Source of the DNA: Gigantopelta aegis
Lineage: Eukaryota; Mollusca; Gastropoda; Neomphalida; Peltospiridae
Direction: 5' to 3'
NCBI RefSeq assembly: GCF_016097555.1
Contig: NC_054699.1
Span: 8,132,516 to 8,196,515, forward strand
Length of the DNA: 64,000 bases
Positions 1-64,000 of the stretch are shown here, piece by piece. Position 1 is the first letter of the stretch. Every line of letters begins with the position of its first letter. The notes beneath the pieces were generated by a model, which did no database searches, was not told where the DNA came from, and saw only the letters and a list, made by a program, of their open reading frames with translations. Made by a program: the position numbers and the translations under genes.

Positions 1-2
1 TA

Positions 3-1088
3 AATCAACAGGATGACAATATCAAACTTAAGGCCACCATATCAGATAAATCAGTTGACTTTTTGGATGTAACAATTTATAAAGGTACACAGTTTGAAAC
101 ATCAGGTTACCTAGACTACAAAGTGTTTTTCAAACCCACAGACACACACCAACTTCTCCACTGCAAGTCTTTTCACCCATGCCACACCTTTAAAGGCATT
201 GTTAAATCTCAGATTATTAGATTTCACAGAAATTCGAGTAACAAACAGAATTTCAATGAGGCTTGTTCACTTTTATTTAGTGCTTTAAAACCTAGGGGAT
301 ATTCAAAACGGTTTTTAAGAAAAATTAAATCTGAAACTGTTCGAGAATTAGAAAATCCCTTTAGGGCAACTGAAGACTATAAACCATACAAACTTCAGCA
401 TAACCAATTGCCTCAAATAAGCACTGGCTCCTCTACTACTTGTGCCAAAAACAGGTGTAGACTTCACAACTTACTTAAAACGCAGTCGACTTTCAAAAGT
501 CAACAGACCAAAATTCAATATCAAATTCGGACAGACATGAACTGTGATTCGAAAAATGTAGTATATCTAATCACCTGTAATTTATGTAAAAAACAGTACG
601 TAGGACAAACGCAAAACCAACTGAGAATTAGAGCAGTTTGTCACAAGTATGATATTCGGCATGAAGTTGACACCCCTGTCGCCAATCACTTCAATCTACC
701 TGACCATTCGTTAGATGAAAATTTTGAAATAATTCCAATTGAAAAACCCCTGATACTTGGTTCAAAAGACGAAACAGACCTCTTGAGACTTGAACGAGAG
801 GCCTTCTGGATTCGTACATTACAGACAAAACAGCCGTTTGGAATCAACGTTGAATCTGGTAAAGCTGTAAAAAGAGATAAAATAATTTTTCCAATAATTT
901 ACAGTCGACGTAGCGTTGATATTGGTAAACTTATGAAGGAGGAGTTTTTAAATCTGCAAACTGTTATGAAAAACCCTATTACAGCATGTCCGGTTATTGC
1001 ATATAGAAAAAATCCAAGTCTCAAGGATATCTTAGTCTCCACCCGGCGACGGCCTGCGTCTAAGCCTCTAAGCCGGTCCATTTTTTAG
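3..1088 (+). CDS. Penelope-like retroelement ORF, 3' part (RT end plus GIY-YIG endonuclease)
   Basis: The frame is open from base 3, so the 5' part lies off the window; the codon at 63 is TTG (Leu) inside the frame, not a start. The first residues read SVDFLDVTIYKG, matching the block near the end of the reverse transcriptase core of Penelope-like elements. A Cys/His-containing linker (about residues 126-135 counted from base 63) precedes a GIY-YIG nuclease: VVYLITC, then KKQYVGQT, an Arg/His helix, and the catalytic-type Glu in REAFWI followed by GIN. RT plus GIY-YIG is the hallmark of endonuclease-bearing Penelope-like elements. No internal stop is seen before 1086-1088, so this copy may be young. 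It lies in an upstream intron or flank of the SLC9A exons. Confidence 0.85.
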   Translation, partial: NQQDDNIKLKATISDKSVDFLDVTIYKGTQFETSGYLDYKVFFKPTDTHQLLHCKSFHPCHTFKGIVKSQIIRFHRNSSNKQNFNEACSLLFSALKPRGYSKRFLRKIKSETVRELENPFRATEDYKPYKLQHNQLPQISTGSSTTCAKNRCRLHNLLKTQSTFKSQQTKIQYQIRTDMNCDSKNVVYLITCNLCKKQYVGQTQNQLRIRAVCHKYDIRHEVDTPVANHFNLPDHSLDENFEIIPIEKPLILGSKDETDLLRLEREAFWIRTLQTKQPFGINVESGKAVKRDKIIFPIIYSRRSVDIGKLMKEEFLNLQTVMKNPITACPVIAYRKNPSLKDILVSTRRRPASKPLSRSIF

Positions 1089-1142
1089 TGGTTGGTTTGT
1101 TGTTATCCCTTTCCTAACAATTTTTTTTAAAAACAAATACAT

Positions 1143-1245
1143 CGTATCCGGCTGTAAACAAAACATATACACACATACACATACACACATACACACACAC
1201 ATATACACACACACACACACATATATGCACACACACACACATGTG
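1143..1245. repeat. (CA)n microsatellite with TA interruptions
   Basis: Alternating CA dinucleotides with ATA interruptions, in the intron just before the first visible SLC9A exon. Confidence 0.9.
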
Positions 1246-1278
1246 ACATCTAAGAATGTTACATGTTATTGTTTTCAG

Positions 1279-1543
1279 GGCAGTACTATCAAGCCTTTTG
1301 TGAGGTGTTTCCAGGTTCAACTGGCACCAGAGAAACACTTCAGTATGTCCAGTGAACTCAACTCTCATGTGAGTGTCTTTTCCAGCTTGGTTTTAAACCC
1401 TCCATTTCTCTCTCTCTCCATCCATTTATCTATCTCTCCATCCATTAATCTCTCTCTCCCTCTATTTCTCTCTCTCCATTTCTGTCTCGCCATTTCTCTT
1501 TCCTCCATTTCTCTCTCTCATGTTAGATCTCCGTGTCCTTGCT

Positions 1544-1619
<76 letters not shown>

Positions 1620-4600
1620 CCAGCCTCTCTCTCTCTCTCCCCCCCCCCTCTGTCTCTCTCTCTGTCTGTCTGTCTGTCCGTCTCAAATTAGTTTAACTGT
1701 TTTACAGAGGATGTGTGTATGGACAGGCTACATTGTATACACAGTACAGTAATCTTCTCATGTTTTCCCAGGTAATTGATAATTTGATGGCTGGTATTGA
1801 AGACATCATTGGATTTCACGGCAGGTATCATTTCAAGGTAAGCAACAGCATTTAGTATTTATGATATCACATGGAAATAACACACATGTGTGTTATAAAT
1901 TAAAAAATATATAATTGTCTGCTAGCTCCTTGATGATGCCCCAGTCACAACAGACAATGAAATGAGCATCATCAAAACAGGGGTTGAAATTGGATGAAAT
2001 TCCTGATAGATTTTCTGTCCGGCAAGCTACAAATGCTGCCAGTCCGAATCAAAACCTGCTGGACCAAACGTGATTAACTCAAATTAATGTTTAAATATAA
2101 AAGTAAAATAATTGCTAATCAGACTGGTCGACGGGCAAAAAACTCTCTGTGAAGTGTAAATTAAATACAAGCACAAGTTTTAATTGGAAAAGACATTTAT
2201 AATTCTGTTCAATTTCATTCTGAGGATATGTATATAGAATACTACATTAAGTTAATTTTACGTCTCTTAGATATCATTTATCTTACAACTCATTGTTTAA
2301 AAAGTGTATCCAACTCGCTTTCATTTGTTAGATATGTTTTAAAACAAATTGTAAGATAAATGGTATCTAACAGCCACTAGAACACAGTGATTTAGTAATC
2401 ATCGGCTATTGAATGTCAAACATTTGGTAATTTTAACGTATAGTCTTAGAGAGGACATTGGCAAGGGATCTTTTATATGCACCATCCCACAGTGTTTGAT
2501 ATACCAGTCGTGGTGCACTGGCTGGAATGAGAAATAGCCCAGATTTATATGGGCCCATTGACAGGGATCGATCTCAGATTGACCACACACCAAGCGAGCG
2601 CTTTACCACTGGGCTACATCCCACTTTGCCTCTATATAATGTATTATCCAATGAATTTGTAAATAAACATTATACAGCACAAACTCCATAACCCCTTCAC
2701 CTGAAAAGTAAATCACACTGACTTTTTCCTGATATAACCAAAAATAGCTGTTTTACTACTGTGTGGTGTCCTGGTGCCACTAAAAAAAATTGTCATCCTT
2801 ATTTTGGTGAAGCATTGCATGTTGATACTAATACAAATTAACGCACAAATGGAATCTATATTTCTTAACCATTGGAGAAAATTTGTGATTTGTGGTATTA
2901 AACAGCAATATTCAACTTGTGTGGGAGATCAATTAATATGAAATAAAGTTTGTTTTTATTTAACGACACCACTAGAGCACATTGATTTATTAAGCACTGG
3001 CCACTGGATGTAAAATATTTGCTAATTCTGACATATTTAGTCTTAGAAAAAACCTGCCACATTTTTCCATTGTTAGGAAGGGATCTTTTATATGCACCAT
3101 CCTACAGACAGGACAGCACATACCACAGCCTTTGATATACCAATCATGAGGCACTGGTTGGGATGTGGGGAAAAAAACTGATCGGAGATTGGATCTCTTC
3201 AGGTGATTAGTTCAATCCTGCGATGCCAGCACCTCAGGCGAGCACTCTACCGACTGAGCTAGACCCCGCATGCGGATTAGCTGCTCCAAACCCAAATGCC
3301 TAAACTATACTATCCAATGCAATTAACCAAATTGATTTCTCTATGACATGTACGTTAACCTCTATGGTTAACACATGAATACATTCATAATGGGCGAAAC
3401 ATTTTAATTCTGCAGAAATCTTGAGTTGTTATATCAGATTCTAGGACTGATACAATGTATGCTCTCGTTTTTTAATGTTTTAAAACCAACTTTGGGTTTT
3501 TTTTCAGGAAGTCTTGGAGCAGTTTGAAGAGAAGTATATTCGGCACTGGCTGCAGAAAGATCCACAGAGGAGACACACGGAGATTAAAGCTTTCTATGAG
3601 AAAGTCATTCTCAAGTCAGTTGGTTTCATCTTCAGTTTTAACTCACCAGGGCGGGCCGTAGCCCAGTGGTAAAGTGCTTGCTTGATGAGCGGTTGGTTTG
3701 GGCTATTTCTCATTCCTACCAGTGCACCATATCCTGTCTCTGGAATGGTGCATATAAAAGATCCCTTGCTGCTAATGGAAAAATGTAGCGGGTTACCTGT
3801 GATTACTACGAGTCAGAATTACCAAATGTCTGACATCCAATAACTGATGATTAATTAATCAATGTGTTCTAGTGGTGTCGTTAAACAAAACAAACGTTTT
3901 GTTTTTATTCATTGCAAACAAGTACATCATTTTAGCCCATAAGGCCAAACATCTACATCATCAAATAAACATGTAATTTATAAGCCTCATAAACCTGATA
4001 CTAGTGATAATAATGTATTTTGGCGGAACTTAGTGAAGATTGTCGGAAACAAAATCAGAAATCTGAGGCTACACATTTAACACGTACATCACACTCAATG
4101 CCAGCTATCCACTGCTGAGGATTTTGTGACCGAATCATTCTGATTATGTCATAAAGGATTCTGTAGTTTTGCCATTTAACCAATATTTTCATTAAGAAAG
4201 ATATAGTAGTTAATTTAGCAGTCACATAATTTGTGTTTATGAATGATGGAGAATGCACTTGGCTCTACAGGGCTCTTACTTATTTTTCACAAATCTACCA
4301 CTGGAGCACACTGATTAATAAATCATCAACTATTGGATGTCAAACATTTGGTAATTCTAACACGTGGTCATCAGAGGTAACCCGCTACATTTTTCCATTA
4401 GCAGCAAGGGATCTTTTATATGCATCATCCCACAGACAGGATAGCGCATACCACGTCCTTTAATATACCACTCGTGGTGCACTGGCTGAGATGAGAAACT
4501 GCCTAATGGGCCCACCGATGTGGTACAATAAATCAGTTCTGTCAGTAGTGGGTACGAATCCCTGACCTGAATACACAAAACATTCAAATTCTTTATAAAT

Positions 4601-5501
4601 AATCTATACCTAGAACAATAGTGTCACATCACACGTACGGATTACGTCCAGTTAAAGTTCAAGTACACTGTCCTGAGATAAAAGGCAACCCACACTATGT
4701 ATGTGTATATGTATGTATGATTTTATCAAATTTAATAGCTTAAAAAAAAGTTTTGATTGTGGGGGGAGGTCACTTGGCCCACCTCCCTACACCACTGGTT
4801 ACACCTCCTCATTGAGTTATTAAAACATGCTCTGGGTGGAAGCCGGTACTGAGGTGTGAACCTTGTACCGACCAGCCTTAAAGCTGATGGATTAACCACT
4901 GCATCACAGAGCTAGGCCAGGTTTTTTTTTTTACTGCTTGGGTAATCGGGGAATTTCCCACATTTTGTCAGTGACTAAATAATGTTTCTGTTTATGTACA
5001 GTATATCTCTTGTTAATTTATTTAATCTATCCTTTAACTTACCCATATGATATCCCTATTATAAACCTCATTAGATACTGTAGTGCAAATTTAAAGGTAC
5101 ATGTATTTACAAATTTGCATGGTCAGTAGGTATACAAACAAAATTTAAAAAATATGGATTATATCATCGGCGAAACAATAATTAATGCATTATCGTTTTC
5201 ATTCATTCATTCATTCATTTTATCATTCATTCAATCATTTATTCATGCATTCATGCATTCATTCATTCATACATTCTTTCATTCATTCATACATTCTTTC
5301 ATTCATTCATTCATTCATTACTTAATTCATTCATTCATTCATTCGTTCATTTATTTGACTAAAGTGAAAATGTATCCATGGTTTCCCCCAAATCCTTCAT
5401 AGTGTGATGTGTATTAAATATTTGTTGTTTTTCTTTTTCAGAGAACATTACCGCTACCTGAAGTTGAGTGGAGTCCAGGCGTTGCCTTCATCATCAAATA
5501 T
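1279..5501 (+). CDS. Na+/H+ exchanger, SLC9A family: four internal exons
   Basis: Plasma-membrane-type Na+/H+ exchangers swap cytosolic protons for sodium. Four exons can be read: 1279-1368 (GSTIKPFVRCFQVQLA...), 1772-1837 (VIDNLMAGIEDIIGFHG...), 3508-3614 and 5442-5501. Each follows an AG acceptor with a pyrimidine tract (the one at 1278 is short) and ends at a GT donor (GTGAGT, GTAAGC, GTCAGT, GTGAGC). Phases agree: 0, 0, then 2, with AA joining A to make the Lys of ILK-EHYRYLKLSG. The spliced 107 residues match the stretch of SLC9A proteins that runs from the GxTI(K/R)P motif at the end of the membrane domain, through the MAGIEDI motif, into the start of the cytosolic regulatory tail, where calcineurin-homologous proteins bind in vertebrate NHE1. 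Exons upstream and downstream are not visible; the next one may lie in or beyond the gap at 5656. The subtype (NHE1/2/3/5-like) cannot be decided. Confidence 0.87.
1400..1684. repeat. CT-rich microsatellite
   Basis: Long (TC)n run, densest at 1550-1612, with CCAT and TGTC variants, in the intron after the first visible SLC9A exon. Long open frames across it are low-complexity artefacts. Confidence 0.9.
2354..2625 (-). mobile_element. tRNA-derived SINE, type A tail
   Basis: Reverse copy: tail-side sequence (CACTAGAACACAGTGATTTA) first, then the conserved core (GGATCTTTTATATGCACCATC) and the tRNA-like head with its A box (TAGCCCAGTGGTAAAGCGCT on the other strand) at the right end. Confidence 0.85.
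2947..3268 (-). mobile_element. SINE with a different tRNA-like head
   Basis: It has the same tail and core as its neighbours, but on the reverse strand the head reads GTCTAGCTCAGTCGGTAGAG, an A-box sequence of another tRNA-like type. The same head type is seen at 17297-17548. Confidence 0.8.
3647..3895 (+). mobile_element. tRNA-derived SINE, type A tail
   Basis: Starts with GGGCGGGCCGTAGCCCAGTGG and ends with TGGTGTCGTTAAACAAAACA. Part of the head after the A box is deleted. It lies in the SLC9A intron between 3614 and 5442. Confidence 0.85.
4290..4535 (-). mobile_element. tRNA-derived SINE, head damaged
   Basis: Reverse copy with core motif GGATCTTTTATATGCATCAT and GGTGCACTGGCTGAGATGAG. 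The head end is degraded past about 4535. Confidence 0.75.
4755..4920 (-). repeat. Possible second tRNA-like SINE family
   Basis: On the reverse strand, CCTGGCCTAGCTCTGTGATG begins a tRNA-like stretch with a B-box-like GGTTCACACC about 50 bases later. Only one copy is seen here, so the family is unproven. Confidence 0.35.
5195..5356. repeat. (ATTC)n tetranucleotide microsatellite
   Basis: Imperfect CATT repeats over about 160 bases, shortly before the SLC9A exon at 5442. Confidence 0.9.
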
Positions 5502-5655
5502 GTGAGCTTCTCAATGTCATCTTCCTATTGCATTAGGCTCACCATGTAACTGGACGCACAAATGCCATCCGCAAGTTGTGATATAGAGAATAATACATGA
5601 AAGGCCATTAGATACCTTTTATCTCACAAGTTGTTTTAAAAGTATCTAACAAGTG

Positions 5656-5855
5656 NNNNNNNNNNNNNNNNNNNNNNNNNNNNNNNNNNNNNNNNNNNNN
5701 NNNNNNNNNNNNNNNNNNNNNNNNNNNNNNNNNNNNNNNNNNNNNNNNNNNNNNNNNNNNNNNNNNNNNNNNNNNNNNNNNNNNNNNNNNNNNNNNNNNN
5801 NNNNNNNNNNNNNNNNNNNNNNNNNNNNNNNNNNNNNNNNNNNNNNNNNNNNNNN
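5656..5855. other. Assembly gap (200 N)
   Basis: Exactly 200 N, probably a placeholder of unknown true length. It sits at the left edge of a 50-bp tandem array, which likely caused the break. Confidence 0.99.
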
Positions 5856-6945
5856 CATTACATTCACAGGTGTTCTAACGTTAAATAAGTAAATACCTAT
5901 ACATTCATTACATGCACAGGTGTCGTAACGTTAAACAAGTAAATACCTGTACATTCATTACATTCACAGGTGTCGTAACGTTAAACAAGTAAATACCTGT
6001 ACATTCATTACATTCACAGGTGTCGTAACGTTAAATAATTAAATACCTGTACATTCATTACATTCACAGGTGTCGTAACGTTAAACAAGTAAATACCTGT
6101 ACATTCATTACATTCACAGGTGTCGTAACGTTAAACAAGTAAATACCTGTACATTCATTACATTCACAGGTGTCGTATTCATTACATTCACAGGTGTCGT
6201 AACGTTAAACAAGTAAATAACTGTACATTCATTACATTCACAGGTGTCGTAACGTTAAACAAGTAAATACCTGTACATTCATTACATTCACAGGCGTCGT
6301 AACGTTAAACAAGTAAATACCTGTACATTCATTACATTCACAGGCGTCGTAACGTTAAACAATTAAATACCTGTACATTCATTACATTCACAGGCGTCGT
6401 AACGTTAAACAATTAAATACGTGTACATTCATTACATTCACAGGCGTCGTAACGTTAAACAATTAAATACGTGTACATTCATTACATTCACAGGCGTCGT
6501 AACGTTAAACAAGTAAATACGTGTACATTCATTACATTCACAGGCGTCGTAACGTTAAACAAGTAAATACGTGTACATTCATTACATTCACAGGTGTCGT
6601 AACGTTAAACAAGTAAATACGTGTACATTCATTACATTCACAGGTGTCGTAACGTTAAATAATTAAATACCTGTACATTCATTACATTCACAGGTGTTCT
6701 AACGTTAAATAAGTAAATATCTGTACATTCATTACATTCAGAGGTGCCGCAACATTACATAATTACATTCACAGGTGTCGTAACGTTAAATAAGTAAATA
6801 CCTGTACATTCATTACATGCACAGGTGTCGTAACGTTAAATAAGTAAATACCTGTACATTCATTACATTCACAGGTGTCGTAACGTTAAACAAGTAAATA
6901 CCTGTACATTCATTACATTCAGAGGTGCCGCAACATTACATAATT
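5856..6945. repeat. 50-bp minisatellite array, about 21 copies
   Basis: The unit runs CATTACATTCACAGGTGTCG, then TAACGTTAAACAAGTAAATA, then CCTGTACATT. The period is 50 with a few shortened units and point variants (GTGTCG/GCGTCG, CAAGT/CAATT). The array probably continues into the gap. From 6945 to 7320 there is single-copy sequence in which no gene is seen. Confidence 0.95.
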
Positions 6946-7379
6946 ACATTTCCGCTACATTCATTACAATATAACGTCATTCCATTGGTTCAGCCATAGC
7001 AATGGGAGTGTGTTTCTCGATGATGTAAGGGAACGTGGTATCTGATGACGTCATTTTATATTGGTTCTTTTGTCTTATTCCAGTGTTGTTTATGGACCAA
7101 AAATAATTCAAAATAAAATATGAACTTTTAACGTTATTAACCTATTATCACTAAACATGTTTTAAATTTAATTATAAGAATTGTCTGTTATTTCTTTTAC
7201 GTTCGTTCATCTGACACAAAAACACTTAGTGGTTGGCAACAACGGTTTCGACCAAGTAAAGAAGACACGTAGGACAGAAAATTAAAAGAAACAAACAAAA
7301 CAAATAAGAAGAAAAGAAACTTCTGTTTAACACCTCAGCTTCACAACAACATTTTTACCAAACACATTTGTGGCATCAG

Positions 7380-7795
7380 TAAGACTGGTCGGTTTGGGAT
7401 CAATACCCATCGGTGGGCACATTGGCAGGCCTTCTAGAATACTGTGGCCCGATGCCCGAGGCCAGTGATTTTTATACTCGGGCCACAAAATAAATGCTTT
7501 TACCTGTTCCCGATGGCAAGTAATTAAAAAACAGACAGAAAAAAACACACAAAAAACTCAACCCCAATGATTGGGCTATTCCTCGTTCCAGCCAGTGCAC
7601 CACGACTGGTATATCAAAGGCTGTGGTATGTGTTATCCTGTCTGTGGGATGGTGCATATAAAAGATCCCGTAGGAAAAAATGTAGCGGGTTTCCTCTGAT
7701 GACTACGAGTCAGAATTACCAAATGTTTGACATCCGATAGCCGATGATTAATTAATCAATGTGCTCCAGTGGTGTTGTTAAACAAAACAAACTTC
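7380..7795 (+). mobile_element. SINE split by an insertion
   Basis: A head-like piece (GACTGGTCGGTTTGGGATCA and ATCGGTGGGC) at 7383-7415 is separated from core and tail at 7566-7795 (TTCCAGCCAGTGCACCACGA to GTTAAACAAAACAAACTTC). The roughly 150 bases between do not belong to the SINE consensus. Confidence 0.65.
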
Positions 7796-8010
7796 TTTTT
7801 TTTCTCAATAAAACTGCTATTTTTGTAACCTCTTCTCACATAAAGTAGGACAATCAAATCTTATTTCAAATTCGGGGTCTGGTTGTTCAAATGATAGTTT
7901 ACAGATGTATGTGCTGACAGACCATTCCATAATACAAGCTGCGTTAATAAATTTGTCTAAAGCAAATAACATGCACTTGCAGTTTTCGCATTAATATTAT
8001 GATTGCATTA

Positions 8011-8739
8011 ATTTCAGTATCTATAGTATTATGTTCCTGATCAGTGGAGTGTTCTGAAATGTTAAACATCCACAAGATTCAATGCTAAGATACGCTATAC
8101 ATTTCAGTATCTATAGTATTATGTTCCTGATCAGTTGGAGTGTTCTGAAATGTTAAACATCCACAAGATTCAATGCTAAGATACGCTATACATTTCAGTA
8201 TCTATAGTATTATGTTCCTGATCAGTTGGAGTGTTCTGAAATGTTAAACATCCACAAGATTCAATGCTAAGATACGCTATACATTTCAGTATCTATAGTA
8301 TTATGTTCCTGATCAGTTGGAGTGTTCTGAAATGTTAAACATCCACAAGATTCAATGCTAAGATACGCTATACATTTCAGTATCTATAGTATTATGTTCC
8401 TGATCAGTTGGAGTGTTCTGAAATGTTAAACATCCACAAGATTCAATGCTAAGATACGCTATACATTTCAGTATCTATAGTATTATGTTCCTGATCAGTT
8501 GGAATGTTCTGAAATGTTAAACATCCACAAGATTCAATGCTAAGATACGCTATACATTTCAGTATCTATAGTATTATGTTCCTGATCAGTTGGAGTGTTC
8601 TGAAATGTTAAACATCCACAAGATTCAATGCTAAGATACGCTATACATTTCAGTATCTATAGTATTATGTTCCTGATCAGTTGGAATGTTCTGAAATGTT
8701 AAACATCCACAAGATTCAATGCTAAGATACGCTATACAT
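8011..8739. repeat. 91-bp tandem array, eight copies
   Basis: Units start ATTTCAGTATCTATAGTATT at 8011, 8101, 8192, 8283, 8374, 8465, 8556 and 8647. Copies are almost identical; the first is one base shorter, and GGAGTG/GGAATG is the main variant. Confidence 0.96.
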
Positions 8740-8930
8740 TTAAGGCTTGTCGGTTATTTCTTTTACGTTCATTGGGGTAGGAAAAAAAAAAATCATCTGC
8801 AAATTGTGAATCGGCGAAGTTTATGGCTATATATTTTGTATACCCAGATGAAAGTAAAGTAAAAAACAAAACAGACAATCCTTATAATTAAGTTCTTAAC
8901 ATACTTACTAATAATAACACTAAAAATGTA

Positions 8931-9312
8931 CAATGGCGTAGGAAATGGGGGGGGGGGAGGGGGGAGGCAAGGGGCATGAGCCCCCACTTTTCATATATTT
9001 TGCTTTATAAGTGTAAAAGTGTGTAAATATAAAAGTGTGCCCCCCCCCCCCCCCCCCCCCCCCCAACACACACACTTTTCAGGGCTCACCCTGTTCATTG
9101 CCAAATTGGCCAATTGCCAATTTTTATACAAAATGGCTACAAAATTTAGTCTTTGGCTAATAACATTTTTAGTCTTTGGCCAATAACATTTTGCTTAAAT
9201 TAACCACATTTTAATAAATTTCAAGGAAATACTCTACATTTTTGAAAAATGACTAAACCAAAATTTGTTCCAGTGAGAGCCCGGACTTTTTGGCACCTTC
9301 ATACACTACTGA
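8931..9312. mobile_element. MITE-like element carrying a nested element
   Basis: Left end CAATGGCGTAGGAAATGGG and right end TTTTTGGCACCTTCATACAC enclose poly-G and poly-C tracts and TTTTGCTTTATAAGTGTAAA. A close relative lies at 40880-41046. The right part is interrupted by the element at 9078-9292. Confidence 0.6.
9078..9292. mobile_element. Nested MITE, CAGGGCT family
   Basis: Ends read GGGCTCACCCTGTTC and, inverted, GGGCTCTCACTGGAAC. The interior has CCAAATTGGCCAATTGCCAA, also found in the related copies at 16617-16811 and 57756-57947. Confidence 0.55.
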
Positions 9313-9402
9313 ATTATTTGTTTTGTTCTTAAATAATGCTCAAAGACAAGACAAACTACCAATATAAAGTGATGTCATCAGATATGTTGTTCATCAAGAA
9401 AT

Positions 9403-9629
9403 GAACTAACTCGCATTATATGGTTGGAATGGGATGATGTTAAATGAACTAACTCGCATTATATGGCTGGACCAATGGGATGATGTTAAATGAACTAACT
9501 CGCATTATATGGCTGGACCAATGGGATGATGTTAAATGAACTAACTCGCATTATATGGCTGGACCAATGGGATGATGTTAAATGAACTAACTCGCATTAT
9601 ATGGTTGGACCAATGGGATGATGTTAAAT
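9403..9629. repeat. 46-bp tandem array, five copies
   Basis: Unit begins GAACTAACTCGCATTATATG and ends GGGATGATGTTAAAT. The first copy lacks three bases. Confidence 0.95.
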
Positions 9630-9897
9630 TCTGATGAATGTAACAGAAATTCAGTTATGTACGTAAAGACTTTACAAAAACACAATTACAACAAAGCAAT
9701 TTGGGCTGCATCCAAATGGTCTCATCAAGAGTCGAGACAAATGGTTTCACATGCACATTCAGAGCAAGCTGTTGTAGTAGATACTGGTCTTTGGCACTGG
9801 TTCTGGTGCGAGTTAGTGCTAACGTCCATGACAGGAGCACAAAATAAATACACGTCAAGACATGGTTTTGCATTTTTATAGACATCAGGACAACCAA

Positions 9898-9950
9898 ACA
9901 AACACACACACACACAGACACACGCACGCACACACACACACACAAACAAT
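9898..9950. repeat. (AC)n microsatellite
   Basis: AC dinucleotides with G interruptions. Apart from this, 9630-10020 shows no gene. Confidence 0.85.
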
Positions 9951-10296
9951 ATACACAGAAAACCTTTTTTTTATGTCGTCAATTATGGTCACATGACATT
10001 GGTAGAGACAAACAGATAAATTTCCAATTATAATCAATAATTATGACAAGAGACATAGAAAACTTTTTTTTACGACAATCCATTAAGGTCACTTCACATT
10101 GGCAGAGACAAACGCAAGCACGAATCCATGATTTTTAATAGAGGGGACCCAAAACATGAACACAGAATTTAAAGGTCCTTAACAGGTGGACGGGATAATG
10201 TGTATTTTGTAATTACTTTATTTGACTAAAATAGAGAGGGCATGAGCCCTTTGGGACTCTGCCAGAATCAGCACCTGACAAAAAACGGATACATTT

Positions 10297-10411
10297 TCAA
10301 TTCTAATCAATCACTGAAACAATATTTTGCAAGTATTTTGTGACATCTTCTTTCATGGAAGCATAATCTAAGACCGTTCACCCATCAAAGTCCCAAACAA
10401 CGGATACATTT
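10297..10411 (-). pseudogene. Ghost copy of the ankyrin exon's last codons
   Basis: Just past the stop codon, sequence resembling the end of the exon recurs (GCAAGTATTTTGTGACATCT, CATAATCTAAGACCGTTCAC). On the reverse strand it corresponds to the DGQTALDYASSNEDVKK region. This looks like a tandem duplication of the gene's 3' end of about 115 bp. Confidence 0.7.
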
Positions 10412-12927
10412 TCAATTGTAATCGATCAAGGAAACATAATGTTTTGCAAGTATTTTTTTCACATCTTCGTTGCTGGAAGCATAATCTAAGGCCGTTTGCC
10501 CATCAAAGTCTTTAACAAACACATTCAATTTGTGCTTGATCAACGTCTCCACCAAGCGAACGCTGCACCTTGTATTTCTGCAGGCCAGATGAAGGGCCGT
10601 CTGGTGTTTGACGTTCACCTTGTTCACACAGACCCCAAACTCGATCAACGTCTCAACCATCTCCACGTCAGCCGACCTATCACAGATGACATGAAGAGGA
10701 GTGTTGATTTGTTGTGAAGCTTTCAGAAAGTAATCTTCTTGGTCTATGCCGTTCTGAAACTTTTCACACAACATCCTCAGCACTTGAGAGTTTCTCGGTC
10801 TGGTGCAGGCCAGGTGAATCAGCGAGCTGGCACGATATGGGTCTGTCACCATGTGTCCATGTTCCCGATCTGCCATCATATGTCCATGTTCCCGATCTGC
10901 CATCATGTGTCCATGTTCCCGATCTGTCATCATATGTCCATGTTCCCGATCTGCATGCCCATGGTCAAGATTCGTGACCCTACGACCATGTTCCAGGTCC
11001 ATCAGCCATTCCACCAACAGGGCATTAGAGCGGAGGACTGCAACATGAAGAGGGGTGAGCTCATCTGTTCCTTTCTCAAACAAGTGGTGAGGATGGACGT
11101 CTAGAATCATCCTAACGATATCGGTGTGCCCACCGGAACAGGCTTCGTGGATTGGTAGATTACCTGTTTTACTGGGAATGGACAGACTGCATCTGTTTTT
11201 CATTAAAGTCTGAAATACTTTCAGGTGCCCACACTTCGCAGCTATGTGACATGGCGTCCTGCCAAATTCGTCCTGCATATTAATGTAGGATGCGTCTGAA
11301 TTAGCTGTAGTCAGGAGGAACACCACCATTTCATCATTACCGTGGAAACATGCAACATGAATGAGCTTCCCAGCATGTGCAACGTAATCACTTGTTATAT
11401 CTGCGTCGGCGACTAGTTTCTTGGAGGCGAGAGAATTTTCAAACGGCACTGGAATAGCTAGCGAAGGTATTTTAAATATGTCAAGTTTCAGACATTTATG
11501 AAGGAGATCCATGACTTCAATATTACAACAAATACAGCAGCCATTTGCAATCTGGTAGATGACGTTTGGCTCCAGTTTTTTCTTTTGCTTCTTGTATTGT
11601 TCTAAGATCGCCTTAAAGAAAATACAACGATCACTCCAAATGGCCCAGTACAGCAATGGCATGTGGCAATCTGTTGGTATAGACGTCAGCAAGTTGAGCT
11701 CCCTTATTTCTTCACAAGTCTTTATAAAATGACAAACGAACACCTTATGGGATAGAGCCTGATGCTTGCACACATGAACCGGCCGTCCATCTTTAATCTC
11801 CTTGATAAACCGCTGTATAAGACCGGGATCATTGGGTTTAAGTGTCAGCTTCTGCCTGTTCGCCAGTGGATGGTCCGAGACGATCACGTACTGATGCAGG
11901 AACGACACGGTGCAAACTTGGAGCAAATACTCGGAATGATTCTTGCCATAAACCATGGAAACGGCGTCGTGAATCGATGGATGTGTGAAAACAAAATGAT
12001 CAGAATTCCTAGTCAGGTAGGTTAAAATGAGATGAGTTGCTGAGCATTTTATTGTCGCAAATGTGACACTGGTGGAAATTCCAACTGCCTTTAAATGACG
12101 TCGCATTTCATCATGCAGGTCAGATTTCTTGTTGTCGTTCAGAAGACGAGTGTCTAACATTCCGCTCGTTACCATGGTGAGAAGAAGCGCTCCAAATTTT
12201 GTCTTGTTCTCCTCATTATACAACAGACAGATTTCTTTTTCAAAATACTCAACAGGGTTGTTAAAGAAATGGACAGCATTGTCTACCGTATGTAAACGTC
12301 GATCTTGGCAAAAGAATTTGCAACAACTAGGAAAATTAGATAATGTGTCTGAGCTTATTATGGCCTTAACAATGTCCATTCCAATTTTATCATTCAAATT
12401 ATGATGTTTTATATGTTTAGACAGCATTGCGCTTTTTTCACGAACACTTAATTTTCCGTCGTCAAGCTCCTGGACAATGTCGACAACTCGAGTCCAGTTA
12501 AACAATGGAAACTTTTCAAGATGAGGCAATGCTTCCCTAAGCACATGCATGCGGAGAGTAAAAATTATTCTTTTGGTTTTTGCATCTAGCATAGACTCCA
12601 TGTTTAGTATTTTCCACTTTGAAAATGCTTTCTTATCAAAGTCGTTAAAACCGAAGATGTCTTCCATCAAAATAACTTGATGGCTGTCTGGTCGCACATG
12701 TTCTCGCCACTCACGCGGAGACTTTAAACAGAGCGGTATCCACACGTTATCACGATCTGATCTACAAACAGATTTAGCGAGCTTTCGTGCCATCAGCGTT
12801 TTTCCTGAGCCAGGAGGTCCAACAAGAAAGATAACTCCTTTGTCTTTCAGTAGCTCTTCTGCCACATTGTAACTTGAGGTCTTCGCGAAAAGTTCCTTCT
12901 CAAAATCCAGTTCACGCACAGTCTGGT
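10412..12927 (-). CDS. STAND-type NTPase with ankyrin repeats, terminal exon (copy 1)
   Basis: This open exon of 838 codons ends in a stop at 10412. A Walker A motif GPPGSGKT lies about residues 43-50 of the longest open frame, and a Walker B-like strand VILMEDIFG about 91-99. Motif spacing, the E/D-D-I-F-G block and a later HPSIHDAVSMVYG segment resemble nSTAND3-type NTPase domains of invertebrate immune-like receptors. About seven ankyrin repeats follow from residue 525 to the end (GRTPCHIAAKCGHLKVFQTL, TPLHVICDRSADVEMVETLI). STAND NTPases act as nucleotide-dependent switches that assemble signalling complexes; that role is inferred here. The apparent ATG at 12944-12946 lies in an intron: TTATTTTCAG precedes the exon at 12927, which starts in phase 1. 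The phase matches the 159-bp exon at 16340, so this is probably the last exon of a longer gene. Confidence 0.85.
10852..10977 (-). repeat. 27-bp minisatellite inside the ankyrin exon
   Basis: In-frame repeats encode DREHGHMMA-type nonapeptides, about four to five copies, in a loop between ankyrin repeats. The paralogue at about 35690 has only one degenerate equivalent (DLEHEHAVADQD). Confidence 0.9.
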
Positions 12928-13390
12928 CTGAAAATAACAAACCCAAATAAAACTTTATCCCTCAATCACTGTATTCATTGTCAATATATGATGACTAGAT
13001 AAATCTCTATCTTTTCGATCACTGACCAAAACTATAGGTCATGTGACATACACATGTAAGCCCGACTCGGCTCAAGTATTTTCAGACTAGATTTTCAATA
13101 AACATACCCTTTAAATCATTTGTTTTAGTACAGTAAATGGAAATAAATTTTAGTTTTGCGATAACAATACAAAACTTGTATGTTTGTTTATGAACTGGAG
13201 TTTAGAAACGCTTTTTGAAAGTGACAGAATGTAGCTAGCATCTTACAAAGAATGACGTCATGCATCTTGTTTGACGTCATACGACAAAAGCCTTGCTAGG
13301 TTGACGATACTCGATTTGCGACTAGCATACACAAAAATGGAATAAATAATGATTTTCAACTATTCCTGTAGGATTGCAGGATAAAAGAAA

Positions 13391-13525
13391 CAACTGGTTA
13401 CTGTCTTAAAATATCGGTTTTATTCTGTTCAGGTCGAATGGCGAATGTAGCTCGGCAGAACCTCACTGCATTCACCATTCTAACCGTTGCAGGATAAAGC
13501 CGATATCTTAAGACAGCAACCAGTT
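13391..13525. mobile_element. Foldback (palindromic) element
   Basis: AACTGGTTACTGTCTTAAAA at the left is mirrored by CTTAAGACAGCAACCAGTT at the right. The arms are roughly 60 bp, with inner matches GAATGGCGAATG / CATTCACCATTC. It lies in the intron between the NTPase exon and the 159-bp exon, and may be a MITE. Confidence 0.65.
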
Positions 13526-13616
13526 AATCCCTATATATTTGTACAGGTCTCATACATGGGGTTAAACTCTGTTTACATGCCTAAATGATTTCATGGTTCA
13601 GGAATGTCCATCCCGA

Positions 13617-14120
13617 AAGAGAGAGAGAGAGAGAGAACTACTGAAACACAGGCACAAATACTGACAGACAGCTACTGAGAGACAGATACAGCTACTTAGA
13701 GACAGAGACAGCTACTGAGAGACAGAGACAGCTTCAGAGAGACAGAGACAGCTTCAGAGATATGGAGACAGCTACTGAGAGACAGACAGCTACTGAGAGA
13801 TGGAGACAGCTACTGAGAGACAGACAGCTACTGAGACAGACAGCTTCAGAGAGACAGAGACAGCTTCAGAAAGACGGAGACAGCTACTGAGAGACAGACA
13901 GCTACTGAGAGATGAAGACAGCTACTGAGAGACAGACAGCTACTGAGAGTCAGAGACAGCTTTAGAGAGATGGAGACAGCTACTGAGGGTCAGAGACAGC
14001 TACTGAGAGACAGACAGAAAAACAGATGTAATAGAAAAGAAGTACTGGAAAAGAGGGAGAGCATGGATAGGGATAGTTCTAAATGAGACAGCTACTGAGA
14101 GACAGAAATAGAATGATTCA
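13617..14120. repeat. GACAGCTACTGAGA imperfect tandem repeats
   Basis: Irregular units of AGCTACTGAGAGACAGAGAC and the AGCTTCAGAGAGACAGAGAC variant. The related array in unit 2 is at 37747-38445. Confidence 0.9.
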
Positions 14121-14139
14121 GTGAGAGAAAAACAAAAAA

Positions 14140-14390
14140 GCACATTAATTTATTAATCATCAGCTACTGGATATCAAACATTTGGTAATTTTAACCTGTA
14201 GGTTTAGAGAGGAAACCCACCACATTTTTCCATTAGTAGCAAGGGATCTTTTATATGCACCATCCCAAAAATAGGATAACACATACCATGGCCTTTGATA
14301 TACCAGTCATGGTTCATGATGCACTGGCTGGAACGAGAAGTAGCCCAATGGGCCCACCGACGGGGATCGATCCCAAACCAACCGTGCAAG
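14140..14390 (-). mobile_element. tRNA-derived SINE
   Basis: Reverse copy with core GGATCTTTTATATGCACCAT. Its head is cut after the B-box region (GGGATCGATCCCAAACCAAC). The orthologous copy in unit 2 is at 38502-38778, so the insertion predates the duplication. Confidence 0.85.
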
Positions 14391-14465
14391 GGAAAGAAAA
14401 AGATGAATAGCATACAGAGAAAGAAAAAGACAGACAAATAGAAACAGAAGAGATAAAGACAAAAA

Positions 14466-14662
14466 TACTGTTTTGTTTAACGACACCACTTGAGCACATT
14501 GATTTATTAATCATCGGATATTGGATGTCAAACATATAGTCATTTTGACGCAGTCACTGGCTGGAACGAGAAATAGCCAAATGGGCCCACAAACAGGGAT
14601 CGATCCTAGACTGACAGTGCATCAGGTGTGTGCTTTACCACTGGGCTACATCCCGCCCCCTT
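14466..14662 (-). mobile_element. tRNA-derived SINE with internal deletion
   Basis: Tail GTTTTGTTTAACGACACCAC leads directly to CACTGGCTGGAACGAGAAAT, then to a full head ending CACTGGGCTACATCCCGCCC. The unit 2 orthologue (38837-39140) keeps the core, so the deletion occurred in unit 1 after duplication. Confidence 0.85.
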
Positions 14663-14689
14663 TTCTCTTAGCCCCCCAAAATATTTCCC

Positions 14690-14880
14690 AAATCCGCCCA
14701 AATCATCCAAAATACATGTATATAAAATTATAAACAGACCTGTATTAAGCAGCCACCTGTATAAACAGGCCACATATTTATTCTGCCAAATCATCCAAAG
14801 TAGTACAAACGGACCTGTTATAAGCAGTCACCTACACAATCTGGTGGCTGCATAACACAGGTTTGACTAAATAAAGTGTT
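14690..14880. repeat. Repeats with ACCTGTATTAAGCAGCCACC
   Basis: About 75-bp units built on CATCCAAAATA and GACCTGTATTAAGCAGCCAC. They recur at 15245-15345 (with a further duplicate of 14858-14930 at 15344-15410) and in unit 2 at 39165-39465. Confidence 0.7.
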
Positions 14881-14904
14881 TATTAGACGGAAACATGGCA
14901 GAAA

Positions 14905-16339
14905 ACAGTGAAAATAATCACTTTATTAATACCTATAATATAATCTCTTTATTAATACCTATCATATAATCTCTTTATTAATACCTATAATATAATCACT
15001 TTATTAATACCTATAATATAATCTCTTTATTAATACCTATCATATAATCACTTTTTTAATACCTATAATACCTATAATATAATCGCTTTATTAATAATAT
15101 AATCGCTTTATTAATACCTATAATATAATCTCTTTATTAATACCTATAATATAATCGCTTTATTAATACCTATCATATAATCTCTTTATTAATACCTATA
15201 ATATAATCTCTTTATTAATACCTATAATATAATCACTTTATTAATTAATACCACATTTGTATTCGCCCTAATCATCCAAAACAGTAAAAACTGACCTGTA
15301 TTAAGCAGCCACCTACACAATCTGGTGGCTGCATAACACAGGTTTGACTAAATAAAGTGTTTATTAGACGGAAACATGGCAGAAAACAGTGAAGATAATC
15401 ACTTTATTAATACCTATAATATAATCTCTTTATTAATACCTATAATATAATCTCTTTATTAATACCTATCATATAATCACTTTATTAATACCTATAATAC
15501 CTATAATATAATCGCTTTATTAATAATATAATCGCTTTATTAATACCTATAATATAATCTCTTTATTAATACCTATAATATAATTGCTTTATTAATACCT
15601 ATCATATAATCTCTTTATTAATACCTATAATATAATCTCTTTATTAATACCTATAATATAATCGCTTTATTAATTAATACCTATAATATAATCTCTTTAT
15701 TAATACCTATAATATAATCTCTTTATTAATACCTATCATATAATCACTTTATTAATACCTATAATATAATCTCTTTATTAATACCTATAATATAATCGCT
15801 TTATTAATTAATACCTATAATATAATCTCTTTATTAATACCTATAATATAATCTCTTTATTAATACCTATCATATAATCACTTTATTAATACCTATCATA
15901 TAATCACTTTATTAATACCTATAATATAATCGCTTTATTAATACCTATCATATCTCTTTATTAATACCTATAATATAATCGCTTTATTAATACCTATAAT
16001 ATAATCTCTTTATTAATTAATACCTATAATATAATCTCTTTATTAATACCTATAATATAATCGCTTTATTAATACCTATAATATAATCTCTTTATTAATA
16101 CCTATAATATAATCGCTTTATTAATTAATACCTATAATATAATCTCTTTATTAATACCTATTATATAATCGCTTTATTAATACCTATAATGTAATTGCTT
16201 TATTAATACCTATCATATAATCGCTTTATTAATACCTATAATATAATCCCTTTATTAATACCTATCATATAATCCCTTTATTAATACCTATCATATAATC
16301 GCTTTATTAATACCTATAATATAATCACTTTATTAATAC
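14905..16339. repeat. 26-bp AT-rich array, about 50 copies, abutting an exon
   Basis: The unit TTAATACCTATAATATAATC plus TCTTTA or GCTTTA is repeated over 1.4 kb, with variants and one internal duplication of about 490 bp. Read on the gene strand, each unit contains ATTATAGGTATTAATAAAG, identical to the exon-intron junction at 16340. Unit 2 has a single such unit (about 40055-40080). Confidence 0.95.
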
Positions 16340-16498
16340 CTATAATATTGTCAGATCGGTGACCTGTCTTGTTGGCAGCCTCAGGGACAATCATGTTGAA
16401 GATCATTTTGCTGTTTTTGGCATCACCCATCATCATACTGATCGGAATAATCCTGTTCTCAGACGTCAAGGTGACAGCTGTAGATGTATTAGCCGATA
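16340..16498 (-). CDS. Middle exon of the STAND/ankyrin gene (copy 1)
   Basis: On the minus strand, TTTTTTATATAG precedes TATCGGCTAATAC, and the exon ends ATTATAG before GTATTA. It is 159 bp, phase 1 on both sides, and encodes SANTSTAVTLTSENRIIPIS followed by a Met-rich stretch and MIVPEAANKTGHRSDNI. The paralogous exon at 40072-40230 has the same length, boundaries and open frame, which supports it being real. No domain is recognised. The join to 12927 makes an Asp codon, and the join to 17937 a Val codon. Confidence 0.65.
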
Positions 16499-16616
16499 CT
16501 ATATAAAAAACAAACAAAAAACAATATATATATACAATGTTTTATCACCTATGTTTCTAGACTCCGATAATCGGCACCATTCCCCAAAAGATATGTCGTT
16601 TTTTATTCCCAATTTT

Positions 16617-16811
16617 CAGGGTTAGCTCTGGCACTCACTAAATTCGCCAATAGCAAATTTTGAAAGCAGTTGGCAAATTTTATTTTAATTTGGCGAAATA
16701 ATTTCACGTAATAATTGACATTTTTTAAAGAAAATAACTGTTGATTTCTGCAATTTTTAACTTTTAATAGACAATTTGGAAACATGTTTTACTTACCCAG
16801 AGTTAGCCATG
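16617..16811. mobile_element. MITE, CAGGGTTAGCTCTGG ends; present only in unit 1
   Basis: Left end CAGGGTTAGCTCTGGCACT and right end CCCAGAGTTAGCCATG are inverted, flanked by AATTTT on both sides. Unit 2 (about 40345) reads straight through the empty site, so insertion came after the duplication. It is related to 57756-57947. Confidence 0.8.
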
Positions 16812-17296
16812 AATTTTGGAGTAAAATATTCCCAATCAATCTAAATAATTCTCATTTTTTATTATTATATAAAGGCATATTTTGAAAACAATATATAAGA
16901 CTAGATATTAATTTGAATAAATACAAGTATATGTATAGTATCAGTCTTTTCGATTCTAACAAGGCTTGCTAAAAAGTTTTTTTAAATGAAACTGAAACAT
17001 CCAAACATTTCCTGAAACAACGCTAACATCCCCAAAGTCAAAGCCATGGGTGTCAAGTCAAATTTCAGAAATAAAACCCCGATATACATGTATATTTAAA
17101 GTGACAAACCCTAGTTTTTAAACACTAGTTATGACATACTTTTCACTATTAAAGTCGTTTTTGATGATTTAAATTAGAAGTAATTACAATTTATTATTTA
17201 TTAAAATATTCATTTTCATTCTGGTCATGCATCCAGGTTTTTGTAATAGCCAGAAATGCATTTTTTATCATTCTAACAACACAACTTCATCTTAAT

Positions 17297-17548
17297 TAAT
17301 CAATCATCAGCTATTCAAAGTCAAACATTTTGCAATTCTGAACAAGTCTTCAGAGGAATTTTCCATTAGTAGCAAGGGATCTTTTTATATGCACATTTAC
17401 AAAGACAGTAAAACACATACCATGACCTTTGATATACCAGTCATAAGGCACTGGCTGGGATGACAAAACCCACATCAGATAATGGGTCCACCGAGAGGGT
17501 TTGATCCTTCAACCCAAGAACCTCTAACCACTGAGCTAGATACCAGCA
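17297..17548 (-). mobile_element. SINE with alternative tRNA-like head
   Basis: Reverse, diverged copy ending CCACTGAGCTAGATACCAGC, the same head type as 2947-3268. Confidence 0.7.
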
Positions 17549-17562
17549 TCTTTTGTATCTCA

Positions 17563-17853
17563 GGGGCGGGACTTAGCCCAGTGGTAAAGCACTAGACTGA
17601 TGCACGGTCGGTCTAGGATCGATCCCCATCGGATGGCTCATGGGGCTATTTCTCGTTCCAGCCAGTGCACCACGACGGGTGTATCAAAGGCTGTGATATG
17701 TGTTATTCTGTTTATAGGATGGTGCATATAAAAGATTCCTTGCTACTTCCTCTCTAAGACTACATATCAAAATTACCAAATGGTAAAGACATCCAATAGT
17801 GGATGATTAATAAATCAATGTGCTCCAATGGTGTCGTTAAACAAAACAAACTT
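17563..17853 (+). mobile_element. Nearly full tRNA-derived SINE, type A tail
   Basis: Head GGGCGGGACTTAGCCCAGTG, B-box region GGTCTAGGATCGATCCCCAT, core, and tail GTCGTTAAACAAAACAAACT. It lies 31 bases from the end of the low-complexity open frame. Confidence 0.92.
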
Positions 17854-17936
17854 TAATTTTTTATCTATTGTATCTCATAAAAGCTATGGCCCTACTAGAG
17901 GTACATTCCATCTCCAAGAATCTAAAATATAATTAC

Positions 17937-20900
17937 CCATGTCTCCAATCTCTCCACCTGCAGCTTCCAACATGGGCTGATCTACGCAAGACACGACATC
18001 ACCTTCTTTGTTGTCCATTGGCATGGATTCCGTATTCAATCCTTCTACGAGCTGTTGCACCCCGGCACTCAGACCGGTGGTGGAGTCCAGCTGATCAGAA
18101 TAAGCAGACTGATCTTTCCAATTTGACTCATCCTCGAAATAACTGCTACTTGAGTCGGAATCGGTCTGATTTCCATCAGATTCCTTGTAACTCGAGTCAA
18201 ATTCTATCGGGTTATCGTCAAATTCTTTGTCAGTCGAGTCAATATCTGTACTGTTGTTTTCCTGAAAATCGTTATGTCCTGATGTACATGTAGGTGTCAT
18301 AGCTCTGGACTCTGTGTTCCTCAAGTCAGTCACAGGCTTGGGGGATACAAGATTAGACTGCAGGAGTTTGTCATTCACAAACGAGCTACCAGTAAAAGAT
18401 GAGTAAGGTGATGAATTCATCCTTTGAGTCATACCAGTGGTGTCAGCAGCCTGCGTAGTAGAACCACCAAAGAGATCAGACTTTTCACAACCCTCACCAA
18501 AATGTCTTGCAGCTTCTGGATTTAAATCTGATGGAAGTTTAGAATCCACGTCCAGTTTATACAATGGACTTGATGACCCTTTTGTCTGCAGGTCCAGTTT
18601 TGATACTGGAATATGTGGTAAATGCTTTGTACTGGAAGCAGACCGTATAGGTGATTCCGAATCAACTGATGCAGCATGCTTTGGTGCTTTCTGTAAAACT
18701 CTTGTCGTATCAGTAGTAACTGGCAACAAGCCGATAGGTTTGTGTTGCTGATGATTAGGTGTGTTCTTCAATCTTGTAGTCTGAACAGAAGCAACTGATG
18801 TCAAGTTGTGTGGTTCCTCTTGATAGGCACTCTGAGCATCTTTCGAACTTTCACCCAGACCTGGGGCATGTGTCTTCATGCCAGTTGGTGTCTGGACTTG
18901 ATGGCTTCTTGGATTAATGAGCTTAAAGTCATTTATCTGACCACTCTGCATATGTGCAGGAGGATCAACAGTTCCCATGGGTGGAGACAAACCTGTCTCC
19001 ATACCTTGACTGCTTGTGGTCTTGGAATTAGCTGCAAGAACATCTTTGGTATCTCGACTTAGAATGGATGGACTGGCACCCAAATGTCCTTCTGCGAATG
19101 CATGTGTGTTTACCAGCTTTGATGGAGTTTTGGTAGAAGTATTCTGAGCTTTTCCTGTGGATAGGAGAGAATTCCACAACATTTTCTCTTTATTAGACTC
19201 TCTGCTTTTCATATCCAACTGCAACTTTTCCTCTTCTGACTTAGCCCAAATGGATACATTCTCTTCAACAGAGTCACCTCTTTCCATATTCAGTTCAGTC
19301 ATTTTATCATCTGACTTGGTTACTGGTAACAATTTTTCTTTGCCAGATGTCCTGTGTTCTACATCCAGCTCCTCCATCTGATCATCATCATCATCATCAG
19401 ATTTAACTGAAGTGAAAGGAGCCTTCATTTCAACACTGTGAATATAATCTGTCAGTGTTCCAGACGCTCCTGTACGTTGAGAAGATTCTGCCCCAGTGTT
19501 CTGTATTCCAGACACTTCAGTGTGTGATGCATCCACCTCCACATTCTCATCAAGGACTGATGCAGACCCTCTGTCACAATAATTTTCCAGCAGTCTTTGA
19601 CCAGTATGAATTTCTGACAAAGACACACTGTGATACAAATCAGATATGTCTGGTTCTGAAGTTGGTGAGCAATTTGCTGCTTGCAGGGTAGAATAATCTG
19701 GAACTTCTTGTTTGCAACATTCTGGAAGTTGATGTGATTTGGTTAATCCATCCACAATACTCTGAGAACCATTAATATTGCCTTCCTGTACCAAGTCTGA
19801 CCGCTTTCTGCTAGGTACATCATCCTCAAAGTTGAAACTTGTATCTGAGGTTTCTGATATGGATGGACTTGCATTGGCAACATCAAAGACAACTGTTCTC
19901 TTGTTAGAATCATTTTCAATGGACAGACTCTTCCTAGATGTTGATTCTTGCTTACCTGAATTAGAAAATTCAAACATGTTTACACCGATTAGCTGGTCGA
20001 TTTTTTCCAAAGCAGCTGGAGACAATTTTGTTGCATTTTTCTGTTTTTGACTTGATGCAACATCTTTGGAATAGCCACAGGTCAAGGACAGGTCATTGGA
20101 ACTCTCTGTTCCAGATTCTAAATATTTCGCCTGCAGTTCAGATTCATCCATTTTGTTTGTATTGTTTATAGTCTGCAAACTAGATATTTCAAAATTGGAA
20201 TTTCTGACATTAAAAGGATCTTCAACAGGGTTAAAACTTTCTATTTGTGTTTGGTTCCTGGCATCGATTCCTAAATCTCCAAGCCTCTCGGTCAATGATG
20301 TTATAGCTTCAGCATAATCAGTGCTGTCATTTGTCATTGTAAAGGAGTCTTCTGAACTGACACAATTTTCGGTGCTGTCTGCATCTTCTGAGCTGGAAAC
20401 ATTTGGTTCTAAATTCTCCGTCATCAGATTTGTTTGTTTGTCTACTGTCTGATCATTTACAGTTGTTTTTTCCCCAGTCATGTTTGTACTGTTAGTGTCA
20501 GTTATGGTTTCTACAGAAGTAGTGTTGTCATTTGTCACCTGATGCGAGTCTACAAAATTGCCACAACTTTTGAAGCTGTCTGCGTCTTCTGAGCTGGAAA
20601 CACTTGGTTCTAAATTCTCTGTCATCAGATTTGTTAGTTTGTCTACAGTAGGATCACTTTCAGTTGTTTTTTCCCTAGTCATATTCATACTTTTAGTGTC
20701 AGTTATGGTTTCTGTACAAGTAGTACTGTCATTTATCACCTGATGCAGGCCTACTAACCTGCCACAATTTTCGGTGCTGTCTGCATCTTCTGAACTGGAA
20801 ACATTTGGTTCTAAATTCTCTGTCATCAGATTTGTTTGTTTGTCTACTGTCTGATCACTTACAGTTGTTTTTTCCCCAGGCATGTTTGTACTGTTAGCGT

Positions 20901-23250
20901 CAGTTATGGTTTCTACAGAAGTAGTGTTGTCATTTGTCACCTGATGCGAGTCTACAAAACTACCACAACTTCTGAAACTGTCTGCGTCTTCTGAGCTGGA
21001 AACATTTGGGTCTAAATTCTCTGGCATCAGATTTGTTTGTTTATCTACAGTAAGATCACTTACACTTGTTTTTTCGTCAGTCATGTTTGCACTGTTAGTG
21101 TCAGTTACGGTTTCTACAGAAGTAGTGTTGTCATTTGTCACCTGATGTGAGTCAACAAAACTGCCACAACTTTTGAAGCTGTCTGCGTCTTCTGAGCTGG
21201 AAACACTTGGTTCTAAATTCTCTGTCATCAGATTTGTTAGTTTGTCTACAGTAGGATCACTTTCAGTTGTTTTTTCCCCAGTCATATTCATACTTTTAGT
21301 GTCAGTTATGGTTTCTGTACAAGTAGTACTGTCATTTGTCACCTGATGCAGGCCTACTAACCTGCCACAATTTTCGGTGCTGTCTGCATCTTCTGAACTG
21401 GAAACATTTGGTTCTAAATTCTCCGTCATCAGATTTGTTTGTTTGTCTACAGTCTGATCACTGTCAGTTGTTTTTCCCCCAGTCATGTCTGTACTGGTAT
21501 GGTCAGTTATGGTTTCTACATAAGTAGTGTTGTCATTTGTCACCTGAAGTGGGTCTAATAAATTGCCACAACTTTTGATGCTCTCTGCGTCTTCTGAGTG
21601 GAAAACATTTTGATCTAAATTCCCTGGCATCAGATTTGTTTGTTTGTCTACAGTAGGATCACTCTCAGTTGTTTCTTCTCCAGACATGCTGATACTGCTA
21701 GAATCAGTTATCATCTTGCTTGGCCTTACATCAATGCTGCAACTTCTAGTACAGTCTTCATCTTTTGATTTAGAAACATTCACATCCAAATTCAATTCAG
21801 TCAGATTAGATGTGTATTTTACAGTTTTACCACTTCCAGCTGTTCCCACACCTATCTTACTATCAGTGCTGTCTGCAGGTTCCAGATTTAAACTTTGTTC
21901 ATCTAAATTCTCTTTTGTGGAAGTGGATTTCCCTCCTGTTCCCACTCCAGTCATAACGTCAGAGCTATCTGCATGTTCCGAATTAGAAACATCCACATCC
22001 AAATTCAATTCAGTCAGATTAGATGTTCCTGCACCCATCTTATTATCTGTCCTCTCAGCAGATTCCAAATCTGAATTCCATTCATACAAATTCCTATTTG
22101 TTTGATTAGATTCTCCTCCTATTCCAACTCCAGTCATAGTATCAGAGTTACCTGCATGTTCTGATTTAAAAACGTTTACATCCAAATTCCTTATTGTATG
22201 ACTGGATTCACTTTCTACAGGTGCTATGTTCCTACTTTCCTCCATTCCCTTCAGAGTTATCCTAGACGAGGAATCTGCATATTCTGACTTAGAAACATTC
22301 ACACCCAGATTGTTTACTTCTGGAATGGACTCTGCCTCTATGGTGTCATCACTTTCAGTTGTTCCCACTCCATTTAGGTAGAAAGCAGGGTCGTTCTTCC
22401 CAGTGCTAAAATGTGATGACCAGATACTTGGAAATTGTGAGTGCATTCCTGTCCATCCAAATTGTTTCTGGTCATCTAGATTTTCTTTCACACTGTAGTC
22501 CTCTGGCTCATTGGAAACAGCTGGACCTTGTGTCCAGGGGTCATAACTTCCTTTCCATCCAACAGGTCTAGAATTGTTATTATTACAAGTCTTAAAGAGA
22601 TGTTCTTTCTGGAATGGCATGAAGGGCTGTTGATGATCCTGATCTGGATGTAGTGGACCTTCACTTCCATCAGGTTTTACAACACCAGACACAAATCCTT
22701 TGTCAGATGGATCAAATCCACCAAGGTAACTACAGTTGGAATCATCATGATCAATAGGCAGTGTGTTCGACAAACCAGGTGCTGTTTCAGACACTGAGTA
22801 ACTTGCAAATAAATACTGATGGTTTACTCCCAAGTTGGTCAAACCCTCATGTAGAGTTTGTACTATCTGGTCTGACCGCTGATGATCTGTCTCGATATTG
22901 GGTTCTCCATGACCTGTCTTGATATTGGTGTCTCCTTGACCACGACCTAGAATTGGACGTGGTCTTGATGGGCGACATGGTGTGCATGGGGGAGGTTGTC
23001 TGAATGGGGGATGTGGTGTGCATGGGGCAGGTTGTCTTGATGGTGGGCTAGCACTCCATGGAGCAAGTGAAGCTGGTAGTTCTCCATCTGTACTGGAGGT
23101 ACTCGGTTCCCGTGACAACTGTGGCAGCCGACTAAAGTTACAGGCCAGTCTTGATCTGTGCTTCTGTCCCTCTCGAACCGTCTGCCCTTCAGAAATGTTC
23201 ATCCATGTCGGGGTTTCATCATCTTCATTTGGCAGTTCATCTTCATCCAT
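17937..23250 (-). CDS. Very long disordered, repeat-bearing exon, probably 5' part of the STAND/ankyrin gene (copy 1)
   Basis: The open frame starts at ATG 23250 (MDEDELPNEDDETPTWMNIS) and would run 1,788 codons to a stop at 17884. A phase-1 donor (G then GTAATT) at 17937, or CAG/GTGGAG at 17958, fits the phase of the exon at 16498. Summing 5314, 159 and 2516 bp gives 2,663 codons with no remainder. The protein is acidic and Ser/Thr/Asn-rich, with a Pro/Cys/Arg-rich stretch near residues 60-105 and seven 67-residue repeats. There is no signal peptide, transmembrane segment or known domain, so it is probably intrinsically disordered. An acceptor-like TTTTCAG lies just before the ATG. It may instead be a separate gene; the link rests on phase and on conserved order in both units. 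Confidence 0.7.
20407..21680 (-). repeat. Seven 201-bp in-frame repeats (67 residues each)
   Basis: Unit starts recur at 20407, 20608, 20809, 21010, 21211, 21412 and 21613. Each encodes variants of TVDKQTNLMTENLEPNVSSS, then EDADS and a Cys-Gly motif, HQVTND and TETITDT. The period is exactly 201 bp, so copy number can change without breaking the frame. Units alternate in two subtypes. Confidence 0.95.
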
Positions 23251-23487
23251 TGAAAACTGAAAATTTACAGAAGGGTATCTTGAGACCAGATGTGTACTCT
23301 TCTGAATATAACTAGTGTCTCATCTGTCAGAATCAGTTTTCATCACAGTGTTGATTTATCTGCATCTGTTACAAAAGAAAATAAATAAATTAAATACAAT
23401 TATTAAAAACTGTCCGTATAACTATGTAGTAGTGTTGGTACAAAAAGCTCCTACTGGCAGCAGCTAAGTGAGATGTTCACTAGAAAG

Positions 23488-23590
23488 CTCAGTTGGTAGA
23501 GTGCTGGACTCTCATACTGAGGGTCCATAGATCGAATCCCCTCAGTGGAGGTTGATGTATATGTTACATTTGTAGCCCACATAGGGACTG
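23488..23590 (+). repeat. tRNA-like repeat head
   Basis: AAGCTCAGTTGGTAGAGTGC resembles a tRNA A box, and AGATCGAATCCCCTCAGTGG a B box. Orthologous in unit 2 at 43318-43410, with a related copy near 27018. Probably a SINE head, not a working tRNA, since the acceptor stem does not pair. Confidence 0.5.
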
Positions 23591-23700
23591 GGTATGTTTT
23601 TAAATCTGAATGACAAAACTGTATGCTCTGATCAAAATTGTATCTCTGCACAAGGCAAACGAAAGGACATTAGCAAAGTTGTGGCTGCTTCCATGGTCCA

Positions 23701-26700
23701 CTTTCAGGTCCTCGAGAATACAATTATAACCCAGTCAAGACCTGCAACAGTTCCAGTACCCATGGCCCACAGCTCTGGGACATAGTTTGTTTTGTTTAAC
23801 GACACCACTAGAGCACACTGATTTATTAATCACTTTCAGGTCCTCGAGAATACAATTATAACCCAGTCAAGACCTGCAACAGTTCCAGTACCCATGGCCC
23901 ACAGCTCTGGGACATAGTTTGTTTTGTTTAACGACACCACTAGAGCACACTGATTTATTAATCACTTTCAGGTCCTCGAGAATACAATTATAACCCAGTC
24001 AAGACCTGCAACAGTTCCAGTACCCATGGCCCACAGCTCTGGGACATAGTTTGTTTTGTTTAACGACACCACTAGAGCACACTGATTTATTAATCACTTT
24101 CAGGTCCTCGAGAATACAATTATAACCCAGTCAAGACCTGCAACAGTTCCAGTACCCATGGCCCACAGCTCTGGGACATAGTTTGTTTTGTTTAACGACA
24201 CCACTAGAGCACACTGATTTATTAATCACTTTCAGGTCCTCGAGAATACAATTATAACCCAGTCAAGACCTGCAACAGTTCCAGTACCCATGGCCCACAG
24301 CTCTGGGACATAGTTTGTTTTGTTTAACGACACCACTAGAGCACACTGATTTATTAATCACTTTCAGGTCCTCGAGAATACAATTATAACCCAGTCAAGA
24401 CCTGCAACAGTTCCAGTACCCATGGCCCACAGCTCTGGGACATAGTTTGTTTTGTTTAACGACACCACTAGAGCACACTGATTTATTAATCACTTTCAGG
24501 TCCTCGAGAATACAATTATAACCCAGTCAAGACCTGCAACAGTTCCAGTACCCATGGCCCACAGCTCTGGGACATAGTTTGTTTTGTTTAACGACACCAC
24601 TAGAGCACACTGATTTATTAATCACTTTCAGGTCCTCGAGAATACAATTATAACCCAGTCAAGACCTGCAACAGTTCCAGTACCCATGGCCCACAGCTCT
24701 GGGACATAGTTTGTTTTGTTTAACGACACCACTAGAGCACACTGATTTATTAATCACTTTCAGGTCCTCGAGAATACAATTATAACCCAGTCAAGACCTG
24801 CAACAGTTCCAGTACCCATGGCCCACAGCTCTGGGACATAGTTTGTTTTGTTTAACGACACCACTAGAGCACACTGATTTATTAATCACTTTCAGGTCCT
24901 CGAGAATACAATTATAACCCAGTCAAGACCTGCAACAGTTCCAGTACCCATGGCCCACAGCTCTGGGACATAGTTTGTTTTGTTTAACGACACCACTAGA
25001 GCACACTGATTTATTAATCACTTTCAGGTCCTCGAGAATACAATTATAACCCAGTCAAGACCTGCAACAGTTCCAGTACCCATGGCCCACAGCTCTGGGA
25101 CATAGTTTGTTTTGTTTAACGACACCACTAGAGCACACTGATTTATTAATCACTTTCAGGTCCTCGAGAATACAATTATAACCCAGTCAAGACCTGCAAC
25201 AGTTCCAGTACCCATGGCCCACAGCTCTGGGACATAGTTTGTTTTGTTTAACGACACCACTAGAGCACACTGATTTATTAATCACTTTCAGGTCCTCGAG
25301 AATACAATTATAACCCAGTCAAGACCTGCAACAGTTCCAGTACCCATGGCCCACAGCTCTGGGACATAGTTTGTTTTGTTTAACGACACCACTAGAGCAC
25401 ACTGATTTATTAATCACTTTCAGGTCCTCGAGAATACAATTATAACCCAGTCAAGACCTGCAACAGTTCCAGTACCCATGGCCCACAGCTCTGGGACATA
25501 GTTTGTTTTGTTTAACGACACCACTAGAGCACACTGATTTATTAATCACTTTCAGGTCCTCGAGAATACAATTATAACCCAGTCAAGACCTGCAACAGTT
25601 CCAGTACCCATGGCCCACAGCTCTGGGACATAGTTTGTTTTGTTTAACGACACCACTAGAGCACACTGATTTATTAATCACTTTCAGGTCCTCGAGAATA
25701 CAATTATAACCCAGTCAAGACCTGCAACAGTTCCAGTACCCATGGCCCACAGCTCTGGGACATAGTTTGTTTTGTTTAACGACACCACTAGAGCACACTG
25801 ATTTATTAATCACTTTCAGGTCCTCGAGAATACAATTATAACCCAGTCAAGACCTGCAACAGTTCCAGTACCCATGGTACCCATGGCCCACAGCTCTGGG
25901 ACATAGTTTGTTTTGTTTAACGACACCACTAGAGCACACTGATTTATTAATCACTTTCAGGTCCTCGAGAATACAATTATAACCCAGTCAAGACCTGCAA
26001 CAGTTCCAGTACCCATGGCCCACAGCTCTGGGACATAGTTTGTTTTGTTTAACGACACCACTAGAGCACACTGATTTATTAATCACTTTCAGGTCCTCGA
26101 GAATACAATTATAACCCAGTCAAGACCTGCAACAGTTCCAGTACCCATGGCCCACAGCTCTGGGACATAGTTTGTTTTGTTTAACGACACCACTAGAGCA
26201 CACTGATTTATTAATCACTTTCAGGTCCTCGAGAATACAATTATAACCCAGTCAAGACCTGCAACAGTTCCAGTACCCATGGCCCACAGCTCTGGGACAT
26301 AGTTTGTTTTGTTTAACGACACCACTAGAGCACACTGATTTATTAATCACTTTCAGGTCCTCGAGAATACAATTATAACCCAGTCAAGACCTGCAACAGT
26401 TCCAGTACCCATGGCCCACAGCTCTGGGACATAGTTTGTTTTGTTTAACGACACCACTAGAGCACACTGATTTATTAATCACTTTCAGGTCCTCGAGAAT
26501 ACAATTATAACCCAGTCAAGACCTGCAACAGTTCCAGTACCCATGGCCCACAGCTCTGGGACATAGTTTGTTTTGTTTAACGACACCACTAGAGCACACT
26601 GATTTATTAATCACTTTCAGGTCCTCGAGAATACAATTATAACCCAGTCAAGACCTGCAACAGTTCCAGTACCCATGGCCCACAGCTCTGGGACATAGTT

Positions 26701-26745
26701 TGTTTTGTTTAACGACACCACTAGAGCACACTGATTTATTAATCA
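23701..26745. repeat. 132-bp tandem array, 23 nearly identical copies
   Basis: The unit starts CTTTCAGGTCCTCGAGAATA and contains CAGTTCCAGTACCCATGGCC plus about 45 bases of SINE tail (GTTTTGTTTAACGACACCAC). Copies look identical except one with a 9-bp ACCCATGGT insertion near 25875. Unit 2 holds one copy at 43530-43619. The array grew from the junction between host sequence and an inserted SINE. Confidence 0.97.
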
Positions 26746-26925
26746 TCGACTACTGGATATCAAACATTTGGTAATTCTGAAACTACGTGCAGTCATCAGA
26801 GGAAATCTGCTAAATTTTTTCTAATGCAGCAAGGGATTTTTTATATGCACTTTACCACAGACAGGATAGAACATACCACAGCCTTTGATAATCCAGTCAT
26901 GGTGCACTGGCTGGAACGAGACCGG
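26703..26925 (-). mobile_element. SINE whose tail seeded the 132-bp array
   Basis: The last array copy continues into a SINE core (GGTAATTCTGAAACTACGTG, TTTTTTATATGCACTTTACC) ending GCACTGGCTGGAACGAG, with the head missing. The unit 2 remnant is at 43620-43710. Confidence 0.85.
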
Positions 26926-27390
26926 GACATAGCTTCACTTGGAGGGGGTGTATGTAATATCAGTAGTGATGGTTTAAAATACTGCTATTGGAAGTAGCTA
27001 GTAGGAAATTTCCTATTAGCTTGGTTGGTAGAGATCTGGACTCTCATACAGTGGGTCAGTGGTTCAAATCTTGGCATTGGAGGTGAATTTTTATCTTATA
27101 CCAAGCCATAGGATTTCAAAGTTCATGGAAAACACTTTTTCAGTCCCGTGCCTTGTGAGTATGGGAACACATCGGAAACATTTTATATTATTTCTGTCAA
27201 TTAGTCATACTCGATATAATAATCAAGGGAAACAAAATTTTGGTTCCATGATTTTGCACTGCTGTATATTAATAAATATTAATTATGTTAAATACTTTAT
27301 GCCATTGCACATTATGTTATTATGTTTTATATATGATTATGAATATTGATTATTGTCTGATGTCCTTCTTGTTTAGGAGAGCACTTGTAT

Positions 27391-27796
27391 CAGTGTTCTC
27401 GCTGGGTGAAAATTAAAGGAGGGCGACCGCTCAGCACCACACCCTTAAAAAAAAACCCCCATACAAATGGATACAGATATTGGACAAAATAGAGGCTGTT
27501 AAAAATACTGTTAAATTACGTTACGGTAACTGTCGTAAATGTTTCGTCATTTGCTTTTTCGTACACAACGCGGCTTGTTTCCTTTGATGTCCAGTGTGCA
27601 GACTGATCGTTGTTTTTTGTGTTGAAAAAAGTGTGCATTTGGAAATAGCGGAGATAGGTGCTGGAAAATAAAGAGGGGCGCTCAAAAATAAAGGAGGGCG
27701 GGGAACGTGAAAGGAGGGCGGGGAACGTGAAAGGAGGGCGACAAAATGGAATAGCAGGGCGAGGCGCCCCGCTTAAATGGAGCAGCGAGAACACTG
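27391..27796. mobile_element. Short DNA transposon with TGTAT target duplication
   Basis: Inverted ends CAGTGTTCTCGCTG (left) and CAGCGAGAACACTG (right) are flanked by TGTAT on both sides (27386-27390, 27797-27801). The interior has GGAGGGCGGGGAACGTGAAA repeats and no transposase. A 5-bp duplication with CAG termini would suit a hAT-related group; this is inference. Confidence 0.8.
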
Positions 27797-27899
27797 TGTA
27801 TAGACTCTGCCTGTTGTGCAATCCTTTTGACTTTTTTCTAATCAATAAAATATCTCAAAACAAAACATGTAACTACACATTTACAATGCTTTAAAAAAA

Positions 27900-28620
27900 A
27901 AGAGAGGATTTTGATGGTCATCAGAACTGCCAGTGCTAGAGACCTAGGGCCTAAGTAGAATCAGGTTGGGACTAGAGTGAGGTGTTTAATTAGAAAACAT
28001 AACAGGAATATGCACCTGGTTCCCCAAATATTTAACTTCCTACTTTATTACTAGTTATCATTAGCTATATCAGCCCTTGAAATTCGGACAATTCTGCTAC
28101 AGCAATTAAGTGCCATCGCAAATGAATTTTGCAATGGCACAACAGCTGCAATTTTAAAGAAAATATGAATGCTGTCAAAATTATTCATATATGATCCACT
28201 GCAGTACTAAAAAACCCTGCTGATCAACGGCATGGCATTTCTTTATCACAGTATCTCATGTCACACATTTTCCCACCTGGGCAGCTTCTATACTGGAATA
28301 AACAAATTTATATTAGATGGAAAAAATTGGGCCACATTCGATTGTAAATGTTTTTATCTGAGATCTGTAATCGGAGAAAGAGTTCAAATACTTTTTATCA
28401 CTCTCAGATTTGCAACAGCATTGAAATGCCGTCACAAATCAATTTTGCAATAGCTTTTGGAGCGGTATTGCCGATTGCTTCCGCGAATTTCGAGGGCTGC
28501 TATATTTATAACATCCTCACCCCCACCCTCAGTTTAATATATTGTAGACTATTTGGGGGACAGTCTGAATTTTGAAAATATCTTTTTACGGTCTTGACAT
28601 TGTCATCTGAATTTCCCGTT
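27900..28620. other. Non-coding block shared by both duplication units
   Basis: Matches 44390-45080 closely (AGAACTGCCAGTGCTAGAGA through CCCACCCTCAGTTTAATATA). No convincing gene. TTGCAA/CGGCA motifs recur. Confidence 0.7.
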
Positions 28621-28629
28621 CATCTGAAT

Positions 28630-28786
28630 TTTCCATTCCAGCCAGTGCTCCACAACTGGTGTAACAAAGGCTGTGGTATGTACTAGCCTGTCTGTGGGAT
28701 GGTGCATATAAAAGATCCCTTGCTGCTAATTGAAAAAGAGTAGTCCATGAAGTGGCAACAGCGGGTTTCCTCTCTCAATATCAGGG
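28630..28786 (+). mobile_element. SINE, type B, cut at the duplication edge
   Basis: Core CCAGCCAGTGCTCCACAACT through GTTTCCTCTCTCAATATC matches 45092-45240. There, unit 2 continues to a full tail, while here the sequence switches to unrelated DNA. Confidence 0.85.
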
Positions 28787-28932
28787 TTGAAAAAAATCAT
28801 GATTTTTTTTTATTTACTTTAATTTGGAGCTTCTAAATTGAATACATGTACATGCTCCCTATTAAATACACGATTTGGAAGCTTCACTGCATTCTGAAAG
28901 GAAATACCTCGAACATCTAGAAATGAGGCAAC

Positions 28933-29132
28933 NNNNNNNNNNNNNNNNNNNNNNNNNNNNNNNNNNNNNNNNNNNNNNNNNNNNNNNNNNNNNNNNNNNN
29001 NNNNNNNNNNNNNNNNNNNNNNNNNNNNNNNNNNNNNNNNNNNNNNNNNNNNNNNNNNNNNNNNNNNNNNNNNNNNNNNNNNNNNNNNNNNNNNNNNNNN
29101 NNNNNNNNNNNNNNNNNNNNNNNNNNNNNNNN
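28933..29132. other. Assembly gap (200 N)
   Basis: Exactly 200 N at the left end of the LTR retrotransposon. The element's left LTR is probably in or beyond it. The 146 bases before it (28787-28932) match nothing else in the window. Confidence 0.99.
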
Positions 29133-32100
29133 GCACTGACCATTTCCTTCAGGGTGATAAGGTGTGGTCCTACTCTTTTTCACCCCATAAAGGGTACATA
29201 AACTGCTTATTACATCTGATTCAAAGTTTCTACCTTGATCAGAGTGTAATCGTTCTGGTGCACCGTATCTCTGAAACCACTCGGACACTAGTAACTTTGC
29301 TGTGGTCACAGCTTTCTGGTCTTTTGTAGGAACAGCCACAGTGAACTTGGTAAACACATCTGTCATGACTAAAACATGTTCTTTGCTACTTGAAGATGGC
29401 TCCAACACTGTGAAGTCCATGGCTACAATCTCAAGAGGTCTGGTAGCAATAAGATGTCCCAAAGGTAGTTTCAGTTTTGGTTGTGGCACTTTAGCCACTG
29501 CACACCTTTCACACTCTTTACACCATTTTTCAACATCTTTGTGCATACCAGGCCAGTAGCATCTTCTTCTAATACGACTCATGGTTCTTTGAAAACCTTG
29601 GTGTCCTGTCTGATTATGTAAACTATGCAGAACTTTCTCCTTCAACACACCAGGAAGTACTATCTGCTTCATACTTCCCAAGTTGGGGTCCTTTACTTTT
29701 CTGTAAAGCACATTGTTTTCAAGAAACAATCTGTCCCATTGGCGGATTAAGGTCAATACATCAGATTCTTCTAATCTTCTCTCAGCTCTCCATGGTTTCC
29801 TACCTCTAACCATGTAATGAAGCACTCTCCTTGTTAACTTGTCTTTTGCCTGCATCCCTGCTAGCTCTTCTAAAGAGTAGCTAGGAAATGATGTCGTGGC
29901 TTCGATAGTTTCACGAAACTGTTCAACTGTAACAGTTGGTTGTGTGGCTTCTCTTCCATCACTGTGTGTAGCCCGTCTCATCATTTGTGGAACTTCTGTA
30001 CCACCAGCAGTAGCTCTCAAAGCAGCTTCCACTGATGTAGATGTCATTCCGTGAAATGTCTTCCTGGATAGACCATTGGCATTCTTATTGTGTTTTGCCG
30101 AGCAATATTTCACATCAAAATCAAATGCTGCAAATTGAGACACCCATCTCTGCTCCACTGCACCTACGTTTGCAGTACCATGATGACTTAGTGGATTGTT
30201 GTCCCTATATATGGTAAATTTATGTCCAAGAAGATAATCTTTAAATTTTTCAGTCACAGCCCATTTCAGGGCAACTAGCTCTAACTTCATGGAACTGTAA
30301 TTGTTCATGTTCTTCTCAGTTGGTCTTAAACACCGGCTAGCATATGCAATTACTTTCCTTTGTCCATTCTGCTCCTGTGACAGTACTACACCCAGACCTT
30401 GAAAACTTGCATTCGTTTCCACAATAAAAGGTTCACTGAAATCAGCATACCCTAATATTGGAGCTGAACGTAACTTCTCCTTTAGAGTGTCAAAAGCATT
30501 TTGACAACTCTTATCCCAAGAAAACGTTAAACATGCTTGGTTCTTCTTGTCTCGAACCCTGCTCACCAAAGAATGCAAAGGTCCAGCAATATGTGAGATT
30601 CCTTTCACATACCATCTGTAGTAACCGGCAAACCCCAAGAAAGACCTCAAGTCCTTTGGTGTCTTTGGAACTTCCCACTCAAGAACAACCTTTATTTTGT
30701 CTGGATCTGTAGCTACCCCGTCGCTAGATATCACATGTCCAAGATATTTCACTTCTTTCCTTAGAAAACAGCAATTGCTTGTTTTCAGTTTGAGCCCATG
30801 TTGTTTTAAAATTTTAAATACCTCTTCTAATCTGTGGATGTGCTCATCAAATGAACTTGCATAAACTACAATATCATCCAAGAAGACTAGTAACATCTGA
30901 AATATCTGCACCCTGAAACAATGTTGCACGAGTCCTTGAGATGTGGCTGGTGCCCCTCATAAACAAAAACGCATTTGGTTGTATTCAAACAAACCCATTG
31001 GAGTGATAAATGCAGTTTTCTCTTTATCTTTATCCTTAACTGCAACCTGGTTGTATCCACTGGCCATATCCAGTGTAGTAAACCATTTTGCTCCATGCAA
31101 ATCATCTAATGACTCATCTATTCTAGGTAGTGGAAAGCAGTCTTTCCTAGTTTTAGCATTCAGCCGCCTATAGTCCACACACAGACGTATTGTGTTGTCC
31201 TTTTTTTCTCACTATAACAATAGGAGATGCATATGGGCTATGGCTAGGTCGAATTACATCTTGCTTTATAAGTTTCTTTATGTGCTCCTTGACTTCCTCA
31301 TACTGACTGGGTGGATTTCTTCTGTACGGTTGTGACACTGGTATGTCATCAGTTGTACATATTTGGTGTTTTACTGTGTCAGTAAACCCCAAATCCAAGT
31401 ATCATCTCCAACTTTTTCTGTCCCGACTTACCTTCCATTTGCTCCACCACAGCATAGCCACCCCAATTGTGCTTGTCAGTTTGACAGATAGCATCAATTA
31501 CAGCAGTAGACTCAGCTGGAATGCAGACTGGATGTTGTCCAGTAATTTTGACTGTACCTAAGACGCTTTTCGCCTGTTGGGCAGTTTGTAGACTGGTTAT
31601 CCAGCTTTGATGTACCGACCTGCTAGTCAGTTTCCTTAAGAAATTTTTACCGAGGTCTTTAGCCAGCAATTCTCCACATTGGCTAATAATATTCTGTTCA
31701 CAACCAAGATTCCTCTGTCAGGAACTAATTTGCCTAGTGCCTCGATATCCAGTTCAATATATCCACAGTAGGGAATATCCAGTCCATTGGCAGCCTTAAG
31801 CGAGAGCCATCCTTGTTTTACAAGGAGCTCAATACCAAGTGGAGCAAAGTTGTTGTTGAAGAAATCCTCGGTTATGGTAGTTACCATTGAACCAGTATCT
31901 AACAAACAATCAACTTGGACACCTTCCTTGGATACTTGAACTATGGGACAGTCAGCAACTGTTCTGGCAAATACTTGATCAGAAACAGTATCAGTACATT
32001 TCTCCTCCAATGCCCGACTCAAAACATTAGAAGGTTGAAGTTTCCTGCCTGATCTTGCTGGTTCTCAACCGAAGCTCGTCCTCTTGTGGTACTTCTAGGG

Positions 32101-34723
32101 TACTGACTTCTACCCCTTCTATTTGTCCACCTACCTCTTTGAGAATTGCTCTGTCTGTTTCTAGTGCAATCCCTAGCAAAATGGCCAGGGTTGTTGCAAC
32201 TAAAGCAAACAGGGAGGTTGAACGCTGGTGGAGAACTAGTCTGCTGAATATGTTGCATTGTACTTGCAAACATATCAGACAGATTTTCTATCTGCTTCTG
32301 CTTTTTTGAAACAGCTTCCCGTAACTCCACTAGCATAGGATCTGTTGATGGCAAAGAGGTGACATCTGCAACCACTGTCCTGGATGCTACTTTGTGTTTT
32401 GTAGCGGTGGAACATCCCATATCTTCTGACAGTTTAAAGGCTTCTTCTCGTAATTGGAGAAAGGTCATGTTATCTGACTGCCGAACTAATTGTTTCAGTT
32501 CTTTCTTCAGACTTGGGTCTCGTACATTTTCAGCAAACTGGTGCAACAAGGTATTATCCTTGTCAGGCACCATTGCTGCGTCTTTCTTAAACACTCTATC
32601 TAATACCTCAGAAAGAGAGTAAGAAAATTCTCTCAGTGATTCACCTTCCTTCTGTGACCGATCAAAAAATAACTTCTGAAGTTCATGCACCGATGATCTA
32701 TCTTCAAATATCTTATGCAAAACATCCCAAACCACCTCTGGATTTTCTTGGTCTTGCTGTGACTGCAACCTCATTTCTTCTTTCGCTCCACCTTCTAAGT
32801 GAGCTAATATAAAACTAGCCTGCTCCTTTTCTGCTAGGCTGTGATGTAGAAATGCCCTTTCTACCTGCTCCCGAAATTCTCTAAATTTGAGACCATTGTC
32901 TGACCCATTAAATTTGCTCACCTTTATCTCGTTTCCTATATAAAGTAAACGGGTCATTGGTTTAGTAGTCTTACCTTTGGCGCTGTTCTCACCTTGTTCT
33001 TTAGAACTCAGCAATTCCTCATTAAGCTGTAGAGTCATAGCCCTTTCTTTCTCTAAAGCAGCCTGCAACTCTGCCACCTGATCTTTTAGCTTTTTAGCCT
33101 TAGCCATCTTGGAAAGGTATTATAAATTCAAGTCAGCTGGGCATTCAATGATGTGTTACAGGAAACGAATCATGCAATGCTCATGCCAGAAGCCATTAAT
33201 ATATTTCCTATAGTTTTATTTAATATATTTAATTTGTGGAGGGTTTTTTTCACAACTTAATTATTTATTTGATTGCAAATCTAGTTTAGCTTTAAATTAG
33301 TTATTACTTATTGTAATAAAGTAATAAAATAATTTATTCTACTAACTTTATTTCTACATAAGTGGTTAACTATTTTCATTCAGCTAACTTTTTTAAGGAG
33401 TGAGCATATCAGGGGTTAGCTGTGTTATTTTTAGATTATAACTGACCTCTCCAAGAACCTTTATTTTAAATTTATTTGCTCACCAGATGCTCTTAATCGC
33501 CAACATCCACGGCCGTTTATCTCTGGTGTTTAATTATGCCATGGCTTCGGACCACCACCGTCCACTAGTGTGTCCACACATGTAAATAAAGAACCAGTCA
33601 TGTGAAATTCAACTCTGGACACCAACTTGCAGCTGGCCATAAAACAGTTATACGCCACGCCTCTTAATGCAATAACAATTTGTAGGGAGATTCCTCAGAC
33701 CACCACTTTTACAATTTTACAATTAATTCCCCCTTACCTATTTAACTTTAGCTTACTTATTAGCTTGTCAGAATACTTTGATTGAGGGAATGCCAGTATA
33801 GTTCAGTTACAAGTATTTAACTATTAAAACTGTACCTAGTAATATAACATATATTCATATTCATTCACATTCAACATTTCAAAATCACCTACCTTACATT
33901 GTTTGTGGCCAATAATAACAACAATATACATTTATACACCAAAAACACAATAACCAAATCAGTCTGTTAGTTGAATGTTAATTATACTGATAGTGTTAAT
34001 ATTTCTCCACCACACAATTGTAACCTCGGTGATAAATCTGGTCTCTCCACTACTGTTGTTTTAATGTTCTTTGATCTCCCCATCATTCTACTCCTCTGGC
34101 AACTTCACAACTTCACGAAACATCACAACTCCGGGAAACGTTCACACCTTTGAAAAACTTCACACCTCTGTAAATACTGGCTGTATAAGTCAGTTGTTAA
34201 TGATTCCATCCTATTAATGTTCATTAATGTCTCTTCTAATTACAAAGATTGCCAGTAGCGTTTATTTAATTGCAGAATTGTTTTAAACAAATGTATGTTG
34301 TAATCACGTAACATGGAATTTCGTTGCTTTCTTTCGTCTTCTAATATATTTACTGCTTACATCCACATACATACGCATGTCCAACATAACTGCCTTATTT
34401 TAACTGTTTATATGCATGAATTTTGCATCATTTTTCCTGATTTTGTCCCATCATCATTTATTATATCTTTGTATCTCTGTGCAAAATGCATAATTAATAA
34501 TGTATATAATATTATTTTCCTCGAAATATCCCTTCATCTCTTGTGAACAATCTTCATTTCCTATCCATCTGAATTTCTAAGTATATAGTTCCACAACAGA
34601 TTAAATATGTAAGTCTGTTAAAATAACTATATACACTTCTGTTAGTGTTACACAGTCTTGTAATAGTTTGCACCTTTCTTTTGGAACTTAATCCTGTATT
34701 CTTTTACTTGAAAATCCAGTTAG
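29133..34723 (-). mobile_element. Ty3/Gypsy LTR retrotransposon, broken
   Basis: Minus-strand element with parts in Gypsy order: Gag (32019-33107, with a CCHC knuckle CFSCNNPGHFARDC), aspartic protease (about 31636-32022, LLDTGS), reverse transcriptase (about 30700-31400, with a DD motif in [10 protein letters not shown]), RNase H (about 30000-30500) and integrase (29133-29750, with HHCC zinc finger and IVAMDF core). A primer-site-like TTGGTGTCCAGAGTTG lies about 33615, so 33630-34723 may be the 5' LTR; the other LTR cannot be seen because of the gap. It is a fossil with a small number of breaks. Long frames survive, so it is probably fairly young. It sits exactly between the two duplication units. 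Confidence 0.85.
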
Positions 34724-35009
34724 CTCACAATTATAATCAATAATTGCAACATCACAAGAGACAGAAAACATTTTAAACGACAATCCATTATGATCACATC
34801 ACATTGGCAGAGACAAACGCAAGCACGAATCCATGATTTTTTAATAGAGGGGGACCAAATCCTGAAAACAGAATTTAAAGGTCATTGACAGGTGGACGGG
34901 ATAATGTGTATTCTGTAATATATATTATTTGACTAAAAATAGAGAGGGTACTGGTCCTTTGGGTCTCTGCCAGAATCAGCACCTGACAAAACGGAAACAT
35001 TTTCAATTC

Positions 35010-35236
35010 TAATCAATCACTGAAACATAATTGTTTGCAAGTATTTTTTCACTTCTTCTTTTTTGGAAGCATAATCTAAGACCGTTCGCCCATCAAATTC
35101 CTCAACAACGGATACATTTTCAATTGTAATCAATCAAGGAAACATAATTGTTTGCAAGTATTTTTTCACATCTTCGTTGCTGGAAGCGTAATATAAGGTT
35201 GTTCGCCCATCAAAGTTCCGAACAACGGATGCATTT
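35010..35236 (-). pseudogene. Two ghost copies of the ankyrin exon end
   Basis: Sequence like the last codons recurs twice past the stop, about 115 bp apart (CATAATTGTTTGCAAGTATT at 35028 and 35144; GAAGCATAATCTAAGACCGT and GAAGCGTAATATAAGGTTGT). Unit 1 has one such copy. Confidence 0.75.
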
Positions 35237-37650
35237 TCAATTGTAATCGATCAAGGAAACATAATGTTTTGCAAGTATTTTTTTCACATCTTCATTGCTG
35301 GAAGCGTAATCTAAGGCTGTTTGCCCATCAATGTCTTTAACAAACACATTCAAAATGTGCTTGATCAACATCTTCACCAAGGGAACGTTGCACCTTGTAT
35401 TTCTGCAGGCCAGATGTAGGGCCGTCTGGTGTTTGACGTTCACCTTGTTCACACAGACCCCAAACTCGATCAACGTCTCGACCATCTCCACGTCAGCCGA
35501 CCTATCACAGACGACATGAAGAGGAGTGTTCATTTTTTGTGAAGCTTTCAGAAAGTAATCTTCTAGGTCTCTGTCGTTCTCAAACTTTTCACACAATGTC
35601 CTCAGCACTTGAGAGTTTCCCGGTCTGGTGCAGGCCAGATGAATCAGCGAGCTGGCGCAATCTGGGTCTGCCACCATATATCCCAGATCCTGATCTGCCA
35701 CTGCATGCTCATGTTCCAGGTCCATCAGCCATTCCACCAACAGGGCATTAGAGCTGAGGACTGCAACATGAAGAGGGGTGCACTCATCTGTTCCTTTCTT
35801 AAACAAGTGGTGAGGATGGACTTTCAGAATCATCCTAACGATATCGGTGTGCCCACCAGAACAGGCTTCGTGGATTGGCAGGTTACCAGTTTTACTGGGC
35901 GTGGACAGACTGCATCTGTTTTTCATTAAAGTCTGAAATACTTTCACGTGGCCACACTTCGCAGCTATGTGACACGGCGTCCTGCCAAATTCGTCCTGCG
36001 TATTAACGTAGGATATGTCTGAATTGGCTTTAGTCAGGAGGAACACCACCATTTCGTCGTTACCGTGGAAACATGCAACATGAATGAGCTTCCCAGTATG
36101 TGCGACGTAATCACTTGTTATATCTGCGTTGGCAACTAGTTTCTTAGAGGTGAGAGTATTTTTAAACGGCACTGGAATAGCTAGCAAAGGTATTTTAAAT
36201 ATGTTGACTTCAAGACACTTATGAAGGAGATCCATGACTTCAACATTACCACAAATACAGCAGCCATTTGCAATCTGGTAGATGACGTTTGGCTCCAGTT
36301 TTTTCTTTTGCTTCTTGTATTGTTCTAAGATCGCCTTAAAGAAAATACAACGATCACTCCAAATGGCCCAGTACAGCAACGGCATGTGGCAATCTGTTGG
36401 TATAGACATCAGCAAGTTGAGCTCACCTATTTCTTCACAAGTCTTTATAAAATGATGAACGAACATCTTATGGGATAGAGCCTGATGCTTGCACACATGA
36501 ACCGGGCGTCCATCTTTAATCTCCTTGATAAACCGCCGTATAAGACCGGGATCACTGGGTTTAAGTGTCAGCTTATGCTTGTTCGCCAGTGGATGGTCCG
36601 AGATGATAACGTACTGATGCAGAAACGACACGGTGCAAATTCCGAGCAAATACTCAGAATGATTCTTTCCGTAAACCATGGAAACAGCGTCGTGAATAGA
36701 CAGATGTGCGAAAACAAAATGATCGGAATTCCTAATCAAGTAGGTTCCAAGGAGATGAGCTGCTGAGCGTTTTATTGTCGCAAATGTGACACTGGTCGAA
36801 ATTCCAACCACCGTTAAATGAAATCATTTTTCATCATGCAGGTCGGATTTTTTATTGTCGTCCAGAAGATTAGTGTCTAACATTCCATTTGTTACCATGG
36901 TGAGAAGAAGCGCTCCAAATTTTGTCTTGTTCTCCTCATTATACAACAGACAGATTTCTTTTTCAAAACACTCAACAGGGTTGTTAAAGAAACGGACAGC
37001 ATTGTCTACCGTATGTAAATGTCGATCTTGGCAAAAGCACCTGCAACAGCAAGGAAAATTAGATAAAGTATCTGAGCTTAGTATGGCCTTAACAATGTCC
37101 ATTCCAATTTTATCATTCAGATTATGATGTTTTATATGCTTAGACAGCATTGCGCTTTTTTCACGAACACTTAATTTTCCGTCGTCAAGCTCCTGGACAA
37201 TGTCGACAACTTGAGTCCAGTTAAACAATGGAAACTTTTGAAGATGAGGCAATGCTTCCCTCAGCACGTGCATGCGGAGAGTAAAAATTATTCTTTTGGT
37301 TTTCGCATCTATCATAGACTCCATGTTTAGTATTTTCCACTTTGAAAATGCTTTCTTATCGAAGTCGTTAAAACCGAAGATATCTTCCATCAAAATAACA
37401 TGATGGCTGTCTGGTCGCACATGTTCTCGCCATTCACGCGGCGACTTTAAACAGAGCGGTATCCACACGTTATCACGATTTGATATACAAACAGATTTAG
37501 CAAGCTTTCGTGCCATCAGTGTTTTTCCCGAGCCAGGAGGTCCAACAAGAAAGATAACTCCTTTGTCTTTCAATAGCTCTTCTGCCACATTGTAACTTGA
37601 GGTCTTTGCGAAAAGTTCCTCCTCAAAATTCAGTTCCCGCAAAGTCTGGC
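35237..37650 (-). pseudogene. STAND-type NTPase with ankyrin repeats, terminal exon (copy 2), in-frame stop
   Basis: Closely similar to 10412-12927 over its full length and in the same frame, with a retained Walker A GPPGSGKT, VILMEDIFG and the same ankyrin repeats. Acceptor CTTTCAG precedes the exon at 37650. A TGA at 36824-36826 interrupts the frame where copy 1 reads CGA; surrounding lengths are equal, so this is a substitution, not a frameshift. The NTPase core (279 codons) is thus separated from the rest (524 codons). The 27-bp loop repeat is not expanded here. Since everything else stays open, the stop is recent, a polymorphism, or an assembly error; a truncated NTPase could still be made. 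Confidence 0.85.
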
Positions 37651-37745
37651 CTGAAAGTAACAAACATAAATAAAAATATATTTGTACAGGTCTCAGACAT
37701 GGGCTTAAACTTTGTTTACATCCCTAAATGATTTCATGGTTCAGG

Positions 37746-37746
<1 letters not shown>

Positions 37747-37794
<48 letters not shown>

Positions 37795-38445
37795 GGAGAG
37801 AGGGAGGGAGAGGGAGAGAGAGAGCGAGCTACTGAAACAGTCACAAATACTGAGAGACAAGAGGCAGAAAGGCAGGTGTGCGAGACAAAAGGAGTACAGG
37901 AAGATAGAGGAAGAGTATGGATGAAAAGAGAGACAGCTACTGAGAGACGGAGACAACTACTGAGAGTTGGAGACAGCTACTGAGAGACGAGACAGCTACT
38001 GACAGACAGAAGCTACTGAGAGGCAAATAGCTACTGAGGGTCAGAGACAGCTACTGATACTGAGAGACAGATAGCTTCAGAGAGACAGAGACAGCTACTG
38101 AGAGACGGACAGCTACTGAGGGTGAGACAGCTACTGACAGACAGAGAGCTACTGAGAGGCAAATAGCTACTGAGAGACAAGACAGCTTCAGAGAGACAAG
38201 ACAGCTACTGAGAGACAAACAGCTTCAGAGAGACTGAGCCAGCTACTGATAGACAGAGACAGCTACTGAGAGACAGACAGCTACTGACAGACAGACAGAC
38301 AGCTACTGAGAGACAGACAGCTACTGAGAGACGGAGACAGCTACTGAGGGCGAGTGACAAACAAAAACAGATGTGAGAGAAAAGGAGTACTGGGAAAGAG
38401 GGAGAGTATGGATAGGGATAAAAGTGAAACAGCTACTGAGAGACA
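37747..38445. repeat. (GA)n and GACAGCTACTGAGA repeats
   Basis: A (GA)n run at 37747-37825 is followed by irregular CAGCTACTGAGAGACAGACA units, related to 13617-14120. Confidence 0.9.
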
Positions 38446-38501
38446 GAAATAGAACAATTCAGTGAGAGAAAAAGAGGAAGTACAGGGAAAAAAAGAAAAA
38501 T

Positions 38502-38778
38502 GTTTGTTATGTTTAACGACACCACTACAGCACATTGAGTTATTAATCATCGGCTACTAGATGTCAAACATTTGGTAATTTTAACCTGTAGGCTTAGAGA
38601 GGAACCCTACTACATTTTTCCATTAGCAGCAAGGGATCTTTTATATGCATCATCCCAAAAACAGGATAACACATACCACAGCCTTTGATATACCAGTCGT
38701 GGTTCGTGATGCACTGGCTAGAACGAGAAATAGCCCAATGGGGCCACCTATGGGGATCGATCTCAAACCGACCGTGCA
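38502..38778 (-). mobile_element. tRNA-derived SINE
   Basis: Orthologous to 14140-14390, including the head cut at ACCGTGCAAGGGA. Confidence 0.88.
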
Positions 38779-38836
38779 AGGGAGAGAAAGAGAAAAAGAC
38801 AGACAGATAGAAACAGAAGAGACAAAGAAAAAAATA

Positions 38837-39140
38837 CTGTTTCGTTTAACGACCCCACTTGAGCACAGTGATTTATTAATCATCTACTATTGGATGTCAA
38901 ACATATACTAATTTTGACGCAGTCACAGAGAGGAAAGTCAATATATTTTTCCATTAGTAGCAAGGGATCTTTTATATGCACCATCCCCTAGATAGGATAG
39001 CACATACCACAGCCTTTGATATACTAGTTGTGGTGCAGTGGCTGGAATGAGAAATAGCTCAATGGGCCAACAAACGGGGATCGATCCTAGACAGACAGCG
39101 CATCCGGTGTGTGCTTTACCACTGGGCTACGTCCCACCCC
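38837..39140 (-). mobile_element. tRNA-derived SINE, nearly full
   Basis: Orthologous to 14466-14662 but keeps the core. Ends CACTGGGCTACGTCCCACCC. Confidence 0.9.
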
Positions 39141-39164
39141 CTTTTCCCTTAGTCCCCCAAAATA

Positions 39165-39465
39165 TTTCCTGGATCCAAAATACATGTATATAAAGTGACC
39201 TGTATTAACCAGCCACCTGCATATAGAGGACACATTTTTATTCCCCTGAATCATCCAAAATAGTATAAATGGACCTGTATTAAGCAGCCACCTGTGTAAA
39301 CAGGCCACATATTTATTCTCCCAAATCATCCAAAGTGGTACAAACGGACCTGTTATAAGCAGTCACCTGTGTTAGGAGACCACATTTTTATTCGCCCTAA
39401 TCATCCAAAACTGACCTGTATTAAGCAGCCACCTACTCAATCTGGTGGCTGCATAACACAAGTTT
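39165..39465. repeat. About 75-bp repeats with GACCTGTATTAAGCAGCCAC
   Basis: Three to four imperfect units, homologous to 14690-14880. Confidence 0.75.
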
Positions 39466-39519
39466 GACTTTAGAATAAAGTACCTATTAGTCTGAAACAT
39501 GGTAAAACGGTGAAGATTA

Positions 39520-39676
39520 TAAGACTCCATCCTATGCGGTCATGTGGGATAGAAAAAGTACACCGAGGTGCTGAAAATTTCGACCTGGGATGAGGCTTGC
39601 AGAGTCCCATGGTCGAAATTTTCACCACCGAGGGTGTACTTTTTCTATCCCACATGACTGCATATGATGAGTCTTT
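39520..39676. mobile_element. Foldback element, roughly 65-bp arms
   Basis: CATGTGGGATAGAAAAAGTA is mirrored by TACTTTTTCTATCCCACATG, and outer AAGACTC by GAGTCTT; the spacer is about 25 bases. It occupies the position where unit 1 has the 26-bp array. A very stable hairpin is possible. Confidence 0.75.
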
Positions 39677-40071
39677 TTCTCTCATTCATTCGGGAAATAA
39701 ACAATTATTTTACACGAACAGACAAAGATGGCTGAACAAGTAACTTTTTTATTTGATAATTTTGTCATAAATAAACTACACTATCGTATTTGCCATGTTG
39801 GTTTCATGTGTGAAATAAAATTTAACACTACAAATTAACAAGATAGCTTTCAAAATGAAGGTTTTAATAACAAAATATTAATTTAAAACGGAGTCAAATG
39901 ACCTCACGTCACCACCTCACATTAATATGACGTCATATATTACCAACGACATCATGTTAAACACTTGCGTGTGATACCCCATGTAAGATAAAAATTTCTT
40001 ACATGGCTTTCTTTCATGGGATAGCTCTGTTCCATATACCCGAGGATGAGAGAAAATCACTTTCATAATAC

Positions 40072-40230
40072 CTATAATATTGTCAGATCGGTGACCTGTC
40101 TCGTGGGCAGCCTCAGGGACAATCATGTTGAGGATCATTTTGCTGTTCTCGGCATCACCCATCGTCATACTGATCGGAATCATCATGTTCCCAGACGTCA
40201 AGGTCATGGCTGTAGATGTTTTTGCCGATA
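40072..40230 (-). CDS. Middle exon of the STAND/ankyrin gene (copy 2)
   Basis: Same length, acceptor (ATTAATAG type) and donor (GTATTA) as 16340-16498, phase 1 on both sides. Encodes SAKTSTAMTLTSGNMMIPIS, then MGDAENSKMI and MIVPEAAHETGHRSDNI. It differs from copy 1 at about eleven of 52 residues with no stop, so it was under coding constraint for at least some of the time since duplication. Confidence 0.6.
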
Positions 40231-40879
40231 CTATTAAAAAAAAAAATATATATATATATATAACAGTGTTTTATCACCTATGTTTCTAGACTCCAAAAAT
40301 CAGCACCATTCCCCAAAATATATGTTGTTTTTTATTCCCAATTCTAGAGTAAAAAATTCCCAATCAATGTAAATAATTCTCATTTTTTATTATTATATAA
40401 AGGCATATTTTGAAAACAATACATAAGACTAGATATTAATTTGAATAAATACAAGTATATGTATAGTATTAGTCTCTTCAATTCTAACAAGGCTTACTAA
40501 GATGGGTTTTTTTAAATGAAACTGAAAATTCCAAACATTTCTGAAACAATGCTAAAATCCCCAAAGTCAAAGCCATGGGTGTCAAGTCAAATTTTAGAAA
40601 TAAAACCCTGATATATATTTAAAGTCACAGACCTAGTTTTTAAACACTAGTTATGACATATGTTTCACTATTAAAGTTGCTTTTGATAATTTAAATTAAA
40701 GTACTATATTATTATTATTTATTTAGAATATTCATTTTCGTACACCTGAAGTGATTCTGGACATGCATCCAGGTTTTTGTAATATCCCAAAATGGATTTT
40801 TCATCATTCTAAAAATACCTTTGTCTGAGAATTTAAGTAATGGTTATCGAGACAAGCTCTAGTCTATTTTTGGATAGCG

Positions 40880-41046
40880 TTTCCACCGATGTAGGAAGTG
40901 TGTGTGTGGGGGGGCAGGCAAGGGGCATGTGCCCCCCCCCCCCCCCACTTTTCAGATATTTTGCTTTATAATAGTGTAAAAGTGTGTAAATATAAGTGTG
41001 CCCCCCCCCCCCCCCCCTCCCTTTTGGCACCTTCCTATGCCACTGT
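40880..41046. mobile_element. MITE-like element with poly-G/poly-C tracts
   Basis: Shares AGGCAAGGGGCATG and GTGTAAAAGTGTGTAAATAT with 8931-9312. The right end TTTTGGCACCTTCCTATGCC is inverted relative to the left GATGTAGGAAG. Confidence 0.6.
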
Positions 41047-41667
41047 ATCCCCATCACAGACTTTAGCTTTTCTCTGTGTTGCAGATTTGTAGATTAACTA
41101 AACTAATGTCTATTCTCATGGGCTGAAACTAGGGTCTGCACCTTTAATAAATTTTTAAAATATTCATAGAAACCATACATGCAACTGTAAACCAAGTTTC
41201 ATTGATCTGGTGCTTGTAACTACAATGTAATTTATAAGAAATGGAGCTAAACAAGTAAATTTAATGTTGAGTTAAAGGCTAACCCTGTCATATCGATGAC
41301 ACGGGCATAACTAGACTTTTGAAATGTGTACTCAAGAAAATAGCGAAACCACTCAAAACCGTGCCATTCAGTCACTGGTAATTCCAATCTGTAAAACTTA
41401 TTTTCTTACAAATGCTTGTATTGGTCAAATTCATATGACGTCATATCTTCATGAAACCCAAGCTTTGAATGACGTTGGGGATTCCCCTAAAGTGGAGCGT
41501 TAATACGTAACGTTGAGAATTTAGTGCAATTGTTGAGAAAAAAAAGTGTACTCAAATAGCTAAACTGCGTATAAGCAGAAATTTTTTACTCAAATGAGTA
41601 CATTGCGTACACGTAGTTACGCCTCTGGATGAAAAATGAATTCCTACAAATCACGTCTTTCAACTTC
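41047..41667. other. Unannotated interval
   Basis: No gene or clear repeat is seen. No obvious counterpart in unit 1, so it may have arrived with the rearrangement that truncated the low-complexity exon. Confidence 0.4.
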
Positions 41668-41855
41668 ATCAAGGCAGTGGTGGGATGTAGCCCAGTGGTA
41701 AAGCGCTCACTTGATGCGTGGTTGGGTTGGGATCGACCCCCATTGGTGGCGCCATTGGGCTATTTTTCGTTCCAGCCAGTGCTCCACAACTGGTGTAACA
41801 AAGGCTGTGGTGTACTATCCTGTCTGTGAGATGGTGTATGTAAAAGATCCCTTAT
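41668..41855 (+). mobile_element. SINE fused to the truncated exon
   Basis: Head GGTGGGATGTAGCCCAGTGG through core GTAAAAGATCCCTTA, cut off and joined directly to exon sequence at about 41855. Marks the edge of the deletion in unit 2. Confidence 0.88.
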
Positions 41856-41871
41856 CCCACACCTATCTTAC

Positions 41872-43081
41872 TATCAGTGCTGTCTGCAGGTTCCAAATTT
41901 AAACTTTGTTCATCTAAATTCTCTTTTGTGGAAGTGGATTTCCCTCCTGTTCCCACTCCAGTCATAACGTCAGAGCTATCTGCATGTTCCAAATTAGAAA
42001 CATCCACATCCACATCCAATTCAGTCAGATTAGATGTTCCTGCACCCATCTTATTATCTGTCCTCTCAGCAGATTCCAAATCTGAATTCCATTCATACAA
42101 ATTCCTATTTGTTTGATTAGATTCTCCTCCTATTCCAACTCCAGTCATAGTATCAGAGTTACCTGCATGTTCTGATTTAAAAACGTTTACATCCAAATTC
42201 CTTATTGTATGACTGGATTCACTTTCTACAGGTGCTATGTTCCTACTTTCCTTCATTCCCTTCAGAGTCATCCTAGAAGAGGAATCTACAAATTCTGACT
42301 TAGAAACATTCACATCCAGATTGTTTACTTCATTGTAAACAGCTGGACCTTGTGACCAGGGGTCATGACTTCCTTTCCATCCAACAGGTCTAGAATTGTT
42401 ATTATTACAAGTCTTTATGAGATGTTCTTTCTGGAATGGCATGAAGGGCTGTTGATGATCCTGATCTGGATGTAGTGGACCTTCACTTCCATCAGGTTTC
42501 AAAACAACAGACACAAATCCTTTGTCAGATGGATCAAATCCACCAAGGTAACTACAGTTGGAATCATCATGATCAACAGGCAGTGTGTTCGACAAACCAG
42601 GTGCAAATAAATACTGACGGTTTACTCCCAAGATGGTCAAAATCTCGTGTAGATTTTGTACTATCTGGTCTGACCGTTGATGGTCCGTCTCGATATTGGG
42701 CTCTCCATGACCTGTCTTGATATTGGTGTCTCCTTGATCTGCATTGTTATTCTTATCTGAAGCAGTTACACCACGACCTAGAATTGGACGTGGTCTTGAT
42801 GGGCGACATGGTGTGCATGGGGGAGGTTGTCTGGATGGGGGATGTGGTGTGCACGGGGCAGGTTGTCTTGATGGTGGGCTAGCACTCCATGGAGCAAGTG
42901 AAGCTGGTAGTTCTCCATCTGTACTGGAGGTACTCGGTTCCTGTGACAACTGTGGCAGCTGACTAAAGTTACAGGCCAGTATTGATCTGTGCTGCTGTCC
43001 CTCTCGAACCGTCTGCCCTTCAGAAATGTTCATCCATGTTGGGGTTTGATCATCTTCATTTGGCAGTTCATCTTCATCCAT
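41872..43081 (-). CDS. Truncated low-complexity exon of the STAND/ankyrin gene (copy 2)
   Basis: Begins with the same start (MDEDELPNEDDQTPTWMNIS at 43081) and stays open for 409 codons to a stop created at the SINE junction (41852). About 4 kb present in unit 1, including all the 67-residue repeats, is missing. A strong donor GTAAGA at 41866-41871 ends the exon in phase 1, the phase needed to reach the exon at 40230, so splicing could in principle bypass the SINE. It has a 13-residue insertion relative to copy 1 (VTASDKNNNADQG-like) after the Pro-rich stretch and lacks some later segments. Function unknown. Confidence 0.6.
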
Positions 43082-43317
43082 TGAAAACTGAAAATTTACA
43101 GAAGGGTATCTTGAGGCCGGATGTGTACTCTTCTGAATATCATTGGTGTCTCATCTGTCAGAATCAGTTTTCATCACAGTGTTGATTCATCTGCATCTGT
43201 TACAAAAGAAAACAAATAAATTAAATACAATTATTAAAAACTGTCTATGGAATTATGTAGTAGTGTTGGTACAAAAAGCTCCTACTGGCAGCAGCTAAGT
43301 GGGATGTTCACTAGAAA

Positions 43318-43410
43318 GCTTATTTGGTAGAGTGCTGGACTCTCACACTGAGGGTGCGTAGTTTGAATCCCATCAGTGGAGGTTGATGTATCTGTTACAT
43401 TTGTAGTCCA
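43318..43410 (+). repeat. tRNA-like repeat head
   Basis: Orthologous to 23488-23590 (TTGGTAGAGTGCTGGACTCT). Confidence 0.5.
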
Positions 43411-43619
43411 CATAGGGACTGGGTATGTTCTTAAATCTGAACGACAAAACTGTATTCTCTGATCAAAATTGTATCTCTGCACAAGGCAAATGAAAGGATA
43501 TTAGCAAAGTTGTGGCTGCTTTCATTATCCACTTTCAGGTTCTCGAGAAAACAATTATAACCCAGTCAAGACCTGCAACAGTTCCACTGCCCATGGCCCA
43601 CAGCTCTGGGACATAGTTT

Positions 43620-43710
43620 GTAAATTTTTTCTAATGCAGCAAGGGATTTTGTATATGCACTTTCCCAGACAGGATAGCACATACCACATCCTTTGATATA
43701 CCAGTCAGTA
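43620..43710 (-). mobile_element. SINE remnant
   Basis: TTTTCTAATGCAGCAAGGGA through CCTTTGATATACCAGTCA. It matches the middle of the SINE at 26703-26925, with both ends deleted. Confidence 0.75.
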
Positions 43711-43981
43711 GCTAGTAGGAAATTCCCTATTAGCTTGGTTGGTAGAGATTTTGGACTCTCAGTGGTTCAAATCTTGGCAGTGAATCTTTTTATCTTATAC
43801 CAGGCCATAAGATTTCAAAGTTCATGGGAAACACTTTTTCAGTCCCGAGCCTTGTGAGTATAGGAACCCATCAGAAAAAAATGTTGTTAAATAGTCATAC
43901 TCGATATAATAATCATGGGAAACAAAATTTTGGTTGCGTGATTTTGCATGTTGCATGTACATGTAACTACATGTTTACAAT

Positions 43982-44351
43982 CAGGGGTGCAGAAAGTAGG
44001 CCTACTCGCCCGCTTACCAAATGCGAGTAAAAATTCTCACGGACAAGTTGAAAAATGTAACTATCAGTCCAACGGGAGATCTGTCTTTTTCTGACTGACG
44101 GTATTTTGTTTTTATTTTATAAATTTTGAATTTTGTAAATGTAAATGAAAAAAAATGTGAAAAATGTCTTTATTAGAATATTTAAAAAATATACATCATT
44201 TGATGTGAAGACAGTGCATATTATAATATTATTAAACATTAATGTATTGTTCTATAGGCTGGCATACTAGTATAACTTCTGGCGGGCTAGTAAATTTTAG
44301 TTGGTTCTGGTCTGGCAGGCTAGTGAAATATTTTTTTTTTCTGTACCCCTG
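43982..44351. mobile_element. Short DNA transposon with ACAAT target duplication, only in unit 2
   Basis: Ends CAGGGGTGCAGAAA and, inverted, CAGGGGTACAGAAA. ACAAT flanks both sides (43977-43981, 44352-44356). Unit 1 shows the empty site (TTTACAATGCTTTAAA near 27885). No transposase inside, so it is non-autonomous; the termini suggest a hAT-like group. Confidence 0.88.
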
Positions 44352-45091
44352 ACAATGCTTAAACATCTGTGTTTAAAAAAACCAGGATTTTTATGGCTAT
44401 CAGAACTGCCAGTGCTAGAGACCTCGGGCCTAAGTAGAATCAGGTTGGGACTAGAGTGAGGTGTTTAATTAGAAAACATAACAGGAATATGCACCTGGTT
44501 CCCCAAATATTTAACTTCCTACTTTATTACTAGTTATCATTAGCTATATCAGCCCTTGAAATTCGGACCATTTTGCTACGGCAATTAAGTGCCGTCGCAA
44601 ATAAATTTTGCAACGGCACAACAGCGGCAATTTTGAAGAAAAGATGAATGCTGTCAAACTTATTCATATATGATCCACTGCAGTACTAAAAAACCCTGCT
44701 GATCAACGGCATGGCTTTTCTTTATCACAGTATCTCATGTCACACATTTTTCCCACCTGGGCAGCTTCTATATGGGAATAAACAAATTTATATTAGATGG
44801 AAAAAATTGGGCCACATTCGATTGTAAATGTTTTTATCTAAGATCTGTAATCGGAGAAAGAGTTCTAATACTTTTTATCACTCTCAGATTTGCAACGGCA
44901 TTGAAATGCTATCACAAATCAATTTTGCAATAGCTTTTGGAGCGGTATTGCCGATTGCCGCCGCGAATTACAAGGGCTGCTATATTTACATGTATAACAT
45001 CCTCACCCCCACCCTCAGTTTAATATATTGTAGACTATTTTCTGAATTTTGAAAATATTTTTTAAGGTCTTGACATTGTCACCTGAATTTT

Positions 45092-45336
45092 CCATTCCAG
45101 CCAGTGCTCCACAACTGGTGTAACAAAGGCTGTGGTATGTACTAGCCTGTCTGTGGGATGGTGCATATAAAAGATCCCTTGCTGCTAATTGAAAAAGAGT
45201 AGTCCATGAAGTGGCGACAGCGGGTTTCCTCTCTCAATATCTGTGTAATCCGTAACCATATGTCTGATGCCATATAACCGTAAATAAAACGTGTTGAGTG
45301 CGTTGTTAAATAAAACAGTTCCTTCCTTCTTTGTCA
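45092..45336 (+). mobile_element. SINE, type B tail
   Basis: Core CCAGCCAGTGCTCCACAACT, then GAGTAGTCCATGAAGTGGCG and tail GTGTTGAGTGCGTTGTTAAA ending TTCCTTCCTT. The head is absent. Confidence 0.85.
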
Positions 45337-46241
45337 TCCGATGTATCTTACCAAAGTTTCGATGAGACAATATCTTCTCAGTGTTTATTACAAATTCATT
45401 CAATAGAATTATTTAGATTCTGAATGTTTTTAACTGTATAAAGTATTTTAACAGAAATTTCACATTTCAATTCTCTGCTCCCCAGGCCCACCTCAAAGAT
45501 TTTATTTAGTAGGCTAGATAGAAACATTGCTTATTATTGCCGTATAGTAAAGGTCATAACTTCATTACAGAGCACGTACAAATATATGTCTCCATAAACA
45601 CCATAAAGATCTGTATCTCTTACCTAAATTGTTCAGTATTGGGATAGGTTCAGGTAAATGTCCTTTTAGTGTATTTAAACATGTTTACTAAATTGTTTTT
45701 GGACATATTCATGATAATGTTTAGTGTGATGGACGTACATACCAAAATGATGTACGATTGTCACACACTTTGTGAACGTCAGTGTGTGCTTACTTTGAAA
45801 ATTATATATACATATTTCTTTTATGATAATTTTTATTTATAATATCACACTATGTGGTTTCTCCTTTGTTCGTAAAAAAAAACCCATACAATTCTAGTGA
45901 GGTTATCTATGAAACCCCTGTAGGCCTACATATCCCAAAAAAATGTCAAAGTGTGAGAAATGTTATTTCATGCATATCTTCTTAATAGTTGTGTTTTTTT
46001 TAAATAACAATAATAATACTGATTTGACTTGAAAAATGAAATTTGAATGTTGAGTCCCTGTTTTGTGATATTCATCATCTTGCTGATTACCCCATGTTTC
46101 AATTAAAAAACTTAATAATAAAATATATATTTTTAAAAAGCTTTCTGGATTAAACCTCCATGTTATAGCTTTTAAATGGTACCAATTATTGAAGTTTAAA
46201 TCAATGTTTATAAACTGAGTAGGAGGTTGGCCTTTTCATGG
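45337..46241. other. AT-rich interval without a recognised gene
   Basis: No repeats or convincing exons are seen. Confidence 0.4.
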
Positions 46242-46535
46242 AATTGGGAGGGACATAGCCCAGTGGTAAAGCATTTGCTCGATGAGCGGTCGGCCTGGGA
46301 TTGATCCCAGTCAGTAGGCCCATTGATCTATTTCTCGTTCTAGCCAGTGCACCACGCTTGGTATATCAAAGGCTGTAGTATGTACTACCCTGTCTGTAGG
46401 ATGGAGCATATGAAATATCCCTTGCTGCTAATCCAAAAAAAAAGAAGAAGAGTAGCCCATGAAGTGGCGACAGCAGGTTTCCTGTCTCAATATCTGTATG
46501 GTCCTTAACCATGTTTGATGCCATATAACCATAAC
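46242..46535 (+). mobile_element. tRNA-derived SINE, type B, near full
   Basis: Head GGGAGGGACATAGCCCAGTG, B-box region GGCCTGGGATTGATCCCAGT, then AGTAGCCCATGAAGTGGCGA. The tail is degraded after CCATATAACC. Confidence 0.88.
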
Positions 46536-46785
46536 TATATGAGGTAAGTATGCTAACAAATATCTTACCACCAAATTAGCTATTATGAATCCAAAAAGTC
46601 AAGCGAGGTAACGTATCAACACAAGTATGTCGGCCATTGTTGTCATAACTGAAAATACTGTATTCTACAAGTATACGTACGATTAAAAGGTGTATTCTTT
46701 GGCGATTGCTTTCAGAAGCTCCGCAAATATTTTTTTCTTTGAAAACTGTGCTCTCCACATACATTCACACAAATGAAATGCAAAA

Positions 46786-47960
46786 TTACCACGTTGGATC
46801 CACAAAATTCTCAGAATGGTTTACTGTCTCGTGTGTATATCCAAGTCCTAACTCAGTGATTCTGTTGTAGGCAGCCCATAAATCAGAAATTATTCTAGTA
46901 TTTGGCCTGATATGCTTTTGTATCAGTGCCAATAACGTATTAGCATCCCGTTTGGCAACAGGCACTAAAAAAAAAATTCTAGTCTCGCGACAAATGCCGC
47001 CAAATACCCATTGCCCATCAACACATCTCCCACGGTGGTATTTACGTTTTCCGAATTTGCACTCGTCTATTTCGACGGTGCACCCGTCTCCTCCAATTAT
47101 ATTGTCGGCATTAGCTTCTAACTGTTTAGCAATCAGTTCGCGACAATAGTTGAAATAGTCCACTACAGTTTCACATGAAGTGCTTTTGTTTTTGCCTTTC
47201 AACTCTTCCTCAGGTATACTTGATTCTATTTGAGTGTCCTCGATGGATTCTTTCTTGGCGAAACAATAAAGAATTAATAAAGTTCGTCTAATTGAGATAT
47301 TAGACGCCTGAAACCAAGTGCCTTTTCTCAGTTGCACTTGATTTTTACTCTTGTTTTTGCAAATTTTGCGATTACATTGGAATCGGTATACAGGGTAATT
47401 ATGATTTTTCTGATTGATACTCAATAATTTTGTTAACTCATTTTTACAGTTCGGACATTTAGCTTTAGTTGGCAGTAAACCTATTTTTTGAGAAAATTCG
47501 ATAGCTTTAATTTCACTGGAAATATTCAATGATAAAGTATAGAAATTATAAAATTGGCTAACAGAAGGGTTCAACTCAGTGATATTAGTTTTCTGTACTC
47601 GTACTGGCTATTGGTTCCTCCAAAATGTTGTTATTTATTTGACTGACATTATCCGTCGGCTGTAAATGTGACACACTTTGTCCGCAAGGAATCACCACAT
47701 CATCATTGTCACTGCTTGAAGAAGACGAAAACAGACTAATACTTTTATCTGTAGACAAATCACTATTACGAAATTTTTTTGGCCTGAGGTGAAAGGTTCG
47801 TCAATAGAAGAACTGTCACTAGTGAAAAGACTTAAACTTTTATAATCTTTCCGAGTTTTCTTAATATTTTCTGATACTAATTTTTCTTTTAACATACGTT
47901 TTTTACTCATTTCTACAAATGTAGCAAAGCAGGAACAAACACTCACCTTTATCTTTTTTT
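46786..47960 (-). pseudogene. Merlin-type (IS1595-like) DNA transposase, degenerate
   Basis: The main open frame 46786-47574 (262 codons) has an N-terminal zinc ribbon (CPNCKNEL, later FQCNRKICKN) and an ISXO2-like DDE core: IDECKFGKRKYHRGRCVDGQ with the first acidic residue, IISDLWAAYN with the second Asp, and GYTHETVNHSENFVDPTW just before the stop. Family members normally continue with an Ile-Glu-Ser block carrying the last Glu, which is missing here, so the copy is cut short or an intron begins at GTAATT. Upstream, related Ser/Asp-rich sequence (MSKKRMLKEKLVSENIKKTR about 47910, and a piece ending STSTEN at about 47590) lies in other frames, implying about two frameshifts. Terminal inverted repeats were not found. 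Probably an inactive transposon. Confidence 0.8.
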
Positions 47961-48358
47961 TTAACAACATGAATCTCGTGGTGCATGTCATGCAAGCTGT
48001 ATGTTGAATCATGCATTTTCCTATTGATATAGCACGTGCAGTTAGTTTTGACCTATGAACTCGTACATCAATTTCAGGTCGCTGTAGTCGTCATTTTATA
48101 ATCACTAGTAGAAAGTATTATATACTCGGAATACAACGATCTCTTTGTTCGGTAATTTCCGTACAATTCCGGTAATTAAAAAATATATTTTATAATAAAA
48201 TGATTTCTTTTCACATTTAGACATCAGACAATGATAAATATAACTATATTCTGGTCATAAATCAATATTATAATTAATATTTTAAATAATAACACAATAT
48301 TAGTCATAAACAAGAAGACGACAAATGACTAAAAGTTTTGAACACTTATCATCAACTC

Positions 48359-48440
48359 ACCTGCTTAGCGCAGTTGGATAACAGTGCCACGAATTATCGC
48401 TACCGATAGTAGCCGAGGGTTTCCAGTTCAAGACTTGCTG
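48359..48440 (+). repeat. tRNA-like sequence
   Basis: CTGCTTAGCGCAGTTGGATA resembles an A box and TTTCCAGTTCAAGACTTGCT a B box, about 60 bases apart, with an extra paired segment (CTACCGATAGTAG). Could be a SINE head or a tRNA pseudogene with a long variable arm. Confidence 0.35.
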
Positions 48441-49387
48441 ATTCAAGTTTAAGGTAAGTGATTAATTTCTATGCAGCAGATATCAAGTGATCAGGAACCC
48501 ATCACAGCCGTTTTGTCATTCATGATTTCTAGACACTTCCATCCATTATCACGATTTCTGGGAATTCCCAGTTACGTAAGGTGGTTTCCTCGAATGTGAC
48601 CTTTCGTTCGTTTCCGTGTAAAAATCCGTGACATTCGGAATATTTCGTACGATTCCGATTCACCACGAACACCGTTGTCATGTTTTCCGATTGGGCGGTA
48701 TACGGTTGGTTGGTATGTTAATTCATCCTTTATTGTTTGAGCACCTTTAATTGAATAAAATAAAGATGCTCGGGCACATTTTCCAGAACAAATTAGTGTT
48801 GTATATTGTGGATAATAAATAAATTTAAAAAAAAAAAAGACACAAAAAGTCATTAAAAAGAGTTTTTTTCTAACAGGAGGGGGTGGGGTAGATGTGCATT
48901 TGTCGCGAGACCCCCTCCATCCCAGTACATCGTTTGATCAGTATCTTTCAAGTGTCCATACAACTGACTGTTTGAAAGGATTGCAAACACAGCACATCAG
49001 TATATCTGTAAACACTGACCTATGGTATTTACACATATTTTTCTTCCATTCTCTATATATGATGTTCTTCGATGTTTGATTTGTGGAGACATATTTTCGG
49101 GGGGTTTTTCAATCATAGGTTGTTTAAATAAAATTCATCACAGCTAGATCTATACATTGTGATTTGGCCACAACTTTGTTTTTCATTCATATACCTTCGG
49201 CAGATGCGCAGGCCAGTTTTCTGTTGTGCTGGGGTGTCTTTAAAAATGTATTCCGGTGTCGAAAAAGAACAGAAATTAATGTATTATGTCTAAAACACCT
49301 CAGAATCGGTATTCATAAACATAGTTTCTTAAAGTCGATATACGATACTTAAATATAAAAAAGTATACATTAACCAGAATTTTTTTT

Positions 49388-49524
49388 GGACAAAATTAAT
49401 TACTCTTATCATTACTGTATGATTTTCTTAACCCTAACCCTAACCCATTTTCTTTCTGGGGGAGGGCCCCCCCCCATATACCACTAGTTGACTGGTTGCA
49501 TTCGATTCCATAGAGCCATACACC
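49388..49524 (+). repeat. Left arm of a long inverted repeat
   Basis: CATTACTGTATGATTTTCTT, then CTTTCTGGGGGAGG, GGTTGCATTCGATTCCATAG. Its reverse complement recurs at 50262-50400. Contains three telomere-like CCCTAA units. Confidence 0.75.
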
Positions 49525-50261
49525 CCCCCCCCCCCAAAAAAAAAAAAAAAAAACTTTTAACTTAAGTACATATATAAATATGAAGGCAGTGCATTAGGTT
49601 TCTAGAACTTTTTCTTGAGCAATTTCAAATCAGCGCATTGAACAACTTTTAATATACTAGTTGTGAAGCACTGGGTTGGAATGGGAAAAACAATACATCT
49701 CAGTAAAAAGAATCAATGAGATGCATCACATCTCAATATGTTCTTTTACCAAGTCACCAATATAGAGAAAATCCTAAATCTATTTGATGAATTACACACG
49801 ACAAACACCGAATTCGTAAGACATGTTTTATTATAATTTTGATACTGATGTTTATTAACTGTTAATTTAGTACTATGTTAACTGTCATACATACATTTCA
49901 CAAAACAGAAACCAGTGTGATATATAAATAACAATACACTTGATTACTCAAATGAGATGACATATATAGGTTAAGATGAATGAAATGGGAGTTAATTAAA
50001 AGAAGTTAATTGTTATGCTAGAGCCTGTATGTTTTTAAAATGTAGACTGGCAGTTTATGCAATCGATTGCCCTGAGTTTTCTAGATGACTTTAAAAATGA
50101 AATACTGTTAAAATCACCTCAATCATTGCTTAGATAAAAAAAAAAAAAAAAAAAAAAAAACCCACACACACACAGAAAAAATCAACAAATACAACTTTAG
50201 TCTTGTAAATTGTTAAATCATGGAGTGAAAAACACCTGTTTCTGCATGAAAGAAATTTTTG
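49525..50261. other. Spacer between inverted arms
   Basis: Homopolymers (poly-A at 49538 and 50136) and AT-rich sequence; no gene seen. Confidence 0.4.
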
Positions 50262-50400
50262 GGTATGGCGCTATGGAATTGAATGCAACCACATACAACA
50301 GGGTGTATGGGTGCCTCCCCCAGAAAGGAAATGGGTTAAGTTTAGGATTATAGTTAAGAAAATCATACAGTAATGATCAGAGTGATTCATTTTCTCAAAA
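50262..50400 (-). repeat. Right arm of a long inverted repeat
   Basis: GCGCTATGGAATTGAATGCA, CTCCCCCAGAAAGGAAATGG, AAGAAAATCATACAGTAATG: reverse complement of 49388-49524 with moderate divergence. Confidence 0.75.
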
Positions 50401-51353
50401 GGTAAACTTAGAAGAAAAAAAAATCTGCAAACCTTTTGGGTATGGCGCCTTGCCCGTTTTACCCTCTGGCAGAAACACTGAACCCCCACATCCACAATAA
50501 CATTCCAATTGTCGAAATTATTTTTTCAAATTTATTATATACTAAATTAATTTTTTGTTCATAATTTCTCATTCACTGGCCTTTAAGCAGGCACGTGTGC
50601 AGGAATTTTAGCAAGGGGAGACTAAATATAATTACTAGATTAATCTTTTGTTCATAATTTCTCATTCACTGGGCTCTAGACTGGTAAGCAAAGTTTATAG
50701 GGATGTGAGTTGAGCAATGCTACTCCAGTAAATGTATTGAAAAAAAAAAAAAGAGGAGAAAATTTGTTTGAGGAGGGGGTTTCGACCTCTGAATCCTACT
50801 CCCTGCACAACAGCCTGCTTAGAAGCTGAATTTGTGAAAAACTGGCCAAATACTTTGATCAACAACAACTAAACATAAATAATAAAGACCAATGTTAGCT
50901 AGCAATAACAATAAATAACTTTTAAGATTAAAATATTTAATTTATTTTACTGACCTATGTGTACAATAGCAACAAATAAAAAAATTAATATTTACTTTTC
51001 CAATCACCTATTAGTAAATTCTATTTACAACAGCAACAAATTAGAAATTAGTTTATGTCAAGTTACCTAAAATCAGTAAAGCATTTGAACATTAAGATTT
51101 TAAAAATTGCAAACATCTATAATATTGCACATAAAATTAATTCAGAAAAAGAAGAAGAAAAGGAAACTTAGGAACAATCCATTAAATTAACTCAGTTCGA
51201 AAATCAGCATTGTATAAAATACAATTTATATGACACTTTTCAAAGAATATTCCTAGCAATACATTCATCAATTAGTTCTACCAGATTTGGATTGTCAACA
51301 CCCAATATACGTCATACTGATACAAGACCTCTGCCACACTATGAAAGATTCTG
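50401..51353. other. AT-rich interval, no gene seen
   Basis: A 28-bp direct repeat TTGTTCATAATTTCTCATTC occurs at about 50555 and 50652. Nothing else recognised. Confidence 0.4.
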
Positions 51354-51505
51354 TTAGTTTGTTTTAACGACACCACTAGAACACAGTGATTTATTAATCA
51401 ACGGCTATCGAATGTCAAACATTTGGTAATTTTAACGTATAGTCTTAGAGAGGAAACCCGCTTCATTTTTCCATTAGTAACAAGGGATCTTTTATATCCA
51501 CTTTC
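51354..51505 (-). mobile_element. SINE fragment (tail half)
   Basis: GTTTTAACGACACCACTAGA to AACAAGGGATCTTTTATATC, broken mid-core and followed by an oppositely oriented piece at 51543-51618 (ACTGGTACATCAAAGATCAT). Confidence 0.8.
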
Positions 51506-51618
51506 CCCTTGATCACCCTTGATGGACTTTGGTTTCATTCTCTTCCAACTGGTACATCAAAGATCATGGTATGTACTATCCTGTTTATAGAAAATGTATA
51601 TTAAAATCCCTTGCTGGT

Positions 51619-52470
51619 TTTTTTGTTGTTGTAGTATCCAGTGTTGCAGTACCCGATTCCCCTTTTCTCTCACGACAAAGTGTAGCAAAACGTAAATTGT
51701 ACTGAGATGTCATCAGACAAAGTACTTTATTATGTATTTTTCTACAGATATAGACAATATATTTCTGAAGACCATCGAATTTGACAGAGTTAAGCATAGC
51801 TGAGACCTTTTTTCACTCTCCAATTTAATAAAAACAAAATATATTCTTTAATAAGAATTGTTTGTAAATTTGTGTATGTTTAACAGTCAGAAATTGATAA
51901 AATCACATAGTATAGTGAAGCAATTTTATATTATATCCGTTATACATCAATAAATTCACACAAAAATACAAATAATTCTTTAAATTACAAATAAAGCAAC
52001 TTAGTTACCGTAAAAAAAAAACAGTTATGTTTTTAACGTCATTTTCATTACCTTTTTATTTAATGGCATCCCATTTTACACGACCTAATTTTTTGCAATT
52101 TATTGACAAATAACATTCAGTTTTTCAGCGATGACAATCAATCAGAATTGACTAAATTGCAAAACAACAGAAAGTTGTAATTATATATTTATTAATATAA
52201 AATTCATAATTAATCTAATTCTCATAACTTTTAAAATTATGACAATAAAAACAAAATAAAAAACATTATTTTAAAGTGTTATGTGATGAACATCCACAAG
52301 TTTAGCTATCACTTAATTTTAAATAATCTAGCACTCAAGATTCAAGGTTTGTGAGAAACGGTAAAATGTCAGAAATATAATTTAATGTTAAATGCCCATG
52401 TTGATGCCATCACCAATGCAGGCATCGAAATAAGCCGAGAGCAGTCGTTAGGTTACCAGGTCAAGAAAGT
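51619..52470. other. AT-rich interval, no gene seen
   Basis: No exon-like segment with convincing splice sites on either strand. Confidence 0.4.
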
Positions 52471-52474
52471 CAAG

Positions 52475-52652
52475 ACGGGGATTGATCCAAGACAGAACGT
52501 GCATCAAGGTAGCACTTTACCTCTTGGTTACAGGGTTACATCGCGTCCCTTAGTGAGGACAGTCACATGAATGAATAAAAAAGCATCAGTGATTCTGTGA
52601 AGGAATGGGTGGGACGTAGCCCAGTGGTAAAGTGCTCGCTCGATGTGCAGTC
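52475..52652. mobile_element. Two SINE head fragments in opposite orientation
   Basis: 52475-52548 is a reverse head (GGGGATTGATCCAAGACAGA to GGGTTACATCGCGTCC); 52605-52652 is a forward head (GGGTGGGACGTAGCCCAGTG). Neither has a core. Confidence 0.7.
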
Positions 52653-53564
52653 TGTCCACGAGCAAGATTTTAATGTGGAATAAATAGATGCATACAAATA
52701 TTAATAGTGGCTCATATGTTATAGCTCTAAAGAAGATATTATTTGGACGACTAACATTATTATTTTTTAATATTTAAGTTGCCCAAATGGGACACTGGTC
52801 GCATTTTTGCATCTTGTATCAGTAATACATCCTCCTCACCTCATCAGGTGAGCAGGATCTTTATTGGCACTTGATACAGATCTCACACATTCAAAGCACC
52901 TTCTGAATTTCTGACAGGTTGGCTGCCTTTCACTCGGTAACATATTTTATTCATCGGCATTTTGGCAAAGCAATTGAGTCAAATATAGGAAATGAATCTC
53001 AATATAGGAGTTTTATAGGATCCTATAAAAATATAGGAGGTCTGGGAGACCTGTGAATATTGTTTTGAGCTGCATAAACATTAGAATGATCACAAAATCA
53101 TGAGATGTGTAGAAATTATAAAAACAACAAAAAACCTACAATGTGACTTCCAAGTGTGTTAAAATGCTCCACAAAAAGATTATGGCAAATGGGAATATAT
53201 CAATTAAAAAAACAAACAGAGCGAGTAAATTCCATTATGCATTATGAAAATATTATAATGTCTTGAAGTTATGATATTTGTATGATATAACATCCATATG
53301 ATATATCTATGATATAATATCTGTATATGATATATTTATATGATATAATGTATCCATAATATATTTAATCTTGAATGACAGTATCTATTAGGCAATAAGA
53401 GTATTCACCTTTGAAAGTAATATCTATTGAGCGCAGTGAGATGTATAATTGTAAGCATGAAACATAAACAGTGTTGGAGGCTGTGATAGCTACAGAAAAT
53501 TGACTTTTGCCACCTATTAACGAATACCAAGTTCTGCGTGCGTTAAGTGGCGGTATGTCACACT

Positions 53565-56500
53565 CTAGGAAGAGACTGTGCCTTTTTCACCAGTGTTACT
53601 GTGCGATGACTCGGAACTGAAAAACAAAAGCAATAGCGTTACGGTCAATTCATTGTTTGACTGCCAACCTTATGTGAAAATGAAATTTTTTTTTTTTTTT
53701 ATTAGGTAAATGAAAAAGAGTTAACGAACGCATACCAAAATTTAATATGAACTGTGTTAAAACCACACTGACTTCACTGAAAAAAGAGGATTAGGTTTGA
53801 TGAGAACCAGAACTGGGTGAGTCAACTACTCGCCAACAAGAGTCGGCAGTGAAATATGAATCCACCTTTAAAAACACAGCAATCTAGAACATTACAAAGA
53901 CCAAACATGATTTAAAGGTACTTTCCTGAGTTTTCGGCGATTTTAATATATACACAGAGAACGTAATACTTTAACAAGTCTAACAAAGAAAATTCCAGTA
54001 ATTAAATTTGATAATGTTTTTGTAAACTGCAAGAAATATTTTGTTCAAAATTGTGTTCGTGATTTGCTAAGCACGTTTCAGAGATTGCTACACAAGTTTT
54101 TTTTACTGTGACTGTCTAACAAAAAAAAGATAATCAATCTTTAAATTTATTTAAAAAAAATAAACTTAACACTAACCGAATTTCATCTGTGGTATTCTGA
54201 GGACAGCCATCAAGAGGGTGGATTTTCTTAACACAGTGGATTTTCGTCGGAGGTCTGAAACACAAACCATTTATTACACTTCACATTAGGGGCCAGGGTG
54301 TCATGATACACCTACCTCACAATATGATACAAATCATAATACATAACCCACAATACGATACGTATCACAATTCCAGATTCACAGTGTTTACCCCATAAAA
54401 CAAAAAAGCTGAAACTTAGGTGAAATGATTTAAAAATAAGAAATGAACATGACAAAAGGAAAAAGCTGATTAAACTGTTTCAGTGTAGAAATATCACATA
54501 ATACATGGCTCTAGATCTTAACGGGAACGTTTGTCTTTTATGAGTGCAGGAAGGTAGAGTTGTCAATAGTCAGAAATGGATTTCAAGTTGTTCGCGTTTA
54601 GTCTCTACATGTCCGAGCCTGTCCTAGCAGCACTGGAAGATTGACCGCCCCACTCTAAGAAGAAATAGGAAGCGGGGTCGGCCCCTACTACTCTTTTTCT
54701 AGACTTTACCTTGCTTTATAGTGATACCATCTCGTATCCTCCGGAGTCGGGCCCGTCTGCACCACTATACCAACCCATGACGACTGGACTATACCCTAGT
54801 CTGATACTCTCTCTCGTTCAGACGGATCCGGCTTCTCAAGATCTGTATTTCAGCACAGCACTACACCTTCAACGTCTATCGACTGTCAATCTAGGGGTTT
54901 TCTTGACGGGATGCAACCCATCTCGTCCCTTTAAGCTGTGCACCCAAATGGCCTTAACGAGGCCACTCGCGTGGACATATCGATCAGACTTTAAACTTTT
55001 AGATCTGCATTCAAAATTTTATGTCGAAATTACTTCTCTTTTTTTTAATATTATTAAATAGTCCGATCTTTTCTTCTTTCTCTTATTTAATTTTGGAGTG
55101 TGTTGAGTGCATCGTTAAATAAAAAAATTCCTTCCTTCTTTAGTAAAATTAGTAATGGTAGTACAGTACTGGGGGGAGGGGGAGGGGGGTGTGCATGTGG
55201 GTGGGTGGTGGGGGCAAGTGAAGCCGGATTATGGGAAACCATTTAAGATAGTAATATACTGACATCATATAAATTCATATTGTAAGGGGAGCTAAAAATA
55301 ATTCCCCTTGTCTTACGGGAGTGATGGGGTGCGAAAGTGATAGCTCCCTTAAAAGTGCTATATCAAGGTCACAATAATGGCGGTTCCCACCAAAAATATT
55401 TAAAACATTTTGCTTTGAAACATAAAGTTTATACATTCAGGGGCCTAATTCACAAAGGTCTTTTAGGCTCTGCTAGACAATAAAGCATCCTCTTTTAAGT
55501 CTTTTAGCATTGCACTGCAAGATCGCTAAGGTCTCTTAGGCTCTGCTAGACAACAAAGCATCCTCTTTGTAAGTCTTTTAGCATTGCACTGCGAGATCAC
55601 AGTTGCGATAGTTTAGTGAATTAGGCCCCAGCTATATGCTTATAAAAAATTACAATAGTTACTAAATAATTGTAGAATTGTTTTTTTATTTTAGTGGGGA
55701 ATTAATTATGGAAATATTATGTATGTGATCAATTAATTTCTAGTTATTTACTACAAATAAAAGGTGAAAATAACCAAATATTGTAGTTTCAACTTTGACA
55801 TAGCACCTTTAAATGGTAAGGTCTGAAAATATAAATAATCCCAAAATCAAAATGAACAATTAGCATAATTTAATCACAATTAGCATAATTTATTCACTCA
55901 GCATAATTAATTCCCAATTACTATGATAATAAATTCTTACTGCTGACAGTCATCATCGGGAGGGTTGTCGAATGCCAGTCTCTTAAAACTTTTTGGTGTT
56001 GTGCCCGTCACTGAAAACCGCTTGGTCGGTGACAAACTGTCGTTTATCGTCTGCAGCTTGTGGTGAGACTGGAAAGGAAAGGAATGTCCATTTAATGATA
56101 GTCCATCATTTTTTCCAGGTTTGTTGGGTTATTAATGAAAATAAAAATTCTGTGGAATTCGCCTACCATAAACATCCATAGGTGCAACCATAAACCAAGT
56201 TTGATGAAAATATGAAACAAATGTTTTGGTCCACTGTGATGCACATCCATAGGTGCAACCATAAACCAAGTTTGATGAAAATATGAAACAAATGTTTTGG
56301 TCCACTGTGATGCACATCCATAGGTGCAACTATAAACCAAGTTTGATGAAAATATGAAACAAATGTTTTGGTCCACTGTGATGCACATCCATAGGTGCAA
56401 CCATAAACCAAGTTTCACTGACCTAGGTCTGTGAGAAACTGATCTCAGTGCAGATCTTTTATCGCAAACATTGATGCCAGGACCACCACAAAAGTACCTT

Positions 56501-59500
56501 TCCTTTTTATTTCATAACGGTGAGACAAAAACAGACACATACAAACTGTGTAGATCAGTGAAGATGTCTACATAAAAGTTTGCCATGCTTTTAAAAAAAA
56601 CTTCAAACCCCGATAACATGAAAAAAATAAGACACTCCTTATAATCAGGGGTGGGAATTGGTGAACTGTAAAAAAAGAGGAAATCTAGAGGGGTCCCGGA
56701 AATTCTTGAAATCTTAGGTTAAAATCTGTTCAAGCTGATACATTTTAGAGGAAAGGACGATTAAAATGTGAGGAGACGCAATGTTCCATGAGAGGAAAAC
56801 AGCTGATCCGAGAAGAATTCCCACCCCTGTACAATTGAATCTGAAATACACAAATTAATAATAACACCAACAAGTAAATTTCAGACATTTCTAAAATGTT
56901 AAATAGTAGTTGAGGTAATGAATTTTTCAAATTGATTACCAACTGTATAAGCATAATTGTAAAAACAAAAACATTTCCGGTCTCCTGGGGGTTTTTTTGG
57001 TGTGTTTTTTTTCGAGTGTTTTTTTCATTTTTGTTTCTTTAAGGGGTTTGTTGCTGTTGTTGTTGTGTGTGTGTGTGTGGGGGGGGGGGGGGGGTTGGAG
57101 GGATTAAATGGACAGTAAAACATCGCATACACCAAATCCCTCGCCAAAGCTGTACAGCTGTCTGGTGTTGGGGGTCAGCTGACTCGGGGACGGTGGTGAT
57201 TTGAACGGAGATTCTTTTAGTGGAGAGATGTAGAAGTTTTTACGACCTGGAACACTGGAAAACACAAACAAAGACGACATTACACAACTAAAAATATTCA
57301 AAAATGATAATGAACAAATCTTTGAAGCAAAAACAGATAACAAGAAGAAGGAAATGTTTTATTTAATGATGCACTCAACACATTTTATTTACGGTTATAT
57401 GGCGTCGGATAAAAACAGATAAAGTATATTTACTAAATTAAGCTTTTCCTTGGAGTAAATAAGTCACTTTCAGGATAATAAAAAAGGAGGAAAATGGATG
57501 ACAAAACAACAATTCCTGCCATTTTGACTTTTAAAATATTGAAATATTAACAGTAAAAGAATTATGAAAGGAAGCAACAAACTTAATTAAAATAAAATTA
57601 ATTAAAATCTACAACATCCATTAAGCTGAAGTCAAAATAAAACTGCTTAAAGTACTAGGAATAATAATGTGACATGTGAACCAACACCAGTGCAAGGTAA
57701 CAAAATAGGTAGTAACTCAGACAGATCAACAGACGGACGGATATACGAGGTTCAGCAGGGCTAACTCTGGCACTTGCCAAATTTGCCAATTGCGAATTTT
57801 GAAAACAATTAGCAAATTTTATTTTAATTTGGCGAAATAATTTTATGTAATAGTTGATATGTTGATACAAAATAACTGGGATTTTGCAATTGTTTAAGTT
57901 TAATAGATAATTTGGTGAAATTTTCTGCTGACCCAGAGCTAGCCCTGTTTAGATATAAATTCAAATGGAAATAAGCACACAAGATTCCACAAGAACCTGA
58001 AAACTGGAAATAAGCACACAACATTCCACAAGAACCTGAAAACTGGAAATAAGCACACAACATTCCACAAGAACCTGAAAACTGGAAATCTGTTATTATA
58101 CGAACCTGAAAACTGGTGATGCTGTCAGTTTTACTGATTTGGTGGGGATTGGAGACAACACTGGTGTCTGAAATAAAAGAACAATGGTCACTGTAACATA
58201 TCTACTGTCAATTCTTACAGCATGTATCACTCCCAGCCATGAACAAAACAAGAACAAAAAAGAAAAGAAAACAAGGAAAGGCACATTTGTTAAACGACAC
58301 CTCAGCACATTTTAACCATTTGACTACTGCAGGCAAGATATCTCGCCCGACGTCACGCCAGGTGATATACTGTAAACTGTATATAGTGCATTCCACAATT
58401 CATATTTCCCACCATTTTGCACACGACACTCACTGGAAACAATTGTATAACAGGAAAAGGAAGACAACTTAGTTTTTGTTTTTTCAATGGTAAATGCCTT
58501 GGAATTTTGAGTTGAAAAAGTGCTTTTTGACAACAATGGCGGCACGTCACGGTCATTTTTAGGGATCGATGGCTGATTGTGACAGCTAATTTGATAATAA
58601 ATTTGATTGTTTTACCAATAACGATGATCACGGTGAGTTTGTTGACTGAGAACTGGAGTATGTAGTGCTTCATGTTGTTCTGAAAGATCTTGTTGTAGAA
58701 GCCGATAATGAGATCAAGATAGTAAGAACTTACGGTGAGTTTGTTGACTGAGAACTGGAGTATGTAGTTCTTCATGTTGTTCTGAAAGATCTTATTGTAG
58801 AAGCCGATAATGAGATCAAGACAGTAAGAACTTACGGTGAGTTTGTTGACTGAGAACTGGAGTATGTAGTTCTTCATGTTGTTCTGAAAGATCTTATTGT
58901 AGAAGCCGATAATGAGATCAAGACAGTAAGAACTTACGGTGAGTTTGTTGACTGAGAACTGGAGTATGTAGTGCTTCATGTTGTTCCGAAAGATCTTATT
59001 GTAGAAGCCGATAATGAGATCAAGACAGTAAGAACTTACGGTGAGTTTGTTGACTGAGAACTGGAGTATGTAGTTCTTCATGTTGTTCCGAAAGATCTTA
59101 TTGTAGAAGCCGATAATGAGATCAAGACAGTAAGAACTTACGGTGAGTTTGTTCACTGAGAACTGGAGTATGTAGTTCTTCATGTTGTTCTGAAAGATCT
59201 TATTGTAGAAGCCGATAATCGAGTCCACGTCCTTCTCCTGTATATACACAGTCTTGTACACCTGGTGACAAACAAAATAGACAGTCACTCAGCAGCTAGG
59301 ATCCAGGGCCCGGTAACACAAGACAGTCGTAACACTTACGTCAGACGTACATCATACATAACGTGTGGTGTATGTCTGATGTAAGTGTTACGCATGCTTT
59401 GTGTTACTGGGCCTAGGTTCTAAAAAACAAAATAAACAAACACTCAGCTGCATCGGTCTCTTGTAAAATATGACCTGAATTGTTTTGGTGGTTTTAGCAG

Positions 59501-62500
59501 GTGAATTTTTATTTTATCTGCTAGGTCTAAAAAATGGACTGCTCTTCTCTTTTTGCAGGCCGCTATTTCAAACCCTGGTCAATGTTTTTATCAAGTGTTA
59601 AAACAAGCATGGTGTCTAGTAATCCATGTACTATAAACTATGAGCTCTGGTAACTTATAGGTTACAACACACTTCCTTATTCAATTTATTACTAAAGCAC
59701 TTCACAGAAACAACTTGTTCTTGTTTATCACATATTTCAATGGTCGTCCTTTGGTGAAAAAGGCAATTTCGGTGAAATTCAGGGTTTTTTCAGTTTAATG
59801 ACTAATTTAACTAGTTTAACTAATTGTTTTGAACATGTGGATAATAAAGAAAGTATCATTCACGCTACAATCACATGAAAATTATGAAACTCATTTGAGA
59901 ATTGTGTCATACCTCTCAATCTCACCCAGGGAATAACATAATCTAGTATTGGGTGAGCAGAAAATTTCATCGAATTATCTTTCAGACTTCACAAATCACA
60001 AAAACCAAGTTATTTTCCATAAAATCAATTGTTACCGGAAAGGTTTTCTCAAAAACAAAATTAAGCTTTGCCAACTGTTTTTCAAACTTTGTAATTAGCG
60101 AATCTGGTGAGTGTTGGAGCTAGCCTTCATAATTAACAAATTGGTTTGGTAATTTCCGAACGATCATCGTGCTCGTGTAATAATCTCAATATCTCACCTC
60201 CTGTTCTGCGTGTGGCAAGTTGCGGTACATCTGTACAATGTGTTTGAACTTGATCTCCTTGTCCGCTACCTTGCAGATCGCATACAGAGAACACATCATT
60301 ATCTGTAATAGAAAAATGAACACATCATCCACTTCCTAAGTGAAGAATAATCAGGGCTTCTACAGCGCTCAATTTTTACGGTCATCTGTGACGACCTAAT
60401 ATTCAGTCAGGCAACTTAATTCTATGATACTAGTTGCCCATCGGTCGACTGGCTTTTTTTTTTTACACTAAAAGGCGAGTTGTGTCGCATAATAATGTGT
60501 AGTTTTCTTGCCAAAAATCACTTTTAAACTGTCGTTAGTAAAGCGTCAGTCAATCAGTCAAAATCATGTGGGTTTGTTTGCCACTCGGAACTCCTCAGCC
60601 GATTCTGTGAGACATCGGGAAAAATCGTAATCAGCTGAAGTGTTCTGAATAGTAAACATCCCAGTGCATTCAATTGGAACATAGAGTGCATTCGATTGGA
60701 ACATAGAGTGCATTCAATTGGAAAATAGGTCATGTGTCATCAAATCATAAAAATCTTAAGCAATTAGGCCCTATGTGTACATGTGTATAACTACAAACAT
60801 TTAAAAACATTATTAAAAAGTAAAATATTTTATTGTCAGACAGTACATATGACATTTTACATTGACAACATATTAATTTCAAACTTGTTGGTTGCTGTTT
60901 TATTGGAATATAAATATAACTTTATTTTTAAAACAAGGATGAAATCAGGGAAACAAAATTTTTGGAGTGGCAACCTCAATGTGAACCCATACTTGCCCTC
61001 TGGGCAAGCGATGAAAATCCTTAAAATTGAGCACTGCTTCTAGATTATGGTAGTCTCACTGCCATAGCTAGTGATATTCAATGTTGGGCTAGTAAATAAT
61101 TACTACTGCCTTGCCCGATGGCTAGTGAATTGTTTTGGGGTATATTGTAAATATAAATATCCTGACCCCATCCCAACCCTCTATGTTAGTGTTTTTAAGC
61201 TCTATCTCCCTCATTAGGAGACATACCTGATTATTACTTTTATTTAGTAAAACTGCATTAACTTAAAGTAAAGTATGGCTAGTGAATTTTTAATCATGGC
61301 TAGTAAATTCGAAAAAATCACTTATCCCATGGCTAGTGGATTAAAAAAAATTTCTAGAAGCCTGGAATAGATCGGTCTTTCCAAAGCTAACGCGTGCAGA
61401 ATGACGTCATTTAGTAAAAACTACGTCAATAAGTTTCTTTTTCCGCCATCTTGACCAAATTATTGCGTTAATATTTTGTTCCAGCCAGTGCATAACTGGA
61501 ATATCAAAGACCATGGTATGTGCTATCCTGTCTGTGGGAAAGTGCATATAAAAGATCCCTTGCTGCATTAGAAAAAAATATTGTGGGTTTCCTCTGATGA
61601 GTCAGAATTACCAAATGTTTGACATCCAATAGCTGATGCTTAATTAATCAATGTGCTCTAGTGGTGTTGTTAAACAAAACAAACTTTTATCTTTTAAAGG
61701 GACAGACCCTAGTCTCAACCCGTGAAAATTAACACTAAGTTTAGTTAAAGGGACAGACCCTAGTCTCAACCCATGAAAATTAACACTAAGTTTAGTTAAA
61801 GGGACAAACCCTAGTCTCAACCCGTGAAAATTAACACTAAGTTTAGTTAATCTATAAACCTGGAACACATTTGGATAAAGTTACAATTGAGTGAAACATG
61901 AGTCTGTGACTGTGAAATGGTGAAATACTCTCTAAAACTCGACTCCATAACTGTTACTTTTCTGACGCACGTGCATTTTAAAAATATGACAAATGCATTT
62001 TGTGATATTAAAAACACCAGGATGAGCACAAACACTTCGAATATATGGAAATTAATAATCTAAACAATAAAATCTAAGTAAAGACTAAAGTATGATTTAA
62101 GTGATCAAAAACGGCTCTAATAGTCACAAATATGCACTAGTGTTTAAAAACTAGGGTATGTCCCTTTAACACCCATCAGCTGACTGCACCAGAAACCTCA
62201 CTGACCACGCAAATCACAGACTAACCTGATCTATGTGTCGGTTCTTCACCAGCCCAGGTCTGTTGGTTATGCAGAACTCAAAACACGTCCACACCTTCTG
62301 TTGCTGAAATAAATAAACAGAACCATATACTAGTAGCCATCGAGTGGTATAAATCTTGTGCACTATTAACAAGTGCAATGAAGAACATGTCAAATTTATT
62401 TTGCACAAGAATATATATACCACGAGACTGCGTAGCAGTCAAGTGGTATGTTCTTTCACAAAATAAACAAGTGCAGTAAATAGGAAGCAAAAACAACGTA

Positions 62501-63035
62501 TGTGAAGTTCTGTATTTATTACATGCCTTCTTTTATGTTTTATAAAAACAGCTTTAATTTAACGTCATAACAACACTTTGTTAAATCTATGATCAAAACA
62601 CTTTTTATGGATTTACTTAACATTAAAAAAAATACTCTGCGGCAGCCTGGTGTAATGTTTCAGATACGATGTGACGTCATTTATAAATCATATATGACGT
62701 CAGTAAATAAAAGGTGTTAACTGCAATAAAAATAAAAAGGGAATTCCCCATTTAAAAGTTCCAGTCCAGATCGCACATATGTGCAATACAAAATGTCTTT
62801 ATCACCACAGTAAGATTGAATAGGTATGTAATCTTTTTATTTTATTTAATGCACTGGGTATGTAATAAAACAATATTTCTACACTAAAATTGTGGGAAAT
62901 TACCACAAGAGTTACCGGCAGTCTGAAAGGACGACACAAGTGAAAGTGATAAATTCCTGTTGTTACTTACCAAGTCTTTTGAAACCTGCAGCATTGTGCA
63001 CAACTTTTGGATTCTGTGGTAACCAAGACGACAAA
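53565..63035 (-). CDS. RB1: Retinoblastoma protein, B pocket and C-terminus (nine exons, 5' end off window)
   Basis: RB proteins bind E2F and repress cell-cycle genes until phosphorylated by cyclin-CDKs. Exons in gene order: 63035-62971, 62303-62226, 60302-60198, 59261-59142, 58167-58106, 57254-57131, 56068-55941, 54254-54177, 53616-53565 (TAG). All join in phase with AG/GT borders and give 268 residues. B-pocket landmarks are present: [12 protein letters not shown] keeps the Cys, Tyr and Lys equivalent to human C706, Y709 and K713, and IIGFYNKIF keeps the Tyr-Asn of the LxCxE groove (Y756, N757). The C-terminal part has CDK-type SP/TP sites ([29 protein letters not shown]) and [10 protein letters not shown], like the docking motif of human RB. 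The long B-pocket insert of p107/p130 is absent, favouring RB1. Exon 54177 is the least certain. Confidence 0.94.
54540..55137 (+). repeat. Retroposon-like sequence sharing the type B SINE tail
   Basis: Compositionally distinct, GC-richer block (TCCGAGCCTGTCCTAGCAGC ... ACGGATCCGGCTTCTCAAGA) ending GTGTTGAGTGCATCGTTAAA and TTCCTTCCTTCTT, the same end as type B SINEs. It has no tRNA head. The open frame at 54711-55061 matches nothing recognised. It may be the 3' end of the LINE whose machinery moves these SINEs, or another SINE family. It lies beside the RB exon at 54177, in the intron. Confidence 0.5.
55440..55629. mobile_element. MITE with GGGGCCTAATTCAC inverted ends
   Basis: Perfect 14-bp terminal inverted repeats (GGGGCCTAATTCAC / GTGAATTAGGCCCC). 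Inside is a tandem duplication of about 70 bp beginning GGTCT-TTTAGGCTCTGCTAG. It lies in the RB intron downstream of exon 55941. Confidence 0.85.
56172..56410. repeat. 71-bp tandem array, 3.4 copies
   Basis: Units start ACATCCATAGGTGCAACCAT at 56172, 56243, 56314 and 56385. Intronic, about 100 bases upstream of the RB exon 56068-55941. Confidence 0.95.
57060..57095. repeat. (GT)n and poly-G tract
   Basis: TTGTGTGTGTGTGTG followed by 14 or more G, 36 bases past the donor of RB exon 57131-57254. Confidence 0.9.
57351..57412 (-). mobile_element. Type B SINE tail fragment
   Basis: Reverse: AAGGAAATGTTTTATTTAAT, CACTCAACACATTTTATTTA, CGGTTATATGGCGTC. 5'-truncated copy. Confidence 0.75.
57756..57947. 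mobile_element. MITE, CAGGGCTAACTCTGG ends
   Basis: Terminal inverted repeats CAGGGCTAACTCTGG / CCAGAGCTAGCCCTG with interior TTATTTTAATTTGGCGAAAT, matching 16617-16811. Confidence 0.8.
57990..58110 (-). repeat. About 40-bp repeats copying an RB exon end and its splice donor
   Basis: On the gene strand, CCAGTTTTCAGGTTC (end of exon 58167-58106 plus its donor) is repeated three more times downstream, spaced about 40 bp with CTTGTGGAATGTTGTGTGCT between; the first interval is shorter. Confidence 0.9.
58632..59219 (-). repeat. 102-bp array copying an RB exon with its splice donor, six copies
   Basis: Copy ends lie at 58632, 58734, 58836, 58938, 59040 and 59142, exactly 102 bp apart. Each carries the 3' part of exon 59261-59142 (IIGFYNKIF to SVNKLT). 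The upper five are followed by GTAAGTTCTTACTGTCTTGA, a strong donor. The frame is open through all copies (34 residues per unit). The lowest copy is followed by GTGATC instead. Confidence 0.96.
59305..59414. mobile_element. Palindromic MITE-like element
   Basis: AGGGCCCGGTAACACAAGAC is mirrored by GCTTTGTGTTACTGGGCCT, with inner GTAACACTTACGTCAGAC / GTCTGATGTAAGTGTTAC. Arms about 50 bp; in an RB intron. Confidence 0.75.
59415..60197. other. RB intron, no other feature seen
   Basis: A faint CAGGGCT-family MITE remnant may lie about 60060-60130 (GTTGGAGCTAGCC). Confidence 0.4.
60303..61471. other. RB intron, mostly unannotated
   Basis: A short 24-bp triplication (AACATAGAGTGCATTCAATT) lies at 60665-60725. 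Around 61060-61340 the motif ATGGCTAGTGAATT recurs. No exons seen. Confidence 0.45.
61472..61688 (+). mobile_element. SINE, type A tail, head missing
   Basis: TTCCAGCCAGTGCATAACTG to GTTGTTAAACAAAACAAACT. Confidence 0.88.
61694..61855. repeat. 51-bp tandem repeat, three copies
   Basis: AAAGGGACAGACCCTAGTCT ... AACACTAAGTTTAGTT, adjacent to the SINE tail. The phrase recurs inverted near 62150 (CTAGGGTATGTCCCTTTA), so the region 61694-62170 may be one repeat element. Confidence 0.85.
62304..62970. other. RB intron, no other feature seen
   Basis: AT-rich, with scattered TGACGTCA-like motifs near 62670-62700 but no repeat structure. Confidence 0.4.
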
Positions 63036-63221
63036 CTGAAATGAAACCATTATAAAAATAATTATCAAGATAAAGCAACTGACCATAGTTGTTAAGGCGG
63101 TGTAAAATATTTTCATCTATTATAGCTTTTTTTACAGTTATCTAACAGGTTACTTAAACGTTTTATTTAAATTATTAATTTTGGCCAATCAAATGAGTTT
63201 TGGACTGTCCTGGTCTTCATA

Positions 63222-63537
63222 CTAGCTTGGTAAAGCGCTCACTTGATGAGCGGTCGGTCTTGGATTGATCCCCATCAGTGGACCTATTGGGCTATTTCTC
63301 GTTCCAGCCAGTGCTCTACAACAGGTGTAACAAAGGCTGTGGTATGTGCTATCCTGTCTATGGGATGGTGCATATAAAAGATCCCTTGCTGCTAATCGAA
63401 AAGAGTAGCCCATGAAGTGGCGACAGCAGGTTTCCTCCCTCAATATCTGTGTGGTCCTTAACCATATGTCTGATGCCATATAACTGTAAATAAAATGTAT
63501 TGAGTGCGTCTTTAAATAAAACATTTCCTTCCTTCGT
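63222..63537 (+). mobile_element. SINE, type B tail
   Basis: Truncated head (AAAGCGCTCACTTGATGAGC), B-box region, core, AGTAGCCCATGAAGTGGCGA and tail TTAAATAAAACATTTCCTTC. Confidence 0.9.
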
Positions 63538-63547
63538 ACTAGCTCAA

Positions 63548-63858
63548 AGGGTAGATGTAGCCCAGTGGTAAAAAGATCACTTGATGCGCGGTCGGTCTTG
63601 GATTGATCCCCATCAATGATCCCATTGTGTTATTTCTCATTTCAGCCAGTGTACCTAGAATGGTATATCAAAGGTCGTAGTATGTGCTATCCTGTCTGTG
63701 GGATGATACATATGAAAGATCCCTTGCTATTTACGGAAAAATGTAGGATTCTTCTCTAAAATTATATGTCAAAATTAGCAAATGTTTGACATCAAGTAAC
63801 CGATGATTAATACATTAATGTGCTTTAGTGGTGTCATTAAACAAAACAAACTTTAACT
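63548..63858 (+). mobile_element. SINE, type A tail
   Basis: Head GGTAGATGTAGCCCAGTGGT through tail GTGTCATTAAACAAAACAAA. It follows a type B copy by ten bases, so the two tail types can be compared directly. Confidence 0.9.
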
Positions 63859-64000
63859 TTGAAATAGCTTAAATTTAACTGAGGCTAAAAAAAAGGTAGA
63901 TACCACCAAAAAAAAAGTGGTTGGTGGCTATAATACTTTTAAAATGAAAATAATATAATTAATAGTAAATAGTCAAAAGGTTTTTACGTATCGAAAGTTA

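Follow-up and report, generated by a model that had tools for sequence, protein, structure and literature searches.

Splice donors carried by tandem repeats have been described in the human gene IFI6 (6-16, G1P3), where a minisatellite is reported to contribute donors located in two of its downstream units (PMC4526556); the original source is Turri, Cuin and Porter 1995 (NAR 23:1854), quoted by title in PMC2572611 and PMC3618361. Donor-bearing arrays are already known as a kind, and no further example was found in the literature searched. The array described here, which resides at the end of a retinoblastoma (RB) exon of the gastropod Gigantopelta aegis, is like IFI6 in that extra donors are supplied by a repeat array, longer mRNAs being reported for IFI6. 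It is like tandem exon duplications with alternative exons in that an exon segment is repeated in frame, and like the potato RdRp gene (PMC4974935) in that a tandem duplication across an exon-intron border has copied splice signals. No paper on retinoblastoma in Gigantopelta was found in the literature searched.

The window analyzed is the whole stretch of 64,000 nucleotides at C1:8132516-8196515, C1 being contig NC_054699.1 of an assembly of 1,149,253,464 bases in 5216 contigs; the genome is given as 1.15 Gb in 15 pseudo-chromosomes (PMC7895826). The gene at the array is an RB1-type pocket protein gene, since both RB A and RB B pocket domains were found on C1: 3 of the 9 RB_A and 2 of the 3 RB_B matches obtained in profile searches of the contigs reside there, all above cut-off. 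A three-exon query retrieved human RB in PDB (best E 2.9e-6), the 10 distinct sequences matched at E <=0.001 being all named retinoblastoma, and the array ORF alone scored 26.3 bits against the RB_B profile, just below the cut-off of 26.9; the assignment of the exon to the RB B pocket, proposed in the first-pass annotation, is borne out. Exons are colinear with a fragment of human RB at 62.3 kb (E 0.002), 60302-60198 (E 7e-11), 59.26 kb (E 1.8e-6) and 57.25 kb (E 4e-7); the exon at 58167-58106 matches the same fragment more weakly (E 12), yet LSPIP is kept. Conserved RB exons flank the array on both sides (62.3 kb and 60.3 kb on one, 58.17 kb and 57.25 kb on the other), and the introns flanking the array exon measure 936 and 974 nt. 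The gene is intact in the sense that the RB exons examined are open and conserved. The features of the region are the following (a slash marks the splice junction).

59297..59400, minus strand: dispersed palindromic repeat, ~35 nt upstream of the acceptor of the array exon
59142..59261, minus strand: RB pocket-B exon of 120 nt, phase 0 at its 3' end, ending CTCACC/GTAAGT, its last 78 nt being array copy 1 (sequence and human RB alignment)
59118..59219, minus strand: array copy 1, 78 nt of exon and 24 nt of intron, donor ACC/GTAAGT with its G at 59141 (copy alignment)
59016..59117, minus strand: array copy 2, donor GTAAGT at 59039; if used, exon of 222 nt and 34 additional residues
58914..59015, minus strand: array copy 3, donor GTAAGT at 58937; if used, exon of 324 nt and 68 additional residues
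58812..58913, minus strand: array copy 4, donor GTAAGT at 58835; if used, exon of 426 nt and 102 additional residues
58710..58811, minus strand: array copy 5, donor GTAAGT at 58733; if used, exon of 528 nt and 136 additional residues
58632..58709, minus strand: array copy 6, exon part only, ending ACC/GTGATC, the GTAAGT being lost where the array abuts a dispersed element
58311..58630, minus strand: 3' ~320 bp of the dispersed element (full length ~675 bp, ends TTAACCTT..TGACTACTG), with an in-phase donor-like CCA/GTGAGT at 58433 (alignment with five copies)
58106..58167, minus strand: next RB exon, 62 nt, acceptor TTTATTTCAG/A, donor CAG/GTTCGT
57966..58089, minus strand: second donor-side array, 39 bp in 3.2 copies, in which the CCAGTTTTCAG/GTTC that closes the exon at 58106 recurs, with in-frame stops (TRF and sequence)

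The assembly contains on the minus strand, in the 58632..59261 region, a six-copy tandem array with a period of exactly 102 bp, the copies being 98% alike. A TRF call at 58630-59219 counts 5.8 copies with 98% matches and without indels, and its score of 1131 is far above chance; the six-fold amplification of the exon end and 24 intron bases noticed at first reading is thus confirmed, as are its five GTAAGT-bearing copies. Each unit is made up by the 78 nt ending the RB exon and by 24 nt of intron, in a 102-bp register starting at 59219. The exon part is found in six copies, the last one ending at 58632. The intron part, starting GTAAGT, follows copies 1-5, which carry an identical ACC/GTAAGT, and is replaced after copy 6 by GTGATCATCG, the boundary reading ACC/GTGATC. 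As in IFI6, a tandem array starts at an exon end and features donors in its units, in 5 of 6 copies here. Copies are 0-3 differences apart, pairwise, in the exon part, where 4 of 78 positions vary: two changes are silent (AAT or AAC; GTG, unique to copy 1, or GTC, common to the other five), and two are the replacements reported earlier (CAG or CGG, Q/R; AAC or CAC, N/H). The intron part varies at 1 of 24 positions over copies 1-5, the change residing in copy 5.

In the intron downstream of the array exon, the array runs directly into internal sequence of the dispersed element, and the sixth GTAAGT is absent for this reason. This boundary, the in-phase GTGAGT of the element and the donor-side array of the next exon go beyond what the first-pass annotation had recorded. 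A 16-bp deletion was considered as the cause of the lost donor, and discarded because the sequence after copy 6 is element interior. The element has TTAA-type ends (TTAACCTTTAGACTACTG and, inverted, TTAACCTTCTGACTACTG, from the alignment with five copies), and its first half was not found within 55,000-64,000. It is apparently a high copy number element: a genome search with a 1.7-kb query gave 6424 first-look candidates for the whole query, 40 of which were scored, and 39 of the 42 matches listed fall at query positions ~660-1018.

Donors and acceptors were scored with simple matrices. The exon lengths to the seven donor positions tested (120, 222, 324, 426 and 528 nt to the five GTAAGT, 630 nt to 58631, 828 nt to 58433) are all divisible by three, and no stop precedes any of these positions. 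The frame stays open through all copies and closes at 58353, 302 codons from the acceptor; array and element together are open over 276 codons as far as the GTGAGT, an in-phase donor. The preservation of the frame, emphasized in the first-pass annotation, holds for all copies but was overstated, as it reflects one event: the 24-nt intron part keeps the frame without a stop with a chance of ~0.19 (window base composition) for one unit, and copies inherit this property, hence the open frame over six copies is weak evidence of function. Array donors score 2.09, the element GTGAGT 3.04, the CAG/GTTCGT of the next exon 0.76; among 522 scored GT sites of 55,000-64,000, each array donor ranks within the top 3.6%. 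No good acceptor accompanies the copies, in agreement with the earlier observation: the best AG inside the units scores 0.51, the real acceptors at 59261 and 58167 score 4.52 and 8.13, respectively. Lacking an acceptor each, the copies are not exons, and the array does not consist of tandemly duplicated alternative exons having their own acceptor and donor. TTTCAG/A, toggled by the Q/R difference, was evaluated as a cryptic acceptor in each unit and rejected (score -1.04). As for intron gain, donors are duplicated, AGs are weak only, and the distance from a donor to the TTTCAG/A of the next copy is 54 nt.

The helix segment of the array exon aligns with IIVFYN of human RB, the YN of which are Y756 and N757, two residues contacting the LxCxE peptide. 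As to the statement that each copy repeats the LxCxE-groove helix, an isolated copy of the helix does not amount to a second groove. The junction between exon and array corresponds in human RB to the place between ILQYASTR and PPTLSPIP, beyond the last helix of pocket B; the repeats, if included, would be located between pocket B and the CDK-site linker, and the fold should not break. Residues would therefore not be added to the tumour-suppressor pocket itself, as had been suggested, the insertion point falling after pocket B and not within it. A structure prediction for the array (209 residues, one sequence) yielded a beta-solenoid with mean pLDDT of 74.5 in the best model and 48.8-58.4 in the other four; the model was rejected as an artefact of repetitive input because the homologous segment of RB is helical.

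Arrays are abundant in the genome. TRF, run on 14 arbitrarily taken stretches of 10 kb, gave 63 arrays with a period >=10, which cover 15,559 of 140,000 bases (11%); these stretches, taken without gene annotation, provide the base rate. The RB gene region (55,000-86,000, 31 kb) hosts 19 arrays covering 8,426 bases. Counting one unit per array, 1.6% of sampled bases fall in units of period >=30 (31 arrays), and 1.2% if at least 3 copies are required (22 arrays). Given these 1.2-1.6% of bases in founding units and the 21,438 genes stated for Gigantopelta aegis (PMC7895826), some founders encompassing an exon end and its donor are expected; if selection were idle and several introns per gene are assumed, hundreds to thousands of donors, as an upper bound, would lie within founding units. 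The exon next to the array provides a case, as the 39-bp array repeats its last 11 nt together with the donor (CCAGTTTTCAG/GTTC): the neighbouring exon underwent the same kind of event as the array exon. In every unit of the 39-bp array a weak donor is accompanied by TTTCCAGTTTTCAG/G, which resembles an acceptor and scores 6.15. The RB gene region further holds, at extended coordinates 69354-73830, a minisatellite of 4.5 kb with 93 copies of a 48-bp period, which is present on the unplaced contig C2370 too.

Further features reside elsewhere in the 64-kb stretch. A 132-bp unit is found at 23699-26745 in 23 copies, 99% alike. Two related nSTAND3-like NTPase/ankyrin-repeat frames are located at 10412-12961 and 35237-37723, the second being split over two ORFs; Pfam domains were obtained for 10412-12961 and 35237-36823, ankyrin only in the latter. 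An 1811-aa ORF at 17884-23319, devoid of Pfam matches, includes 201-bp coding repeats (67 codons) at 20355-21711, and has a shorter relative at 41852-43150; this pair and the ankyrin genes suggest segmental duplication within the stretch. The ORF at 46786-47607 features an ISXO2/IS1595-like transposase domain (DDE_Tnp_IS1595, E 4e-9). Retroelement-like frames (reverse-transcriptase/integrase-like and gag-like, by eye) at 28917-33119 are interrupted by an assembly gap at 28933-29132.

The array is probably a young passenger minisatellite, founded across the junction of an RB exon with its donor and spliced mostly from the first donor, with possible leakage to the +34 and +68 forms. In a founding tandem duplication, indicated by the make-up of the unit, the first 24 nt of the intron would have become linked to the exon again, 78 nt before its end. 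Slippage or unequal exchange may then have raised the number of copies to at least six, and a later deletion or rearrangement presumably fused the last copy to the interior of the TTAA-type element, removing the sixth GTAAGT; the junction itself is seen in the sequence. Exon definition favours recognition of a short exon between introns of ~1 kb, and since both flanking introns are of this size, the 120-nt exon and hence the first donor would be mostly used in transcripts. Donors 2 and 3 may be minor ones, whose use would place 34 or 68 more residues after pocket B, ahead of the C-terminal linker, and the place just after pocket B is likely a tolerant one. The array would be tolerated because its period is a multiple of three, which is not in itself a sign of use. 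The exact register, the few differences among copies, the conserved flanking exons, the abundance of arrays, the event at the neighbouring exon and the weak in-unit acceptors all support this origin; against a passenger stand the frame of the exon, open through array and element, and the element donor, which scores above those of the array (3.04 vs. 2.09). If the additional donors are unused, an essential gene of a repeat-saturated genome can have its exon ends overgrown by arrays with no visible harm, and the array is a clear case for asking how frequent exon-end arrays are genome-wide.

It is possible, though rather doubtful, that the array is partly exonised, several donors being used to give a ladder of RB protein lengths (+34, +68 and upwards) that may differ from one individual to another. 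The five identical, highly ranked donors, in phase and preceded by no stop, point in this direction, as do an insertion point at which the fold should hold and the example of IFI6, whose array is described as supplying donors from two downstream units (PMC4526556). Exons of 426-528 nt between introns of ~1 kb would be unusual, and the differences among copies (2 synonymous, 2 replacement) carry no sign of purifying selection; both points speak against this reading. When equal donors compete, experiments often favour the donor nearest to the downstream acceptor, that of copy 5 here, so that leakage to, or dominance of, later donors could occur; nothing settling the choice among equal donors was found in the literature searched. 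Were the extra donors used, a core tumour suppressor would put up with a polymorphism in its length that a minisatellite produces, and the choice of a spliceosome among equal donors could be studied in a natural setting, on five identical ones spaced by 102 nt.

A more extensive form of use is unlikely, in which array and adjoining mobile-element piece would be exonised in frame into an expandable, translated RB tail, the number of 34-residue repeats varying by individual or tissue. The 197-nt element piece up to 58433 is open, as were only 0.84% of 5000 mononucleotide shuffles, and in 5 of the 5 other element copies examined at least one stop precedes the equivalent point in the matching frame. 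The open piece fits exonisation and is the best hint for it, noticed after the fact. The first-pass reading, in which a tumour-suppressor helix is amplified with consequences for the protein, is possible but lacks support.

There is a small chance that assembly or consensus errors have made the copy number wrong, the array being collapsed or inflated. PacBio subreads were assembled with Canu and wtdbg2, followed by polishing with Racon and Pilon, and corrected reads are at least 8 kb (PMC7895826). Reads of this length span the 0.6-kb array. After polishing with 150-bp reads, the number of 102-bp copies may be off. The copies differ at five positions, and no N run is found in or near the 3' part of the RB gene. 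Two genome searches placed the array at a single site. C2370 (20,348 bp) holds a second RB1-like copy with RB_A exons, showing amino-acid differences there, and is 90-97% identical to C1 within aligned blocks; it is either a diverged haplotype or a recent duplicate. The contig was considered as a second-allele check of the array and set aside: its alignment with C1 breaks off at C2370:15002 (66,841 in extended coordinates), ~7.6 kb short, and no RB_B exon was found on it in the RB_B profile search, so that it provides no allelic check of copy number. Arrays of the RB gene do vary, as some minisatellites differ in length between C1 and C2370; for a 52-bp array (extended coordinates 82458-82723), 5.1 copies are counted on C1 and, from staggered matches, ~13 on C2370. 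The claim that the array is not a trivial assembly duplicate is therefore likely rather than proved, the sole other RB1-like contig ending before the array.

Splicing between units, from the donor of one copy to an AG of a later one to produce part-unit cassettes, is highly improbable: AGs reside in every unit, and the Q/R difference makes or removes TTTCAG/A, but in-unit acceptors do not exceed 0.51, that at TTTCAG/A falling below zero, and the shortest intron would be 54 nt.

The array differs from the known systems in distinct ways. In IFI6 donor use is reported in transcripts, whereas in the RB array the use of later donors is a possibility. The exonic RB copies lack an acceptor of their own, unlike the copies formed by tandem exon duplication. 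The RB unit is 102 bp long and includes 78 nt of conserved coding exon, in contrast with the short unit of IFI6, which is reportedly of 12 bp. In the potato RdRp gene the acceptor side was duplicated once and a new intron arose there (PMC4974935), whereas in the RB gene the donor side is amplified six-fold, and no new intron would be expected, as good acceptors are lacking. Its long coding unit, the conservation of the host gene and the element-truncated end make the RB array a good test case.
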